Shown here: positions 1-64,000 of the stretch, piece by piece
How positions within the stretch are numbered: the first letter of the stretch is position 1
How the letters are laid out: every line of letters starts with the position of its first letter
Origin: Mycobacterium florentinum
GTDB taxonomy: Bacteria > Actinomycetota > Actinomycetes > Mycobacteriales > Mycobacteriaceae
DNA length: 64,000 bases
Assembly (NCBI RefSeq): GCF_010730355.1
Contig: NZ_AP022576.1
Location: 6,138,001-6,202,000, forward strand
Reading direction: 5' to 3'
Translations under genes and position numbers: made by a program
The notes under the pieces: generated by a model
Told to the model about the DNA's origin: nothing
Databases searched by the model: none
What the model saw: only the letters and a program-made list of their open reading frames with translations

Positions 1-201
1 GATCCCGGCGCCCTCGTGACCGCCAAGCACCGGATAGCTCGGGATGGGGAAGTCGCCGGTCATCAAATGGTGATCGGAATGGCACAGGCCGGCCGTCTCC
101 AGCTGGACCGTCACCTCACCGCGACGAGGATCACCGATCTCGATCTCCTCGACCGACCACGGCTCGTTCAATTCCCAGACCAGCGCACCTTTGGTCTTCA
201 A
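1..201 (-). CDS. Zn-dependent alcohol dehydrogenase (NDMA-dependent type), N-terminal part
   Basis: The reverse strand reads a clear medium-chain zinc alcohol dehydrogenase N-terminus. It starts KTKGALVWELNEPWS, continues to the catalytic-zinc segment GLCHSDHH and then PVLGGHEGAG, where the window ends. The Cys and His of GLCHSDHH would bind the catalytic zinc. The start is probably TTG at 199-201, with GGAGG about 8 nt upstream. The family oxidises alcohols with NAD or a tightly bound, NDMA-reoxidised cofactor. Only the first 67 codons are visible. It is divergent from the thiolase gene and shares a short A/T-richer intergenic region with it. Family is certain from the motifs; substrate is unknown. 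Confidence 0.85.
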   Translation of the reverse strand, partial: MKTKGALVWELNEPWSVEEIEIGDPRRGEVTVQLETAGLCHSDHHLMTGDFPIPSYPVLGGHEGAGI

Positions 202-347
202 CGGCAGGCCTCCGTCTTTACCCGAACCGCTTAATTGTTGGCGCCGTCACAGAGCCCGGCCTACCGAATTTAGACCATTACTATTGCCTATACAGTATTT
301 GATACGATTCGCGTCGTCTGACCGCCCAACGCAGCGAGGTTGAGAAC

Positions 348-1523
348 ATGGCTACACCCGTAATTGTCGGAGCCGCCCGGACCGCGATCGGTCGGTCGTT
401 CAAGGGGACGCTGGTCAACACGCCGCCCGAGACGCTGATCACCGCGATTCTTCCCGAGGTGGTGCGCCGCTCGGGTGTCGACCCGGCGGACATCGACGAC
501 ATCATCTTCGCTGAATCTCATTACGGCGGTGGAGATTTGGCGCGCTACGCGGCCACGGCCACTGGCCTCGACCACGTACCGGGGCAGTCGGTCAACCGGC
601 ACTGCGCGGGCAGCCTGACGGCTATCGGCAACGCCGCGGCGCAGATCGGTTCCGGCATGGAGCGCGTCCTGATCGCCGGCGGCGTGCAGTCGCTGTCGAT
701 GACCCCGCTGACCAACTGGCGCATCCCCGGCCCCGAACTGAAGTTCGAGGAGCGCTGGATGCCGCCGACCCACGTCGAAACCCCGGACGCGCCGGCCAAG
801 GACATGTCCATCACCGTCGGCTGGAACACCGCGCAGTCCGAAGGCATCTCTCGCGAGCAGATGGACGCCTGGGCGGCCCGCTCGCACGAGCGCGCCATCG
901 CGGCCATGGACGCCGGTAAGTTCCTCGACGAGATCCTCCCGCTGAAGATCACTCAGATCGACGGTTCGGTGGTCGACTTCTCCGTCGACGAGCACCCTCG
1001 CCGTGACACCACGATCGAGAAGCTTGCCGGCCTCAAGGTGCTGCACCCCGAGATCGAGGGCTTCTCGATCACCGCGGGCAACAGCAGTGGCACCAATGAC
1101 GCCGCCGCGGGGGTCGCACTCGTCGACGCCGACTACGCCGCGTCCAACAATCTCAACGTGATGGCCAAGGTCAAGGCCTGGGCCGCCGCGGGCGTGCAGG
1201 CCCGGGACTGCGGTCTGGGTGCGCTCGCGGTCATCGACAAGGTGCTGCAGCGCGCCGGTCTTTCCTACGGTGACGTGGCGCTGTGGGAGATCAACGAGGC
1301 ATTCGCTTCAGTGCCCGTCGCGGCGTGCAAGAGGTTCGGTCTCGACGAGGAGAAGGTGAACTTCTCCGGTAGCGGCTGCAGCCTCGGCCATCCCATCGCC
1401 GCCTCGGGCGCGCGCATGGTGACCACGCTGATCTACGAGCTGGCCCGTCGCGGTGGCGGCATCGGCGTCGCGGCAATGTGTGCCGGCGGCGGCCAGGGCG
1501 GCGCCGTCGTCGTCGAGGTCTAA
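348..1523 (+). CDS. Acetyl-CoA acetyltransferase (thiolase)
   Basis: A 391-aa thiolase of usual full length. It condenses two acyl-CoA molecules or cleaves 3-ketoacyl-CoA. Visible catalytic residues are the nucleophilic Cys86 in NRHCAGS, His348 in SLGHPIAASGAR and Cys378 in AMCAGGGQG, plus the NEAFA segment. It could act in beta-oxidation or sterol/fatty-acid breakdown (FadA-type); the sequence does not show which. The gene stands alone, divergent from an alcohol dehydrogenase and convergent with the next gene, with a strong stem-loop between them. Confidence 0.93.
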   Translation: MATPVIVGAARTAIGRSFKGTLVNTPPETLITAILPEVVRRSGVDPADIDDIIFAESHYGGGDLARYAATATGLDHVPGQSVNRHCAGSLTAIGNAAAQIGSGMERVLIAGGVQSLSMTPLTNWRIPGPELKFEERWMPPTHVETPDAPAKDMSITVGWNTAQSEGISREQMDAWAARSHERAIAAMDAGKFLDEILPLKITQIDGSVVDFSVDEHPRRDTTIEKLAGLKVLHPEIEGFSITAGNSSGTNDAAAGVALVDADYAASNNLNVMAKVKAWAAAGVQARDCGLGALAVIDKVLQRAGLSYGDVALWEINEAFASVPVAACKRFGLDEEKVNFSGSGCSLGHPIAASGARMVTTLIYELARRGGGIGVAAMCAGGGQGGAVVVEV

Positions 1524-1533
1524 GCGGTCTTCT

Positions 1534-1597
1534 GCGCCGAACGTGCACTCATGGCGAGATTTCGCCGATTTTTCAACCCTGAGAGCACGTTCGGCGC
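1534..1597. terminator. Perfect 13-bp inverted repeat between convergent genes
   Basis: Arms GCGCCGAACGTGC (1534-1546) and its exact complement (1585-1597) flank a 38-nt loop between the thiolase stop and the converging gene's stop. There is no T-run. Placement suggests a bidirectional stem-loop (I-shaped) terminator. The CGAACGTG core recurs in similar elements near 19.46, 22.5 and 30.52 kb. Confidence 0.6.
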
Positions 1598-1600
1598 TTC

Positions 1601-2221
1601 TCAGTTGCAGAACGTGTAGCCGATGAACTCGGTCTGGCGGGTATCGCTGGGCGAGTAGTTGACGTAGTGCACCGCGGGCATCCCGTTGTACTGGGTGTCG
1701 ATTTGTTGCGCGTTGGGCGGCGGGACGTCTTTGGGGAAGGCCAGGATCATGTCGCCAAAGATCTTGAGGCCGACCACGCAAATCGCATCCGAGCGCGGCT
1801 TCTGCGCATTCCACGCATGCACGACGACCGGCTCCCTGAGTTGGGCGCCGGTGGCGCAATTCGGATCGCACAATTTGAAAACGGCGGTGCCGGTCCCGTC
1901 GGCGCCTTGTGGTCCCCACGAACTCCATGACATGTCTTGCAGCGCAACGGCAACGCTCGCGCAGCCCAGGACATTGAGCTTTTTCGGACGCGGGCTGGGT
2001 TGGACCGCCGGGTTGTAGCAGCCCGGAATGGCGTAGCTGTCCGGCGGCGGCGGTGGTTGGCTGGTGGATTGGGCCGTCGTGGTCTGCTGGCCCTGGGTCA
2101 GTTTCACTCCGGCGAAGATCAGCACACCGACCACCAGAAGGGCCACGACGATGCCGATCGCCGTTAGCCGCCCCCGCGGAATGTGCCGCAACCCGCCCGA
2201 TTCGGGGACGTTGCCGCTCAC
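1601..2221 (-). CDS. Membrane-anchored extracytoplasmic protein, function unknown
   Basis: A 206-aa protein with a short basic cytoplasmic start, one hydrophobic segment (about residues 20-40, AIGIVVALLVVGVLIFAGV) and a proline-rich linker (QPPPPPD). A C-terminal domain with several cysteines (AIPGCYN, LGCAS, KLCDPNC, ending YTFCN) suggests disulfides outside the cell. No enzymatic motif is visible. It resembles conserved mycobacterial secreted or anchored hypotheticals and could be an envelope protein. Divergent from cysQ, from which it is separated by about 130 nt. Confidence 0.7.
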   Translation of the reverse strand: MSGNVPESGGLRHIPRGRLTAIGIVVALLVVGVLIFAGVKLTQGQQTTTAQSTSQPPPPPDSYAIPGCYNPAVQPSPRPKKLNVLGCASVAVALQDMSWSSWGPQGADGTGTAVFKLCDPNCATGAQLREPVVVHAWNAQKPRSDAICVVGLKIFGDMILAFPKDVPPPNAQQIDTQYNGMPAVHYVNYSPSDTRQTEFIGYTFCN

Positions 2222-2350
2222 GTTGTCCAGGTTAGGTCAGAACTCGGATGCCGGGGTGGCGTCCCGCAAAGAATCCTGGCACGGTAAATTTGGTCAACGC
2301 TACCAACATAAGGAAGTATCGAGGCTCTCGCGACGTGTTAGGAGTAATCG

Positions 2351-3079
2351 ATGAATGACCACGCACTGGCTGCGCGCTTGGCCACCGAGGCGGGGCAGCT
2401 GTTGCTCGGGGTGCGCGAGGAATTCGCCGACGCCGACGCGAGCGAGCGGAAAGCCGCGGGGGACAAGCGATCCCACGACTTCCTGATGCAGGCGCTTGCC
2501 GCCGAGCGACCCCAGGACGCGGTGCTTTCCGAGGAGGGCGCCGACGACCCGGTGCGGTTGCGCTCGGAGCGGGTGTGGATCGTCGACCCGCTTGACGGCA
2601 CGCGGGAGTTTTCCGAGCTCGGCCGCGACGACTGGGCGGTGCACGTCGCGCTGTGGCAGGCCGGTGAGCTGGTCGCCGGCGCCGTAGCGCTGCCGGCCCA
2701 GGACGTCACGCTGGCAACCCCGGAGGTTGCCGCGCCGCCCGCGGCCCCGGACAAGCCACGCATCGTCGTATCGCGTACTCGGCCACCGGCCATCGCGTTG
2801 GCGGTTCGCGACGCGCTGGACGGCACGCTGGTGGAAATGGGTTCTGCCGGAGCCAAAGTCGCGTCGATCGTGCAGGGTCTGTCGGATGTCTACGTCCACG
2901 CCGGTGGGCAGTTCGAGTGGGACTCGGCCGCACCCGTGGCGGTGGCCCGTGCGGCCGGTTTGCACACCTCCCGCATCGACGGGTCGGCACTTATGTACAA
3001 CCAGCCCGATCCGAAGCTGCCCGATGTGGTGGTGTGCCGCCCCGAGCTTGCGCAAGCGGTGCTCGCCGTCACCGGCTAA
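2351..3079 (+). CDS. cysQ: 3'-phosphoadenosine 5'-phosphate phosphatase, inositol-monophosphatase fold (CysQ)
   Basis: 242 aa with all three signatures of the metal-dependent, lithium-sensitive phosphatase family: acidic LSEEGADD (Glu61/Glu62), WIVDPLDGT (Asp79, Asp82) and the C-terminal GGQFEWDSAAPVAVA (Asp191). These residues bind two or three Mg2+ ions. The mycobacterial enzyme (Rv2131c type) hydrolyses PAP/PAPS and also inositol or fructose bisphosphates, recycling the by-product of sulfation. A sulfotransferase gene lies about 2 kb downstream, a plausible source of PAP. The chosen start gives normal length. Confidence 0.88.
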   Translation: MNDHALAARLATEAGQLLLGVREEFADADASERKAAGDKRSHDFLMQALAAERPQDAVLSEEGADDPVRLRSERVWIVDPLDGTREFSELGRDDWAVHVALWQAGELVAGAVALPAQDVTLATPEVAAPPAAPDKPRIVVSRTRPPAIALAVRDALDGTLVEMGSAGAKVASIVQGLSDVYVHAGGQFEWDSAAPVAVARAAGLHTSRIDGSALMYNQPDPKLPDVVVCRPELAQAVLAVTG

Positions 3080-3148
3080 CACCCTCACGGTCCAGCGGAA
3101 CTGATTGAACGCCAGGTGATCTCCACCTGGTGGCTGATGATTGCGCCC

Positions 3149-3220
3149 CATGAGGCCTTGACTCATCCTCATGAGGCCGCAACAATCAGATCTTACAACA
3201 GATGCAACTCTGTATAATCA
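3149..3220 (+). promoter_or_regulatory. Promoter with consensus -10 (TATAAT), direct and inverted repeats
   Basis: TATAAT at 3213-3218, preceded directly by TG, sits 23 nt before the GTG at 3241. Upstream are two copies of CATGAGGCC (3149-3157 and 3171-3179) and the small palindrome ACAGA-TGCAAC-TCTGT (3198-3213) abutting the -10, a possible operator. A -10 here argues against the ATG at 3202 as start of the next gene. Confidence 0.5.
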
Positions 3221-3240
3221 AGTTCCGCGGGAATGGACCA

Positions 3241-4149
3241 GTGACTGATCTCGAGGTACGGCGGCCCAAGTTCGACTTCAGCGACGATGTTCCGTGGGTT
3301 TGGCATCCGCGCAACCCTGCATTTTCCTTCTTCATGAACGCGACATCGATCATTGCCATCTGCTTCGAGCAGATGATCGTGGCCGCGGTGCAAGAAGCCA
3401 AACCCCAGATGACCGACGCCGACGTGGCGGCGGAGGCAACCGCGTTCCTGCGCCAGGAGGCGCAGCATTCCAGCTCGCATCGCAAGCACGTCAACGCACT
3501 GATCAAGCGATATCCGGGTCTGCAACAGACCTTCGACGATGCGATGGCGTGCTTCGACACGCTTACCGCGACGAAATCACTGAAATTCCGGTTGGCCTAC
3601 ATCGCGGATTTAGAGGCCACCTTCACGCCCTCGTTCAAGCTCATGCTCGACAACGAGGCGACGCTGTTTCGCCCGGGAGACAATCGCGTGGCGTCACTTT
3701 TCTTGTGGCACTTCGTCGAAGAGATCGAGCACCGCAGCTCGGCACTGTTGATCTATGACGCCGTGGTCGGGGAGCACTGGTATCGCATCCGCGCCCTGCC
3801 CGGGGTGGTCAAGCACTTGCTGCGAGTCATGTCGGTCATCGCCGACGGCGTCAACGCCCACGTGCCGTCGAGCGATCGCAAGGTCGACGCGCGAACGCTG
3901 CTGCCCGCGTACGGGGCATGGGAAAATCTCAAGAGCAGGTTGGCGTCCGGCGCGGGTAACCAACCGGTGCCGTCGGCCTTCGCCAGTGTGTCGCGCAAGG
4001 AGATACTCGTTGCCGCGGGGCGGGTGCTGCTGAGTCAAACCCCGCATCACAAACCGGAACACGAGCCATTGCCGCGATTCGCCGATCAGTGGTTCGAGCG
4101 TTGGAAGCGCGGGGAGGACGTCGCCCGCTGGTACACCCCGGTCGGCTAG
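3241..4149 (+). CDS. Metal-dependent hydrolase family protein (PF10118-like)
   Basis: About 302 aa from GTG 3241; an in-frame ATG at 3202 lies upstream of a consensus -10 and is therefore unlikely. Conserved-looking metal ligands are in the helical segments LRQEAQHSSSH, LEATFTP and HFVEEIEHRSS. This E..H / E..E..H pattern fits a helical di-metal site of the PF10118 family, whose substrates are poorly known. A membrane-protein gene follows after 10 nt, so the two are probably one transcript. Function beyond the family is not supported. Confidence 0.75.
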   Translation: MTDLEVRRPKFDFSDDVPWVWHPRNPAFSFFMNATSIIAICFEQMIVAAVQEAKPQMTDADVAAEATAFLRQEAQHSSSHRKHVNALIKRYPGLQQTFDDAMACFDTLTATKSLKFRLAYIADLEATFTPSFKLMLDNEATLFRPGDNRVASLFLWHFVEEIEHRSSALLIYDAVVGEHWYRIRALPGVVKHLLRVMSVIADGVNAHVPSSDRKVDARTLLPAYGAWENLKSRLASGAGNQPVPSAFASVSRKEILVAAGRVLLSQTPHHKPEHEPLPRFADQWFERWKRGEDVARWYTPVG

Positions 4150-4159
4150 GGAGCAGACG

Positions 4160-5290
4160 ATGTCTCAGTGCAATGCGCGATTCAACGAGATCGCCGCGAC
4201 GCTAGGTCATTTCACGTGCACGGATGCACCCGCGGTCATCCACATCCGCAACCCGTTCGCATTGTCGAACCCGACGATGCCCGTGCTGGAACTGATGATG
4301 GTCGGCGGTGCGGGGCTCGCACTGTGGTGGGCGATACGACGGCTGCGGCGCCACAACGACCCTACCAACCTGGTGCTGTGGTTCGCGTCCATCGTGTACC
4401 TGCTCGTCACCGAGATTCCGCTGTACTTTCCCAACCTGTTCATGGTCGAAGATCAGATCGGCGTGGTCTTCGACCACAACGTCTTCACCGTCCAGTTCCT
4501 GTATGAACGTCTGCCGCTGTACATCGTCGCGCTCTACCCTGCGGTCACCACGCTGGCATTCGAAATCGTCCGCACCCTAGGGGTTTTCCGTTCGCGTGGC
4601 ATTCTGGCTGGTTCGCTCTGCGTCGGCCTGGTGCACCAGTGTTTCTACGAAGTCTTCGATCAGTTGGGTCCGCAACTGCGGTGGTGGGCCTGGAACACCG
4701 AGAACCCGCTCAATCGGCCGATGTTCGCGTCGGTGCCGATGACGAGTGTGTACATCTTCGCCACCCTCGGCCCGGCCGTGCTCACCCTGCTGGTGATGCT
4801 GCTGGTCGGCCGCAAGGTCGCAAATGGCACACGTATGAGCGCGGCAAGCCTGTTGTGGCGCACCGTCGCCGCGGGGTTACTGGTCACCGTGGGACTCGCG
4901 CTGCTGAGCATCCCGTCCTCCATTTTCGGTGGCAGCCACCCGAACACGACCGCCCAGGCCGTTGTCTTCGTTGTCGAGCTTGCCGCCTTCGCGGTGTTCG
5001 CTATTCCGGCCTTGATCGGTGCGCGTCGGCGCGGCGAGGCCGACGACAAACCGAACCGATTCGTGCGGATCTTCGGGTCGATCTATCTGGGCGTGCTCGG
5101 AATACTGTGGCTCACAGCCCTTCCCGAGTATTTCGCCGCGAAGGGCGGCATCACCGGCCACGGCACCCCGACCGGAAACCTGCTGTACGCCGTGCTGTGC
5201 TTCACGCTGGCGGTGCTGTGGGTCGCGCTGGCCGGCACCGCGACGGTGTCACGCGACGTGGCTACGACGAACTTGCGGCAGCCGGCTTGA
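4160..5290 (+). CDS. Polytopic membrane protein, unknown function
   Basis: 376 aa with about eight predicted hydrophobic segments, for example residues 42-58, 75-90, 118-136, 147-165, 198-218, 235-255, 270-290 and 310-325. GGGAG stands 7 nt before ATG 4160, and the gene starts 10 nt after the metal-dependent hydrolase stop, suggesting an operon. It has the flavour of the AveC-type membrane family encoded at 16.6-17.4 kb (aromatic loops, YFPNLF), but I cannot assign it firmly. Its 3' end overlaps the convergent sulfotransferase gene by 29 nt. Confidence 0.7.
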   Translation: MSQCNARFNEIAATLGHFTCTDAPAVIHIRNPFALSNPTMPVLELMMVGGAGLALWWAIRRLRRHNDPTNLVLWFASIVYLLVTEIPLYFPNLFMVEDQIGVVFDHNVFTVQFLYERLPLYIVALYPAVTTLAFEIVRTLGVFRSRGILAGSLCVGLVHQCFYEVFDQLGPQLRWWAWNTENPLNRPMFASVPMTSVYIFATLGPAVLTLLVMLLVGRKVANGTRMSAASLLWRTVAAGLLVTVGLALLSIPSSIFGGSHPNTTAQAVVFVVELAAFAVFAIPALIGARRRGEADDKPNRFVRIFGSIYLGVLGILWLTALPEYFAAKGGITGHGTPTGNLLYAVLCFTLAVLWVALAGTATVSRDVATTNLRQPA

Positions 5291-6518
5291 CGAACCGCTC
5301 GACATACGGGGCGAAACGGCGACGCAGGTCGTCCTTGTCGAGCCCCAGGTCCTCCGGGTGGTACTCGACGCGGCCCAGCCTGCCGCGCTCGTGGCCGGCC
5401 ATGTACCGTGCCACAGCCCTTCTCGACTCCTCGGACGGTGAGTAGCCGGCCGTGTCCCAGACCCGCTGCGCCATCGCCAGGTCGTCGGCCATGAACTCGT
5501 CGAAGCGGACGTCGATGGTGCGGTCGGCGGGCAGCCGATCATGGTCGCGCATGCACGCGGTGAGCAGCTCGTCGATGCGGGTGATCCAGTACTCGGCCAC
5601 CGTGTTCACATCGACCTCATCGACGCTCATCCGCATGGTGTAGGTCATCATCGTGGCCATCGACACCGCGACATCGACGGGGTCGCGGTGGGTGACGATG
5701 AACGTTGCATCGGGAAATACGTTGAGGATTGGGATGAACTGCTCGAGATGCTGGGGCGACTTGAGCACCCAACGGCGCTCGTATCCGTCTTGGTGTTGCA
5801 GTACCTGCAGCATCATGCGCAGAAACTGGTAGCCGGGGGTCTGATCGTGCTCGCGCAGGTAGTCCGACCAGCGCGGCAGATGGGTGAGCGTGGTGAAGAA
5901 GCCGCTCGAAAAATCTTGGACCATCAGGCCGATGTCTTCGTGAATGTGATCGATCGTCATCTCATGCATCAGCGTGAAGTACGGCATCAGCGTGTTGGAG
6001 ATGTTGAGCGCGTCGGCGGTGCGCTGGCGGCGGGGTTCGATGGTGCCTTCCTCGCCGGGCCCGGGCAGTGGTTCCTGGGCTTCCCAGTACGGAAGCGACC
6101 GCAGCGCGGGGTCGGCGGCCAACAGGCTGTGCAGGTGAGTGGTCCCGGTGCGCGGCAGGCCGGCGATGACCAGGGGCGCTTTGATGCTGACGTCGAAGAT
6201 CTCGGGGTGGCGCTTGAGATGGTCGATGACGCGCAGTCTGCCCGTGAGGAAGGTCAGCATCAGCGAGAAAGCGTAGGTGCGGCCGAACGGGGTCAGCCGC
6301 GGCAACTCGTGGAACGCCTCGAGCAGCACCGCCATCCGCTCGCGGTAGTCCTGCTCGCCGAAGTCGGTCAAGCCGGTCTGCGCGGTGGCTTGCTCGTGCA
6401 GGGCGTCGGTGGTCAGCGGACAGTAATCGGCCATCGCGGCCATGCCGTCGATGATCGCCTGGGCTTCGGGCGTGAATGTCGGCTTGGCGAGATCGGTGAT
6501 ATGGATAGCGTCGCTCAC
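5262..6518 (-). CDS. PAPS-dependent sulfotransferase
   Basis: 418 aa. The 5'-phosphosulfate loop GLPRTGTTHLHSLL (residues 120-133) and the 3'-phosphate-binding segment VTHRDPVDVAVSMA identify the mycobacterial Stf-like sulfotransferase family (PF13469 type), which transfers sulfate from PAPS to lipids or other hydroxyls. An N-terminal helical extension of about 110 residues is usual for this group. Start is GTG 6518. The acceptor is unknown. The gene is divergent from a DUF1214 gene and overlaps the convergent membrane-protein gene at its 3' end. Confidence 0.88.
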   Translation of the reverse strand: MSDAIHITDLAKPTFTPEAQAIIDGMAAMADYCPLTTDALHEQATAQTGLTDFGEQDYRERMAVLLEAFHELPRLTPFGRTYAFSLMLTFLTGRLRVIDHLKRHPEIFDVSIKAPLVIAGLPRTGTTHLHSLLAADPALRSLPYWEAQEPLPGPGEEGTIEPRRQRTADALNISNTLMPYFTLMHEMTIDHIHEDIGLMVQDFSSGFFTTLTHLPRWSDYLREHDQTPGYQFLRMMLQVLQHQDGYERRWVLKSPQHLEQFIPILNVFPDATFIVTHRDPVDVAVSMATMMTYTMRMSVDEVDVNTVAEYWITRIDELLTACMRDHDRLPADRTIDVRFDEFMADDLAMAQRVWDTAGYSPSEESRRAVARYMAGHERGRLGRVEYHPEDLGLDKDDLRRRFAPYVERFVKPAAASSS

Positions 6519-6585
6519 ATCCGGACCATACCTACGCCGTTACACATTTTACAAGAGACGTTGTGCTGTATTTTGATGCGCGCTT

Positions 6586-7746
6586 ATGATGCTGCACATG
6601 GCGAATCCCCAAAGCTCAGCAGCATGGCGCGAACTGCTCACCGCCTTCGCGGATTTCGAGAATCTGTTCCTCGAAGGACCCAAGGCCGTGCGCGGAGAAC
6701 CGGCCGTGGCCGAGGGCTACGAGTTCCTCGCCACGATGCTGGGTTTGTCGCTGGACGTGACGTTGTTCGCCGACCCGGTGGCGCCCCGATTCCACGATGT
6801 GCTCACCCCGTTTCGCCGTGACCGTCGCTGGGGCGGGGACAACACCGACGCGTACTACAGCTACGTCGTCATCGACCCGCGGCGCACCTACCGCATCAGC
6901 GGAACGCCGAACGAGAGCGTGATGTACTCCGTCGCCGTATACAACGAACCCGAACCCGGGGCATGGCCCAACCGCACCATCGGCGTGCTCTACGACGAGG
7001 ACATGCCGCTCGATGAGGACGGGTGCTTCTCCTGCGTCTTGGGCCCCGAACGGCCGCGGGACTATGACGGGCCCTTTATCGCTCTCGACGAGGACGCGCA
7101 TGGAGTGCTCACCCGGGATTACCACGAGGACCCCGCTCACAGCCGACGCGTGGACTGGTCGATCGAGGTCATCTACCACGGCGGCTTGCCCGTGCAGCCG
7201 CTGAAAACCGATGCGGGAGTGGCTCAGTCGCTGCGTGCGGCGCTGCGCTACACCCAAGACATGCTCGCGATCGTGCCGCTGGTAATACAGGAGCGCAAAC
7301 CGGCCGAACTTGCCGACGGGCAAAACCTCTCGCACAATGTGTTCTCCCCGCCCTACCGGGCCGGCGCTGCGACGCACGGCTACTCGATGCAAAACGCCGT
7401 CTACAGCTTGGGTGCGTACGCCCTCGAGCCCGGCGAGGCGTTGGTGATCAGGTCGCACCACCCGAAGTCCCGGTTCTGGAACCTGACGCTGTGGAACCAG
7501 TACATGGCGGCGCCCGATCTCGAATACGGCCGTGGTGGAATCAATTCCGGCACCGCGGTCCCCAACCACGACGGCAGCATCACGATCGTGATCAGTCGCG
7601 AGGAGCTCGACCACCCCAATGCCGTCTCGACCAAGGATCACCCGGAAGGGCTGATGTCGTTCCGTTGGTTCCATGCCGACGACTTGCCCGAACAGCCGGC
7701 CACGGAGGTTGTTCCGGTCGGCGCGGCGCCGCGCGTGCTGTCCTAA
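6586..7746 (+). CDS. DUF1214 domain-containing protein
   Basis: 386 aa. The C-terminal region YSLGAYALEPGEALVI ... HPKSRFWNLTLWNQYM is the characteristic DUF1214 core, a beta-rich domain often paired with DUF1254 and of unknown function. ATG 6586 and ATG 6598 are both possible starts. No signal peptide is visible. The stop codon interlocks with that of the convergent TetR gene, so the two share a few bases, and a long hairpin lies immediately beyond. Confidence 0.85.
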   Translation: MMLHMANPQSSAAWRELLTAFADFENLFLEGPKAVRGEPAVAEGYEFLATMLGLSLDVTLFADPVAPRFHDVLTPFRRDRRWGGDNTDAYYSYVVIDPRRTYRISGTPNESVMYSVAVYNEPEPGAWPNRTIGVLYDEDMPLDEDGCFSCVLGPERPRDYDGPFIALDEDAHGVLTRDYHEDPAHSRRVDWSIEVIYHGGLPVQPLKTDAGVAQSLRAALRYTQDMLAIVPLVIQERKPAELADGQNLSHNVFSPPYRAGAATHGYSMQNAVYSLGAYALEPGEALVIRSHHPKSRFWNLTLWNQYMAAPDLEYGRGGINSGTAVPNHDGSITIVISREELDHPNAVSTKDHPEGLMSFRWFHADDLPEQPATEVVPVGAAPRVLS

Positions 7747-8423
7747 TCCTGGTGAGCAGACGCAGAATCGCCCGAAATGTTCCGTTTCTGTGCGATTCTG
7801 CGTCTGCTCGCGACTGGACGGGCCGGGGGAGTCTTCACCACCGGCCCGATCCAATGCCGCAGCACGGTCCGCAACTCCGACGCCGACCGTGGCGGATCCG
7901 GCGGAACCAGAACCATCGACTGGATGATGCGCAGTAGGTACTCGACGAGGTCGTCGAAATCCTTGCCGCGATAACCCAGTGCTGCCCAGTCGATTTCGGT
8001 GCGCTCGAGGATTACGCGCGATCGCCGGATCGATTCGCCCACGACCATCTGCCGGCTCATCGAGCGGCTTTGATCGGCGTCCAGCAGCATCATCAGCACC
8101 GGCTCTTGGGGTAGTTGCTCGACGAGATAGGCGACGGCCTCGACCAACAGCTCGACCGGGTCACCATTGCCCGCGGTGAGATCGGCGATCCGGGCGGTCC
8201 AGCCTCCGAGGGCGACGTCGCTTGCCGCCGTTACCAACTCGTCGAGGGTGGCGAAGTAGCGGTACACGGTGGGACGGGTGACGCCGAGGTCGCCCGCGAT
8301 CACGGACAAGCTGGTGTGTTGCGCTCCCCGTCGCTCGATGCTGCGCAGGGCCGCGTCGATGATGCGCTTGCGCGCTTCCTCATCGTCGGCGGGTGGCGCT
8401 CCGCCCCAACCTTTTCGGCCCAT
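7743..8423 (-). CDS. TetR-family transcriptional regulator with a hairpin-encoded tail
   Basis: From ATG 8423 the protein is 226 aa. Its N-terminal helix-turn-helix reads AARKRIIDAAL-like, then LSVIAGDLGVTRPTVYRYF, classic TetR. The C-terminal ligand domain is helical (LLVEAVAYLVEQLPQ). The last 20 or so residues (from RRRIAQ to AHQD) are encoded by an 18-bp inverted repeat, so the true stop may once have been earlier. A TTGACA-15-TATGAT promoter lies at 8463-8489 on this strand. The neighbouring convergent DUF1214 gene is a plausible target, but nothing proves it. Confidence 0.88.
   Translation of the reverse strand: MGRKGWGGAPPADDEEARKRIIDAALRSIERRGAQHTSLSVIAGDLGVTRPTVYRYFATLDELVTAASDVALGGWTARIADLTAGNGDPVELLVEAVAYLVEQLPQEPVLMMLLDADQSRSMSRQMVVGESIRRSRVILERTEIDWAALGYRGKDFDDLVEYLLRIIQSMVLVPPDPPRSASELRTVLRHWIGPVVKTPPARPVASRRRIAQKRNISGDSASAHQD
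7754..7809. terminator. Perfect 18-bp inverted repeat within the 3' end of the TetR gene
   Basis: Arms at 7754-7771 and 7792-7809 are perfectly complementary (GAGCAGACGCAGAATCGC) with a 20-nt loop. It lies 8 nt past the DUF1214 stop, between convergent genes, without a T-run. It fits an I-shaped terminator, yet it is also coding for the tail of the TetR protein. Confidence 0.6.
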
Positions 8424-8462
8424 CGCGGACGGTCCTAACGCAGTCCGGCACGGGGGTGGGTG

Positions 8463-8489
8463 ATCATACAGAGAGTCTAATGCTGTCAA
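8463..8489 (-). promoter_or_regulatory. Probable sigma-A promoter of the TetR gene
   Basis: On the minus strand TTGACA (8489-8484) and TATGAT (8468-8463) are separated by 15 nt, about 40 nt before ATG 8423. The spacer is shorter than ideal. Confidence 0.4.
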
Positions 8490-8514
8490 ATGATTCTGGC
8501 CAACCGCGGGCGTG

Positions 8515-9003
8515 CTACTGGTTCCGGTTCCGCCTACGGCGCCGACGCCCCTTCGCCTCTTCGATCCACTCTTTTTCGACCCGTCCGATCTCGAGCGAAA
8601 GCTGCATGAGAGTCGGATTATCGCAGTGGACTTCGTGAGCGGTGCGAAACTTGGCCGCTTCGCCGGTGGTGGGTAGGTGGGGCCGCAAGCCCTCGAACCA
8701 CTCGTCGCCGACGACGTTCGGCGGGTCATCGACGCGAGGTCCGCAGGACCACTGCCGGTAAGCATCACGAGCCCCGGCCAGGCCGCTCCGCCACTGCTGG
8801 ATCGCGTCGCAGCGCTGGGAATGTATTTGGCTCCTCATCTGATGCTTGTTGGTGCCGCTTACCGCCATCCCGGGGAGCAGGTTATCGACGGTCGACTTTG
8901 CAATGCCCGCGATGCCCATGGCGGATGCGCCCACGACCGTGCCCATCAGGCCCATCGTCATCATGTCCATGGGCTGATCGTTGCACTTGGGGACCCCCGA
9001 CAA
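8515..9003 (-). CDS. Conserved hypothetical protein with basic C-terminus
   Basis: 162 aa; earlier or later Met starts are possible (Met12, Met14). The N-terminus has a Met/Gly/Ala-rich hydrophobic stretch (MGLMGTVVGASAMGIAGIA) that could be a membrane or glycine-zipper segment. The middle is Trp/Arg rich (CDAIQQWRSGLAGARDAYRQW) and the tail is KGRRRRRRNRNQ. I do not recognise a domain. It lies on the same strand as the TetR gene, whose start is 91 nt downstream. Confidence 0.5.
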   Translation of the reverse strand: MSGVPKCNDQPMDMMTMGLMGTVVGASAMGIAGIAKSTVDNLLPGMAVSGTNKHQMRSQIHSQRCDAIQQWRSGLAGARDAYRQWSCGPRVDDPPNVVGDEWFEGLRPHLPTTGEAAKFRTAHEVHCDNPTLMQLSLEIGRVEKEWIEEAKGRRRRRRNRNQ

Positions 9004-9163
9004 AAGAAAAACTGTCGCTTGGGCGGGCGCGGACTATTGCTCGGCGACCATGCGGTAGCGAGGTCGTACAGGGCGGAGAAGTGCATTGCGTACAACGCCG
9101 GCACGCGGTCAGCAGGGCCGTCATGCGCGGTGTCGCGCGGCTAGCCAACACCCGGTGACGCGT

Positions 9164-10069
9164 TCATAGCAGGGGTTTTTGCCAGGCGAGGACGCGTTCG
9201 GCCAGTTCCGGTCCGCTGTCTTCCTGGATGAAGTGGCTGGCCCTGATGCGGGCGTGCGGCTGGCCGGCCGCCCCGGGAACGTGCTTGATCAGCGGACGGT
9301 CGGCCTGCCCCAGGATCGGGTCGCGAGCGCCAAAGATCGCGAGAAGGGGTTTCTCCCATCGGCCCAGCACGTCCCAGGCCGCTCGATTCGCCGGAATTGC
9401 CGGGTCGTCGGGGGAAGTCGGCACCAACTGCGGAAATGCCCGGGCACCGGCTTGGAACGTCTTGTCCGGAAAGGGGGCGTCGTAGCCGGCCCGCACCTTG
9501 GGAGGAACCCTGCGAACGGTGCCGGCTGCGACGATGCGACCCGCGGGCAGCACCGGGGAGTAGCGTGCGAAGGCCCGCCATGCGTGGAAGGCGGGAGGGG
9601 TGCGCCGCTGGGCGGTGGGCAGAAAGCCGTTTGCCACCACCACGCGCGCGATCCGCTCGCCCTGCTCGGCGGCGATGCGCAGCCCGATCAGCGAACCCCA
9701 GTCCTGGACGAACAGCGTGACTTCCTTCAGCCGCAGCCGCTCGAACCATGCCGTCACCCACTCGACATGGCGCAAGTAGGTGTAATCCTCCATCCGACTG
9801 GGCTTGTCAGAGCGGCCGAAGCCGATCAGGTCGGGGGCGAGCACCCGGTTTCCCGCGTCAACCAAGGGCGGAATCATCGTGCGGTACAGGTAGCTCCAGG
9901 TGGGCTCGCCGTGCAGCAGCACGATCGGCGGGCCATCGGCCGGTCCCTCGTCGAGAAAGTGCATGCGGACCGGCGGGGAGTCGCTTGCCGCCACGTCAAT
10001 GTAGTTCGCTACGAACGGATAGCCTTCCAAGTTTTCGAATCGGGAGTCTGGGGTTCGCAGCACATCCAT
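9164..10069 (-). CDS. Haloalkane dehalogenase (Rv2296 type)
   Basis: 301 aa from ATG 10069, chosen because AGGAG lies 6 nt upstream. Alpha/beta-hydrolase enzyme that displaces halide from haloalkanes. Catalytic pentad visible: nucleophile Asp123 and halide-binding Trp124 in VQDWGS, Glu55 in HGEPTWSY, Asp250 in FGARDPI and His279 in ASHFIQED. The sequence closely follows M. tuberculosis Rv2296, and its neighbours match Rv2295 and Rv2294, so the block is conserved. A small palindrome upstream may be an operator. Confidence 0.92.
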
Positions 10070-10123
10070 ATTCAGCTCCTCCGGTGAACGGGCACCCCTG
10101 CAAGCCTCTCTCCGCGACGCCAC

Positions 10124-10138
10124 TTCGTCTAGTACGAA
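10124..10138. promoter_or_regulatory. Palindrome between divergent genes (candidate operator)
   Basis: TTCGT-CTAGT-ACGAA is a perfect 5-bp inverted repeat between the divergent haloalkane dehalogenase (start 10069) and DUF2652 (start 10184) genes. Position suggests repressor binding; no regulator gene is adjacent. Confidence 0.35.
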
Positions 10139-10183
10139 ATTTCATTGGGGAAGAACCCGGCAGGCCACTAAAATAGCGAAATC

Positions 10184-10912
10184 ATGGCCATTCGTCGCGC
10201 CGTCCTGCTGATTGCCGATATCGGCGGCTACACCAACTACATGGCGTGGAACCGGACGCACCTCGCGCACGCGCAGCAGACGGTCGCGCAGCTGCTGGAA
10301 TCGGTCATCGATGCTGCTAAGGGCCTGAAGTTGGCTAAGTTGGAGGGCGACGCGGCATTCTTCTGGGCGCCGGACGGCAACGCCAATGTGCTGGTTTCCG
10401 ATCGGCTCTGGCGCATGCGCCAGTCGTTCCTCGCCCGGCGGCAGCGGATCAAAGCCGACATCGCCTGCGAGTGTGCGAGCTGTGGTCAGCTCGACAGCCT
10501 GTCGCTGAAGTTCGTCGCGCACGAAGGCGAGGTGGCCGAGCAAAAGGTAAAGCGCCACGTCGAACTCGCCGGTGTCGACGTCATCCTCGTGCACCGGATG
10601 CTGAAAAACGAGGTACCAGTGCCGGAATACGTGCTGATGACCGATGCGGTGGCCGCGTGCCTCGACGAGTCGATGCGTGGTCTTTCGATGCCGCTCACGC
10701 ACGATTTCGAAGGTATCGGCGAAACATCCACGCACTACATCGACCTCGCCACGTCGGAGGCGCCACCGGCACCGCAACAGCGTGGTTTCTTCGGCCGGCT
10801 CGGAATGACGGCGATGTTCGAGCTGAACTCGGTGCCCTTCTTGCTGGGTATCAAGAAACCCGCCGAGGGCTTCCGGAACCTGGGCCGCGGCGCCGAGGAA
10901 ATCCCGGCCTAG
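10184..10912 (+). CDS. DUF2652 protein, nucleotide-cyclase-like (Rv2295 type)
   Basis: 242 aa. The start [17 protein letters not shown] and then [11 protein letters not shown] copy the two substrate-metal segments of class III cyclases, which is typical of DUF2652. A Cys cluster (CECASC) lies in the middle. Whether it makes a cyclic nucleotide is unknown; the usual cyclase transition-state residues are not evident. It sits between the Rv2296-type and Rv2294-type genes as in M. tuberculosis. Confidence 0.8.
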
Positions 10913-10937
10913 CGCTGACAGCTATTGTTGCGCAGCA

Positions 10938-12137
10938 TTATTGGGTGCCGGCGAGCGCACGACCCATGCGCGATAAGGCTTCGGTGAGAATCGCCGGCGA
11001 GGTAGCGAAATTCAGCCGGACGTGCCCGGCGCCGCCGGTGCCGAAGACATGGCCGGAGCTGAGTGCGACGCGGGCGTGGTCGAGAAACCAGCGGGCCGGC
11101 CCGGACAGGTCGGCCACCACCGCGGGGCCGTCGGCCGCATCTTCGGTGATGCCGAGCCGCCGGCAATCCAGCCAGGCGAGGTATGTGCCCTGTGTGCCTT
11201 GATATTTCACGTGCGGAAGGTGTTCGGCCACCAGGTCGCCCAGTAACGTACGGTTGGCGTCCAGGCCCTGCAGCAGCGCGTCGAGCCAGTCGTCGCCGGT
11301 CCGGAATGCTTCCGCGTGCGCGATGACGCCCAGGTGGCTCGGCCCGTGGCTGACCTCCTCTGGCATCCGCCGCAGATCCGCGGCCGCCTCCGGCCCGGCG
11401 ATCGCCAGGGCCGCCTTGAGCCCGGAAAGATTCCACGCCTTGGAGGCGGAGGTCAGCGCGAACGCGTCCTCGGCACCGGGGATGCTCAGGTACGGCGTGA
11501 ATCGCGATCCGGACAAGACCACCGGTGCGTGAATCTCGTCCGCGACCACCCGCGCCCGCGACCGCCGGGCGCATTCGGCCACGCCGCGCAGTTCGTCGAC
11601 GGTGTGCACCGTCCCGGTCGGGTTGTGCGGATTGCACAGCAGGTACGCGACCCTTCGTCCCGACGCCCGCGCCCGGGTGAACGCTTCCTCCAACGCGTCC
11701 AACGCAATTCGTCCTTCGGCGTCGAGTGGCGCCTCGATCACCCGCCGGCCCGAGTGCGTCACGAACGCGTAAAACGGCGCATAAACCGGAGGATTGACGA
11801 CAACCGCGTCGCCCGGGTCGGTGATAAGCCGCAGCGTCTCAACGATTCCGAGCATTACGTCGGGAACGATCGTCGTGCGGCCGACGTCGAGTCCGTGCCA
11901 TTGCCAACGCCGCGAAGCGAATTCACCGACCGCCTCGGCCAGGGCGGTGCCCGACGGATAGCCGGTATCGCCGTTGTCGATCGCCCTACGCAGCGCTTCG
12001 GCGACGGTGGGCGGCAGCATGACGTCCATCTCGGCAACCCACAACGGCAGGACATCGGCCGGGTGCGCACGCCACTTCATGCTGGTGCGCAGCCGCAGTT
12101 GCTGCAGCGTGAGTTCCTCGAGTGGATTAGGCGTCAC
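10938..12137 (-). CDS. PLP-dependent aminotransferase, MalY/PatB cystathionine beta-lyase type
   Basis: 399 aa fold-type I enzyme. Seen: substrate-side [10 protein letters not shown], the PLP phosphate and ring contacts ([24 protein letters not shown]) and the Schiff-base Lys in [13 protein letters not shown]. The MalY/PatB subfamily cleaves cystathionine or transaminates. Corresponds to Rv2294 by sequence and by its neighbours. Convergent with the DUF2652 gene, 25 nt apart. Confidence 0.88.
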
Positions 12138-12170
12138 TCCCGCAGACTAGGCCGCGCGGTTGGGTCCCGG

Positions 12171-13268
12171 TTACCCGGTCACAAACGCGCCCTTGGGGAT
12201 CGTCAGGGGCAGGTCGACCGAACTCAACAGGCCCGGCTCGGCGGCGACGACGTAGGGCACGGCGTTGACGACGCGCATCGCGGTGGCGACCATGGCGCCC
12301 GCCCCGGACGTCATGCCGCCGACCCAGGCCCGCTGCGGATCCTTCAGCGTTGCCGCCAGCGTGCAGTCGATATCGGGATCGCCGCTGATCTGGACGCGGT
12401 AGGACAGGTCGCCGATGCCTTCCGGCCAATCCGGGGCGACGTCGTGTGCCAGGCGGGTGACGTGCTCGATGATGATCGCTTCGCGGCCGTCGACCACGCC
12501 GGTCGCCCGCATCCGCAGCGCGCCGCAGGTTCCGGCCTCGACGGTGCCCATCGCGACCTCAAGCGTCCGGTCGGTGACCGCGCGGTCGAAGAACTCGCGG
12601 ACTTCCTGGACCTCGACTCCCAGTGCGTCGGCGATCAACCGGATCTGTCCTTGCCATTCGCCGGCGATCGCGCCCGGGAAGCCGATCCACGGTTGGTAGT
12701 CGAGCGGGCGGCCGAAACCCAATGCGTCACTCATGATGTCGGGCACGCCGTAGTCGTCGTACAGGCCGATCTCCCACGCGTGCACCTTGTCGATGGACGA
12801 CGATTGGGTCGAGAGCACCAACGGCAGATAGTCGGCGGCGAAGCCCGGCTCGATGCCCGACGCGTAGAGCGACACCTGCCCTTGTTTGGCCGCGGCGGCC
12901 AGCTGGTCGCGCCACTCCGCGGGTTCGTAGGCGTGCGGGTTGACCAGACGCGTGGTACTCGTCGTGACGACGTTGATCCCGGCCTGGAGCAGCCGGACGT
13001 AGTCGGGGATGGCCAGGGCGTCGCGTTCCGGACCGCTGGCGGCGTAGATCACGCAGTCCGGTTTCAGGGCGATCAGCGCGTCGGCGTCGGTGGTGGCCTT
13101 CAGCCCGATCGGCTCGCCGTTGGCGAGTTCGCCGGCGTCCTTGCCGTCCTTTTCCGGGGAGTGCACCCACACCCCGACCAGATCCAGATTGGGGCGCCGA
13201 TCGACGGCGCGGATGGCGATCGAACCGATTCCGCCCGTCGCCCATACCACTACCCGCTGAGCTGTCAT
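12171..13268 (-). CDS. DapB-fold NAD(P)-dependent dehydrogenase, paralogue 1
   Basis: 365 aa. N-terminal Rossmann motif VVVWATGGIGSIAI, followed by LVGVWVHSPEKDGKDAGEL and the dihydrodipicolinate reductase-like region VIYAASGPERD. The C-terminal half resembles the 2,4-diaminopentanoate dehydrogenase type. It reduces or oxidises an imine/amine or related carbonyl with NAD(P)H; the substrate is unknown. A close paralogue lies at 14.46 kb. Its upstream region is shared with the divergent LLM gene and holds a candidate TetR operator. Confidence 0.82.
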   Translation of the reverse strand: MTAQRVVVWATGGIGSIAIRAVDRRPNLDLVGVWVHSPEKDGKDAGELANGEPIGLKATTDADALIALKPDCVIYAASGPERDALAIPDYVRLLQAGINVVTTSTTRLVNPHAYEPAEWRDQLAAAAKQGQVSLYASGIEPGFAADYLPLVLSTQSSSIDKVHAWEIGLYDDYGVPDIMSDALGFGRPLDYQPWIGFPGAIAGEWQGQIRLIADALGVEVQEVREFFDRAVTDRTLEVAMGTVEAGTCGALRMRATGVVDGREAIIIEHVTRLAHDVAPDWPEGIGDLSYRVQISGDPDIDCTLAATLKDPQRAWVGGMTSGAGAMVATAMRVVNAVPYVVAAEPGLLSSVDLPLTIPKGAFVTG

Positions 13269-13388
13269 GTTGCTCCTCCTCAGTTGCGTGCGCGATGAAA
13301 GCTGAGGCGGCCGTTGACCTTACGCCGGCGGTTACCCAACGTTCGACTCGGAAGCTAACAGCCGCGAGCCCGCACGGTCAAGGGTTTA

Positions 13389-13406
13389 AGAGAGTAACTA
13401 CTATCC
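13389..13406. promoter_or_regulatory. Candidate second operator for the TetR encoded at 17.6 kb
   Basis: AGAGAGT-AACT-ACTATCC: the right arm is identical to, and the left arm matches 5 of 7 bases of, the perfect palindrome GGATAGT-GGAT-ACTATCC at 17545-17562. It lies between the divergent DapB-fold and LLM genes. Confidence 0.45.
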
Positions 13407-13476
13407 TAATGAACAAATTTTAGGTTAGGGTGCGGGATGTGAGGGTCGACGCCCGATTTGCCCGCCGCCGGACTCG

Positions 13477-14460
13477 ATGATGTTCACGCTGAGGTTCGAC
13501 ATGCGCGCCCCGGCGTGGGCCGGGCCGGCCGCCGACCTGTACGCCGCGGCCATCGACATGTGCGCGTGGGCCGAGACCCGCGGCGCCGTACTGGCCGTGC
13601 TGTCCGAGCACCACGGTGCCGACGACGGCCACCTGCCGGTACCGCTCACGCTGGCATCGGCGATCGCGGCCAGGACGAACACTTTGGCGATTCTGCTGGC
13701 CGCCGTGCCGATTCCGCTGTGGGATCCGGTTCGGCTCGCCGAAGAGATGAGCGTGCTGGACCTGATCAGCCGCGGACGGGTGTCCTACGCGCTCGGCGTG
13801 GGACATCGACGCGAGGAATACGACCACTTCGGCATCGACATGAGCACGCGCGGCCGAATCGCCGACGAGATGCTGGACGTGCTGGGCCCGCTGGTGCGGG
13901 GCGAATCGGTCCAGTACCGGGGCCGTGAAGTTCGCGTCACCCCGCCGTGCGCGTCGCCGAACGGGCCGATGATGTTGATCGCCGGTGGCAGCAAGGCCGC
14001 CGCGCGGCGGGCCGGGCGCCACGGGCTTGGGTTCATCTCCCAGACCGCCTCGCCCGGGCTCAAGGATTACTACGAGGCGCAGTGCCGTGCGCACAGGCAC
14101 CACCCCGGAATCATTCAGTTCCCCCAACCAGGTTCTCCGACAGCGGTTTTCGTAGCCGACGATGTCGATCAGGCGTGGGACGAGCTGGGGTCACACCTGC
14201 TGCACGACGCGAAAACAGCGGCGTCCTACCGGCCGCACGACGATTCGGTGGCCAGCATCACCCGCGCCGACAGCGTGGCGGCGCTGCGCGAGGACAACGG
14301 CCCGTACCGCATCTTGACGCCCGAGCAGGCGACCGACTACGTGCGCGGCGGGCAGCTGCTGCCACTGGCCCCGCTGTGCGGCGGCGTCGCGCCGGAGGTG
14401 GCGTGGCCGTATCTCGAGCGTGCCGCGGCCGCCGCCAAGATAGGTGAGGAGAACTCCTGA
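13477..14460 (+). CDS. LLM-class flavin-dependent oxidoreductase, paralogue 1
   Basis: 327 aa (or 326 from ATG 13480). Luciferase-like TIM barrel: FTLRFDMRAPAW, LSEHHGADDGHL (the EHH motif), and DLISRGRVSYALGVGHRREEY. It uses FMN or F420 to oxidise or reduce an unknown substrate. It overlaps the following DapB-fold gene by 1 nt, so they are translated together. Paralogous to the gene at 15.54 kb. Confidence 0.87.
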   Translation: MMFTLRFDMRAPAWAGPAADLYAAAIDMCAWAETRGAVLAVLSEHHGADDGHLPVPLTLASAIAARTNTLAILLAAVPIPLWDPVRLAEEMSVLDLISRGRVSYALGVGHRREEYDHFGIDMSTRGRIADEMLDVLGPLVRGESVQYRGREVRVTPPCASPNGPMMLIAGGSKAAARRAGRHGLGFISQTASPGLKDYYEAQCRAHRHHPGIIQFPQPGSPTAVFVADDVDQAWDELGSHLLHDAKTAASYRPHDDSVASITRADSVAALREDNGPYRILTPEQATDYVRGGQLLPLAPLCGGVAPEVAWPYLERAAAAAKIGEENS

Positions 14461-15521
14461 TGCGGATCGTGGTGTGGTCGACCGGCGGAGTGGGATCGAT
14501 CGCCATCGATGCCATCAGGCGTCGACCGGATCTGGAACTCGTTGGCGTCTGGGTACATTCGCCCGGGAAGGTCGGCAAGGACGCCGGCGAACTGGTCGGC
14601 GGCGAGCCGATGGGCGTCATCGCCACCAACGACGCCGACGCGCTGATCGCGCTGGCGCCCGACTGCGTGGTGTATGCGGCCAGCGGCCCCGACCGCGACG
14701 GCGCCGCCGTGCCCGACTACGTGCGGCTGCTGGCGGCGGGCATCAACGTGGTGTCGACGTCATCGACCGGCCTGGTGTACCCGCCGTCCTACTTCGCCCC
14801 CAACTGGCGTGACGATCTGGACGAGGCGGCCAAGGCCGGCCGGGCGTCGTTCTACGTGTCGGGCATCTTTCCCGGTTTCGCGTCCGATCAGCTGGCGTTG
14901 CTGATGACGACGCAGTCCAAGCGCATCCGCCGGATCACCGCCAGCGAGGTTGCCCTCAACGATCACTACCCGGTGGCCGACGTGATGATGGACGGGATGG
15001 GCTTTGGCCGGCCGCTGGATTTCGAGCCGATGCTCAAGACGCCGGGGTTCATCGAAATGGCTTGGAAAGCACCGATTTACCTGATCGCCGCGGGCCTCGG
15101 CGTCGAGGTGGAACAGATCCGCGGTTCGCTCGATCGGGAGCTGACGAATAGGGACATCGAGGTCGCGTTCGGCACCATCAAGGCGGGCAGCTGCGGTGCG
15201 GTCCGCACCCGGGCGGCGGGCGTCGTCAACGGTGCCGAGGCCATCGTCATCGAGCACGTCATCCGGATGGCGCGCGACGTCGCACCCGACTGGCCGACGT
15301 CGGACTGCGACGCCACGTATCGGGTCGACATCGAGGGAGATCCCGACATCCACTGCGAGATGACGCTCGGGGCGGCGGAGGGGCACGCCGCGGGCCACGC
15401 CGCGATGGCCGCCACGGCAATGCGCGTCGTCAACGCGATCCCGTACGTCGTGGACGCGCCACCGGGCCTGCTGAGCTCGCTGGACATCCCGACGACGCTT
15501 CCGCTTTACGCCTTCGGCTGA
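14460..15521 (+). CDS. DapB-fold NAD(P)-dependent dehydrogenase, paralogue 2
   Basis: 353 aa; starts in TGATG overlapping the LLM stop. Rossmann motif IVVWSTGGVGSIAI and LVGVWVHSPGK align with paralogue 1 (12.2-13.3 kb) nearly position by position over the first 170 residues. The second LLM gene follows after 19 nt. The repeated pairing of LLM with DapB-like enzyme suggests the two act on consecutive intermediates. Confidence 0.82.
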   Translation: MRIVVWSTGGVGSIAIDAIRRRPDLELVGVWVHSPGKVGKDAGELVGGEPMGVIATNDADALIALAPDCVVYAASGPDRDGAAVPDYVRLLAAGINVVSTSSTGLVYPPSYFAPNWRDDLDEAAKAGRASFYVSGIFPGFASDQLALLMTTQSKRIRRITASEVALNDHYPVADVMMDGMGFGRPLDFEPMLKTPGFIEMAWKAPIYLIAAGLGVEVEQIRGSLDRELTNRDIEVAFGTIKAGSCGAVRTRAAGVVNGAEAIVIEHVIRMARDVAPDWPTSDCDATYRVDIEGDPDIHCEMTLGAAEGHAAGHAAMAATAMRVVNAIPYVVDAPPGLLSSLDIPTTLPLYAFG

Positions 15522-15540
15522 ACGTGTAACGTGCATTGCC

Positions 15541-16515
15541 GTGTACACGCTGCGCTTCGACATGCGCGATCCCGAGTGGGCCGCGGCCCCGGCCGATCTC
15601 TACGCGGCCGCACCCGAAATGTGTGCCTGGGCCGAAGAACACGGCGGTCTGGCCGCCGTGTTGTGCGAGCACCACGGCTCCGAGGACGGTTACCTGCCGT
15701 CCCCGTTTCTGCTGGCCTCGGCGGTGGCCTCGCGAACCCAGCGGCTGGCGCTGAGCCTGATCCTGATCCTGCCGTTCTACGAAACCGTGCGCTTGGCCGA
15801 GGACATGGCGGTGCTCGACATCATCAGCAACGGGCGGGCGTCCTACATCCTGGCGTTGGGCTATCGGCCCGAGGAGTTCGAGCACTTCGGTGTGCCGATC
15901 AAGACCCGCGGTCGCGTCTGCGACGAGAAGCTCGCGCTGTTGCGGCGACTGCTGGCCGGGGAAACCGTCGAAGAAAACGGGCGGCGCATCGCCGTCACAC
16001 CGCGGCCGCTGACTCCCGGCGGGCCGGGGCTGATGTGGGGCGGCGGAACGGTTGCCGCCGCGCGCCGGGCCGGCCGATACGGCCTGGGCATGCTGGGCAA
16101 CGCCAACGAACCCGGCATGCAGGAAGCCTACGAGCAGGCCTGTCGTGAGCATGGCCATCAGCCCGGCCCGACGATGTTTCCCGACCGCAACACCCCCTCG
16201 GTCGTCTTCGTCGCCGACGACGTGGATCGGGCGTGGAAAGAGATCGGGGAGCATCTGCTGCACGACGTGAAAACCTATGCGGCGTGGAATCCCGGCGACG
16301 AGACGACGGCCGGCTTCTCGCACGTGAAATCCGTCGACGAGCTGCGCGCCACGCCCACGTCGCACATCATTATCTCGGTGCCAGAAGCGATTTCGCGGGT
16401 GAAAGCCGGCCAGGTGCTCAACCTGTCGCCGTTGTGCGGCGGGCTGCCACCCGACATCGCGTGGCCCTACCTCAAGCGGGTGGGCGAAGAGGTGTTGCCC
16501 GAAGCGCTCGGGTGA
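15541..16515 (+). CDS. LLM-class flavin-dependent oxidoreductase, paralogue 2
   Basis: 324 aa from GTG 15541. Shares with paralogue 1 the start YTLRFDMRDPEW, the CEHHGSEDGYLPS motif, DIISNGRASYILALGYRPEE and the C-terminal LCGGLPPDIAWPYL. Last gene of the three-gene plus-strand run. A 15-bp perfect stem-loop lies just downstream. Confidence 0.87.
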   Translation: MYTLRFDMRDPEWAAAPADLYAAAPEMCAWAEEHGGLAAVLCEHHGSEDGYLPSPFLLASAVASRTQRLALSLILILPFYETVRLAEDMAVLDIISNGRASYILALGYRPEEFEHFGVPIKTRGRVCDEKLALLRRLLAGETVEENGRRIAVTPRPLTPGGPGLMWGGGTVAAARRAGRYGLGMLGNANEPGMQEAYEQACREHGHQPGPTMFPDRNTPSVVFVADDVDRAWKEIGEHLLHDVKTYAAWNPGDETTAGFSHVKSVDELRATPTSHIIISVPEAISRVKAGQVLNLSPLCGGLPPDIAWPYLKRVGEEVLPEALG

Positions 16516-16531
16516 CCGCTACTCCTCGGCG

Positions 16532-16584
16532 AGCGTCGAGTTGTTGGGAGAAATTCGCCAGTTTTGGCGCAACAACTCGACGCT
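16532..16584. terminator. Perfect 15-bp inverted repeat between convergent genes
   Basis: AGCGTCGAGTTGTTG (16532-16546) pairs with 16570-16584 across a 23-nt loop, between the LLM stop and the AveC-like gene's stop. No T-run. Likely bidirectional terminator. Confidence 0.6.
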
Positions 16585-16597
16585 GGGCGCGAGGGTC

Positions 16598-17383
16598 TTA
16601 CTTGGGTTGGTTCGGGACGCCCGGATACAGCTGCTCCGTCGGGCCCGCGGTCACGTAGCCGCCCAGCTTTGTAATGAGGTGGGGCGCAAAGACCGACAGA
16701 TACACCGCATGTCCGATGACGATGACGGCGACGATCGACAGCACCGCGGACTGCCCCGGGCTCTTCGATCGGTTGTCGGCCCACATGTCGATGACGTTTC
16801 GGCCTTCCGCATCGGTGCGGCCGAGCAGATAAGTGAAGACCATCATCTGAATGCCCATGGCGAGCGAGTCGTACAGCGGGTACTGGTGCCTGGTGCCTTC
16901 GAAGATCGCCAGGCCGGGAATCACGTAGCCGTAGTAGAAGTTGCCGAGCTGGGCCCCGGTGTAGGCGTTGAAGAACAACGCCCAGCAGAACCCGACGACG
17001 AGGCCGACGACGAGCAGGGTAATCGGCCTGCGCCAGTTGAACTTTCCGCTCAGCCAACGTCCGAGTGCCGCCCCGGTCACGGCCGGGATGATGAAGTAGG
17101 AGACGTAGCCGATCGGCACCGCCAACGGCAACCCGCCCCACGTGACATTCAGCGGCCACCAGGACGGCATGCGGGGCAGCGCCGGCGGAAACTGTGCGTA
17201 CATCGCCCAGTCGTAGGGGGACTCGATCCAGGAGAACGAGATCGCCGAGATGCCGAGCAGCAACAGCGGATGGATGCGGCGGCGACGGTAGCTCAGGTAG
17301 ATCCCGATAATCAGGAACGTGATGCTCGCGGCGTAGGAAAAGTACTGAGCCCCGGCCATCACCGGCGTCATTTCGGTGTTCAC
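16598..17383 (-). CDS. Spirocyclase AveC-family membrane protein
   Basis: 261 aa with about six to seven hydrophobic segments. Aromatic loops such as SFSWIESPYDWAMYAQFP and NFYYGYVIPGLAIFEGTRHQYP are typical of the mycobacterial AveC-like family, named for avermectin spirocyclase. Cyclase activity here is not established. GTG start 17383 overlaps by 4 nt (GTGA) the stop of a 36-aa membrane peptide, so translation is coupled. Divergent from the TetR-P450 operon whose operator lies between, suggesting common control. Confidence 0.8.
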   Translation of the reverse strand: MNTEMTPVMAGAQYFSYAASITFLIIGIYLSYRRRRIHPLLLLGISAISFSWIESPYDWAMYAQFPPALPRMPSWWPLNVTWGGLPLAVPIGYVSYFIIPAVTGAALGRWLSGKFNWRRPITLLVVGLVVGFCWALFFNAYTGAQLGNFYYGYVIPGLAIFEGTRHQYPLYDSLAMGIQMMVFTYLLGRTDAEGRNVIDMWADNRSKSPGQSAVLSIVAVIVIGHAVYLSVFAPHLITKLGGYVTAGPTEQLYPGVPNQPK

Positions 17384-17490
17384 GGGCGCCCCTCGTCGCT
17401 GCGCCGCGCCTCGGGATCGAAGCGGAGTACCAGCCCGAAAATTAGGATGATCAGGCCGAACAACGTGCCGAGCATGATGACAGCGCCCAT
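17380..17490 (-). CDS. 36-aa single-pass membrane peptide, coupled to the AveC-like gene
   Basis: A short gene, easily missed. It runs from ATG 17490 to TGA 17380, with a purine-rich AAGGGTG upstream. The product has one hydrophobic helix (VIMLGTLFGLIILIFGLVL, residues 4-22) followed by a charged cytoplasmic tail RFDPEARRSDEGRP. Its TGA overlaps the GTG of the AveC-like gene (GTGA), which argues that it is translated. A role as accessory subunit or anchor for the membrane enzyme is inference. Confidence 0.65.
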   Translation of the reverse strand: MGAVIMLGTLFGLIILIFGLVLRFDPEARRSDEGRP

Positions 17491-17524
17491 GGTGTCACCC
17501 TTTCGATGATGCGCCTTCTTAAGG

Positions 17525-17562
17525 TAGTGGATACTATCCTATCTGGATAGTGGATACTATCC
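17525..17562. promoter_or_regulatory. Tandem operator of the TetR/P450 operon
   Basis: The 15-mer TAGTGGATACTATCC occurs twice (17525-17539 and 17548-17562). The second copy extends to a perfect palindrome GGATAGT-GGAT-ACTATCC (17545-17562); the first has an imperfect left arm. It lies between the membrane peptide/AveC-like genes and the TetR gene, immediately upstream of its likely start. Autoregulation and control of both directions are expected. Confidence 0.65.
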
Positions 17563-17591
17563 CCAAGGCATTTTGGGAGGAGTGGACCTCG

Positions 17592-18233
17592 GTGTCCCAG
17601 CGAGCGATTAAGCAGGCGACGGTGGTGCGTCGGCCCCGTGGGGAGCCGCGCCGGCTGCTGCTGGACGCCGCCCGGGCGCTCTTCGCCGGCCAGGACTATC
17701 GCAGCACCACCACGCGGGAAATCGCCCAGGCCGCCGGGGTCACCGAGCACCTGCTGTTCCGAAACTTCGGGTCGAAGGCGGCGCTGTTCCGCGAGGCGCT
17801 CGTCGTGCCGTTCGTCAGTTTCGTCGACGAATTCGGCAAGACCTGGCAGGCGGTGGTCCCCGAGGAGACCGACGAGCAGGAGCTGACTCGGCTTTTCGTC
17901 TCGCAGCTCTACGACGTGTTCGTCGAGCACCAGGGTCTGCTGTTGACGCTGATGGCGGCCGAGAGCCTCAGCGAGGAGGAAAAGGCCGACGCCGGCATCG
18001 CCGAGATCCGCCGCGCCGTCACGGTGCTGGGCCAAATCAGCGTTGAGGGAATGCAATTGCGGGGGTTGCGATCCGACCACCCCGACCTGCCGGCCCACTC
18101 GACTGTTTCGATGATCGCCGGGATGGCCGCGCTGCGTTCCACCTACTTCGGGGATACGCCACCGCCGCGGGAGGTCATCGTTGAGGAACTCGTTCAAGCG
18201 CTCCTGCACGGCTTCTTGCACCGCAACGACTGA
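17592..18233 (+). CDS. TetR-family transcriptional regulator
   Basis: 213 aa from GTG 17592, preceded by GGGAGGAG. An upstream in-frame GTG (17550) falls inside the operator and is less likely. HTH: RRLLLDAARALFAGQDY, then TTREIAQAAGVTEHLLFRNFG. The C-terminal domain is helical. Only 15 nt separate it from the P450 gene. It probably represses its own operon, and the same site may also lie before the LLM/DapB genes 4 kb away. The ligand is unknown. Confidence 0.88.
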   Translation: MSQRAIKQATVVRRPRGEPRRLLLDAARALFAGQDYRSTTTREIAQAAGVTEHLLFRNFGSKAALFREALVVPFVSFVDEFGKTWQAVVPEETDEQELTRLFVSQLYDVFVEHQGLLLTLMAAESLSEEEKADAGIAEIRRAVTVLGQISVEGMQLRGLRSDHPDLPAHSTVSMIAGMAALRSTYFGDTPPPREVIVEELVQALLHGFLHRND

Positions 18234-18248
18234 GTTAGGGATCCGACC

Positions 18249-19451
18249 ATGACAAGCGCCAATGCCGTCGAGTTGTATTACGACCCATTCGATGTCGAGA
18301 TCGACTCGAACCCGTACCCGGTGTGGAAGCGGATGCGCGAAGAAGCGCCGTTGTATTACAACGAGAAGTACAACTTCTACGCGCTGAGTCGATACGACGA
18401 CGTGGTCCGCGAACTGCCGAACTGGGAGACGTACCGGTCCGGCCGCGGGACCACAGCCGACATCTTGTTCGCGAATATCGAAGTGCCACCGGGCATTCTG
18501 CTGTTCGAGGATCCGCCGCTGCACGATTTGCACCGCAAGCTGCTGTCCCGGGTCTTCACGCCCCGGCGCATGCTGGCGGTGGAGGACCTGGTGCGCGGTT
18601 TCTGCGTCCGCGAGCTCGACCCGCTGGTCGGCGGGAGCGGGTTCGATTTCATCGCGGACCTGGGCGCGATGATGCCGATGCGGACCATCGGCTACCTGTT
18701 GGGAATTCCCGAGGAAGATCAAGAGAAGATCCGGGACCGCAGCGTCGCCAACATCGAATTGTCCAGGGACAGCGACCCCGCTGCCGTCGACGCGAACGTC
18801 TTCGCGAATTCGATCGCGCTGTTCGCCGAATACATCGAATGGCGGGCCAGTCATCCGTCCGACGACCTGATGACCGAGCTGCTGCGGGCCGAGATCGACG
18901 AGCCGGACGGTACGCGCCGGCCGCTGTCGCGCACCGAGGTGCTGGCCTACACGGCCATGATCGCGGGCGCCGGCAACGAAACCACCGCTCGCCTAATCGG
19001 TTTCATGGGGCAACTGTTGTCGGATCATCCCGATCAACGCCGCGAACTCGTCGAGGACCCGTCACTGATCCCGGGCGCGATCGAGGAGACGCTGCGCTAC
19101 GAGCCGCCGTCTCCGGTGCAGGCCCGTTACGTCGCGCGCGATGCCGAGCACTACGGTCGCGTGGTTCCCGAGGGGTCGTTCATGCTGTTGTTGAACGCGT
19201 CGGCCAACCGCGACGAAAACCACTTCACGGATCCGGATCGCTACGACATCCACCGCCGCGGAAGTCATCTCAGCTTCGGGCAGGGCCTGCATTTCTGTTT
19301 GGGCTCGGCGCTGGCCCGGCTGGAAGCCCGGGTGGCCTTCGAAGAAGTCCTCAAACGCTGGCCCGACTGGGAAGTCGACTACGCGAATGCCCAACGGGCG
19401 CACACCGCGAGCGTGCGTGGCTGGGCGCGCTTGCCGGTCGTGGTGGGCTAG
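18249..19451 (+). CDS. Cytochrome P450
   Basis: 400 aa soluble bacterial P450. I-helix AGAGNETT (residues 240-247) carries the oxygen-activating acid/alcohol pair region; E280-T-L-R283 is the ExxR motif; the heme loop FGQGLHFCLG puts the thiolate at Cys350. Hydroxylates a hydrophobic substrate using ferredoxin electrons; no ferredoxin gene is adjacent. Cotranscribed with the upstream TetR gene. The CYP family number cannot be given from sequence alone. Confidence 0.93.
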   Translation: MTSANAVELYYDPFDVEIDSNPYPVWKRMREEAPLYYNEKYNFYALSRYDDVVRELPNWETYRSGRGTTADILFANIEVPPGILLFEDPPLHDLHRKLLSRVFTPRRMLAVEDLVRGFCVRELDPLVGGSGFDFIADLGAMMPMRTIGYLLGIPEEDQEKIRDRSVANIELSRDSDPAAVDANVFANSIALFAEYIEWRASHPSDDLMTELLRAEIDEPDGTRRPLSRTEVLAYTAMIAGAGNETTARLIGFMGQLLSDHPDQRRELVEDPSLIPGAIEETLRYEPPSPVQARYVARDAEHYGRVVPEGSFMLLLNASANRDENHFTDPDRYDIHRRGSHLSFGQGLHFCLGSALARLEARVAFEEVLKRWPDWEVDYANAQRAHTASVRGWARLPVVVG

Positions 19452-19454
19452 CGG

Positions 19455-19488
19455 CGCTCGAACGTGAAACTGGCTTCACGTTCGAGCG
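19455..19488. terminator. Perfect 14-bp hairpin between convergent genes
   Basis: CGCTCGAACGTGAA (19455-19468) and its complement (19475-19488) enclose a 6-nt loop, 4 nt past the P450 stop and 14 nt from the MFS stop. CGAACGTG core as in other gene-end stems here. No T-run. Confidence 0.65.
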
Positions 19489-19502
19489 ACGAAGGCGTGG
19501 CG

Positions 19503-20717
19503 TCAGGTCCTCGCCGGACGCAGCATGCCCGAGGCGACGATCGCGAATACCATCCAGGCGGCGGCGTAGCTGAACGCCACCGCGGGCGAGGCCAGGGTGT
19601 AGAGCAGGCCCGCGACGACGGTCGCCACCACGTCACCGGCCGCCTGGACCGCTCCCAACACGCCGAACCCGCTGCCGCGCAGGCGATCCGGCAGTAGTTG
19701 AGACACGACGGCCGACTGGGTAGGCTCGGCCAGGCCGATGCCCGCCCCGGCCAGTGCGAAGCCGAGTGCGATGATCACCGCATGGTGCGCCCCCACCGCG
19801 AACGCCAGGTAACCGACGACATAGACGGCCGCACCGGTCGCGAACACCGCACGCGGCCCGGCCCGGTCGTACCAGCGTCCCGCGGCCAGCGAGGCAACCG
19901 TGGCGACCGCGTTGTGGCCCGCGTAGATCAGGATCGCCAACGACGTCGCCGCGGTCACGGTTCGCTCCGGGGTGGTCAGCAGTTGGGTGGAGCGCAGGAT
20001 CAGCAAAGTGGTTGCGATGTTGCCGAATTCGAACAGCGCCACCGGTAGCAGCGCTCGCAGCATGCCGGCGTCGCGCAGCGCCCCTAAGTCGAACCGTCGC
20101 CGGGCTGCCGGTTGGCCCACCTGACGATGTTGGCGCGCTTCGCGGGCGGCGATCAGGATGGCCCCGGCGGCAAAGAGACCCGGGATCGCGGCCAGGCAGA
20201 GGGCGGGCCGAATGCCGACCCACGCGACAAGCCCGGCCGCAAGCAGCGGGCCCACCACCGCGCCTAGGTTGTCGCCGGCGCGCTCGAGCCCGAATGTCCT
20301 GCCGCGCGCCCATTCTGGGCTCAGGGATGCCAGCAAGGCATCGCGCGACGGCGACCGCACACCCCGAGACATCCACGCCAGCGCGCGAAAGAAGCCGGCC
20401 TGCCAGACCGTGGCCGTCACGCCGATCGCTCCGGTCGCCACGGCCGTGGCCAGATAACCGCCGGACGCGATCCGTCCGCGACGTTCGGGGTCGTTGGCCA
20501 ATGGTCCACCGACCAGTTTCATCACGCCGATCAGCGCGTCGCTGATGCCGTCGACCACCCCGAGCGCCGCGGCGGACGCCCCGAGCGTTCCGGTGAGGAA
20601 CGTGGGCAGTACCGAAGTGGTTACCTCGTGGCTGGCATCGGAGAAAAAGCTCGTCGCCCCGACGGCGCCGACGCCGCGGGTCAGCCACTTCCGCTCGTCA
20701 TCGGCATCGACCGTCAT
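19503..20717 (-). CDS. MFS transporter
   Basis: 404 aa with about 12 hydrophobic helices and the MFS loop segment RGVRSPSRDALLASLSPEWARGRTFGLERAGDNLGAV split by helices. The pattern (VVDGISDALIGVMKLVGGPLAND) is that of prokaryotic multidrug/solute MFS carriers. Substrate and direction are unknown. Convergent with the P450 gene. Confidence 0.88.
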   Translation of the reverse strand: MTVDADDERKWLTRGVGAVGATSFFSDASHEVTTSVLPTFLTGTLGASAAALGVVDGISDALIGVMKLVGGPLANDPERRGRIASGGYLATAVATGAIGVTATVWQAGFFRALAWMSRGVRSPSRDALLASLSPEWARGRTFGLERAGDNLGAVVGPLLAAGLVAWVGIRPALCLAAIPGLFAAGAILIAAREARQHRQVGQPAARRRFDLGALRDAGMLRALLPVALFEFGNIATTLLILRSTQLLTTPERTVTAATSLAILIYAGHNAVATVASLAAGRWYDRAGPRAVFATGAAVYVVGYLAFAVGAHHAVIIALGFALAGAGIGLAEPTQSAVVSQLLPDRLRGSGFGVLGAVQAAGDVVATVVAGLLYTLASPAVAFSYAAAWMVFAIVASGMLRPART

Positions 20718-20771
20718 GGCTGGCAGATAACCATGATTTGTTGGCTTCGGCCAGGGTTCGGCTCATGAATG

Positions 20772-22271
20772 CTATCCAGGCGGATCCCAGCTGCCCGGCA
20801 ACATCGGAACAGTTGCGGCGCCGCCGAATGAGTCGTCAGCCAGTGTGGTCAAGCCGGCCGGCTGTCGTCCGGTTGTCCGGTTCACGGCCCCGGCGAAGCC
20901 GATCGTTCCCGCTCCGAGCTCCGAATCGATATTCGGTTCCAGGTATTCGTAACGACGGCCCGGCATGTCGACTCCTCGACGTCGTCTGGAGCCGGTGGGC
21001 TCGCGTGGGTTGGCGGCCGCTGCGGGTGTTTCGGTGCTGCGGACTTCCGCGGCCTTCTTGGACTTGACGGCAGCCCTCGACGGGGAAGGGGCAGCAAACT
21101 GAAACGCCCCGACGAGATAGGCGCTCGAAAGTCCCTCCGCACCGGTGACCGGTGCCGGTGGAGCCGGGGGAGGCGCGCCGTGGACGGACGTTGGGGCCGG
21201 GGCGGGGACGGGGGCGGAAGCCGCAGGCGGTGCCGGGATTGCCATGGTCGGCGATGCCGGGGTCACGACGGGAGCGAGGTGGGGAGCGGGAGGAACGGGA
21301 GCCGGCGCTACACCGGGTGCAATTGGATGCGGGAGCCCGGCCAAACCCGCCAGCCCCGCGAGTCCGCTCGCCGCCCCGGCGGGCACCGCCGCGAGCGGAG
21401 CGGCCAGCCCCAGGGTGTACACCGGGTTGCTGAGCAGGAAGGAGGGGATCAGGAAGGGGTCGTAGAGCACCAGCCAGATCAGGTACATGGTGCGGTGGAT
21501 GACGAATTGGACGCCCAGGTAAAGAATGGTCTCGAGTAGTTGTGCGGGGTTACCCGCATAGTTGGCGAGCATCGCCTCCAGGCGCGGAATGAACATCGTC
21601 AAGCTTGGGTGCACCGACGGAGACGTCGGCGAGAACGGATCGAACGGGAACAAATCATTGAGCAGCTCTTCGAGATTGGTGGGCAATTGAGTGCCCATCG
21701 GTCCGGTGGGATCTTTGCCCATTCCCATGCCCGAGTTCATGATCTGCGGAGCCGGGTTGGTTTGCGGGGCAGCCGCCACCGCGCTGGTCGCGACTGATTG
21801 GTAGACGGTCATCGTCGTGGCAGCCTGGACCCACATGCGCGCATAGTCCGCTTCGTTGACCGCGATCGGGATCGTATTGATACCAAAGAAATTCGTCGCC
21901 ATCAGCGCCGCATGGATGGCGTGGTTGGCCGATAGTTCCCCCAACGTCGGCATGGCGGCCAGCGCGGCCGTATAGGCGGCGGCAGCGGTCTCCAGTTGTG
22001 CGGCCATTGCGGCGCTGTCGATGCCGGCTTGCTGTAGCGATGCGATATACGGTGCGTGCGCGGCGACGTATTGCGCCGCACTCGGTCCCTCCCACGCCGC
22101 GGCCTGGGTCGCGCCCAGTAGCGCGGTGAGTTCGCCTGCCGCCGAGTCATATTCAGCGCTCAGTGAGCTCCACACGCCTGCGGCGGCCGTCAATGGCCCG
22201 GGGCCGGGTCCGCTGGACAGCAGCGCCGAATGTACCTCTGGCGGAAAGGCCATCCAGATCGGCGAGGTCAA
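20772..22271 (-). CDS. PPE-family protein, PPW subfamily
   Basis: About 499 aa. I prefer TTG 22271 ([19 protein letters not shown]), since PPE proteins typically begin this way; ATG 22253 and ATG 22295 are alternatives. The PPE domain covers residues 1-170 with the [13 protein letters not shown] motif (WxG turn). A long Ala/Pro-rich linker follows, then basic [19 protein letters not shown]. The C-terminal IGFAGAVN and PMLPGSWDP match the GFxGT and PxxPxxW signatures of the PPW subgroup. Likely ESX-secreted or cell-surface. No PE partner gene is adjacent. Confidence 0.9.
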
Positions 22272-22466
22272 AGTTAACCCCGCACAACCAAACATGGCTC
22301 ATTTCGGAAAGCAGCTATCGGAAGCTCCTTTCGGTGAAAGCGTCACGGGCCCAGGGCTGTTGGTAATCGGTCCGTTGCCGCGAGCTTAAGCGATCGTGAA
22401 CCCTAGAAATAGATGCATTAGTGTCCTATACGGATTCGCACAGGCATCCACCAGGTAGCCACATCG

Positions 22467-22524
22467 TCGAGCGTGAAGCTACTGTCACGCTGGGCGTCGA
22501 ACGTGACAGTAGCTTCACGCTCGA
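22467..22524. terminator. Perfect 23-bp inverted repeat downstream of a hydrolase gene
   Basis: Arms 22467-22489 and 22502-22524 are perfectly complementary around a 12-nt loop; the arm begins TCGAGCGTGAAGC. It starts 5 nt beyond the hydrolase stop, upstream of the PPE gene on the same strand. The loop edge again contains TCGAACGTGA. The rest of the 22.27-22.53 kb gap shows no gene. Confidence 0.65.
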
Positions 22525-22529
22525 GCAGG

Positions 22530-23519
22530 TTATGAGATGCTCTGATCCACCAGCACCGCACCGTCGGGCTGGTTTCCGAGCGTGTGCAACGGAATGTCTT
22601 CTTCTTGGACGGTCAGAAGAACGATCTGAGCCAATTGCCGGGGCGCGTCGCATTGCACGTAGTGATCGGCGCCCGGGATCACCCAGTAGCGATTTCGGCC
22701 GGGCTTGGCCTTGAGGTACATCTCCCAGACGTGGTTCGAGACGCGCAACGGCGCGACGTTGTCGTGCAGTCCCCACACCACGGTGGTGTGCACCTGGCTT
22801 TTGGAAAGCGCTTCAAGCCAATTGGTTTCGTCGGCGGCCCGCTCGTTCAGATACTGGATGGTGTCCGGCAGCACCCGGATTCCGTCGTTGTGGGCAAAGC
22901 ACTTGGCCAGCGCGTCGATTTCGGGGTCGGTCAATTTCCTCCTCGGCATGAAGGTGCTGGCCCCCATGCCGGCCGCCAGGGTCTCCGGTGTGGTCGCTTC
23001 CGCGGTGGCGCGCCCCGTTTCAGGGTCGAGCAGTGCGGTTTGGAACAGCGTCAGATTCGCCAGCGGAAGGTAGATGTTGGCGTTGGTCAAGATGAGGTCG
23101 AGCGGGGCCACCGGCGGGTCCAGTGCGGCCAACATGCCCAGCGCGATCATGCCGACGCTGCTGCCGCGATCATGGGTGAGCATGCGAAATTCGCTCAGCT
23201 TCCACACGTCGGTGATCGCATGCACGAGCAGGCGCGCATCGTCGTACAACGAATAGACGTACGGCTGCGGTGGCTTGTCCGACAATCCGTAACCCGGAAA
23301 GTCCAACAGGTAGATGTCGAAATCGGAGCTCAGCTCACGCGTCAACTCGTAGAAGTCGATGCTCGACGTCGGAAAGCCGTGCACGAGCACGAGTGGCGGT
23401 GCCCCGGCCGTGCCGAAGCGCCGACTGAACACCCCGACTTCCTGTCCGTCGTTGGCGGCGGTGGTCGACCGCCAGCGAAGTTCGGTACCGCCCTTTTGCC
23501 ATTCCGCGAAGATGTCCAA
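22530..23519 (-). CDS. Alpha/beta hydrolase, epoxide hydrolase/dehalogenase-like
   Basis: 329 aa. HGFPTSS forms the oxyanion region; the nucleophile elbow is THDRGSSVG with Asp rather than Ser, as in epoxide hydrolases and haloalkane dehalogenases. WGLHDNVAP supplies the acid and GADHYVQ the catalytic His. The helical cap lies between. Substrate unknown. Terminated by a 23-bp stem-loop. Confidence 0.85.
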   Translation of the reverse strand: MDIFAEWQKGGTELRWRSTTAANDGQEVGVFSRRFGTAGAPPLVLVHGFPTSSIDFYELTRELSSDFDIYLLDFPGYGLSDKPPQPYVYSLYDDARLLVHAITDVWKLSEFRMLTHDRGSSVGMIALGMLAALDPPVAPLDLILTNANIYLPLANLTLFQTALLDPETGRATAEATTPETLAAGMGASTFMPRRKLTDPEIDALAKCFAHNDGIRVLPDTIQYLNERAADETNWLEALSKSQVHTTVVWGLHDNVAPLRVSNHVWEMYLKAKPGRNRYWVIPGADHYVQCDAPRQLAQIVLLTVQEEDIPLHTLGNQPDGAVLVDQSIS

Positions 23520-23578
23520 GCTGCCAGCATCTCAGAGGCGATCGTGGTTAGACAACCGATGTTTCGCCGCACGGGCGT

Positions 23579-24097
23579 TCACGGGCAGGTCACATGTATC
23601 CCGAATGTGATCTGTCGCATACCGGTTTGGCCCGGCATCGTCCCTTGGCCGGTTCCGGTGATCGTGTAACTCTTGCCGTCCTTGTCGACCATCACCTGGT
23701 TCACGGATTGGGTCGGTTGATAGGGCAGCTGGTACTGCCCGTTGCCGACTTTCAGGGAAATCGAAAAGCCGTCGACGCTTGGCGGCTTTTCGTCCGACAG
23801 GGCGAAGGACAGCGACGCTGAATCGTCGTGAACGGTGATGCGTGTCGTCAGATCGCCCGACTCGGGAGGCGTCGCGTGGGGCTCCGCCGCCGAGCTGATG
23901 CAGTTGACCTTGCTGGTAATCGTGTGCGAGTGCTGATCCAGCATCACGGTGGTGTTGGACGGAGCCGGACTCGAGCTCGCAGGGGACGCGGGTTTGCCCC
24001 CATTGCTGGAACAGGCCGACAGGCCGGCCACCAACACCACCACGCCGACGCCGGCGACACGGCGGCTGATTCGCCACCGGGCGTCCGGATTCTTCAT
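23579..24097 (-). CDS. LppO/LpqH-family (19-kDa antigen type) lipoprotein
   Basis: 172 aa from ATG 24097 with AGGAGGA upstream; the reading frame stays open further upstream, but that part overlaps other genes. Signal peptide of residues 1-28 with lipobox GLSAC, lipidated Cys29, then a Ser/Pro-rich linker. The mature domain (VMLDQHSHTITSKVNC ... GQTGM ... TFGIHVTCP) follows the mycobacterial 19-kDa lipoprotein family and closely resembles LppO. Two remaining Cys may form the family's disulfide. Surface-exposed, function unclear. Confidence 0.85.
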   Translation of the reverse strand: MKNPDARWRISRRVAGVGVVVLVAGLSACSSNGGKPASPASSSPAPSNTTVMLDQHSHTITSKVNCISSAAEPHATPPESGDLTTRITVHDDSASLSFALSDEKPPSVDGFSISLKVGNGQYQLPYQPTQSVNQVMVDKDGKSYTITGTGQGTMPGQTGMRQITFGIHVTCP

Positions 24098-24195
24098 CGC
24101 AAGTCCTCCTAGAGGTCTTTCTCCGAAGGCGCGCACCGCGCCGTGCCTACCGTAGCCGCATCGGCGCTGCTCAGCGCGTGCCGGCCCACCTCGGG

Positions 24196-24921
24196 CTACG
24201 GCCAGGCTTCCCAATGGATCATCGTGCGCAGCGGACCGGCGAATACGGGTCGCACCGCGCCCGATCGCCAACGCTCTTCGACGAGCGGCGCCAGGGCAGC
24301 TGTCGTGCGCAGCGGGTCGCCGTCGAGGTAAACGACGGTGATGTATTGATGGTCGGCCCGCCAGCCGCGGGGTAAATGGCTCCATCCGGTGCTCGAACCG
24401 AACGTCCAGGCGCCCGCGGTGCCGGGGGTGGCGAGCAGCGCCGGAAAGTGTTCGGCGTGCAGCCATTGCAGCCATTCGTTCGAGCGGCCGTCGGTGGGCT
24501 CCTCGACGATCAGCAGGATTCCGCGGTGCGGCCGGAACGGCACCACCTCGGCGGAGACGAGAGCGTGCGGTGCGGAGTGCCACTGCAGCAGGCGCAGCCC
24601 CACGATTTGCAGCAGCGGCCGTGCGACGGGAAAGCGACCGTTCTCCCGCAGTTCACGGCCGAGTGTCACGAAGTCGTCGAGCGTTTGTTCAACGGGGTCG
24701 CCGACCAGATAGTGCACCACGTTGCCGATATCGCTCAATGGTCCGTCGGCCGCTAGGCGCTGGTGGAGGTATTCGCCGTCGGCGATCCAGCGCAATCCGT
24801 GCACGATGCCCGGAAGTTGATATTGCTCGGGCATGTGATCCAGCAGGTGCCAACGCAGATAACCGCTTTCGTCGTCCGATGGCGCGGTGAGGCTGAAAAT
24901 GCCTGCCTTGACCCGGTTCAC
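24196..24921 (-). CDS. EthD-like double ferredoxin-fold protein
   Basis: 241 aa from GTG 24921, whose GTGA overlaps the stop of the upstream LLM gene. Two similar modules are visible: LRWHLLDHMPEQYQLPGIVHGLRW (first half, split here by function only) and EWLQWLHAEHFP...PGTAGAWTF (second half). The W-x-x-H-x-x-H-x-P...PG pattern is that of EthD/dimeric alpha-beta barrel proteins. It probably handles the product of the coupled oxidoreductase; this is inference. Confidence 0.65.
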   Translation of the reverse strand: MNRVKAGIFSLTAPSDDESGYLRWHLLDHMPEQYQLPGIVHGLRWIADGEYLHQRLAADGPLSDIGNVVHYLVGDPVEQTLDDFVTLGRELRENGRFPVARPLLQIVGLRLLQWHSAPHALVSAEVVPFRPHRGILLIVEEPTDGRSNEWLQWLHAEHFPALLATPGTAGAWTFGSSTGWSHLPRGWRADHQYITVVYLDGDPLRTTAALAPLVEERWRSGAVRPVFAGPLRTMIHWEAWP

Positions 24922-25799
24922 GCGGAACCACCGGCGAGATGAAGCTCGGCCAGCGCCTGCAGATTTTCCAGGTAATGCTGCAGCGATTTGTGCCTGAACC
25001 ACGCGCTGATGATGGTCGCGCCGTGCGCGGCGGTGTCGGCGAGTATCTCGCGGGTGCGTTCGGGATCGTTGATCGGGTCCAGCGGTGCCGGCGGCGGCAG
25101 TACCACCTCGAAGCCATCCGGAAATTCGAAGCGGCCCAACCATTCTCGGGCCTGCTGCAGTGTCACGTTGAAGGGAGCCCACCCGTCGGCCAGGGTCGCG
25201 GCCCGGCGCAGCGATCGCAGCGTGCGTCCACCGATCCAGATGGGCACGTGGTCCTGGACCGCGCACGGGTTGACGATCATGCCGTCGAACGAATAGAACT
25301 CGCCGTGATAGGCGGGTTCGGGAACCGACAGTGATGCGCGCAGCGCACGCAGCGCGTCGTCGCCGCGCGGTCCGCGGTCGTCGTAAGGAACTCCGAGCAG
25401 GTCGAATTCCTCTTCGAGGCTGCCGACGCCGACGCCGAGGATGAGCCGGCCATTGCTGACTTTGTCCAACGTGCCGTAGCGCTTGGCGATTTCCAGGGGG
25501 TGGTGATAGGCCAGCACTAATACGTTGGTGGCCAACCGTATTCGCTGAGTGCGCGCGGCCAGGTAGCCCAACGTCGCCAGTGGATCCCAATAACGGGTGC
25601 CTCGGTGTTGCTGCTCCAGCACTGCCGGCAGTGCGATGTGCTCGCTGCAGGTCAGGTGGTGATAGCCCAGCCGGTCCGCGGTTTCGGCGATCTGAGCCAG
25701 CTCCTCGATCGACGCGTCCTGCTCCCAGGCGGCACTGAGCTGGGGCATCGTGATCACGACGGGTGTGGACACCGACAGCTTCGCGGGTGGGGTGCTCAT
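24918..25799 (-). CDS. LLM-class F420-dependent oxidoreductase
   Basis: 293 aa. Luciferase-like barrel with HLTCSEHIALP, ATNVLVLAYHHPLEIAKRYGTLD, GRLILGVGVGSLEEEF and the IWIGGRTLRSLRRAA segment, typical of the TIGR03619-like F420 group. Middle gene of a three-gene operon with 4-nt overlaps on both sides (SDR upstream, EthD-like downstream). Confidence 0.88.
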   Translation of the reverse strand: MSTPPAKLSVSTPVVITMPQLSAAWEQDASIEELAQIAETADRLGYHHLTCSEHIALPAVLEQQHRGTRYWDPLATLGYLAARTQRIRLATNVLVLAYHHPLEIAKRYGTLDKVSNGRLILGVGVGSLEEEFDLLGVPYDDRGPRGDDALRALRASLSVPEPAYHGEFYSFDGMIVNPCAVQDHVPIWIGGRTLRSLRRAATLADGWAPFNVTLQQAREWLGRFEFPDGFEVVLPPPAPLDPINDPERTREILADTAAHGATIISAWFRHKSLQHYLENLQALAELHLAGGSA

Positions 25800-26578
25800 C
25801 CCTGCATGTACCCTCCGGCGTCGACAGGGATCGATTGCCCTGTGATTGTTCGGCTCTCGTCACTGGCCAAAAACAGCGCCAGGTTGGCCACGTCGCCCGG
25901 CGACGAAATATCGCGCAGGGCAACGTCTTTGAGCGACTTCGCGCGCACCGCCTCGACCTCGACACCCTGCTCGGCCGCGGTGCGCTGTAGCCAATTGCGA
26001 TATAGCTCTGTATCGATCGCGCCCGGCACGATGCAGTTGCAGCGGATGCCGTGCGGACCGACTTCGAGCGCGACGGTCTTGGTGAAGGCCCGCAGCGACG
26101 CCTTCGCGGTGACGTAGTGCGTCTTGCGCGCGATGCCGTGGTAGCCCGCGGTGGAGGAGAAGTTGAGGATGACGCCGCTGCGACGTTGCAGCATCGACTG
26201 GTTGAGAACCTCGCGGGTGCACAACATCGCCGCGGTGACGTCGATGGCGATCGTGGCGTTCCAGTTGTCGAGTGTCTGCTCCCAGATCCAGTGGTCTTTT
26301 CCCGGCGCCGCGGCGTTGTTGCAGAGGATGTCGACGTGCCCGAATTCGTCGACCGCGCGCGCCACCATCGCCGCGACGTCCGCCTCGTCGGTGACGTCGG
26401 CGCGCATCGCGATCGCGCCGGAGCCGGCCGCGGCGGCGGCCTCGCGGACCAGCTCCTCGCGCCGGGCGGCGAGCAGGACCCGCGCGCCTTCGCGGACGAA
26501 TACCGAGCCGAGAACCGGTCCCAGGCCGGTGCTTGCCCCGGTGATAATCGCCACCTTGCCCGCTAGCCGGCCCGTCAT
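25796..26578 (-). CDS. Short-chain dehydrogenase/reductase
   Basis: 260 aa from ATG 26578; no Shine-Dalgarno and a TAATAT just upstream suggest a leaderless mRNA. Classical SDR: TGASTGLG cofactor loop, CNNAA, catalytic Ser in NFSSTAGYHG and Y-x-x-x-K in THYVTAKAS. Oxidises or reduces a hydroxy/keto group with NAD(P). First gene of the SDR-LLM-EthD operon; ATGA overlap with the LLM gene. Divergent from a TetR gene that probably controls it. Confidence 0.9.
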   Translation of the reverse strand: MTGRLAGKVAIITGASTGLGPVLGSVFVREGARVLLAARREELVREAAAAAGSGAIAMRADVTDEADVAAMVARAVDEFGHVDILCNNAAAPGKDHWIWEQTLDNWNATIAIDVTAAMLCTREVLNQSMLQRRSGVILNFSSTAGYHGIARKTHYVTAKASLRAFTKTVALEVGPHGIRCNCIVPGAIDTELYRNWLQRTAAEQGVEVEAVRAKSLKDVALRDISSPGDVANLALFLASDESRTITGQSIPVDAGGYMQG

Positions 26579-26675
26579 TGCGCAAATATTACATAGCGGA
26601 TTCATCGATTACGCCGAACCGATGCCGGGTAAATTCGAACGGTGCTCGAATAAAGGCTGATTGGGGAATGACGTA

Positions 26676-27263
26676 GTGGTAGCAACGGGGAATGAGGTCA
26701 CGGCGCCGGCCGGCGCACGCCGCACTTACGGGGGACTCGATCGCGACGAGGTGGTGGTCGCATTGCGTGACCTGGCGAAGCGCGTGGGCGTGCAGCGGGT
26801 GACGATGCGCGAACTCGCCGCCGAACTCGGAGCCGCCGTGCCTTCGGTGTACTACCACGTCCCCAGTAAGCAGACCGCTTTGGAGCTTGTCGCCGAGTCC
26901 GTACTGGAAGAAATCCCGCTTCCGGATAAGGGACGATGGGATACCAGGCTCATCGAGCTTTATTGCGCTGCCAGGGAAATCATCCTGGGTGTCCCCGGCG
27001 TCGCGAGCATCCTGCAAAACAGCGTCGGGAACGAAACGGCCCGCCGGCTGGATCGGCACAGCCGCGGCCTGCTCGCCGAGGCGGGCCTCGCGAAAGCCGC
27101 TGCCGCCGCGGCTCATACGGTCTTGTACACCTACCTGCTGGGCTCGATAGCTCTGGAGGAAACCCGCGCCGCCGAGGCGACGCCTCGCGTTAAACGCCAG
27201 TTGGCCACACACTTTCGTGCCGGGCTCGATGTGATCGTTGCCGGAATCAAGTCATCGTCGTAG
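26676..27263 (+). CDS. TetR-family transcriptional regulator
   Basis: 195 aa from GTG 26676 with GGGGA 8 nt upstream; TTG 26661 is possible. HTH: RVTMRELAAELGAAVPSVYYHVPSK. Divergent from the SDR operon at about 100 nt, the usual arrangement for a local repressor. Ligand unknown. Confidence 0.87.
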   Translation: MVATGNEVTAPAGARRTYGGLDRDEVVVALRDLAKRVGVQRVTMRELAAELGAAVPSVYYHVPSKQTALELVAESVLEEIPLPDKGRWDTRLIELYCAAREIILGVPGVASILQNSVGNETARRLDRHSRGLLAEAGLAKAAAAAAHTVLYTYLLGSIALEETRAAEATPRVKRQLATHFRAGLDVIVAGIKSSS

Positions 27264-27272
27264 TCGAGCCGG

Positions 27273-28106
27273 CTACGCTCGTCGTTCTTCCACGGCATCG
27301 AGCGCCTGCCGTGCAGCACGCGGTGAGGTTTGGAGCCAGGCATGAATTCGTTCGGCCACCGACGCCCACTGGGGCTCGACCATCATGTTGTGGCCCATGC
27401 TGGGAAAGATCTCCGCTCGGGTGCGATAGGCACGCGCGGTGGCGTGGACTTCGCGCGGGGTGAAACACCCGTCGTCCTCGGCGCCCAGCACCAATACCGG
27501 GGTGTTGACGCGATCGGGTTTGGGCAGGTTGAGAAACAACATGTCGAGGAACCATCTGCCCGCATATTCTTCCCCCAAGGCCGCGGTGTAGCGCACCACG
27601 TCGTCCTGCGGCGTGTATCGGGAATAGAAATGCTCGCGGGCTAATTCGGGTGTGCCGCCTATTCCGTGTAAAGACTTGGTAGTCAGCAGGGTTCGTGCGG
27701 TGTGCCATGGGTGTCGCCTGCCGATGCGCAACATGAATCTGGTGACCCCGCTGGGCGGTGCGGAGGCAAGCAACACCGCGGCCGGTGCATCGTGTGACTC
27801 CAGGTACTTCTGCACGACGAAACCGCCCAGCGAGTGGCCGACCACGATCGGCGGGGTGGGCAGGTCGTTGGCGACGGATGCGACATCGTCGACGTAGTCG
27901 GCGATCGAACAAAAGAGATTTCGCTTCGGCTCGGCGCTCTTGCCGTGGCTGCGCAGGCTTAGCGCGAGCGACCGATAGCCCCGTTCGGCGAAGAAGTCCA
28001 GGAAGTGCTCGTCCCAATACCAGGCGCCGTGCCAGGCGCCGTGGACAAACACCACCGGTGGTTTTGTCGAATCGCGGCACGGTCCCTTTTCGATCACCTC
28101 AAGCAT
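27273..28106 (-). CDS. Alpha/beta hydrolase (serine esterase/lipase type)
   Basis: 277 aa. HGAWHGAWYW oxyanion region, nucleophile Ser in VVGHSLGGFV, acid in LGAEDDGCFTP and His in SMGHNMMVEP. A basic, possibly membrane-associated cap follows. Convergent with the TetR gene, 9 nt apart. Substrate unknown. Confidence 0.87.
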   Translation of the reverse strand: MLEVIEKGPCRDSTKPPVVFVHGAWHGAWYWDEHFLDFFAERGYRSLALSLRSHGKSAEPKRNLFCSIADYVDDVASVANDLPTPPIVVGHSLGGFVVQKYLESHDAPAAVLLASAPPSGVTRFMLRIGRRHPWHTARTLLTTKSLHGIGGTPELAREHFYSRYTPQDDVVRYTAALGEEYAGRWFLDMLFLNLPKPDRVNTPVLVLGAEDDGCFTPREVHATARAYRTRAEIFPSMGHNMMVEPQWASVAERIHAWLQTSPRAARQALDAVEERRA

Positions 28107-28174
28107 GGGCAGACTCCTTTGTCGCGCCTTGAGATTAGCTTCTGGCCACCCGCGACGAGGGAAAAAGGACGATA

Positions 28175-29062
28175 ATGGTGGTCGCCACCGAACCCGAGGA
28201 GTTGCCAGACGTGACGGTGGATTCGTCCGAACAGCGCACCCTGGTTTTGACGGCGTTTCCCGTCGAGGCCGATGAGGTGCTGTCCCACACCACGCTCGAG
28301 GCCGACCCCGTGGTGGTCGCCGACGGTCGGCATTTCTATCTCGGCTCGATCCGCGGCAAGAAGGTCATCGTGGCCATGACCGGCATCGGCCTGGTCAATG
28401 CGACCGATACCACCGAGACCGCGTTGACCTACTTCGCCAGCACCGTTGGCGCTGTGGTGTTTTCGGGTGTCGCGGGCGGTGCCGGGCGCACCGGCATCGC
28501 CGACGTCGCGATACCGGCACGCTGGACGCTGGACCACGGCAAGACGTTTCATCCGGTCGACGCCGGCATGTTGGCGGCGGCCGAGACCCTCTCCGTCACA
28601 CTGCAAAGCGCCAGACGGATGCGCCACGAGCCGCTGCTGCTGGTCGGTGGTGACGGCTGCAGCTACGACAACAACAACGGGCGAGCATTCCCGGGTATCC
28701 CGCACGGCGGCGGGGTGTTCGGCTGCCAGCCGCGAACGGCACCCGATCGCTCGTTCTTCTGCACCGGCAACTTCTTCAGGGCGGCGTGGCCGTGGCTGAG
28801 GCACGGCCTGATCAGCAACGCGAAGGTGGTGTCGGCGGCCGACCCGGCCTTCGATGCGACCGACAGCGAGACCGCCGCGGCGCAGGCCGTCGCGGATGCG
28901 CGTGGCGTGCCGTTTTTGGGGATCCGCGGAATGTCGGACGGCCCGGGTGATCCACTTCGCCTGCCGGGCTTCCCATTTCAGTTCTTCGTCTACAAGAAGG
29001 TCGCCGCGGTCAACGCCGCGCGCGTGACGGCGGCGTTTCTGCGGCGCTGGGCCGGCCCCTGA
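28175..29062 (+). CDS. Phosphorylase-superfamily nucleosidase (MTA/SAH nucleosidase-like)
   Basis: 295 aa. [11 protein letters not shown] start, then [32 protein letters not shown], and the base-binding [14 protein letters not shown] with the catalytic Asp of the PNP/UDP superfamily. It would cleave an N-glycosidic bond of a nucleoside. A Cys/Asn-rich insertion (GCSYDNNNG, near residue 165) is unlike E. coli MtnN, so the substrate may differ. Convergent with sseB, stops nearly touching. Confidence 0.75.
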
Positions 29063-29063
29063 T

Positions 29064-29918
29064 TTACTCGGCGCCGCGAGCGACGGGATGGGTTGGGTCC
29101 GAAGACCACTCGGACCACGACCCCGGATACAGCGCCGCCTCACATCCCATCGCCGCGAGAGCGGCGACCGCGATGGTTGCGGTCACGCCCGATCCGCAGT
29201 AGGCGCCCAACGGGGCGTCGCGATCGATGCCGCGGTCGGAGAGCTGCTGGGCGAGCGCGTAGTCACCGAGGAACGTGCCGTCGGCGGCCAGCACGGAGCC
29301 GCTGGGCAGATTCCGGGCCCCCGGGATGTGACCGGCGACGGCGTCGACGGGTTCGGTGTCGCCGCGATAACGTTCCGGCGCACGCGCGTCGAGCAGGGTC
29401 ACGACGCCCGCGCCGGCTTGTTCGGCCGTCAGGGTGGGCCGAGCACCGGCATACAGATCATTATGGGGCACAACGACATTGCCTGCCGCGGGGGTGACCC
29501 CGCCGGTCTCGAGGCCACGCCCGGCCGCCCGCCACGCGCCCAGTCCGCCGTCGAGGATGCGAACGTTCGCCAGGCCCGCCGCGGTCAGCACCCACCAGGC
29601 CCGCGCGGAACCCGCCCGATTCCAGTCGTCATAGACCACGACCAACGCGTCCTGCTGGACACCCCAGCGGCGGGCGGCGGCCTGCAGGCTTCGTCCCGAC
29701 GGCAGTGGGTGGCGGCCGCGACCGGTGACGGTGTGATCGCTGAGGTCGTCGTCGAGGGACACATAGACCGCGCCGGGGAGATGACCGTCGAGGTAGGCCG
29801 CTCGCCCGTCGGGCTCGTCGATGCGCCAACGGACATCCAATATGGTCGGCGGATCGTCGGCCTCGATCAGGTCGGCCAGCTCCGTGGCGGTGATCAGCAC
29901 CCGGTCGCGCGTTTCCAC
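29064..29918 (-). CDS. sseB: Thiosulfate/3-mercaptopyruvate sulfurtransferase (SseB)
   Basis: 284 aa, two rhodanese domains. The N-terminal inactive domain has ILDVRWRIDEPDG and VVVYDDWNRAGSARAWW; the C-terminal domain has LLDARAPERYRGD and the persulfide Cys in GAYCGSGVTA. Ends SWSEWSSDP, as in M. tuberculosis SseB (Rv2291), which it matches closely. Transfers sulfane sulfur from thiosulfate or mercaptopyruvate. Confidence 0.92.
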   Translation of the reverse strand: METRDRVLITATELADLIEADDPPTILDVRWRIDEPDGRAAYLDGHLPGAVYVSLDDDLSDHTVTGRGRHPLPSGRSLQAAARRWGVQQDALVVVYDDWNRAGSARAWWVLTAAGLANVRILDGGLGAWRAAGRGLETGGVTPAAGNVVVPHNDLYAGARPTLTAEQAGAGVVTLLDARAPERYRGDTEPVDAVAGHIPGARNLPSGSVLAADGTFLGDYALAQQLSDRGIDRDAPLGAYCGSGVTATIAVAALAAMGCEAALYPGSWSEWSSDPTHPVARGAE

Positions 29919-30029
29919 GGTCCACCTCCTCGTCGTCTCCGACGAGCCTAGTCCCCGGGCCGAAAGTGGCTCGGCTCAGCAAACAACGGCGTAGGGTCCG
30001 ATCATCACCGTCCGTCGATGGGAGGCTGC

Positions 30030-30494
30030 ATGGGCAACGTCTATCGAGCAGCGCTCGTGGCGGGCGTCGTGCTCGCGGTCGTGACGGCGATACCGGCCGA
30101 CGCGATGCCGAATACGCAATGCACGCTGGCGACTCCGGTGACCGAAGTGCACAGCCTGTCGCAGCTACCGCCGGCGCTCGTCAAACTCCTGCCACCCATC
30201 GCGGACATCGGCGCGCCGTTCAACAAGACGGATTCGGTCAACGATCCGACGTTGCCGTTCCGGCGGCTGATCCGGGCCGGCAACCGGGACGCCGACTGGT
30301 TCGTCTGGTACGAGCACGGCGGCGTGGGCTACTTCTGGCAAGCGGTGGTGGCGCGCGTCGTACCGGGCAGCCCGCCGGCGGTGATCGCGAATGCGGGAAC
30401 CATTACCGACACGCTGTGCAGTCTCACCGACGGCGCGTTCGCCGGCCACGTCCCGCCGTACCCGCCGGGCTCCTGGGGCGCTTCCGACTTCTAG
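30030..30494 (+). CDS. Secreted protein, unknown function
   Basis: 154 aa from ATG 30030 with GGAGG 4 nt upstream (ATG 30018 precedes that site). Signal peptide LVAGVVLAVVTAIPADA, cleavage near residue 26. The mature part has two Cys (NTQC, DTLC) and is rich in Pro and Trp (WFVWYEHGGVGYFWQAV). No known domain. Ends in a stem-loop shared with the convergent pimC gene. Confidence 0.75.
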   Translation: MGNVYRAALVAGVVLAVVTAIPADAMPNTQCTLATPVTEVHSLSQLPPALVKLLPPIADIGAPFNKTDSVNDPTLPFRRLIRAGNRDADWFVWYEHGGVGYFWQAVVARVVPGSPPAVIANAGTITDTLCSLTDGAFAGHVPPYPPGSWGASDF

Positions 30495-30520
30495 TGGCTA
30501 CGCGGCTTGCTTTGGCTCGC

Positions 30521-30578
30521 CGAACGTGGGTGATATGCACGAAAAGTGCTGGAATTGAGTGCATATCACCCACGCTCG
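30521..30578. terminator. 20-bp inverted repeat (one mismatch) between convergent genes
   Basis: CGAACGTGGGTGATATGCAC (30521-30540) pairs with 30559-30578 with a single mismatch around an 18-nt loop. CGAACGTG core once more. No T-run. Confidence 0.6.
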
Positions 30579-30647
30579 ACGTTGCTTGCGATGCCGCTGA
30601 ACGGTATAAGCGGCCAATCGCGGATTAACGACCCACGACGCTAGCGG

Positions 30648-31781
30648 CTACGCGGCGTCGTTGTCCGGCCCGTCGACGGCGGGTCCCAACGTCGCCAGCA
30701 TGCCGGCCGCTGCCCGCTGCCAGGTGAAGTTCTCCGCGCGGCGCCGCGCGGAGGTCCGACGGTGATATTCGGGCAGGCTGATGACCGTGCCGACGGCCCT
30801 GGCGATGGCCTCCGGGTGGTTGTCCGCCGACGCACCGCTGTCCGGGGTGATGATCTCGGTGAGCGCCGAGGTGCGGGACACCACGGCCGGCGTGCCACAG
30901 GCCAGCGATTCCAGCGCGGCCAACCCGAACGTTTCGTGCGGCCCCGGTGCCAGCGTGACGTCCGCCGAGGCCAGCAGCCCGGCGACGGTGTCCCGGTTGG
31001 AGACGAACCCGGTGAAGTCGATCGGCAGTCCGGTGGCCTGTCGCTGCAGCTTGGCCCGCATCGGTCCCTCGCCCATGACGACCAGTCGGGCGTCGACGCC
31101 GAAGTCGCACAGCGCGGCCAGCGCGTCGATGCTGCGATCCGCCCGCTTCTCCACCGACAACCGGCCGCAGTGCACCAGCAGCAGCTGCTCTGGGGTGGCC
31201 CATTGCCGGCGAACCAGGGGAGAGTGCCGACTCGGGTGGAAGGTCTTCAGGTCCACGCCCAGCGGCACGGTGACGACGTTCGTGGCGCCGATGCGGTCGA
31301 ATTCTTCGCGCGCGAAACCGGTAGTGCAGACGACGGTGTCGTAGTCGGCTGCGGTGCGGCCGTTGGCAAAATCGGCGAGGCTGCGCGCCGGCCGACGCGG
31401 AAGTATTTGGCCCGCAAGGCGATCCAGGCGTTCATGCGAAATCATTACGGTGGTGGCGCCGTGATCGCGACCCCACCGTCCCAGTGACCTCAGCGTGAGC
31501 CGGTCGGAAACTTCCAACGCGTCGGGTTGCAGTGCTTCCAGCAGCGCCTTGACCGGGCCCGGCATCACCGCGCGGTAACCACCGGTGAAGGGAATCAGCC
31601 AGGCGGGCATGGTGATTCGCACCACACCAGTCGGCAGCAGGGTACGTTCTGCGCGCGGACCAGGGACGATCAAAAACACTTCGTGGCCGCTGGCGCTGTA
31701 TTCGGCGCCCAATCGATCCACCGCGGTGCGAAGGCCGCCGGACCGCGGGCCATAGAAGTTAGCGACCTGTACAACGCGCAT
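30648..31781 (-). CDS. pimC: GT4-family alpha-mannosyltransferase (PimC)
   Basis: 377 aa from ATG 31781. GT-B fold: QVANFYGPRSGGLRTAVD at the N-terminus, then LLLVHCGRLSVEKRADRSIDAL, and donor-site E-x7-E in PHETFGLAALESLACGTP. The sequence follows M. tuberculosis CDC1551 PimC, which adds the third mannose to phosphatidylinositol mannosides on the cytoplasmic face. PimC is variable among M. tuberculosis strains. Reading frame intact here. Confidence 0.85.
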   Translation of the reverse strand: MRVVQVANFYGPRSGGLRTAVDRLGAEYSASGHEVFLIVPGPRAERTLLPTGVVRITMPAWLIPFTGGYRAVMPGPVKALLEALQPDALEVSDRLTLRSLGRWGRDHGATTVMISHERLDRLAGQILPRRPARSLADFANGRTAADYDTVVCTTGFAREEFDRIGATNVVTVPLGVDLKTFHPSRHSPLVRRQWATPEQLLLVHCGRLSVEKRADRSIDALAALCDFGVDARLVVMGEGPMRAKLQRQATGLPIDFTGFVSNRDTVAGLLASADVTLAPGPHETFGLAALESLACGTPAVVSRTSALTEIITPDSGASADNHPEAIARAVGTVISLPEYHRRTSARRRAENFTWQRAAAGMLATLGPAVDGPDNDAA

Positions 31782-32775
31782 AAGCTGAGGACACGTGGCG
31801 CTTGTGTGCACTCAACGATGCAGACCTGACGTGTGCCTTAACACTCCATGAATTCGGCTGATAGACGGCGGTAATGAGATTGGCTGTGCGTTCGCGGCGT
31901 TGAGTGTGCGGCTGCGGCGGCGAGTGTGCGTTCGCGGCGTTGGGTGTGCGGCTGCGGCTGCGACACGCCGAGCGGCCGCGCCCACGATGCACACGCAAAG
32001 CCGACGATGCGCACGCAAAGGCTAGGGCGTCTGCGATGACACGGCTTAACTCGTCGGACCCCGACTCGAGAATCGTCTGAATCGCCGCGGCCAGGTCGCT
32101 GCCGTCGTCGGAGAGCACCGGGGTACGGGTGCCCACCTGCGGGTGCCGGGCCGGCGCCCGGCCGTCGACGCGGAAGCCGTCGTAGAACCGCCACCCGCGC
32201 AGCCGTTCCCGCACGGCGGCGAGTTCGGGAAGGGCGTGCGGATTGGCATACTCGGCGAGCACGCTGCGGTACAACGGCAACGAGCGGCTCAGCTCGTCAA
32301 AACCGTTGCCGGAGTTGACGGCTTCGGCGAACCCCCGCGACCGGCGCACCAGCGTCGCGCTCGGCCGCAACACCGGCCCGGCGAACAACACCTCCCGTTT
32401 GATCTCGGGATCGCGGGCAAAGACGGACTTGCCCGCCGACTGTGGGAGGCCCAGGTCGACCAGATATCCGAAATCGTGTGCAGCGAAGCCCATTTCGAGC
32501 GATACCGGCCGGGTGTGGACCGCGCCTTCGGTCCGCTGCGTGCGCCGCGCGCCATCCAGTCGCTCGGGCCCGGCCCACAGCACCGATTGCAGCCCGCCCT
32601 CGCGGGCCAGCGAGCCGATGACCTCGCCGCGGCCGCAATCCGCCAGCAGCCGCAGCGCGCGGTATACCGACGACTTTCCCGCGCCGTTGGCCCCGGTGAT
32701 GATCGACAGCCGCCCCAGCGGCAGGATGACCTCGCGCAGCGACCGGTATCCGCGGGTGGCGACCGTCTGCAACAT
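31759..32775 (-). CDS. AAA-family (RecF/SMC-like) ATPase, 3'-truncated, probably non-functional
   Basis: 338 aa open frame. The first 255 or so residues are a real AAA_21-type ATPase: TRGYRSLREVILPLGRLSIITGANGAGKSS-type start with Walker A (GANGAGKS, residue 28 on). After IADALAF (near 32.03 kb) the frame runs into low-complexity repeat DNA and reads Ser/Arg/Ala-rich nonsense. The expected signature, Walker B and His switch are absent. The tail also overlaps the pimC start by 23 nt. Best explained by a deletion of the 3' part. Confidence 0.7.
   Translation of the reverse strand: MLQTVATRGYRSLREVILPLGRLSIITGANGAGKSSVYRALRLLADCGRGEVIGSLAREGGLQSVLWAGPERLDGARRTQRTEGAVHTRPVSLEMGFAAHDFGYLVDLGLPQSAGKSVFARDPEIKREVLFAGPVLRPSATLVRRSRGFAEAVNSGNGFDELSRSLPLYRSVLAEYANPHALPELAAVRERLRGWRFYDGFRVDGRAPARHPQVGTRTPVLSDDGSDLAAAIQTILESGSDELSRVIADALAFACASSALRVHRGRGRSACRSRSRTPNAANAHSPPQPHTQRRERTANLITAVYQPNSWSVKAHVRSASLSAHKRHVSSAYARCTGR
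31885..32020. repeat. 20-bp-period imperfect tandem repeats
   Basis: A 40-bp unit occurs twice (31885-31924, 31925-31964) with three or so mismatches. Each unit is itself two 20-bp halves beginning TGTGCG. After a short gap, ACGATGCRCACGCAAAG occurs at 31984-32000 and 32004-32020, again 20 bp apart. It lies in the degenerate 3' end of the ATPase gene. Confidence 0.7.
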
Positions 32776-32809
32776 GTCGCCGACTGTACGGTCAACGTCC
32801 GACGCGTTG

Positions 32810-34396
32810 TCAGTTGTCGGCGGTGTCGAGCAGTTGCACCTCTTCGAGATCCATCTCGGCCTGCAACTCGCGCAGCACGATGTCGTCGATGACCCGTTGA
32901 TTGCGCAGCCTGGTGACGGCCCGGCGCTTGTGCTCGAGCACTCCGAGGCGCACCCGTCGCACCAACTCGTTGCGCTCGCTCAAGGTGTTCGTCGAATCGT
33001 CGCCGTTCTCCGCGATCAGCGCGGCGTGCTCTTCGTATTCCTTTTGCAAGCGGGCCAACAGCTTTGGGCTGGCTCCGAGCTCGGCGGCCACCACGGGTAA
33101 GGCCTCGAGGGCCGCTTGAGTCCCGCGACAGCGGGCCAGCTGCAGTTCGCTGGCGTACGCGACATCGTCGGGCATCCGCGCCCAGCGAACGACCGCGGGC
33201 AGCGTGATGCCTTGGACCAGGACGGTCGTGAGGATGACGACGACCACGATGAAGATCAGCAGGCTGCGGTCGGGGAACGGCGCGCCGCTCAGCGTGGTCG
33301 TCGGCACGGCGAGTGCGGCCGCCAGCGATACGGCGCCGCGGAATCCGGCCCAGGCGGTCACGAAGCGCTGGCGGAACGGCACCCGGCGTTCACGCTGCAC
33401 CTGGCGGCGGTCGATCAGGCGCAGCAACAGCGTGGTGATCTCGCCCCAGAAAATCCGGGACAGGACGACTACGGCGGTGACGGCGAGGGCGATGAACAGT
33501 GCGTGGCGGATGCCGCCGTCGACGCCGTTGATGCCGCGCACCGCGCCCGGGATCTGCACCCCGACGAACACCCACAGCGAACCGTTGATCAGGAATGTCG
33601 CCATGTCCCAGAATCCGTAGGACAGCAGCCGGGAGCGGGCGCGGATCACCAGCGGCCCTGCGTAGGCGAGCACCAGGGCCGATACCAGGACCGCGACCAC
33701 GCCGCTGCAGCCCAACGCTTGGGCCAGCAGGAACGCCGCGAACGGCGTCAGCAGGCTCATGGCTCCTTCTTCTTGTGGTGCGTCGATCCGCTTGCGCGCC
33801 AGGGTCACCAGCCCGCCGACCAGCAGCCCGACCGCGATACCGCCGAAGTAGGAGGTGACGAAGCGAAGGACCAGATCGGGCGGGCTGATCTCGGCGCCGC
33901 CGACGGCGACGTGCACGGTCACGAAGAACAGCACCAGCGCCGTTCCGTCGTTGATGAGGCTTTCGCCGCGCAGCACGGTGAGCGTGCGGCGCGGCAACTT
34001 TTTCGCCAGGCCGGCGACGGCGGCGGCGTCGGTGGGGGAGAGCACGGCGCCCAGGACCGCGGCGGTGTGGGATTCCATGCCCAGGGCGCGCGCCGTCCAG
34101 GACACGCCGAGCGCGGTCACGATCACCAGAAGGACGCTCAACAAGACGATGATCCGGGCATTTGCCCGCAGCTCCCGGATGCTGGTGCCCAGGCCCTCCC
34201 AGTAGAGGATGGCCGGCAAGAACAGCAGCAGGACGATCTCGCCGTTGATGTGGATATGCGCGAAGGCCGGGATCAGGCCTAGCAGCGTGCCGAGAAAAAT
34301 GAGCAACACCGGCGGGCCCACCCGATAGCGCCGGCCCAGCACCGTTCCGACGATGACGGCCGACACGAGCGCAACGATGACTTCGAGCCCAAACAC
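32810..34396 (-). CDS. yjcE: Na+/H+ antiporter, CPA1 family (YjcE)
   Basis: 528 aa with about 12 membrane helices. Ion-site motifs LSPTDAAAVAGL and RGESLINDGTALVLF are visible, and AGFRGAVSLAAALA supplies the late conserved Arg. A hydrophilic, helical C-terminal tail of about 120 residues (LQKEYEEHAALIAENG) is cytoplasmic, possibly regulatory. Corresponds to M. tuberculosis Rv2287. It exchanges cytoplasmic Na+ (or K+) for protons. Confidence 0.9.
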   Translation of the reverse strand: MFGLEVIVALVSAVIVGTVLGRRYRVGPPVLLIFLGTLLGLIPAFAHIHINGEIVLLLFLPAILYWEGLGTSIRELRANARIIVLLSVLLVIVTALGVSWTARALGMESHTAAVLGAVLSPTDAAAVAGLAKKLPRRTLTVLRGESLINDGTALVLFFVTVHVAVGGAEISPPDLVLRFVTSYFGGIAVGLLVGGLVTLARKRIDAPQEEGAMSLLTPFAAFLLAQALGCSGVVAVLVSALVLAYAGPLVIRARSRLLSYGFWDMATFLINGSLWVFVGVQIPGAVRGINGVDGGIRHALFIALAVTAVVVLSRIFWGEITTLLLRLIDRRQVQRERRVPFRQRFVTAWAGFRGAVSLAAALAVPTTTLSGAPFPDRSLLIFIVVVVILTTVLVQGITLPAVVRWARMPDDVAYASELQLARCRGTQAALEALPVVAAELGASPKLLARLQKEYEEHAALIAENGDDSTNTLSERNELVRRVRLGVLEHKRRAVTRLRNQRVIDDIVLRELQAEMDLEEVQLLDTADN

Positions 34397-34487
34397 GAGC
34401 CCATCCTGCCGTACGAGACGGCGTCTGGTTACCTGGGCCGAAATACGTCACAAACACGTAATGGCGCAACGGGTTCGATGAGCTGCC

Positions 34488-35573
34488 CTACGAGCAGTCG
34501 CAGCAGCCGCCGCAATCACAGCAGTCGCCGCAGTCGCAGCAGCAGTCGCAGCCATCGCAGCAGCAGACGCAGGAGCCGTCGCCGCGGCCGCCCTTGCGCT
34601 TCACGCCCGCGCCGGGTGTTTCTTCGGGGATTTCGCCCATCGGGTAACCGGCCCCGACGGGCTGATTGCCGAAGTTGATGGGCTCCTGCTGGCCGTGCGG
34701 GGTGCCGCAGGTGGTGTGGCCGGACCGGCTGAAGGTGCGCGAGATCGCGCGTCGCACCTCGCGGGTCAGTAACTTGTTGGCCAGCCGGCCGTCGGTGAAT
34801 TCGACGTCGGCCAGCGCCAATTCGATGCCGAGTGCCGCGTCGTCGCACAGTGCGCGGGCCTGGTCCATCGGAGTTTCGGTGGCGGCCAACGGGTTCCACT
34901 TGCCGCGGGCCAGGTCGTCGTCGTAGTCCTCGACCGCGTCGAGCAGGTGCGCCACCCGCCCGAACAGCCGACCGATCTCGCGCAGCGGCGCCTGATTGTC
35001 GGGGCGGCCGGCCAGCACCGCGGTGTAGGCGAATGCCTCGGCGACCGCGGTTTCGGTGGGCTCGGTCACCAGCAGCAGCGAGCTGCCCGGCCCGGCCGTC
35101 GCCTCGAGCTCGGCCTGGCGGTCCATCGCCGCGACGAGCACGCCCGTGTCGAAGCCCAGGGTGTGACCGGTGTCCGTGCCCTGGCGCACCCAGCGCTCGG
35201 CGATGCGTCGTGCGGCCGGTCGGATGCCGGCCGCCCCGACCACGCCGTCGTGGTCGTCGACGTGATCGCGGACCCGCGCCGCGGCCAGGGCCAGCGACAC
35301 GACGGCGGCCAGTCGCGCGCAGTCGCCGGTGGCCACATCGGCGCGACGCATGCCGCGCCCCGGGCAGGGCCCGGCCTTGCGGCGGGTGGGCTGCTCGGGT
35401 GACTGCGCTTCGACCAGAAGCGAGACCACCAGGCCGTCGTAGTTGGTGGCTATCCGCGCGGACTGGCCGTAGTCGTCGCGCAGGGCCAGGCACAATCCGC
35501 ACAATTGAGCGGTCCAGGCTGCTGCGAGCTCGCTGCCAAGTCGATGACGGCAGGGCCGGATGATGCCAAACAT
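34488..35573 (-). CDS. DUF5685-family protein with cysteine-rich tail
   Basis: 361 aa from ATG 35573 (MFGIIRPCRHRLGSEL...CGLCLALRDDYGQ, the DUF5685 start). The body is helical and Asp/Arg rich (LLDAVEDYDDDLARGKWNPL), reminiscent of helical prenyl-transfer folds but unproven. The tail (about 27 residues) holds 15 cysteines in CxCCC/DCCC patterns, suited to metal binding. The gene follows a MauE-thioredoxin gene by 50 nt on the same strand, suggesting a shared redox role. Confidence 0.8.
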   Translation of the reverse strand: MFGIIRPCRHRLGSELAAAWTAQLCGLCLALRDDYGQSARIATNYDGLVVSLLVEAQSPEQPTRRKAGPCPGRGMRRADVATGDCARLAAVVSLALAAARVRDHVDDHDGVVGAAGIRPAARRIAERWVRQGTDTGHTLGFDTGVLVAAMDRQAELEATAGPGSSLLLVTEPTETAVAEAFAYTAVLAGRPDNQAPLREIGRLFGRVAHLLDAVEDYDDDLARGKWNPLAATETPMDQARALCDDAALGIELALADVEFTDGRLANKLLTREVRRAISRTFSRSGHTTCGTPHGQQEPINFGNQPVGAGYPMGEIPEETPGAGVKRKGGRGDGSCVCCCDGCDCCCDCGDCCDCGGCCDCS

Positions 35574-35623
35574 CTCACTGAAGCTACCGGACGTCCAGCA
35601 AACATGGGGACCGAAACGCTGGC

Positions 35624-37078
35624 CTACTTTGGCGCGGGGCAAGGCTTGGGAAAGGTGACCGGCTTACCCACCCGGTCCATCGCCGCGCGGAGCTGCCGCA
35701 TGCCCGCCTGATACATGTCCGGGGTCGCGGCCGACCAGGTGGTCGAGGTACAGGTAGCGGTGTCGCAGCCGCCGCCGAACGTGATCGACGGCCCGGTTTT
35801 CACCGTCACGCACTGGCACTTGGCCCGGGCCGGGTTCGTGGCATCGATCTCGCATTCCACATCGAGGCAGTTCGCCCAGGCCGCCCCCGCCGGGCAGCTC
35901 AGCACAGCGAAGTTCGCGTTGATGTTGACCGTCGAGAATGCCGACCGGATCATGTTGCCGGATTGGGCCCGGTCGGTGCAGTTCTTGGATCCGATCGAGT
36001 TGCCGTTGACGACGACGCAGTCGCAGACCGAGATGTTGGGATCGGTCGGCGACGGTACACACGGCGCCGTGGTGCACAGCGCGAAGGTTTGGTCGCACAT
36101 CCAGACGTCTTCGACCTGGAGGGCTTTGGCGTCGCTCGTGCCGCCGGAATCGCAGGCGGTGGCCGCGGCGACGGGAAGCACGCTCAACGATGCCCGGCGC
36201 AGCAGTCCGCGCCGGGTGAGCCTGGCCTGATCGGAGAGCCGTGCGGCGTGGTCGACGAGCTCGCCGATCGCGGTGGCGCCGCGCGCGATCTCGGACCGTC
36301 GACCGTCGTCGATCAACACCGCGCTGGGCGTGGCGGTGATGCCGAACGCGGCAAACGCGGCGCGAGACTCGTCGACGAGTTCGAGCGGGACGCGGTGGCC
36401 GGCGGGGCCGCCGTTGACGAGGGCGACGCGGACGCGACCGTCGAGGTCGTGCTGCCATCGCGCCACCTCGGGCAGCAACAGATCGCACGCCCCGCAACCG
36501 GGCTGGCTGAAGATGAGCATGAGCGGTCGGCGGGGTTCCAGCAGCTTGTCCAGGGTCCAGACGTTGCCCGCTCGATCCGGCAGCGCCAGGCCGTCGGCGG
36601 TCCCCGGGCGTGCCAGCCAGCGCCGCCGCGCCGCCGGGCCCAGCCACAGGGCAAGCATGACGATCCCGAAACCCGTTAAGGGCCAGCCAAACTGACCGCC
36701 GCATGCCACGAACGTGGCGAGTGTGGCGAAGCACCCGTTGCGGGCCAGCGTCGGCCACCCGAGCGGGCCCGAGGACAGCCGGCCAAAACAGTGACAGTCC
36801 GGGCGTCGGCCACGCACAAGATTCGCGAGCGCCGCCGCCGCGAATCCCGCAAGCACGACCAGCGCCGCGCCTGCTCCGGCCCGCGGCTGCGTTATCAGAA
36901 GCGCCGCGACGCCGAACTCGGTTGCGATCATCGCCGTCGCCACGAGGGCCGCGGCGGCCCGCGGCACGCCGAATGCGGTGACCGCTTGCCGTGCGCCGCC
37001 GCGGTCGGCCACCTTCGCCAGCGCGGCGACGGCAAACATTCCCGCCAGCACTAGTCGCGCTGCCGACATGGTGATCAT
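35624..37078 (-). CDS. MauE-like membrane / thioredoxin / Cys-rich domain fusion
   Basis: 484 aa from ATG 37078 with GGAGG 6 nt upstream. Order: MauE/DoxX-type four-helix membrane domain (1-150) with CHCFG (Cys95, Cys97); thioredoxin-like domain (160-285) with C195-G-A-C198; an internal twin-arginine, lipobox-like segment TRRGLLRRASLSVLPVAA (288-305, Cys309); then a C-terminal domain with 14 further cysteines. MauE/MauD proteins support disulfide formation in periplasmic proteins. Here the helper and a Cys-rich client-like domain are one chain. Upstream of the Cys-tailed DUF5685 gene. Confidence 0.75.
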   Translation of the reverse strand: MITMSAARLVLAGMFAVAALAKVADRGGARQAVTAFGVPRAAAALVATAMIATEFGVAALLITQPRAGAGAALVVLAGFAAAALANLVRGRRPDCHCFGRLSSGPLGWPTLARNGCFATLATFVACGGQFGWPLTGFGIVMLALWLGPAARRRWLARPGTADGLALPDRAGNVWTLDKLLEPRRPLMLIFSQPGCGACDLLLPEVARWQHDLDGRVRVALVNGGPAGHRVPLELVDESRAAFAAFGITATPSAVLIDDGRRSEIARGATAIGELVDHAARLSDQARLTRRGLLRRASLSVLPVAAATACDSGGTSDAKALQVEDVWMCDQTFALCTTAPCVPSPTDPNISVCDCVVVNGNSIGSKNCTDRAQSGNMIRSAFSTVNINANFAVLSCPAGAAWANCLDVECEIDATNPARAKCQCVTVKTGPSITFGGGCDTATCTSTTWSAATPDMYQAGMRQLRAAMDRVGKPVTFPKPCPAPK

Positions 37079-37139
37079 CACAAACCTCCGGTGCGGATGG
37101 CCGAACGGGAACATTCTGCGCCCCGCCATAATGGAGGCG

Positions 37140-37583
37140 ATGACTTTCGTGAAGATCAAGCTCTCCGTGACCGTCGCGATTCTCGTCTCGTCGATAGTGG
37201 TGGGTTGCCACTTCGAGAGCAGAAACCCGCCGACGTCCAAGGCGCTTGTGGTTCCCATGGAACAGGTGCTGAAACAGAACAACATCACCGAGAACGTCAC
37301 GCTGGCGGTGGGGAACACGCTCAAACTGCAGTTGGGCTCGAATTACAGCACCCCGTTCCGGTGGCAGGCCGACGCGAAGATCGGCGACGGGTCGATCATC
37401 GAGCAAACCAGTCACCAGTACGTGCACCCCAGCACCGACGCGTTGGGTGCGCCCGGTAACGAGGTGTGGATGTTCACGGCGCTGAAGCCGGGGACAACGA
37501 CGATTTCCACCTATTACTCCAGCTTTGTGGGCAAGAACGCCGCGCCGGTATGCCAGTACACGGCGATCGTGACTGTGAAGTAA
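37140..37583 (+). CDS. Lipoprotein, chagasin-like (I42) protease inhibitor fold
   Basis: 147 aa; ATG 37140 is my choice, ATG 37131 is possible. Signal peptide with lipobox SSIVVGC. The mature domain shows LAVGNTLKLQLGSN, a TPFRWQ loop, VWMFTALKPGTTTIS and YTAIVTV, the layout of I42 inhibitors of cysteine peptidases. Divergent from the MauE fusion gene, with only about 60 nt between starts. Likely cell-surface; the target peptidase is unknown. Confidence 0.72.
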   Translation: MTFVKIKLSVTVAILVSSIVVGCHFESRNPPTSKALVVPMEQVLKQNNITENVTLAVGNTLKLQLGSNYSTPFRWQADAKIGDGSIIEQTSHQYVHPSTDALGAPGNEVWMFTALKPGTTTISTYYSSFVGKNAAPVCQYTAIVTVK

Positions 37584-37623
37584 AACGACGACAGACAAGC
37601 AGCGCCTCAGCTACCGTCTGGCT

Positions 37624-38103
37624 GTGCTTGCCTTTCTTCGCAACTGGTCTCAATTGACCAATGTGCCTGCCGAGCTGCACGACCAGCTCGAGGCGGAGGG
37701 ACTCATCTTCCTGGCCCAGCGGGTCGGCGTCGTGCGGCATTTCAGCGGGCATGTCCCGGGCGTCTTCTCGGCGTCGGGCGTTTCGCGCTATATGGGGGCG
37801 TTCGCGTTCAGCGCCGCCCGGGTCGTCGCCACCTTCCCCACGCGTGGGGACGCCAATCTGCGGTCCATCGACTGCTCCTGGGATGTTGCGCGGGGCCCGG
37901 CCGCCGCGACGATCACCAAGAAGGGGCTGCTGATCGACATCGACCTGCGCGGTGTGGACCGGGCCTTCAGTGGATCGATGAAGCTGCACTACAAGAGGCA
38001 GATCCCCGACGAGGTGCTGGAGCGACTGCCCGTGACTTCGCTGCGGTTTTCGGTCGACCCGGTGTTCGTGTACCGCGCCGCGGGAGTGCGTCCCAAGACG
38101 TAG
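37624..38103 (+). CDS. Conserved hypothetical protein
   Basis: 159 aa from GTG 37624. Beta-rich: [25 protein letters not shown], then SIDCSWD and [18 protein letters not shown]. No signal peptide, membrane segment or known motif recognised. It follows the I42 lipoprotein by 40 nt on the same strand. Confidence 0.6.
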
Positions 38104-38219
38104 GGCCGTCGCGGGGCGTGCGGTCTCGCTTCGACCAGGTACGTCGCCTCGAAGGCGATATCGGGTTTCCGCAGCACCACATGGTTGAGAGAACTCCCCA
38201 GTCGGAGAATGCTGTGGGG

Positions 38220-38906
38220 ATGAACGTCGATTTCCACTTCGACCCGATGTGCCCCTTCGCCTTTCAGACGTCATTGTGGATCCGCGACGTCCGCGAACAA
38301 CTGGGCATCACCGTCGACTGGCGGTTCTTCAGCCTGGAAGAGATCAACCAGGTCGAGGGTAAGAAGCATCCGTGGGAGCGGGACTGGTCGTACGGCTGGT
38401 CGTTGATGCGGATCGGCGCACTGCTGCGTCGCACCGACATGGCGTTGCTCGACCGCTGGTACGCCGCGATAGGCCACGAACTGCACACCCTCGGCGGAAA
38501 GCCGCACGAGCGGGCGGTGGCGCGAAAGTTGTTGAGCGACATCGGTGTCGACGACGCGATTCTTGATGCGGCACTTGACGATCCGAGCACCCACGACGAG
38601 GTTCGGGTCGAGCATCAGCGGGTGGTGGACGCCGGCGGTTACGGTGTCCCGACGCTGTTCATCGACGGGCAATGCCTGTTCGGCCCGGTGTTGGTGGATC
38701 CCCCGACCGGTCCGGCCGCGCTGAAACTGTGGGACGTCGTGATGGGTATGGCCGAGCTGCCGCATGTCTACGAACTTCAGCGGCCGAAGGCGCCCGCCGA
38801 TGTCGAGCTGATTGCGCAGAGTCTGCGTCCCTATCTCGACGGCCGCGATTGGGTCAGCATCAATCGCGGTGAAGTGATCGACGTCGACCGGCTAGCGGGG
38901 CGCTGA
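38220..38906 (+). CDS. DsbA-family oxidoreductase, Rv2466c-like
   Basis: 228 aa from ATG 38220. Thioredoxin fold with helical insertion; active-site region [14 protein letters not shown], cis-Pro loop [10 protein letters not shown] and GPVL. The mycothiol-dependent nitroreductase Rv2466c has CPWC at this place; here the second Cys is Ala (CPFA), so only a single resolving chemistry with mycothiol is likely. An in-frame frame extension upstream to 38118 lacks family similarity. Confidence 0.8.
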
Positions 38907-38992
38907 GGGCGCACGCCGGGGGCTGATGTCCCGCCGGAAGCCGTTGTAGCGGCGCGTACCTGCAGCGGGTCGAAGCGGTCACACTTGTGTTT

Positions 38993-39020
38993 TGGCGCCA
39001 GTGGCGCCAAAATGGCGCCA
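38993..39020. promoter_or_regulatory. Triple TGGCGCCA operator at vapB
   Basis: The 8-bp palindrome TGGCGCCA occurs at 38993-39000, 39002-39009 and 39013-39020, the last containing the A of the vapB ATG. Expected binding site of the VapBC complex for autorepression; the mRNA would be leaderless or nearly so. Confidence 0.65.
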
Positions 39021-39250
39021 TGCCTAGTGTGCAGATCAAAGACGTTCCCGAAGACACCCATCGAGTCCTGCGGGAACGAGCCGCCCGCGCGCATCAGTCC
39101 TTGCAGGAATACCTTCGAAGCCGGCTGATCGCCGACGCGAGTCAACCCACTCTGGACGAGGTTTTCGTCAGAGTCGCTGCGCGTCGTGGCGGCCGGGTGT
39201 CTTTTGACGCTGCCGCCGAACACGTTCGGGCAGACCGTGATCGTCGTTGA
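39020..39250 (+). CDS. vapB: VapB/FitA-type antitoxin
   Basis: 76 aa from ATG 39020. N-terminal ribbon-helix-helix: SVQIKDVPEDTHRVLRERAA...LQEYLRSRLI, a FitA-like RHH. The C-terminal tail (RRGGRVSFDAAAEHVRADRD) would wrap the toxin. Overlaps vapC by 14 nt. Operator of three palindromes at its start. Confidence 0.88.
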   Translation: MPSVQIKDVPEDTHRVLRERAARAHQSLQEYLRSRLIADASQPTLDEVFVRVAARRGGRVSFDAAAEHVRADRDRR

Positions 39251-39635
39251 CGCGAGCGTGCTGGCGGTCGCGCTGGGCGATGATGGCCCAGACGGGCAGC
39301 ATGCGCGGGAACGTCTGGCGGACGAAACGTTGGTCGCTCCCGAACTGATCGACCTCGAGGTGGTTTCGGTGTGGCGCCGCCATGTTGCTGCAAAACTAAT
39401 GCCTGCCCGGAGAGCCGTTGGCGCAATCGCGGACCTGGCGGAGTTGCCACTGCGTCGGTCCTCCCACCGATCATTGCTCGAGCGCATATGGGAGCTGCGG
39501 CATGTCGTTACGCCCTACGACGCCGCGTATGGTGCGCTGGCCGAGGCCCTGGATGTCGTGCTGGTTACTGCTGATGCACGTCTTTCACGCGCTTCGGGAC
39601 TCCAATGCGAGGTCGAGACCATCGACGGAGCCTAG
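39237..39635 (+). CDS. vapC: VapC toxin, PIN-domain ribonuclease
   Basis: 132 aa from GTG 39237. PIN acidic residues: Asp5 in IVVDASVLAVAL, Glu in APELIDLEVVSV, Asp in TPYDAAYGALAE and Asp in LVTADARLSRA. Cleaves RNA (tRNA or rRNA in related toxins) when free of VapB. Complete and apparently active. Confidence 0.9.
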   Translation: MIVVDASVLAVALGDDGPDGQHARERLADETLVAPELIDLEVVSVWRRHVAAKLMPARRAVGAIADLAELPLRRSSHRSLLERIWELRHVVTPYDAAYGALAEALDVVLVTADARLSRASGLQCEVETIDGA

Positions 39636-39640
39636 TGTCG

Positions 39641-40657
39641 CTACCTGCCGCTGAGCCGGCGCGCGACCGCTCCATACCGCTCGAAGTGCTCGTCGTCGCC
39701 CAGGGCGTTGTAAAGGGCTACACGCGTGGCGATTCCGCCGTACTTCTGCGTCAGCGCGTCGGCCAGGCCGTCCCACGTCGACTCGGTCGCGAACGCCGCG
39801 ATGTGCTCGTCACTGATCTGGGCCGCCATACCCGCGAAGTCGCCGGCCTTCTGCTTCTCGCGGATGCGGGCCGTGGTGCCCTCGAACCCGGCCTCGTCCC
39901 AGATGAACGCGTAGTTGGGGGTGCTGCCGTAGAAGGCCATGCTGATGCGCACCGTCTCGCGTTGGGCGTCGCGCTCCTCGTCGGTGTCGCCGACGATCGT
40001 CATCGCCGGGACGATGACCGCGACGTCCGCCGGTGAGCGCCCGGCCTTCTGCGCCCCCGCGGCGATGTTCGGCAGCACGTGACGTTTCAGATAGCCGAGC
40101 TCGCCGAGCGGGTGGACGTGCACGCCGTCGGCCACTTCGCCGGCCATCCGCAGCATCCACGGATTGACCGCCGCGACATCGACTTTCGGATCCGGTTCGT
40201 CGATCGGGCCGGCGCTCCACTGCGGGGTGATGAAGTCGAGGTCGTAGAACTCGCCGTGGTGATCGAGCGTGCCGGTGCGAAACGCCGAGAAGCACGCCTT
40301 CACCGCCAGCACGTAGTCGCGCAGCCGCGGGCCGGGGCGTTCGAACTCGACACCGTAGCGGCGCACCACGTGCGTGCGCACCTGGGTGCCCAGGCCCAGC
40401 CGGAAGTTACCGCCGGTCGCCTCCTGCAGCTCCCACGCCTCGGCGGCGGTGACGAAGGGACTGCGCGGGAACGCGACCGCGACACCGGTGGACAGCTCGA
40501 GTCCGGGAGCGGCTTGGGATGCCACGGCGGCGTTGAGGTAGGCGGTGCGGCCGGTCTCGGTGAACAGCAGGCCGGAGAACCCCGCGGCCTGCGTGCGCTG
40601 GGCCACGCCGCCGATCTGAGTCAACGGTTGCGGAACCGTCATCACATCAATGTGCAC
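39641..40657 (-). CDS. LLM-class F420-dependent oxidoreductase (TIGR03617-like)
   Basis: 338 aa. IDVMTVPQPLTQIGGVAQ, LLFTETGRTAYLN, GLGTQVRTHVVRRYGVEFERPG and DGVHVHPLGELGYLKRHVLP are typical of this F420 subgroup. The gene follows the GGDEF-EAL gene on the same strand by 25 nt. Convergent with vapC. Substrate unknown. Confidence 0.87.
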   Translation of the reverse strand: MHIDVMTVPQPLTQIGGVAQRTQAAGFSGLLFTETGRTAYLNAAVASQAAPGLELSTGVAVAFPRSPFVTAAEAWELQEATGGNFRLGLGTQVRTHVVRRYGVEFERPGPRLRDYVLAVKACFSAFRTGTLDHHGEFYDLDFITPQWSAGPIDEPDPKVDVAAVNPWMLRMAGEVADGVHVHPLGELGYLKRHVLPNIAAGAQKAGRSPADVAVIVPAMTIVGDTDEERDAQRETVRISMAFYGSTPNYAFIWDEAGFEGTTARIREKQKAGDFAGMAAQISDEHIAAFATESTWDGLADALTQKYGGIATRVALYNALGDDEHFERYGAVARRLSGR

Positions 40658-40682
40658 GGCGCCACCCTATGCCCTGGCGTGA

Positions 40683-42986
40683 TTACTGGGCCGCGAGCGT
40701 CGCGTTCTGCGGAACATGCGGAATCTCGGAGGCGGGCACCGGCGGGCAGAAGAAGTTGCCCTGCACGGCGTCGCAACCGTATTCCTTGAGCCGGCGGGCC
40801 GTTTCCGCGTCGCCGACGCCCTCGGCGATCGTGGCGATGCCGAACGTCGTCGTCAACTCGATCACCGATCGCGCAATCGTGGCGGCGCGTTCGTCGTGCA
40901 GAATCGGCGCGATGAACAGCCGGTCGAGTTTGACGTCGTCGATGGGCAGTTCGCGCAGATACGTCAGCGAGGCGTAACCGCTGCCGAAGTCGTCGATCGC
41001 CACCCGGATGCCGGACTCGCGCAGCCGATTGAGCACCGTGCGGGCCTTCACCAGGTCGGCCACCAACAGGTCCTCGGTGATTTCGATCGTCAGCGAATCA
41101 GCGGACACGCGGCGCGCCTGGAGCACCGACAGGATGCGGTCGGGCAGGGCGTCGTCGTCCAGGGAGGGCGCCCACAAGTTGACCGCCACGGGGATGGCGG
41201 CGCCGGTCGCGTACCACGCCGACGCGTCGGCGACCGCCCGTGACAGCACCAGGTCGGTGACGGCGTTCATCAGCCCGTGGTCGCGGACCAACGGTAAGAA
41301 CTCGCCGGGTTCGAGCGTGCCGAGTTCGGGGTGTTCCCATCGCACCAATGCTTCGGCGCCACACACGGATCCGGTCGCCATATCGAATTTCGGTTGGTAC
41401 AGCAGGGTCAGCAGCCGGTCGTCGATGGCCCGCCGCAGTTCGCCGAGCAATTGCAGACGGGCCATGCTGTCGTCGTGGGTCGGCTGTTTGCTCCGCTGGG
41501 CAGCCATGCCGGGGGTGAACGTCTGCACCTCGGTCGAGCTGGCCTGCTGCGCCCAGCTGCGGGCCGCGGCGGCCTGCTCGAGCAGCTCGCCCGGCATCAG
41601 GGCCGAGCCGCCTTGCGGCCCGGCCGAGGCCACGCCGATGTTGAGATGTACGTGCAGCCGGTGATTCTCGAGGTCGAGCGGTTCATCGAAGGCATAGACG
41701 AGTTTCCGGGCAACCTGTGCCGCGACTTCGGGGCGGTCTTCGACCAGGATGGCGAAGTCGTCTCCGTTTATTCGCGCGACCGTGTCGGGGGAGCGGACAT
41801 TCGCTTGGAGCCGCTCGCCGACGCCGCGCAGCAGCTCGTCGCCGACGGCATAACCGAGCGTGTCATTGACCATCTTGAAATCACTGATATTGAGCGCAAT
41901 TACGCTGACCGGGATGGCGTGATGAATGTGCAATCGGACCGCGTGCGCCAGCCGATCGCCAAATAGTCGCTGATTGGCCAACCCGGTCAACGAGTCCCGC
42001 AGGGCGGCATCGGACAGTGCGGCGGCCAGATGTTGCTTTCGGTCGAGCAGCAACAAATGGCGGGCGACCGTGGTGATGAAAAGCACCACGCAGACCAAGA
42101 AGATGAACGCGTCGGCCCGGTCTGCCGGCCAAAAGTGCACCGCGCTCACCGCAATCGCCAACAGCACCGGGCCGTACGGCAGCCACAGCGATGCTCGCGA
42201 CAGTGGCTGGGAGAAACCGAGGTCGAGGTCGGGGCCGGGCCGAGACGCAATTGCGGATAGCGCGACGAAGTAGATGCCGGTAGCCCAGCCAATAATGACG
42301 AGGTTATTCGGCACTCGATCGGGGTGGCCTTCGCAGACGCGCAATACCCCGGCTGCCGCAATGGTTGCCCACCCCAACGTCATCAGCGTGGGCGAGAGTT
42401 TGCGGCGCGGCTCGGCTTTGCGCACGGTGATTATCGATATGACGAAAAGCCCGACATACACGGCGGACGCGATGGCCAACATCAACTCCGGGAGCCTGAC
42501 TAATTGTGCGGATGGGTGGAAGTGGCCGAGCACCAGAATGGCCAACACAATCAATAACGACGCGGCGACAAGGATGCCGTCGAGCAGCAGGCCAATCCCG
42601 AATCGGGAGTCGTCCCGGCTGGGAATGGTCACCGCGGTGGCCAACGCGCAGACGGGCAACACGATGAAGCCCAAGTTCGCCGCCGAGTTACCCGCCATCG
42701 GCGGAATGCCGCCCAGGGCGACGTACCACCACACCGCTTGGCCGGCCGTCCAGGCGGCCAACCCGATGCTCAGTACGGTCCACGCGAGCCGTTGGCGACC
42801 TCGGGCCATCCGAGCGGCGACGACGGCGCAGCCGTTCGAAAACACGCTGAGGATCCAGAGCCCGACCGGGGCGGCAAGCGCTCGATCCGAAGCGCCACTT
42901 CCGGTGAACAACAACACGCCGTACACGAGCAGACCGACAGTAGCCGACACGGCGACCACAGTGCGGCGTGGTGTCAGTGAGAACAT
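40683..42986 (-). CDS. Membrane GGDEF-EAL protein (c-di-GMP turnover)
   Basis: 767 aa. About ten N-terminal membrane helices (to residue 310), then GGDEF (320-480) and EAL (510-760) domains. The GGDEF signature reads NGDDF (ARINGDDFAILVED), first Gly lost, so cyclase activity is doubtful. The EAL domain keeps EALVRWEHPELG, IDDFGSGYASL and KLDRLFI-type metal/catalytic positions, so phosphodiesterase is likelier. AGGAG precedes ATG 42986. Confidence 0.88.
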   Translation of the reverse strand: MFSLTPRRTVVAVSATVGLLVYGVLLFTGSGASDRALAAPVGLWILSVFSNGCAVVAARMARGRQRLAWTVLSIGLAAWTAGQAVWWYVALGGIPPMAGNSAANLGFIVLPVCALATAVTIPSRDDSRFGIGLLLDGILVAASLLIVLAILVLGHFHPSAQLVRLPELMLAIASAVYVGLFVISIITVRKAEPRRKLSPTLMTLGWATIAAAGVLRVCEGHPDRVPNNLVIIGWATGIYFVALSAIASRPGPDLDLGFSQPLSRASLWLPYGPVLLAIAVSAVHFWPADRADAFIFLVCVVLFITTVARHLLLLDRKQHLAAALSDAALRDSLTGLANQRLFGDRLAHAVRLHIHHAIPVSVIALNISDFKMVNDTLGYAVGDELLRGVGERLQANVRSPDTVARINGDDFAILVEDRPEVAAQVARKLVYAFDEPLDLENHRLHVHLNIGVASAGPQGGSALMPGELLEQAAAARSWAQQASSTEVQTFTPGMAAQRSKQPTHDDSMARLQLLGELRRAIDDRLLTLLYQPKFDMATGSVCGAEALVRWEHPELGTLEPGEFLPLVRDHGLMNAVTDLVLSRAVADASAWYATGAAIPVAVNLWAPSLDDDALPDRILSVLQARRVSADSLTIEITEDLLVADLVKARTVLNRLRESGIRVAIDDFGSGYASLTYLRELPIDDVKLDRLFIAPILHDERAATIARSVIELTTTFGIATIAEGVGDAETARRLKEYGCDAVQGNFFCPPVPASEIPHVPQNATLAAQ

Positions 42987-43147
42987 TTCTCCTGCCCTGT
43001 CGTATGCGGTTGTCCGATGCAGGATAAGGCACGGTGCGGGCCGACGGGATCTCTATCGTGGCCCTTTTCACAATTTCGGGGAAATGTCTTCGGGTTGTTA
43101 CGCGGTCGGCTCTCGCCTATATCAGAACTGCTCCCGTGATGGCGATT

Positions 43148-43174
43148 AAAAAACGCATCCGAATTAGTGATGCG
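43148..43174 (-). terminator. Classic intrinsic terminator (stem plus T6)
   Basis: On the minus strand CGCATC-ACTAATTCG-GATGCG is followed by TTTTTT, 14 nt past the stop of the FAD oxidase gene. It is the only L-shaped terminator noticed in the window. The remaining 160 nt up to the GGDEF-EAL start hold no gene. Confidence 0.8.
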
Positions 43175-43187
43175 GTGTCCGGCCGGG

Positions 43188-44573
43188 TCACTCGGGGTCT
43201 GCGGCAAAGACAACGTCGGGGTTCAGGATGCCGGCCGGGTCGAAGGTCTGCTTGATCCGGTGCAGCAGGTCGACCTTGACCGGGTCCTCGAGCTCGCGCC
43301 AGTACGGGGCCTTGGCGCGGCCGAGCCCGTGTTCGCCCGAGATCGCACCACCCAATTCCATTGCCAGCGCGAAGATGTCGGTCAGCAGCTTCTTGCGGAT
43401 GTCGGGGTCCTGGCAAAAGATCGCCAGGTGCACGTTGCCGTCGCCGGCATGACCACAGCCCGCGGCACCGCCGCCGACCGCCGTCGCCAGACCGCGCACG
43501 GCCTCCAGGAACTTCGGCATCGCGCCGCGCGGCACGACGGTGTCGATCAGGTCGTCGGCGCCGATCGCCTTCAGCGTCCAGAACGCGTTCTCGCGCGCCT
43601 CGATCAGCTTGCGTGCCGAACCGCCTTCCAGCACATAGGCATCCACGGCTCCCAGATCGGCGAGCAGCTCACCGGACCGCTCGACGTCCTCGTCCAATCG
43701 GTCCGCGGTCCGGTTCTCAAGTCCCACAACGAGATACGCCTGACAGCTGTCGCGGATCTTGTCGGGGATGCCGAGTTCGAGGTTTTGGGTGTGGACCAGT
43801 GCGGCCATCGTCAGGTTGTCGATGTATTCGAGGATGTAGGGCCCCAGGCCGCTGGAGATGACCTGCGGCACCGCCTCCATCACCTGGTCGAAATCGGCGA
43901 ACGGCGCGAGCACGGTGGCGCTGTGGTCAAGGCGCGGATGGAGTTTGACGATCACCTCGGTGGCCAGGGCCAGGGTTCCTTCGGAGCCGACGATGAGTTG
44001 GGTCAGGTCGTAGCCGGTGGAGACCTTGGCGATCTTGCCGCCGGTGCGGATGACCTCGCCGGTCGGCAGCACGGCCTGCAGTCCGAGCACGTTGTGGCGG
44101 GCGATGCCGTACTTGACCGCGCGCATGCCACCGGCATTGGTGCCGACATTGCCGCCGACGCTCGACGACAGCTCGCCCGGTTGAACCATGTAGCGCAGCT
44201 GGTGCGGGGCGGTGGCGGCGTCCAGCTCGAGCAGCGTCACGCCGGGTTGGACGACGGCGACCTGATTGGTGGTGTCGACCTCGAGGACCTGGTTCATCCG
44301 CTCGAAGGAGACGACCAGCCCGTCCTCGCGTGGCAGTGCCGCACCAGACAAGCCCGTCCCGGAGCCGCGGGCGGTCACCGGAACCCGGTGCTCCGTGGCC
44401 ACTTTCAGTAGCTGCGAAACCTCCTCAGCGGTAGCCGGTTTCGCGACGTACGCCGGGCGTTGCGGCGGATGGTTCAATTCCTCGTCGTGCCAGTAGTCGT
44501 CGGGGATGGCATCGCCCGCTAGGAGGTTGTGGCTCCCGACGATTTCGGTGAGTCTTTCGGTGATGTCGCTCAT
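43188..44573 (-). CDS. FAD-linked oxidase (GlcD/D-lactate dehydrogenase type)
   Basis: 461 aa from ATG 44573. VAO-type FAD domain: VPVTARGSGTGLSGAALP, VQPGELSSSVGGNVGTNAGG and GIARHNVLGLQAVLPTG; C-terminal metal/substrate region GCGHAGDGNVHLAI and GGAISGEHGLGRAK. Oxidises a 2-hydroxy acid such as glycolate or D-lactate. The ATG overlaps the stop of the PhyH gene by 1 nt (TAATG). Confidence 0.9.
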   Translation of the reverse strand: MSDITERLTEIVGSHNLLAGDAIPDDYWHDEELNHPPQRPAYVAKPATAEEVSQLLKVATEHRVPVTARGSGTGLSGAALPREDGLVVSFERMNQVLEVDTTNQVAVVQPGVTLLELDAATAPHQLRYMVQPGELSSSVGGNVGTNAGGMRAVKYGIARHNVLGLQAVLPTGEVIRTGGKIAKVSTGYDLTQLIVGSEGTLALATEVIVKLHPRLDHSATVLAPFADFDQVMEAVPQVISSGLGPYILEYIDNLTMAALVHTQNLELGIPDKIRDSCQAYLVVGLENRTADRLDEDVERSGELLADLGAVDAYVLEGGSARKLIEARENAFWTLKAIGADDLIDTVVPRGAMPKFLEAVRGLATAVGGGAAGCGHAGDGNVHLAIFCQDPDIRKKLLTDIFALAMELGGAISGEHGLGRAKAPYWRELEDPVKVDLLHRIKQTFDPAGILNPDVVFAADPE

Positions 44574-45418
44574 TACGGCTGCTCGAGCAGCCGCAACGGG
44601 TGCAGGCCGTCGACGGCGCCGACGAACGGCGGATGGATGCTGTAGCCGATCATGCGTCGAATGTCGTCGGAGACGGTGCGGGCGACGTCGCGCGGGATCG
44701 ACAGGGTGAACGATTCCATCGGCCGCAGCCACGGTTGGCAGTACTGGGCGGTGACGGCCAGCCGGGCGCGGTCGGTGGTGTTGGCGCCACCGCCGTGCCA
44801 CAGCGTGCCGACGAAGAAGACGCACGAGCCCGCGGGCATGACGACGGGTATCGACTTGTCGTCGGGTCCGGGTGGTCGGGCGGGCCAGCGGTGGCTGCCG
44901 GGGAAGACCACTGTGGAGCCGTTGTCGGCGGTGAAGTCGTCGATGGCCCAGATGGTCGCGGCGGCCAGCGGCGGCCGGGGCCGCGGGATCGGGTAGAACC
45001 CGTCGTCGTGGTGGGGCAGCTGCGCGGCCTCGCCGGGCTGAATGTTGATGGCCTGCAACGCCGAAAGCAGGTAGTTGGGCATCAACAGCCGATCGAGCAC
45101 CGCCAGCACCCGCGGGTGATCGACCAGCCGGTCGCAGGCCCGGGTGCGGCTCAGCACGCTGTAGATGCGCTGGGTCTTATGGCCTTCGAAGGCGTTGCGG
45201 CCGGTGTGGTCGAGCCACGGTGTGACGACCTCGCGGATCTGTCGGCATTCGTCGGCGCTGAGCAGGTTTTCCCAGATGAGGTAGCCGTCGCGGTCCAGGG
45301 CGGCCATGTCGGCGTCGACGGTCGCCGGGTCGACGGAGGCGCCGCTGCTCGGGGTCCACTTGTGCCGGCCGGCCAGGTCGTTCTTGAGGTCGTCCAGCGT
45401 CGTGACGGGGTCGTTCAT
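44573..45418 (-). CDS. Phytanoyl-CoA dioxygenase family (PhyH) oxygenase
   Basis: 281 aa from ATG 45418. Fe(II)/2-oxoglutarate enzyme: LPHHDDGFYP gives the H-x-D pair and GTLWHGGGANTT the distal His with a following Arg for 2-oxoglutarate. Hydroxylates an acyl chain or other small molecule. Coupled to the FAD oxidase gene, which could oxidise its 2-hydroxy product; that link is inference. Divergent from the cyclase gene. Confidence 0.87.
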   Translation of the reverse strand: MNDPVTTLDDLKNDLAGRHKWTPSSGASVDPATVDADMAALDRDGYLIWENLLSADECRQIREVVTPWLDHTGRNAFEGHKTQRIYSVLSRTRACDRLVDHPRVLAVLDRLLMPNYLLSALQAINIQPGEAAQLPHHDDGFYPIPRPRPPLAAATIWAIDDFTADNGSTVVFPGSHRWPARPPGPDDKSIPVVMPAGSCVFFVGTLWHGGGANTTDRARLAVTAQYCQPWLRPMESFTLSIPRDVARTVSDDIRRMIGYSIHPPFVGAVDGLHPLRLLEQP

Positions 45419-45488
45419 GTATCCGACAGTGGCCCTGCTTTGACCGCCGGTCAAGGACTTGACGTGGCGCGGTGGCATGCTTCTGTGC

Positions 45489-46821
45489 ATGGCGACCGTC
45501 CCCGAAACGGTCTACGCGCGAGACGGCGATGCCCATCTCGCCTATCAGGTCGTGTCCGAAAACGGTCCGGATCTGATGTTCGTCCCCACCGGCACGTTCC
45601 CGATCGACTTGCTGTGGGAGGAGCCGACCGTCGCCGGGCACCTGCGTCGGCTGGGGTCGTTCAGCCGGCTGATCATGACCGACCTGTTGGGGGTGGGCAG
45701 CTCGGATCCGGTGCCGATCCATGACCGTCCGGCGATGCAGGCGTGGACGGACGGGCTGGTCGCGGTGCTCGACGCCGTCGGCAGCGAGTGCGCGACCGTC
45801 TTCGGGATGTCCGAGTCGGCGCTTCCGGTGATGCTGCTGGCCGCGAGCCATCCGCACCGGGTGCGGTCCTTGGTGTTGTGCAGCGCGTACCCGCGGTTCC
45901 TGCGGGCCGACGACTATCCGCACGGGATGTCCGAACCGGCCTTCAGCCGGTATGTCGATTCGTTCGGCGACACCGTCGGCAGGGGTGGGGTGGCGGATAA
46001 CTTGGGGCCCAGTTTTGCCCGCGATCCCGGCAAGCGGCGCTGGTGGGCGCGCGGCGAGCGGTTGTCCGGTGGGCCCGGATATTTCAAGGAGATCTTCGAT
46101 CTCTTCCTGCGCACCGACGTTCGGCCCGCGGTGGAAAGCATTCAGGCGCCGACGCTGCTGCTGCATCGCAGCGGCGACCGGCATACGAGGGTCGGCCACG
46201 GTCGGTACCTCGCCGAGCGGATCCCGCAGGCGCGGTTGGTGGAGCTCGACGGCGACGACGATGTGTGGTTCGCCGGTGACGCCGATCGCGTGATCGACGA
46301 GATCGAATCCTTCGTCACCGGGGGTCGTGCGGCCGCGCCGACCGACCGGGTGCTGTCGACGGTGATGTTCACCGACATCGTCGGGTCGACCGAACGCGCT
46401 GAGGCGCTGGGCGATGACGCGTGGTCGGCCGAGCTGGATGCGCACAACGAGATCGTTCGCAAGCACGTCGTGAGCGCGCGGGGTGAGGTCGTGAAGTTCA
46501 CCGGCGACGGCGCGTTGGCGACGTTTGACGGGCCGGCGCGAGCTATCAACTGCGCGTGCGCGATTCGCGACTCGGTACAAGACCTCGGGCTCACTGTCCG
46601 CGCCGGTCTGCACACCGGCGAGGTAGAGATGGGTGACGGCCGTGCACGGGATCGCGGTTCACGTCGCGGCGCGCATCATGGCGATGGCGGGGCCGGGGGA
46701 GGTGTTCGTGTCCGGCGTGGTGCCGCCGTTGGTGCTCGGATCACGGATTGCGTTTGACAGCCGCGGGACGCACGAACTGCGGGGCGTGCGGGGTCGCTGG
46801 CCGGTGCTGGCGGTGGTCTAG
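45489..46821 (+). pseudogene. Alpha/beta hydrolase - class III adenylate cyclase fusion, frameshifted
   Basis: An N-terminal alpha/beta hydrolase-like domain (Ser in FGMSESALPVML) is fused to a class III cyclase domain starting STVMFTDIVGSTERAEAL with VKFTGDGALATF. After GLHTGEVEMGD the frame is lost near 46637; the rest (HGIAVHVAARIMAM ... GTHELRGV) continues in the +1 frame to 46821. Removing one G from GACGGCC restores a family-like GDAVHGIAVHVAAR. So a single-base insertion disrupts it, or it is a sequencing error. Confidence 0.82.
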
Positions 46822-48068
46822 CCCCTCGGCGTGAACGTGACCGGGAGTTTGGCGAGGCCCGTCATGCTCGGGTTGCTCATGTACTGGTGCGAGCCGTCTG
46901 TGACCTGGTAGTCGGGGATGCGGTCGAGGACGGCCTTGACCATCACCTCCGACATCAGCCGCGCCAGGTGCGATCCGATGCATCGGTGGGGGCCGAGCCC
47001 GAAGGCCAAGTGGCGGTTGGGTGTTCGGTCCAGGATGACCTCGTCGGGTCGGTCGAATTCTTTTTCGTCGTGGTTGGCGGAGAGCCAGCTGATGATGAGC
47101 CGGTCGTTCTTGCGGAGCTGTTGGCCGTTCAGTTCGACGTCTTTGGTGACCGTGCGGCTCAGGGAGCGGTTGACGCTGAAGTAGCGCAGGAATTCGTCGG
47201 TGGCGGTGCGGTAGAGCCCGGGGTTGTCGATGAGCTGTCGCCGCAGGTTTTGATGCGTGCCCAGATGTCTTAGCGTGAGCGCTGTTTGGGAGGTGGTGGT
47301 GTCGACGCCGCCGGCGATCAGGTTCCACAGGATATTGAGCAGCTGTTTGTCGTCGAGTTTTTGGCCGTCGAACTCGAACTGGATCAGGAAGCTGGTCAAG
47401 TCCTCTTTGGGCTTGGCCCGTCTGGTGGCGGCGTACTCGAGGACTTCTTGCATCATGGCCGGGACTTTGCCGATGGCGTCGGCGTATTCGGGGCTGTCTT
47501 GCGGGACGGCCATGACATTGTGAAAGAGCGTGGCGTAGAGGTGCCAGTTGTCCAGCGGCAGGCCCATCAGCTTCATCGTGAGGATGGCCGGGACCGGGCT
47601 GGCGTAGTCGAGGACGAGGTCCATCTCGCCCTTGTCGATGTGCCGGTCGAGGAACTCGTGCGCCTTATCCTCCATGAACGGCTTGAGCTTGTCGACGGCG
47701 CCGGGGGAGAAGAACGGGGCCAGCGCGTGCCGTAGGGCGAGGTGGTACGGGCCGTCTATTTCACCGATGCCCAGGGCCGGTTGGCCTTCCGGGCGCGGGA
47801 CGCCCATCTCGCCCTGGTAGTTCACGCCGTTGTCGGCGTTCGGTTCGTACTTGTGGGAGAAGGTGGCGTCGTCTTTCGCGGTTTGGCTGACGGCGTCGTA
47901 GCTGGTGAGATACCAAAACCCGTCGTAGTTCGTGTTCCAGGCGACAGGGCATTTTCGCCTGAGGGTGGCGTTGACGGAGTCTTGGTTTTCGTTGAAGGCG
48001 TCGGAGTGGTGGTCGAAGTCGACGATCGCGTCTTCGGCGACGTCGAGGCGGGACGATTGCTTTCTCAC
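46818..48068 (-). CDS. Cytochrome P450
   Basis: About 416 aa from GTG 48068, with a TAATAAT element 10 nt upstream suggesting a leaderless start; TTG 48101 would leave only 14 nt to the divergent gene. I-helix AGGVDTTTSQ, ExxR in DEFLRYFS, and heme-Cys loop FGLGPHRCIGSHLA. Different subfamily from the 18.2-kb P450. No redox partner adjacent. Substrate unknown. Confidence 0.88.
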   Translation of the reverse strand: MRKQSSRLDVAEDAIVDFDHHSDAFNENQDSVNATLRRKCPVAWNTNYDGFWYLTSYDAVSQTAKDDATFSHKYEPNADNGVNYQGEMGVPRPEGQPALGIGEIDGPYHLALRHALAPFFSPGAVDKLKPFMEDKAHEFLDRHIDKGEMDLVLDYASPVPAILTMKLMGLPLDNWHLYATLFHNVMAVPQDSPEYADAIGKVPAMMQEVLEYAATRRAKPKEDLTSFLIQFEFDGQKLDDKQLLNILWNLIAGGVDTTTSQTALTLRHLGTHQNLRRQLIDNPGLYRTATDEFLRYFSVNRSLSRTVTKDVELNGQQLRKNDRLIISWLSANHDEKEFDRPDEVILDRTPNRHLAFGLGPHRCIGSHLARLMSEVMVKAVLDRIPDYQVTDGSHQYMSNPSMTGLAKLPVTFTPRG

Positions 48069-48115
48069 TATCTTTGCATTATTAAGCTTCTGGGCCCGCA
48101 ACTGAAGTAGGAGCG

Positions 48116-48568
48116 ATGACTGAGCATCGAACGGTTTTCAACCACGTCGGCCTGTGCGTCTCCGATCGCGAGCGGTCGCGGCGGTTCTACGAGGGCCTGC
48201 TCGGTTTCCAGTTCTGGTGGGAGCTTGACCCACCCGACGGCCCGACCGCCAAACTTGTGCAGCTCCCGGAGCCGTTGGGTGTGCACGCGACCTATCTGGT
48301 GCGGGATGGCTTTGTGCTCGAACTGATGGACTACTCCAAGCGGGAGGTTCACACTGGGTCCGAGCGGGTCATGGATCAGATTGGGCTGACACACATTTCA
48401 CTCTCGGTGTCGGATCTTCCCGGTGTGCTGGCTCAGGTTGCCTCGTTCGGGGGAGCGGTGGTCGACGGGACAGTGACCGACGCCATGGCGATGATCCGGG
48501 ATCCCGACGGGCAACTGCTGGAACTGCTTTCGGACGGGTGGCTTTCGGCTCTGCCGCCGCGGCCGTAG
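48116..48568 (+). CDS. Glyoxalase/VOC-family protein
   Basis: 150 aa, two beta-alpha-beta-beta-beta modules: FNHVGLCVSDRERSRRFYEG...LLGF and ITHISLSVSDLPGVLAQ-like repeat with IRDPDGQLLELL. His and Glu metal positions are present (NHVG, LELM, THIS, LELL). Lactoylglutathione lyase or dioxygenase-like chemistry; substrate unknown. AGGAG precedes ATG 48116. Last host-like gene before the island. Confidence 0.85.
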   Translation: MTEHRTVFNHVGLCVSDRERSRRFYEGLLGFQFWWELDPPDGPTAKLVQLPEPLGVHATYLVRDGFVLELMDYSKREVHTGSERVMDQIGLTHISLSVSDLPGVLAQVASFGGAVVDGTVTDAMAMIRDPDGQLLELLSDGWLSALPPRP

Positions 48569-48995
48569 TTTGTTCGTTCCTAAAAAAGATGTGTGTGTAG
48601 CGCGGTTGCTTCGCGCAGGCTGGCTACGAATTCATTCTCCGTTTGGGTAGTGACGGCTGACGGGTGCGCATTAAGCAGGATTGTCGACTCTCGGGTTATC
48701 GTGCCGAGACATCGCTACTCCTACGTGAAGATGGGGAGTGCCATTCTGCCGAGATACCTGCTGAACTTTGCATAAGCGCCTCGGCATACGGGCTGCATTG
48801 CTACCTACCGTTGGAAGGCAGCTAATTCGGCGGCGGGCTCGACCGACGAGCGGGTTGCAATACACCCCGAAGTGACCCCATTCGGGGCTACTAATCGGTA
48901 TCTTGCTCATGGGCCGGGGTGCCAACCACGAACGGGCGACGCGGTAGCCACCAGCTGGCCTGTCCAATGATCACGTGGGTATGGAGAGGGCTTCG
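48569..48995. other. Non-coding left flank of the defence island
   Basis: 427 bp without a convincing gene. It holds GCGCG-7 nt-CGCGC (48600-48616) just past the glyoxalase gene and CCCCGAA-9 nt-TTCGGGG (48865-48887). Base composition becomes less GC-rich. No tRNA, integrase or clear att repeat is seen. The promoter of the Z1 operon must lie here, but no strong -35/-10 stands out. Confidence 0.5.
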
Positions 48996-49256
48996 ATGGC
49001 GCTCATCACCAGCTTTAGATTTCGTACTGACCGAACTATCAGCTTCAAGACGAAGGTCGAATGTGGCTGGACGTACGATCGATCCGTCGGTTCCTACCGG
49101 CTTCTCCAGCTCGAGACCTATGCCTCCGACGGCACGACAAGTCAGGTGCTTCAGATGGATGGGGATCGGGCCGCCGAGCTCTTGAGAATTGTCGAAGAAG
49201 TGTTCCCAGGTCTAGCGAAGGCTACGCTCTCGTGCGGGGTCGGCGACGGGCAGTGA
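48996..49256 (+). CDS. Small protein at the head of the Z1 operon
   Basis: 86 aa from ATG 48996 with GAGAGGG upstream. Sequence: ALITSFRFRTDRTISFKTKV, CGWTYDRSVGSYRLLQLETY, then AAELLRIVEEVFPGLA. A compact beta-rich domain with a C-terminal helix; I recall similar small proteins beside Z1 operons but know no function. Its TGA overlaps the Z1 GTG (GTGA), so it is the first gene of the coupled run. Confidence 0.7.
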   Translation: MALITSFRFRTDRTISFKTKVECGWTYDRSVGSYRLLQLETYASDGTTSQVLQMDGDRAAELLRIVEEVFPGLAKATLSCGVGDGQ

Positions 49257-51925
49257 CGGACACGATGCAAACGACTGATTTGGACACTCTCGCTGCTGAG
49301 GATCCGTACGTGAGGCAGCTTGCCCGAATCATCCGCGATAGCCCATCGTCGACGCTCGATGACGCGGTCGCAGAGCTGGCCCAAATCGGCGACATCGCCA
49401 AGATCAACGAGGCTGCTGCACGCATACGTAAACTCAGCGACCTCATAAAGAATGCGCAAGTCCCAACTTCTGTTGTCGCCGGCAATATCGAGACGTGGTA
49501 CCCAGGCCCTCGCGAGGAAGACCGGAATTGGTCCGCACTTGTCGAGATTCTGCGCGCTGACGGCTGGGATGACGAGATGTTGAACGACTTGAATAACTCG
49601 TCAACGAAGGTCGTGGCGAATCTGCCAAACCCTGCCGGTCGGGGCGAGTATCACTGTCGTGGACTGGTCCTCGGGTACGTGCAGAGCGGCAAGACCACCA
49701 ACTTCACTGCGGTGATCGCGAAGGCTGCGGACGCTGGCTACCGGCTTTTCATCATTCTTTCCGGAATTCACGATGCATTACGCCAGCAAACGCAAGACCG
49801 CCTTAACGAACAGCTCTGGGAGCCTCACAGCAATATTTGGCACCGCTTAACCGACGACGAAGACTTTAGGCCGACGGCCAACGTCGACGCGCTGCTATCT
49901 ATTCAGCGCCAATGCGTGCTCGCGGTCGTCAAGAAGAATGGGGCACGGCTTCGTGCCCTCAAAAATTGGTTGTTTGGCGCCCGGCCGGAGGTCCTAGCGG
50001 CGTGTCCTGTGTTGATTATTGATGATGAGGCCGACCAGGCCACAGTTAACACTTCGAAGCCCGATCGGCAACCAACTCGGATCAACGGCCTGATACGCGA
50101 GATCGTCAACAAGGTCCCAAAATCGGCGTACGTGGGATATACGGCCACGCCGTTCGCAAACGTTCTTATCGACCCGACTGACTACGAGGATCTCTACCCA
50201 CGCGATTTCATCGTCGACCTTCCTCGACCGCTTCCATACATCGGCCCCGAAGCAATATTCGGCCGCGAAACGCTTGACTTCGACGACATGGATGTCGGCG
50301 ACGATGGGAACAATTTCATCCGCACGGTACCAGAGGATGAACTCGATGATCTCCGGCCCAAGGGCGCTGCGAAGCGCTACCAATTCGAACCACGGATCAC
50401 AGACAGCCTCGACGCGGCATTGCGGTACTTTCTGATGAGCACCGCAGCTAGGCGGCTGCGCGGCAAAGGGAATCGGCATGCCACGGCCCTAGTCCACACC
50501 TCCCAACACATCGATGTTCACGAGCGGACAGCACAGGCGATTACTGAGCACCTTGTTTCACTGCGCGCGCGGTTATCCCGCAGAGACACTGTGCTTTTGG
50601 AGTCGCTCGAGCGCCAATGGGCTGATGAGTGTGCGGAGGTTCCCGCGTCCAATTTTCTGCATGAGGCCGTGGCGTGGTCGGAGCTCGTAGAAGCGTTGCC
50701 AGCGGTTGCTGGTGATGCCAAAGTCATTACTGATAACTCTCGAAGCGTCGAAAGGCTATCCTTCGATGACTCGAACCCGCGCGTACTCATCGCTGTCGGG
50801 GGCAACACACTTTCACGAGGGCTGACTCTCGAGGGCTTGGCGGTCTCCTTCTTCGTTCGTAGCGCCTCCGCTTACGACACCCTGTTGCAGATGGGGCGTT
50901 GGTTCGGATATCGCAACGGGTATGCCGATCTGACCCGCATCTGGATGACAGACGAGATGCGGGCCTGGTTCCATCATTTGGCGACGGTGGAACAGGAAAT
51001 TCGTTACGACGTAGAGAGATTGGAGGTCGAACACCTGACTCCAGAGCAGTTTGGTGTACGCATCCGTACCCACCCAACCCTCGCGATTACCTCAGCTGCC
51101 AAGATGCAGCACGCAAAGACGGCACAAGCCTCGTACGCGGGACGTCGGTTGCAGACAATTCTCTTCAATCACAAAGACGTCGAATGGCTTGGGGACAACG
51201 TCAGGGCAGCACGCGACCTTGTCTTTTCGGCGGCATCACTGCCGCGGTGGCACCCGAGACATGGGATCACCATCTTCGAGGGCATCGATTCACAGAATGT
51301 AGTGAGCTTTCTTTCGGCATATCACTTCCACGAGAACAGCCGAGACCTTGACAGCCAGTTGATAAGCCTCTATATCCTGGACCGCTGCGCGGAAGGTGAA
51401 CTGCTGCGATTCAACGTCGCGGTGATGGGACGCAGTTCAGACTCGGAGTATCTCGGCGCAGTCGATCTAGGCGTCGAGGGCACCGAGACCGGTTGCATAA
51501 ACCGTGCTAGGTTACAGCAAATCGGCGGTGCGACCTATGCAGATATTAAGGCCCTCATGAGTCGCAATGATCGGGTTATCGATCTGAGGCTTCCTGATGG
51601 AACGCTGACCGCGGATACGAAACCTGCTGACCTGTCTAGGTTTCGGAACACGCCGGATAGCGGGGGTTACGGCGACGGGTCTGGCCTCATCCTCTTGTAT
51701 CCGGTTTCGAAAGACAGCCGCCCAGTGCGTGGTTCTGTTAAGACACGCGAACCTCTGCACGCGGCAATGCACGTCATCGGTGTAGGGCTCGTATTTCCGG
51801 AGAGCAGTAACAGCAGAGCCAACGTCGAATACCTCACTGCGGATGTCGCGTCAATGCTCGATATCGAAGTTGAAGTGCCAGACGACTCCGATGAACCTGT
51901 TGAGGCTGAAGTAGAGCCGGCGTGA
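49253..51925 (+). CDS. Z1-domain protein with SF2 helicase-like motor
   Basis: 890 aa from GTG 49253. Walker A GYVQSGKT (141-148), Walker B LIIDDEAD (254-261), motif III-like GYTATPFAN (295-303), motif V GGNTLSRGLTLEGL and motif VI QMGRWFGYR. The C-terminal Z1 region follows (ITSAAKMQHAKTAQASY on) and ends acidic. Z1 proteins occur with GHKL ATPases in restriction-like operons and in the Mza anti-phage system; they are thought to act on DNA. Overlaps both neighbours by 4 nt. Confidence 0.88.
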   Translation: MTDTMQTTDLDTLAAEDPYVRQLARIIRDSPSSTLDDAVAELAQIGDIAKINEAAARIRKLSDLIKNAQVPTSVVAGNIETWYPGPREEDRNWSALVEILRADGWDDEMLNDLNNSSTKVVANLPNPAGRGEYHCRGLVLGYVQSGKTTNFTAVIAKAADAGYRLFIILSGIHDALRQQTQDRLNEQLWEPHSNIWHRLTDDEDFRPTANVDALLSIQRQCVLAVVKKNGARLRALKNWLFGARPEVLAACPVLIIDDEADQATVNTSKPDRQPTRINGLIREIVNKVPKSAYVGYTATPFANVLIDPTDYEDLYPRDFIVDLPRPLPYIGPEAIFGRETLDFDDMDVGDDGNNFIRTVPEDELDDLRPKGAAKRYQFEPRITDSLDAALRYFLMSTAARRLRGKGNRHATALVHTSQHIDVHERTAQAITEHLVSLRARLSRRDTVLLESLERQWADECAEVPASNFLHEAVAWSELVEALPAVAGDAKVITDNSRSVERLSFDDSNPRVLIAVGGNTLSRGLTLEGLAVSFFVRSASAYDTLLQMGRWFGYRNGYADLTRIWMTDEMRAWFHHLATVEQEIRYDVERLEVEHLTPEQFGVRIRTHPTLAITSAAKMQHAKTAQASYAGRRLQTILFNHKDVEWLGDNVRAARDLVFSAASLPRWHPRHGITIFEGIDSQNVVSFLSAYHFHENSRDLDSQLISLYILDRCAEGELLRFNVAVMGRSSDSEYLGAVDLGVEGTETGCINRARLQQIGGATYADIKALMSRNDRVIDLRLPDGTLTADTKPADLSRFRNTPDSGGYGDGSGLILLYPVSKDSRPVRGSVKTREPLHAAMHVIGVGLVFPESSNSRANVEYLTADVASMLDIEVEVPDDSDEPVEAEVEPA

Positions 51926-52917
51926 TCGACGAAGTCAGACTCGCATTCAGCGCCCTGACCACGCATGGTGCGCCCAGTCCCACAGGACTTGCGGTCCTGC
52001 CCGTCAAATGCGGAGAAGGTGTGCTCGTTGGCCTCGACGATCAGTCGCGCCAGCACCTTTTACTAGCGACGAACGCCGGAATCGGTAAGACGCCGAATGT
52101 TACGACCCTCTCATTCACGACTAGAAGCCTTGTTATCGAAGGCCGAAGCGCCCTGTTCTTGGACATCACGTGCCTGTTCGCAGCGCTTTCGGAGGTTTTT
52201 GATCATTTCGCGGCAGCGGTGATCGAACGGATATCAGTTGGTGGTGAGGTGCCTGGGCTAGCGGTCGAGCATGTTGTTAACGGTTGGCGCGAGTTCCTCG
52301 TTCCTCCAACCGGTCCGCCGAGCCGGGACAAGTTAGCGGCAACCCTCGGAGAGCTGCTCGTTGTTCGAGATGCGATCAAAACCGGACGGAATCCTGATAT
52401 CGGTTCTTGGGTGGGTCCTTTCGGTCAACGGCATGACTTTCGAAGCGGACCAACGGCTATCGAGGTCAAGACGATACGTTCGCACTCTGGGTACCGCATA
52501 ACAATCCACGGGGAGGACCAGATGTTGCCTCCTGACGGGGGCACCCTACATCTGCATCTGGTGCGGCTCGAGGAAGTCCACGGGGGGAGCACAAGCGTAT
52601 CTGCCGTCGTCGATGAACTTCTGGCAGCAGGAGTTTCAGCGCAAAAGCTATTTTCTGCACTGATGGCTAATGGCGTCGCGGCCGCAGACCTACCAGATAC
52701 CGATAACGTGACATTCGAGGTTCGAGAGCGGGTGACTCTGCCGGTTGATGATCGCACCCCACGAATTGTGCCTGAGACGTTCGTTGGGGGTAAGCGTCCG
52801 AATGGCGTAGTGGACGTGAGCTATGTCGTCGATTTGGCCAGTGCGCTTGGTAATTCGCTCGCGCCAGTCGAGTACCAAGCACTCGTGGCCTCGCTAACCT
52901 TAGGAACCGCGACGTGA
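51922..52917 (+). CDS. PD-(D/E)XK nuclease, DUF4420-like
   Basis: 331 aa from GTG 51922. Nuclease core: Glu144 in LGELLVVRD, Asp172 in GQRHDFRSG and Glu181-Val-Lys183 in AIEVKTIRS, matching the E-D-ExK pattern. DUF4420-type proteins are partners of Z1 and GHKL proteins. Probably the DNA-cutting subunit. GTGA overlaps at both ends. Confidence 0.85.
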   Translation: MIDEVRLAFSALTTHGAPSPTGLAVLPVKCGEGVLVGLDDQSRQHLLLATNAGIGKTPNVTTLSFTTRSLVIEGRSALFLDITCLFAALSEVFDHFAAAVIERISVGGEVPGLAVEHVVNGWREFLVPPTGPPSRDKLAATLGELLVVRDAIKTGRNPDIGSWVGPFGQRHDFRSGPTAIEVKTIRSHSGYRITIHGEDQMLPPDGGTLHLHLVRLEEVHGGSTSVSAVVDELLAAGVSAQKLFSALMANGVAAADLPDTDNVTFEVRERVTLPVDDRTPRIVPETFVGGKRPNGVVDVSYVVDLASALGNSLAPVEYQALVASLTLGTAT

Positions 52918-54908
52918 TTAGGCTTCAGCGATACTCGGAACCGTACAATGCGACGGGCGGCTTGGCGGCGATCGGCATCCTAAACCAACTTGGGCGTCCT
53001 GACACAGAACCGCTAGAAGTGCTGATTCGCGAGGCCGTTCAGAATTGCTGGGACGCGAAGCGGCCCGATTCACAAGGCATCCGTGTTGAAATCGGCCGCT
53101 CGACGCTCGACAGTGAAATGGTCACCCGATTGCGAGACAACGTGCTCGTGGATCCGCCCCCTGGTCTTGCTCTTGCGAAAGAACTTCGCGATGGCATGTG
53201 CACTCTGTATGTCGCCGACTTCGGCACGCACGGTCTTGCCGGGCCGACTCGAGCGGACCGACAGGGCGAGCCGCGTGACTTCGTCGATTTCGTCCGCAAT
53301 ATTGGTCAGCCGCCCGACAAGGACTTCGGGGGTGGGTCTTTTGGCTACGGAAAAGCCGCCTTTTATATCGCAAGCACAGCTAGGACGGTCGTGATCGATA
53401 GCCTGTGCGAAGTGGCCTCCGGGAAGTTTGAGCGCAGGTTACTTGGTTGCGCTCTTGGTGACACATTTGATGTCAATGGCGTTCCGTACACCGGCAGGCA
53501 TTGGTGGGGCCGCATGGTCAACGGAGCGCCAGAGCCCGTCACCGGCGACGAGGCCGACGAGATCGCCGACTTGCTTGGCCTCCCCGCCAGGGCTGGTGCA
53601 GATGGCAGAGGAACTACGGTCCTCGTTGTGGCGCCCTCCGTCCACATCGAGACGGATGACGGCGTCGACGCCACGATGGACTTTATCGCCGAGGCAATCG
53701 CTTGGAACTTCTGGCCCAGGATGATCGACACTTTGGGCGGCGCAAGGCGAACCATGGAGTTCGTACTTCGCGACAACGGCAAGCCTATTCGGATACCCAA
53801 CCCGCGATCACATCAGCGCTTGCGTGGGTTTGTCGAGGCGATGGACCGTCATCGCCAGGAACCCACAGATGATGTCGACGACCTGACCATTGACACCGAG
53901 ATTCGCAGCCTTCGCCCAGTGAGACGGCTGGGCCGCTTGACCATACAAAAAGGTCCGGTAGCACCTGCGGATTTGGCTGACCGACCTGTTCCCCGAGGGG
54001 CCCGGATAACCGCGACTAGTGTCCACCACGTGGCGCTTATGCGAACCCCCGAATTGGTCGTGAATTACTTCGCCGGCGCGGCGCCGGCCAGCGGCAGGCT
54101 GGGTTATTCGGGCGTGTTTAAGTGCGCGCTCGATGTTGACGATATGTTCAAAGCTGCCGAGCCTCCGACCCATGATGACTGGATCTATCGAGCTGTGCAG
54201 GATCGGCAGTGGAGATCGTTCGTGAAGATCGCGTTGGAACGCGTCGAGCGCCATTGCCGGCTCGCGGCTGGCTACGATGCTTCGGTACAGCAACTGCGAG
54301 AATCAGACGCAATTCCGCTTGGCGAGTTCGCAGATGCGCTTGCGGCACTTATGCCCGGCCAAGATGGGCCGGGGGCTAGAAGACAAGGGCCCAAGCGCGA
54401 TACCAAATCCGGAACCCGCCGCCGGGCGCCAGGTCGAAGGGTTGTCGACAAAGTCACCGAAGACGCGTGGGTCGACGCCACCACGTCGCGGAACGCTGAA
54501 CAAAACGCTGGTAACACCGGGGATCACAGCGGGCGAGACTCGGCAACGCGGCAGCGGCCGCGGCCTCTGCCACCGCCTCAGACTCGGGTCGCAGGTGACC
54601 CTAGTCCCGTAATCTCCTTGGACGGCACGCCCGTCATCGCATACCCATTTGAATTGCGCACCAAAGGGAATCGTGTCCGACTGACCGCAGACGTAGAGAT
54701 CATGACCAACGATGGTGCGCTCGTCGAGCTAGAACCCCCTATCGGATACGTGAGGCCTACCGTGCATTGCTGGGTCGACCCTTCTGGATCGCGTTATGCA
54801 GCAGCTGAATTGACGGTCGGTCCTGATGGCGTCGACGGTGAGTGGGCGGTCGAGATTGAGCTCAGAGACGAAATGATGAGAGTGGACTTGGCAGTGGAGG
54901 CGATTTGA
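52914..54908 (+). CDS. GHKL ATPase, MORC/MutL-like
   Basis: 664 aa from GTG 52914. N box LIREAVQNCWDAK (Glu40, Asn44, Asp47), G1 VADFGTHGL (Asp102), G2 GGGSFGYGKAAF (139-150), G3-like GTTVLVVAP. A middle domain follows, then a low-complexity basic/Pro linker (about 485-560) and a C-terminal beta-rich domain. ATP-driven dimerisation on DNA is the family behaviour. Coupled by 4-nt overlaps to the nuclease gene upstream and the next gene downstream. Confidence 0.87.
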   Translation: MIRLQRYSEPYNATGGLAAIGILNQLGRPDTEPLEVLIREAVQNCWDAKRPDSQGIRVEIGRSTLDSEMVTRLRDNVLVDPPPGLALAKELRDGMCTLYVADFGTHGLAGPTRADRQGEPRDFVDFVRNIGQPPDKDFGGGSFGYGKAAFYIASTARTVVIDSLCEVASGKFERRLLGCALGDTFDVNGVPYTGRHWWGRMVNGAPEPVTGDEADEIADLLGLPARAGADGRGTTVLVVAPSVHIETDDGVDATMDFIAEAIAWNFWPRMIDTLGGARRTMEFVLRDNGKPIRIPNPRSHQRLRGFVEAMDRHRQEPTDDVDDLTIDTEIRSLRPVRRLGRLTIQKGPVAPADLADRPVPRGARITATSVHHVALMRTPELVVNYFAGAAPASGRLGYSGVFKCALDVDDMFKAAEPPTHDDWIYRAVQDRQWRSFVKIALERVERHCRLAAGYDASVQQLRESDAIPLGEFADALAALMPGQDGPGARRQGPKRDTKSGTRRRAPGRRVVDKVTEDAWVDATTSRNAEQNAGNTGDHSGRDSATRQRPRPLPPPQTRVAGDPSPVISLDGTPVIAYPFELRTKGNRVRLTADVEIMTNDGALVELEPPIGYVRPTVHCWVDPSGSRYAAAELTVGPDGVDGEWAVEIELRDEMMRVDLAVEAI

Positions 54909-55798
54909 AGACTGCGGGAGCCACCCCATATTTGTTGCCGCCGGACTCGGTAATGGTCACTCAACCTTGGTGTGTTGCCGATGGCGTAGAAATCGGTGAC
55001 CGAGTTGATCATTGGGATCCCTTTACGGATCTTCAACTAGTGCGCGTCGTAGAGGTGGACCTCGAGGGTGTGCGCGACGCTTGCGCGTTGCCAAATGACG
55101 CAGCATTTGCGATCGCCACGACGTGGTCCTCGAACAGAACTCGGACCACGGGCGACGGACCCGTGGTCGAGCTGGGATCTCTGCGCGGACTGGCGCGAAC
55201 TGCTTTAACACTCTGTGTACCTGGGGCCTTGTCTGGAGGTCGATTGGCCCTGCGGACGCGATTGGTTCTACGCAGCCCCGGTAGGGCCCCGTCGCCAATC
55301 TCTCCCCGCCGGTTCGGTGCAATCCTGTGGGAGGAGGAGACGCAGATCTTGCTCGAAGGTGGGGCGGCGCGATTCCCAATCACGGCAGCCGATTTCAAGG
55401 CACTGCCTAACTATCCAGACAATGCGGCTTGGGTACTGGACTGGGATCCCGATGAACTCGAAGCGCCGGTGCTGGGCGGTATGCGACTCATCGTCAACAG
55501 CAGCCACGAAGTGATGCCCGAGCTGCTGCGCTCAGGCAGCTCAGACCCAAGAGCCGGGCTCTTAAGGTCGTTCGTAACGTTCGATGTTGCTAGATCGCTT
55601 ATTGCTGGCGCGTTGCGTAACGATCGTTTCGTGGACGAACCAGAGGCTTTCGACGACGGCACTGTAGGCCGGATGCTGTTCGAGCTCATTTCGATGTGCT
55701 GGCCGGGCATGCAACTGCCAGCCCTCCAGTCGCGCAGTCTTCAGGATTCAGCCCGGCTGTTTGCCGAGTTGCAAGCAAGGTTCGGAGTAGTCGGGTGA
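54905..55798 (+). CDS. Unknown protein in the Z1 operon
   Basis: 297 aa from TTG 54905 (TTGA overlap with the GHKL stop). Mixed alpha/beta: GDRVDHWDPFTDLQLVRVVEVD, FGAILWEEETQILLEGG, then a helical end (SRSLQDSARLFAELQARF). A Trp/Asp patch AAWVLDWDPDEL is near residue 175. I recognise no catalytic motif. Its fixed position between the GHKL and DUF6339-like genes suggests it is a structural or specificity subunit. Confidence 0.6.
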   Translation: MKTAGATPYLLPPDSVMVTQPWCVADGVEIGDRVDHWDPFTDLQLVRVVEVDLEGVRDACALPNDAAFAIATTWSSNRTRTTGDGPVVELGSLRGLARTALTLCVPGALSGGRLALRTRLVLRSPGRAPSPISPRRFGAILWEEETQILLEGGAARFPITAADFKALPNYPDNAAWVLDWDPDELEAPVLGGMRLIVNSSHEVMPELLRSGSSDPRAGLLRSFVTFDVARSLIAGALRNDRFVDEPEAFDDGTVGRMLFELISMCWPGMQLPALQSRSLQDSARLFAELQARFGVVG

Positions 55799-57003
55799 TC
55801 GTCCTTCCGCGCATCGACAGACAGACTGCGCTTGAGCTACTTAATAGCCACCTAAGCGAAGACTTGCTCGAAATCAGCAGTCGCATGCCCGACCAAACTC
55901 CGGTTGTCACGTTCACCCCAGTAGGGGGTTTGCGGATTGACGACCAGCAACTTATCGATCTCCGCAAGGAGGTGGTGGAACTCGCCTGTCGGTACGGGAT
56001 GCCGGGCCGGATTACCAGCCTTTCTGTGTTCGAGGGACGTTTAGCTCGCCTGCTGCACGAGCGTATTCCGATGTCTCTCAACGAGGCTTCACATGAAGAA
56101 GTGTGGAGCTACCTGACCTGCTGCTGGCTCCTCGACATAGCAGTCTGGAGATTCGGCAAAGACGCTGATGCGCGTAGGTTCATCGGTGATGTTAACCGCA
56201 ATACATTTAGGCGGCTCTGGTGGAGGGCCGCAATTATGGGTCCTCAGGTGGATCTCACTCGTCTAGGTGAAGATGAGCTAGTGAACATTACTGAGCGCCC
56301 CACAATCGCAAGCGATCACAGGCTGGCACGCACGGTTGCGTTCGAGTTTCTGGATCGCGTTGACCGCGGTGAGGCCGAACCACGCATGCTGCTGATGCGT
56401 GACGCTATGAAAAGATTGCTCCGCCTGACGCCGTTTATTTCCTTTGCAGCACTGCGCGATAACGAGGTTCGTGAGGTCGTTGAGGATTGCTTCGACGCAG
56501 CAGCTCTAGCTCTCTCGCGCGAGTCCGGAGATACCGGTGGGCGTCACCGCAGCTTGTCGAAAGTCGAAGCTAGGGGCGCGCACCGCGACGTGCCGCCAGT
56601 TAGCCCCGGCGTCGTCGCGATTGAACGAATGACGATGACAGAAGACGAACCCGCGAAAAATCCTTCTTCTACGGGTGTGACGCCGGATTTCGAGAATGTT
56701 GCGCAGACAGCATTGGGGATTGCCCGTCGGGTGGGTAGCGTCACGAACAGCAATTTGCGAGAGATAGTGCCGATTACGTCAGGTGAGGCAAGGGAGGTAC
56801 TGCAAACGCTGATGAAGGAAGGGCTGCTGGCGCGGCGGGGTGTGAGACGTGGAACTTACTATGTGTTGGCGGAGTCGGCGGCCACCCCGGACACGGCTTG
56901 GCCCCCGCAAACACCAACGGAAACAACTGAACTCGGAGAAATGGATGTCAGTGCTGCGAGCAGTGAATCCGCCTTGCGCCGACTCCTTCGCAGAGTCAAG
57001 TGA
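55795..57003 (+). CDS. DUF6339-like protein with C-terminal winged helix
   Basis: 402 aa from GTG 55795 (GTGA overlap). Residues 60-250 contain VWSYLTCCWLLDIAVWRFG, RFIGDVNRNTFRRLWWRA and ITERPTIASDHRLAR, the DUF6339 hallmarks. After a Thr/Pro linker, residues 310-360 (IARRVGSVTNSNLREIV...EVLQTLMKEGLL) form a winged helix for DNA binding. Stands where AIPR occurs in Mza-type loci. Last gene of the coupled run. Confidence 0.75.
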   Translation: MIVLPRIDRQTALELLNSHLSEDLLEISSRMPDQTPVVTFTPVGGLRIDDQQLIDLRKEVVELACRYGMPGRITSLSVFEGRLARLLHERIPMSLNEASHEEVWSYLTCCWLLDIAVWRFGKDADARRFIGDVNRNTFRRLWWRAAIMGPQVDLTRLGEDELVNITERPTIASDHRLARTVAFEFLDRVDRGEAEPRMLLMRDAMKRLLRLTPFISFAALRDNEVREVVEDCFDAAALALSRESGDTGGRHRSLSKVEARGAHRDVPPVSPGVVAIERMTMTEDEPAKNPSSTGVTPDFENVAQTALGIARRVGSVTNSNLREIVPITSGEAREVLQTLMKEGLLARRGVRRGTYYVLAESAATPDTAWPPQTPTETTELGEMDVSAASSESALRRLLRRVK

Positions 57004-57055
57004 AGATCAAAATTTCCGTGGCGGTAGGCGTCGCTCCGACGATAAAGGATAGTTA

Positions 57056-57562
57056 ATGGGTTCGCAGGAAGCGCCGCGAGCAGCCGACTCGTCGCCTCCA
57101 CCGCTCAGCGAGAGCGTCCGCCGCCAGATGAGCGCAATGCCCACGAGAGACACCGGCACAGAGATGGCTCTCCGGAGAGAGCTTCACAGGCGGGGGTTGC
57201 GTTTCCGTGTGCAAGTCCGAACACTTCCTGGGCGGCCCGACGTCGCCTTCACGCGTGCGCGGATAGCGGTGTTCGTCGACGGCTGCTTCTGGCATCGCTG
57301 TCCCTCACACGGCACCTCACCAAAAAACAATGCGGAGTGGTGGGCCGCGAAGCTTGAGGCGAACGTGATCAGAGACAAAAAGAAAGACGAGATGCTGCGG
57401 TGTCTCGGCTGGCTACCCATCCACATTTGGGAACACGAAGACCCTGGCGAGGCTGCCGAGGCGATTCACAATCTTTGGCGAATGCGGGTCCATCCTCCGA
57501 AAGATATGGTGGATGGGTCCGCTAATGCGTGTTCGTGGAACGACATCCAGCGGCCCGAGTGA
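57056..57562 (+). CDS. Very short patch repair (Vsr) endonuclease
   Basis: 168 aa; AAGGA precedes ATG 57056, a later start near residue 25 is possible. Vsr core: MSAMPTRDTGTEMALRRELH (Glu36), LPGRPDVAF (Asp62), VFVDGCFWHRCP (His80) and NAEWWAAKLEANVIRDKK. Nicks beside T:G mismatches made by deamination of 5-methylcytosine. Paired with the C5 methyltransferase that follows. About 50 nt after the DUF6339-like gene. Confidence 0.92.
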   Translation: MGSQEAPRAADSSPPPLSESVRRQMSAMPTRDTGTEMALRRELHRRGLRFRVQVRTLPGRPDVAFTRARIAVFVDGCFWHRCPSHGTSPKNNAEWWAAKLEANVIRDKKKDEMLRCLGWLPIHIWEHEDPGEAAEAIHNLWRMRVHPPKDMVDGSANACSWNDIQRPE

Positions 57563-57654
57563 CTGGGCACCTTCGACGTGGGCGGACCACCGCGGCTTCG
57601 GCGCGCAACGGCGCGCCTCAGTACTGTGTCGCCCCCCTCACTTAATCTGGCTGT

Positions 57655-59598
57655 ATGACCGCGCGCCAAGTGACGACTTCTGGATCGTCGTATGCGGTTA
57701 AGCAGATTCGTGGGCCGTTCGTCGAGCTTGATCCGCACCCATGCCACACGCGTTCGGATACGGATCTCGCCGCGCTCTGCACCGATCTGCGGGCTCACGG
57801 TGTGCCGTTGGTGGCAGACCTGTTCAGTGGAGCCGGTGGTATGAGTCTCGGTTTCGAGGAAGCCGGTTTCAGGGTGGTTTTGGGGGTCGACCACTATGGC
57901 TTTGCAGTGGAGACGCATCGGCATCATTTCGCCGGGATGTCGTTGGACGACGACCTAGCGGACCCAGCAATGATTGAGCGGGTCGCAAAGCTGTTAAAGC
58001 GCAACAAAATCGACGTCCTAACCGGCGGCCCGCCGTGCCAGCCGTTTTCTAGGGCGGGACGGTCGATGATTCGGCACCGCGTTTTGACGGGCGTAGCCGA
58101 TCCGCATGACGAACGTCGTGACCTGTGGCGGTCCTTCTTGGAAGTTGTTCAGTTGGCACGCCCTCGGGCAGTAGTCATGGAGAACGTTCCTGATATGGCG
58201 CTAGACCGCGAAATGTTCATCTTGCGCAGCATGACCGAGGAACTCGAACAAATCGGTTATTCGGTCTCCGCGCGCGTGATAGATAGTTGGCGCTTCGGCG
58301 TACCCCAAATGCGGCAGCGCTTGCTATTGGTCGCCCTCAAAAGCCGCATCCGTTTCACTTGGCCGGCAGAATCAGAGAAGCGGGTTACTTTGTGGAACGC
58401 TATTGGTGATATGCCTGAAGTCGAAGGTGGATGGCGTCCGGCCGGCGGAGCTTTCGGATGGGCGAATTACGTTGGGCCTCGTACTGAATACCAAACGTGG
58501 ATGCGACGAAACGTCTCGGCGGCAGATGCCTGCAAACTATTCGACCACATTACTAGGCCCGTTCGCGAGGATGACCGTGCCGCATTTGAATCTATGACCC
58601 ACAAGACGAAGTACACGGACTTAGCGCCCGAGTACCAGCGCTATCGCAAAGATATCTTTGATGACAAGTACAAGAAGCTCGATGAGAACGATCTTTCTCG
58701 CACAATAACAGCACACATTGCGAAAGACGGTTATTGGTATATCCACCCCAGACAGCCGCGTACACTCACGGTCCGTGAGGCCGCTCGGATTCAAACTTTT
58801 CCGGATGATTTTCGTTTTGCTGGGCCACCGTCGGCAGCTTTCAAGCAGATCGGTAACGCGGTCCCACCCCTAGTCGGAGAGGTGATTGCTAAGGCGGTAA
58901 GGACTTCACTGGCGTCAGGAACGAAGGCTGGGCTTTCCACTCGAGAGACTTCCGGGAAGTTGGCACGTTGGTTTCAACAACAGTCTTCCATCGCTGCGAT
59001 CCCGTGGTTCAAGACTGGGAACCGTTGGAAGTTCCTTCTAGCCGAACTTCTTCTTGACCGCGCGACGCCGACTGTCATGAACGCGGTGTGGCCGATCATC
59101 GACAAGCGGCACGACATCCGCCCTGGAGAGTTGCCCGATGACGAGGCGGTCGATCTCCTCGACGAACTCATGTCGGGAGTGGGCCGCGGCCAGCGGATTT
59201 CGGCGGTGCGTCAGCTTGTTGCGCAGTTGTCTGCTGCCCCAAATGCGTTGTGGGAGCCAACAATCGACCGCACAGTACTCTCGGTCATACCGTCTGCAGT
59301 GGCGGACTTACTGGAGCTCGCTTTGCCAATCAGCCACGAAGGGCGAGATAGCGAGGAGCCTGTACTAATCACTAAGGGTGTTTTGCGCGTCACCAGCCGG
59401 TTCCAAGGCAACGACGCCGACAAGAGAAATGTGCAGACTGATGGGCGCATCGCGGTGGCCAGCATGATCGGCTTCGGCGACGATTCGCGGCCTGCGCACT
59501 TGGGGCTTATCGCGTTGGCGGCTGACATTTGTCTGGTGGAAAAGCCGCTGTGCGGCGATTGTCCCCTAAGCAGGTGGTGCGCGGCAGCCGGCGGTTAG
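57655..59598 (+). CDS. C5-cytosine DNA methyltransferase fused to an EndoIII-like FeS domain
   Basis: 647 aa. Methyltransferase motifs: I DLFSGAGGMSLGF (55-67), IV GGPPCQPFS with catalytic Cys128, VI MENVPD (Glu176), VIII RQRLLLVA, X QIGNAVPP (398-405). Residues 440-647 resemble EndoIII/MutY glycosylases and end in Cys626-x6-Cys633-x2-Cys636-x5-Cys642, the exact [4Fe-4S] pattern. The GVG hairpin and catalytic Asp seem absent (VIPSAVA, PVLITKGVLRV), so the domain may only bind DNA. ATG 57655, probably leaderless. The recognition site is unknown. Confidence 0.9.
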   Translation: MTARQVTTSGSSYAVKQIRGPFVELDPHPCHTRSDTDLAALCTDLRAHGVPLVADLFSGAGGMSLGFEEAGFRVVLGVDHYGFAVETHRHHFAGMSLDDDLADPAMIERVAKLLKRNKIDVLTGGPPCQPFSRAGRSMIRHRVLTGVADPHDERRDLWRSFLEVVQLARPRAVVMENVPDMALDREMFILRSMTEELEQIGYSVSARVIDSWRFGVPQMRQRLLLVALKSRIRFTWPAESEKRVTLWNAIGDMPEVEGGWRPAGGAFGWANYVGPRTEYQTWMRRNVSAADACKLFDHITRPVREDDRAAFESMTHKTKYTDLAPEYQRYRKDIFDDKYKKLDENDLSRTITAHIAKDGYWYIHPRQPRTLTVREAARIQTFPDDFRFAGPPSAAFKQIGNAVPPLVGEVIAKAVRTSLASGTKAGLSTRETSGKLARWFQQQSSIAAIPWFKTGNRWKFLLAELLLDRATPTVMNAVWPIIDKRHDIRPGELPDDEAVDLLDELMSGVGRGQRISAVRQLVAQLSAAPNALWEPTIDRTVLSVIPSAVADLLELALPISHEGRDSEEPVLITKGVLRVTSRFQGNDADKRNVQTDGRIAVASMIGFGDDSRPAHLGLIALAADICLVEKPLCGDCPLSRWCAAAGG

Positions 59599-60880
59599 AA
59601 ACCTAGCCCCCGGGCAAGCTCGGGGTGTTGGTCTTGCATGAAGGCCATTACCTTCTTGAAGGCTTCGTAGTGACCTGACTGAATTGCCGCTGATTTAAGC
59701 GCTAACCCGATCTCCGGCAGCGAGCCGGTGGCTGGTGCTTTGTCGTCGTTCTCAGTCCCGTCGTCAAGGTCGTCAGTTGTGTCCGCGTTGTGGCGGCGGT
59801 AAACACGGTCGGCAAGAATGCATAACTCACTGACGGGTCGCTCCAACATCTGTTTGAGCTGGGCAGGTACCGACACCCGCATCTTTGCGACATTGATATT
59901 GAAAACCTCATCAAGACTGCTCGTGAAGTCGAGACTCGCGCGGGCCAGCTTTGTGTGTTCGTCGATGCCACGGGTACCCGCCCAGCTACCCCATTGCACC
60001 AGCCGGTTCTCCCGATACACATAGAGGCCCTGCTGCCGGTTCCAATTGAGCGGTCCGGCCGCGTTCTCGAATGCGTCGGGAGAGCTAAATGTTCTTTTCC
60101 CAGGGGAGGATGTAGCGACGGAGCTCGACTGCTCCAACCCCCCGTTGCGCTCTCCAACTCGAACTGCTGGGTCGACAGTTGCTGCGTCCCCGGTTCGTGG
60201 CGAACGAATGGGTCCCACGCTAAGAGCTTGTCACCATTGACGCTGATAGAAATCCTGGGAGCGTTGTTCTCGCCGGTTATGAACCGGTGGAACACCATCG
60301 CCAAGTGACGCTTGGTCTTCTCGACCAGCACCTCGAAACGTCGCTTAGCCCACCCGCCGGCGGCACCAGAAGCGGGAAGTACGCGGTCCAGATTCTGCCA
60401 TACGACGACGGTGCCCGTCCCTGTGCCGAGCAACTCTTCGCTCCTAGCGACAGCATGATCGCGTGGGTTCTCGGCAAGGACCCAATCGTCCAGCTCGGCA
60501 ATGAGATCCAAATCCAGCGATCTCCACAGCGGACGTTTGCGATCGGCTGATCTAGAGACAACAGTCACGCAACGAGCTTGGGACAGCGATGCCGTCTTAA
60601 GTCCAAGTCCGTATCGCCCAAGGTCGCCCGAACCGTAGGTGCGGCGGCTACCGAAGCGGAGGGCCTCAAGCATGCCCCGCGCGTTCAGGCCAGCACCATT
60701 GTCGGCAACATAGACGGTGGAGGCCTGACCAGCGAACTCGATTTCGACTCCCACATCGGTCGCGCCGGCGGCGATACTGTTGTCTATAAGGTCGGCAACC
60801 GCGCTGACGAAATCGTACCCAATGTCCCGCAACGACGATGTGAGCCGAGCGGCCGATGGCGCGGCATTGGAAAGTTTCAT
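59595..60880 (-). pseudogene. Second GHKL ATPase, disrupted by two frameshifts
   Basis: Reads intact from ATG 60880: AVADLIDNSIAAGATD (N box), VADNGAGLN (G1), GRYGLGLKTASL (G2). At the six-base G-run (60138-60143 region) the frame shifts to VELRRYILPWEKN, and at the A-run about 45 nt further it shifts again to FSSPDAFENAAGPLNWNRQQ, continuing to 59595. One base fewer in each run restores a continuous protein of about 428 aa. Convergent with the methyltransferase, stops overlapping by 4 nt. Real decay or homopolymer sequencing errors cannot be told apart here. Confidence 0.82.
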
Positions 60881-61043
60881 CGATTCAAGGCTCCAGGTTC
60901 CGTCCTGACGTTGGCCTTAAGTTAAACAGCAGGCACAGACAATATCGGACCGACTCGCGCGGCACACCCCAACTTTCGGCGTCTGCTGCGTACCGGGATT
61001 TGCCGTAGCGCAGACCACGGCGCCAAGGCCCGATCGGCGCTCC

Positions 61044-61757
61044 ATGTCAAGTCTCGCAAGTTCTAAGAGTAGAAATGCAGGGCCGTCGGTTACGTTCATC
61101 GCTGTGGAAGCCAACGACCGAGCGCACGCCTTCGTACAGTGGTTGTCCAGCCTGACGCTACTCACTCGAACGTTCGACGCGTCTAAGGCGTGGCGGGAGC
61201 ACCGCTATCAGTTCGCCTACCGTTTAGGAGAGCTGCTCGCCGGCGCGACCGATACTGCTGGGGCTGTCCAGGGACCAGTTGTTTACGGTATTTGGCTCGA
61301 TTGGGGCTGCCTATATATCGGACAGACGACGGAGGCGTCGCGCCGGCTCCGCGACCTACCTGTTGGCGAAAGTCATCACCTCGCCACAACATTTCCTCCC
61401 GAGATATGGGATCGCGTGGTCGTCGTGGCCTGGCCAGCCTTGCCGGAAGCCGAAGTACTGATGGCCGACTTCGATTCGAACAGGATTGGTCTAGCGCTCG
61501 AGTACCGGCTGCAATCTCGGCTGAAACCATTGGTAAATTCCTGGCGCCGGACACCCAACGGCGGTTGGCGCGCTGTCGACTGGTCTAGAAGTACCTCGGT
61601 GGGAGCCCGCGCAGCAGCGCAGATCGACACGCTGTCAGAACGGCTGGATGAGCTCTTCGACCGCGCATCCACCGATGAGATCGGGGACGCGCCATTGGCA
61701 AGCCATGTACGTTGCGTAAGACCAAGGCGTCTTTTGTATGGTGAGCTGGGTTTGTAG
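61044..61757 (+). CDS. GIY-YIG nuclease-fold protein
   Basis: 237 aa from ATG 61044; GTG near 61104 is an alternative. VYGIWLDWGCLYIGQTTEASRRL carries the GIY...YIG pair (here GIW/YIG), with Arg in RLRDLP, Glu in LALEYRLQSRL and a late Asn (LVNSWRR). An N-terminal helix precedes it. The length and position in the island suggest a restriction or repair nuclease linked to the methyltransferase; this is inference. Last island gene. Confidence 0.7.
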   Translation: MSSLASSKSRNAGPSVTFIAVEANDRAHAFVQWLSSLTLLTRTFDASKAWREHRYQFAYRLGELLAGATDTAGAVQGPVVYGIWLDWGCLYIGQTTEASRRLRDLPVGESHHLATTFPPEIWDRVVVVAWPALPEAEVLMADFDSNRIGLALEYRLQSRLKPLVNSWRRTPNGGWRAVDWSRSTSVGARAAAQIDTLSERLDELFDRASTDEIGDAPLASHVRCVRPRRLLYGELGL

Positions 61758-61792
61758 GTGCTAATAAGTCGGCGCTCGATGAGATGATTTGC

Positions 61793-61828
61793 GTCGCGAC
61801 CCGGTTGGAAGTCGCGACCCGGTTGGAA
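61793..61828. repeat. Perfect 18-bp tandem duplication near the right island edge
   Basis: GTCGCGACCCGGTTGGAA is present twice in succession (61793-61810, 61811-61828). The surrounding 61758-62010 gap has no convincing gene. Each unit contains the palindromic TCGCGA. Confidence 0.8.
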
Positions 61829-62010
61829 ATTGTGAAATCAGGTTCCGATCAAGCGGCACGGCCCGACACATGCCGTGGCTGGGAGCGCGGCTAACCGGCT
61901 GCCTGCTGTTACAGGCTTCGACTCGGGACAAGCTTTCGATGTCGACACCCTGCCTACTCCTCGCCGCTGTGCTGTGATGTTGCTCAGAAGAATCACGTCG
62001 GGAGCATCGG

Positions 62011-63048
62011 GTGGCGCTATCTGAGTACGAGCAAGAACAGCTGACGAAGGTCAACGCGTACAAGCACCGCACCCTGCGGCGCCCGGAACGGCGCCTGCTT
62101 CCCTTCACGGTCGGTGGCCTGGGCTCGGGGGTGGTCAACACGCTGCTGAAGCTGCCGGTACTGCGCGAGGTGAAAAAGCCAGGCGCGGCGGTGCTGGACA
62201 CCGCGGCCGCGGGCGCCGCCAGGTTCATGACCAAGACGGGTCAACTGGCCACGTCGGAGGCGCGCGTCATCGGCGCCTATGCGAAGAAAGGCCACCCGGT
62301 CGAGCATCTCGACGACATCAGGAAGCTCGACCTGCGATCCATCGACGAGGTCGCGTCCTTCGGTCTCCGGCATCGCGCCTACTCGGCATCGGCGGCGGCG
62401 GAAGGCGCGGCGGCCGGCCTGGCCGTCAGCAGCGGTGAGGCGGCGGCAACCGCCGGTGCGGCGGCCACCGCGGGCGCCGCGGCGGGGCCGGGATTGGGCA
62501 CCGTCGCCACGGCGATGGGCGTCGACGCCGCGGCACTGTTGACCGCGTGCAGCGCGGTGGTGGCTCACGATGCTCTCTATTACGGCTACGACCCGCTCGA
62601 CCCCGCCGAAGAGATCTTCATGATGCACGTCATCGCGTTGGGCCTCGCGGAGACGGAACCGGCGAAAGTCGCCGCCTACCAACAGCTTACGTTGTTGACC
62701 GAAAGCCTCGCCCGCAACGCGGCGTGGCAGCAGCTCGACCGGCAGGTGGCCGTCAAGGTCATCCAGAAGTTCGCCGTCAAATTCGCCCAGGACCTGACGC
62801 TGAAAAAGCTGGTGCAGCTGGTACCCGGCCTCGGCGTCGGACTGGGCGCGGCCCTGAACTGGACGACGGTCGGCGAGATCGCCGACGCGGCCTACTGGGC
62901 TTACCGCGAGCGCTTCCTGTACGAAAAGGGCGCCGAATTCGAGCCCATCGCAACCGATATCGAGGGCGCCAAGAACGACGATCGACTATCGCTCGATCTC
63001 GAAGACATCCTCAAGTCGGAAGGCGTCCAGCTCGACGGCGAACGCTAA
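62011..63048 (+). CDS. EcsC-family protein
   Basis: 345 aa from GTG 62011, GGGAGC upstream. Ala/Gly-rich hydrophobic helices in the middle (GVDAAALLTACSAVVAHDAL and the glycine-rich VATAMG stretch) and the EcsC-like LYYGYDPLDPAEEIFMMHVI, QLDRQVAVKVIQKFAVKFAQ and LGAALNWTTVGEIADAAYWAY. Probably membrane-associated; biochemical role unknown. First gene after the island. Confidence 0.82.
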   Translation: MALSEYEQEQLTKVNAYKHRTLRRPERRLLPFTVGGLGSGVVNTLLKLPVLREVKKPGAAVLDTAAAGAARFMTKTGQLATSEARVIGAYAKKGHPVEHLDDIRKLDLRSIDEVASFGLRHRAYSASAAAEGAAAGLAVSSGEAAATAGAAATAGAAAGPGLGTVATAMGVDAAALLTACSAVVAHDALYYGYDPLDPAEEIFMMHVIALGLAETEPAKVAAYQQLTLLTESLARNAAWQQLDRQVAVKVIQKFAVKFAQDLTLKKLVQLVPGLGVGLGAALNWTTVGEIADAAYWAYRERFLYEKGAEFEPIATDIEGAKNDDRLSLDLEDILKSEGVQLDGER

Positions 63049-63112
63049 CCACGGTGACCCGACGGCGCCCACACATTATCGTGACGGTCAAGCAAACAAA
63101 GGACGGGCGCCC

Positions 63113-63583
63113 GTGGACCACATCGCAACAGCGGACGCGATCGCGGCCGCCGCCCACGCCGGCCAGGTCGACAAGGCCGGCATGCCCTACATCGGACACG
63201 TCCGCCGCGTCGCCTCCTACGTCGATCCCGCCAACACCGACGCCGTGGTGGCGGCCCTGCTGCACGACGTCATCGAGGACACCGGCCTCACCGCGGCCGA
63301 CCTGGCCGAGCGCGGCATCCCGCAGGCCGCGATCGACGCGATCGAGCTGCTGACCCGCCGCGACGACCAGCCGTCGGCCGATTACTACCGTCGCATCAGC
63401 GCGCACCCGACCGCCCGGGAAGTCAAGCTCGCGGACCTGGCCGACAACACCGATCCCGAACGGATGGCAAACCTGACCGAGTCCGACCGGGCACGGCTGA
63501 CCCAGAAGTACGCGGGCGCCTACGCCGCGCTCGGCGCCGACTTCGACGACGGGGCCCGGCGCAGAACCCGTGCGGCACAGTGA
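63113..63583 (+). CDS. HD-domain phosphohydrolase, MESH1/SpoT-like
   Basis: 156 aa from GTG 63113. HD motif set: His in AAHAGQVDKAGMPYIGH, His-Asp in LLHDVIEDTGL and Asp in KLADLADNTDPERM. This matches small alarmone or nucleotide hydrolases of the SpoT/MESH1 type needing Mn2+. No synthetase domain, so it would only degrade (p)ppGpp or a related nucleotide. Confidence 0.85.
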   Translation: MDHIATADAIAAAAHAGQVDKAGMPYIGHVRRVASYVDPANTDAVVAALLHDVIEDTGLTAADLAERGIPQAAIDAIELLTRRDDQPSADYYRRISAHPTAREVKLADLADNTDPERMANLTESDRARLTQKYAGAYAALGADFDDGARRRTRAAQ

Positions 63584-63619
63584 AACCCGCCGGTTAGCCG
63601 TCGACGTGAAAGGCAGCCC

Positions 63620-64000
63620 ATGCCAGATCTCAACGAACACACCATTACCGAAGCCGTAAAGAAAACCTTCGACACGTCCACCGACGACCGGTTCAGGCAA
63701 CTGCTCCAAAGCCTGGTTCAGCACCTGCACGACTTCGCCCGCGAGGTGCGGCTGACCGGCGACGAGTGGTTCACCGCAATGGATTTCATCGAACGGCTGG
63801 GCAAAATCTCCAGCCCCACCCGCCAGGAGGTGGTGCTGGCCTCCGACATCCTCGGCCTGTCGATGCTGCTGGACACGATGAACGAGAGCCCCGGCGGCTC
63901 GGCCACCGCCTCGGCGCTGCTGGGCCCGTTCTACGTCGAGGGCCGACCGAGCGCCCCCAACGGCGCCGACATCTCCAACGGCGTCGCGGGCACACCGATG
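63620..64000 (+). CDS. Intradiol ring-cleavage dioxygenase, N-terminal part
   Basis: 127 codons to the window end. N-terminal dioxygenase domain: ITEAVKKTFDTSTDDRFRQLLQSL, FIERLGKISSPTRQEVVLASDILGLS and ATASALLGPFYVEG, as in catechol/hydroxyquinol 1,2-dioxygenases. The Fe(III) ligands lie beyond the window. Cleaves a catechol between its hydroxyls. Confidence 0.87.
   Translation, partial: MPDLNEHTITEAVKKTFDTSTDDRFRQLLQSLVQHLHDFAREVRLTGDEWFTAMDFIERLGKISSPTRQEVVLASDILGLSMLLDTMNESPGGSATASALLGPFYVEGRPSAPNGADISNGVAGTPM

What the first reader, a model, noticed from the sequence alone, without database searches (positions are those of the whole stretch)
48996..57003. Six-gene, fully NTGA-coupled Z1/GHKL/PD-(D/E)XK defence operon with a DUF6339-like subunit
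Every junction (49253, 51922, 52914, 54905, 55795) is a 4-nt stop/start overlap, so six proteins are made in fixed stoichiometric order. Z1 helicase-like protein, GHKL ATPase and DUF4420-like nuclease recall the Mza system (Gao et al. 2020) and the GHKL-Z1-Vsr-methylase operons described by Iyer, Abhiman and Aravind (2008). Here the AIPR position is taken by a DUF6339-like protein with a winged helix, and two unassigned proteins are included. This appears to be a distinct composition.
Basis: partly seen in the sequence, partly recalled or inferred. Interest (0 to 1): 0.85.

Follow-up and report, generated by a model that had tools for sequence, protein, structure and literature searches.

The report
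The flagged six genes are most of a nine-gene cluster, probably an ATP-driven restriction system against phages and plasmids; its core was predicted in earlier papers, but here it carries an extra, exchangeable methylation-and-mismatch-repair-like module.

The parts
48996..49256 (+). gene 1: 86-aa protein without a family hit (alternative start 48975); optional member
49253..51925 (+). [not shown]
   Evidence: PF10593 228 bits; QSGKT, DDEADQ and DTLLQMxRWFG invariant in 17 aligned loci
51922..52917 (+). DUF4420 PD-(D/E)XK nuclease
   Evidence: PF14390 118 bits; E144, D172, E181-V-K183 invariant in 14 of 14
52914..54908 (+). paraMORC2-type GHKL ATPase
   Evidence: PADLOC PDC-M33A 47.5 bits over residues 95-161; GHKL boxes and EPPTH (ExxxH) invariant in 15 of 15
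54905..55798 (+). g5: unassigned protein, predicted Ig-like beta-sandwich plus helical C-terminus
55795..57003 (+). DUF6339 protein: helical domain, disordered linker, winged helix 297-360
57056..57562 (+). Vsr-family endonuclease
   Evidence: NCBIfam vsr 121 bits, cut-off 97.85; solved Vsr structures 1cw0/1vsr/1odg
57655..59598 (+). C5-cytosine methyltransferase (residues 53-415) with C-terminal Fe-S, T:G-glycosylase-like tail (about 430-647)
   Evidence: PF00145 196 bits; tail profile best match 1kea, E 4.7e-9; four Cys invariant in 25 of 25
59595..60880 (-). MORC/MzaB-like GHKL ATPase, split into two overlapping frames in this copy
   Evidence: pieces 59702-60880 and 59595-60218 both hit MzaB; the second copy of the stretch at the contig start reads as one 427-aa ORF

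Best explanation
[not shown]
Confidence: 0.6

Rival explanations
1. Modification-dependent or abortive system: the core attacks DNA that bears foreign modification or replication/repair intermediates, and the Dcm/Vsr genes serve repair or regulation rather than self-protection.
Against: A C5-MTase lies in the stretch held in 17 of 22 loci and is fused to DUF6339 in L018.
Confidence: 0.18
2. A mutation-avoidance or mismatch-repair cluster: MutL-like MORC, Vsr and a T:G-glycosylase-like Dcm keep 5mC sites intact; phage defence is secondary.
For: The MORC hits solved MutL structures; the Dcm tail is closest to the G-T mismatch enzyme 1kea; Vsr.
Confidence: 0.1
3. A decayed, inactive relic in this genome: the MORC gene is split.
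For: In the window the MORC frame is in two pieces. Two relatives also have a split gene: L006 DUF4420 and L008 GHKL.
Against: The same stretch occurs twice in the assembly; the copies differ by gaps only (0 mismatches, 29 gap columns of 7073), and the other copy has MORC as one 427-aa ORF while Vsr and Dcm are split there. The other eight cluster genes are open in the window.
Confidence: 0.07

Closest known systems
Type I of the candidate defence system of Miller et al. 2022 (PMC9523054; section 11 read whole; author names recalled)
   Different: The section ties MORC to its type II, not type I. I could not see the supplement, so the identity of its three extra genes with paraMORC2, g5 and DUF6339 is inferred. 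The Dcm tail is not mentioned in that section.
paraMORC2 / MORC R-M operons of Iyer, Abhiman and Aravind 2008 (PMC2292703; section 5 whole, passages of others)
   Same: SF2 helicase with DThhQXuRhFG, RE-fold nuclease with E-D-ExK, C5-methylase, Vsr, GHKL ATPase; paraMORC2 ExxxH motif; MORC GhXhhpXXRhl motif.
   Different: There paraMORC2-5 were found in operons lacking MORC and treated as replacements; here paraMORC2 and MORC sit in one cluster (12 of 22 loci). The word glycosylase does not occur in the text.
MZA (mzaABCDE), Gao et al. 2020 (recalled; not read)
PADLOC candidate PDC-M33
   Same: PDC-M33A matches paraMORC2 (47.5 bits); PDC-M33C matches the DUF6339 homologues of L013, L076 and L077 (16-20 bits).
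   Different: Partial, weak matches; no PADLOC model matches g5 (0 of 32; L013, L076 and L077 neither); the window's own DUF6339 protein is not matched.

Membership tests
[not shown]
Miller 2022 type I | the same three additional genes | not testable with these tools
Miller 2022 type I | association with DNA-repair endonuclease | tested here: met
   Vsr in the window and in 16 of 22 loci, 17 with the distant one of L076
MZA (mzaABCDE) | NCBIfam equivalog cut-offs of MzaB, MzaC, MzaD | tested here: not met
   MzaC 402.9 of 1500, MzaD 58.6 of 420; MzaB 248.1 of 850 for the one-ORF copy
MZA (mzaABCDE) | AIPR protein | tested here: not met
   PF10592: no match in the whole genome G000
MZA (mzaABCDE) | MzaA sigma factor | not tested
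   no sigma domain among the ten proteins scanned; no directed search
paraMORC2 (flagged GHKL gene) | GHKL ATP-binding boxes and ExxxH motif, no MORC motif | tested here: met
   15 of 15 for boxes and ExxxH; MORC motif 0 of 15
MORC (gene 59595-60880) | GhXhhpXXRhl motif in the S5 domain | tested here: met
   the one-ORF copy matches; 20 of 26 MORC/MzaB proteins match my regular expression, 6 module members (L002-L006, L009) do not
EndoIII/MutY/MIG glycosylase (Dcm tail) | [4Fe-4S] cysteines | tested here: met
   four Cys invariant in 25 of 25 and 10 of 10
EndoIII/MutY/MIG glycosylase (Dcm tail) | catalytic Asp (role recalled; position from the 1kea alignment) | tested here: not met
   no Asp in the aligned stretch in 25 of 25 and 10 of 10
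DUF6339 (PF19866) | gathering score 23.2 bits | tested here: met
   23.2 bits, at the cut-off; homologue L018 46.1 bits
PADLOC PDC-M33 | A and C models on the right genes | tested here: inconclusive
   A matches the window; C matches 3 distant homologues only, weakly

The most novel reading that the evidence does not exclude
Probability: 0.3. Interest if true: 0.68.

Novelty: new variant of a known kind. Interest (0 to 1): 0.5.

Full report

THE SPLIT MORC GENE. The contig ends overlap: window 56928-64000 recurs at the contig start, 99.59% identical with 0 mismatches and 29 gap columns (also seen). In that copy the MORC gene is one 427-aa ORF, while Vsr and Dcm are split there. Indel-only differences in a doubled end point to assembly error in both copies (inference). 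An unsplit copy thus exists; I changed nothing.

VERDICT. A real, conserved, probably defensive cluster whose core is a known prediction; the compound form with the exchangeable MORC-Dcm pair is a new variant.

Noticed in passing
window 56928-64000 and contig start 1-7044 (L074): The one-contig assembly has an untrimmed overlap of its ends; the copies differ by gaps only (0 mismatches, 29 gap columns), so frames in this part of the window should be read with care.
   Followed up: yes
L018:10347-12191: DUF6339 fused to a C5-methyltransferase in one ORF, followed by a second C5-methyltransferase gene.
   Followed up: partly
window 61044-61757: ORF with a GIY/YIG-like stretch (my reading) and no Pfam hit; a homologue (43.6% over residues 15-234) lies just beyond the cluster in L005.
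   Followed up: partly
window 62011-63048 and L005:2722-3777: EcsC-family protein at the right edge of the island; another EcsC protein flanks the cluster in L005.
   Followed up: partly
L072 (G031) about 2600-6000: At the same chromosomal junction another species has a Ser/Thr kinase ORF (its PD-T4-6 hits may only reflect the kinase domain) and a short ORF with a sub-cut-off IscB hit.
   Followed up: partly
[not shown]
   Followed up: partly
[not shown]
   Followed up: partly
[not shown]
   Followed up: no
window 45459-46757: Reads like an alpha/beta hydrolase joined to a class III nucleotide cyclase domain that breaks off; possibly another frame error (my reading of the translation).
   Followed up: no
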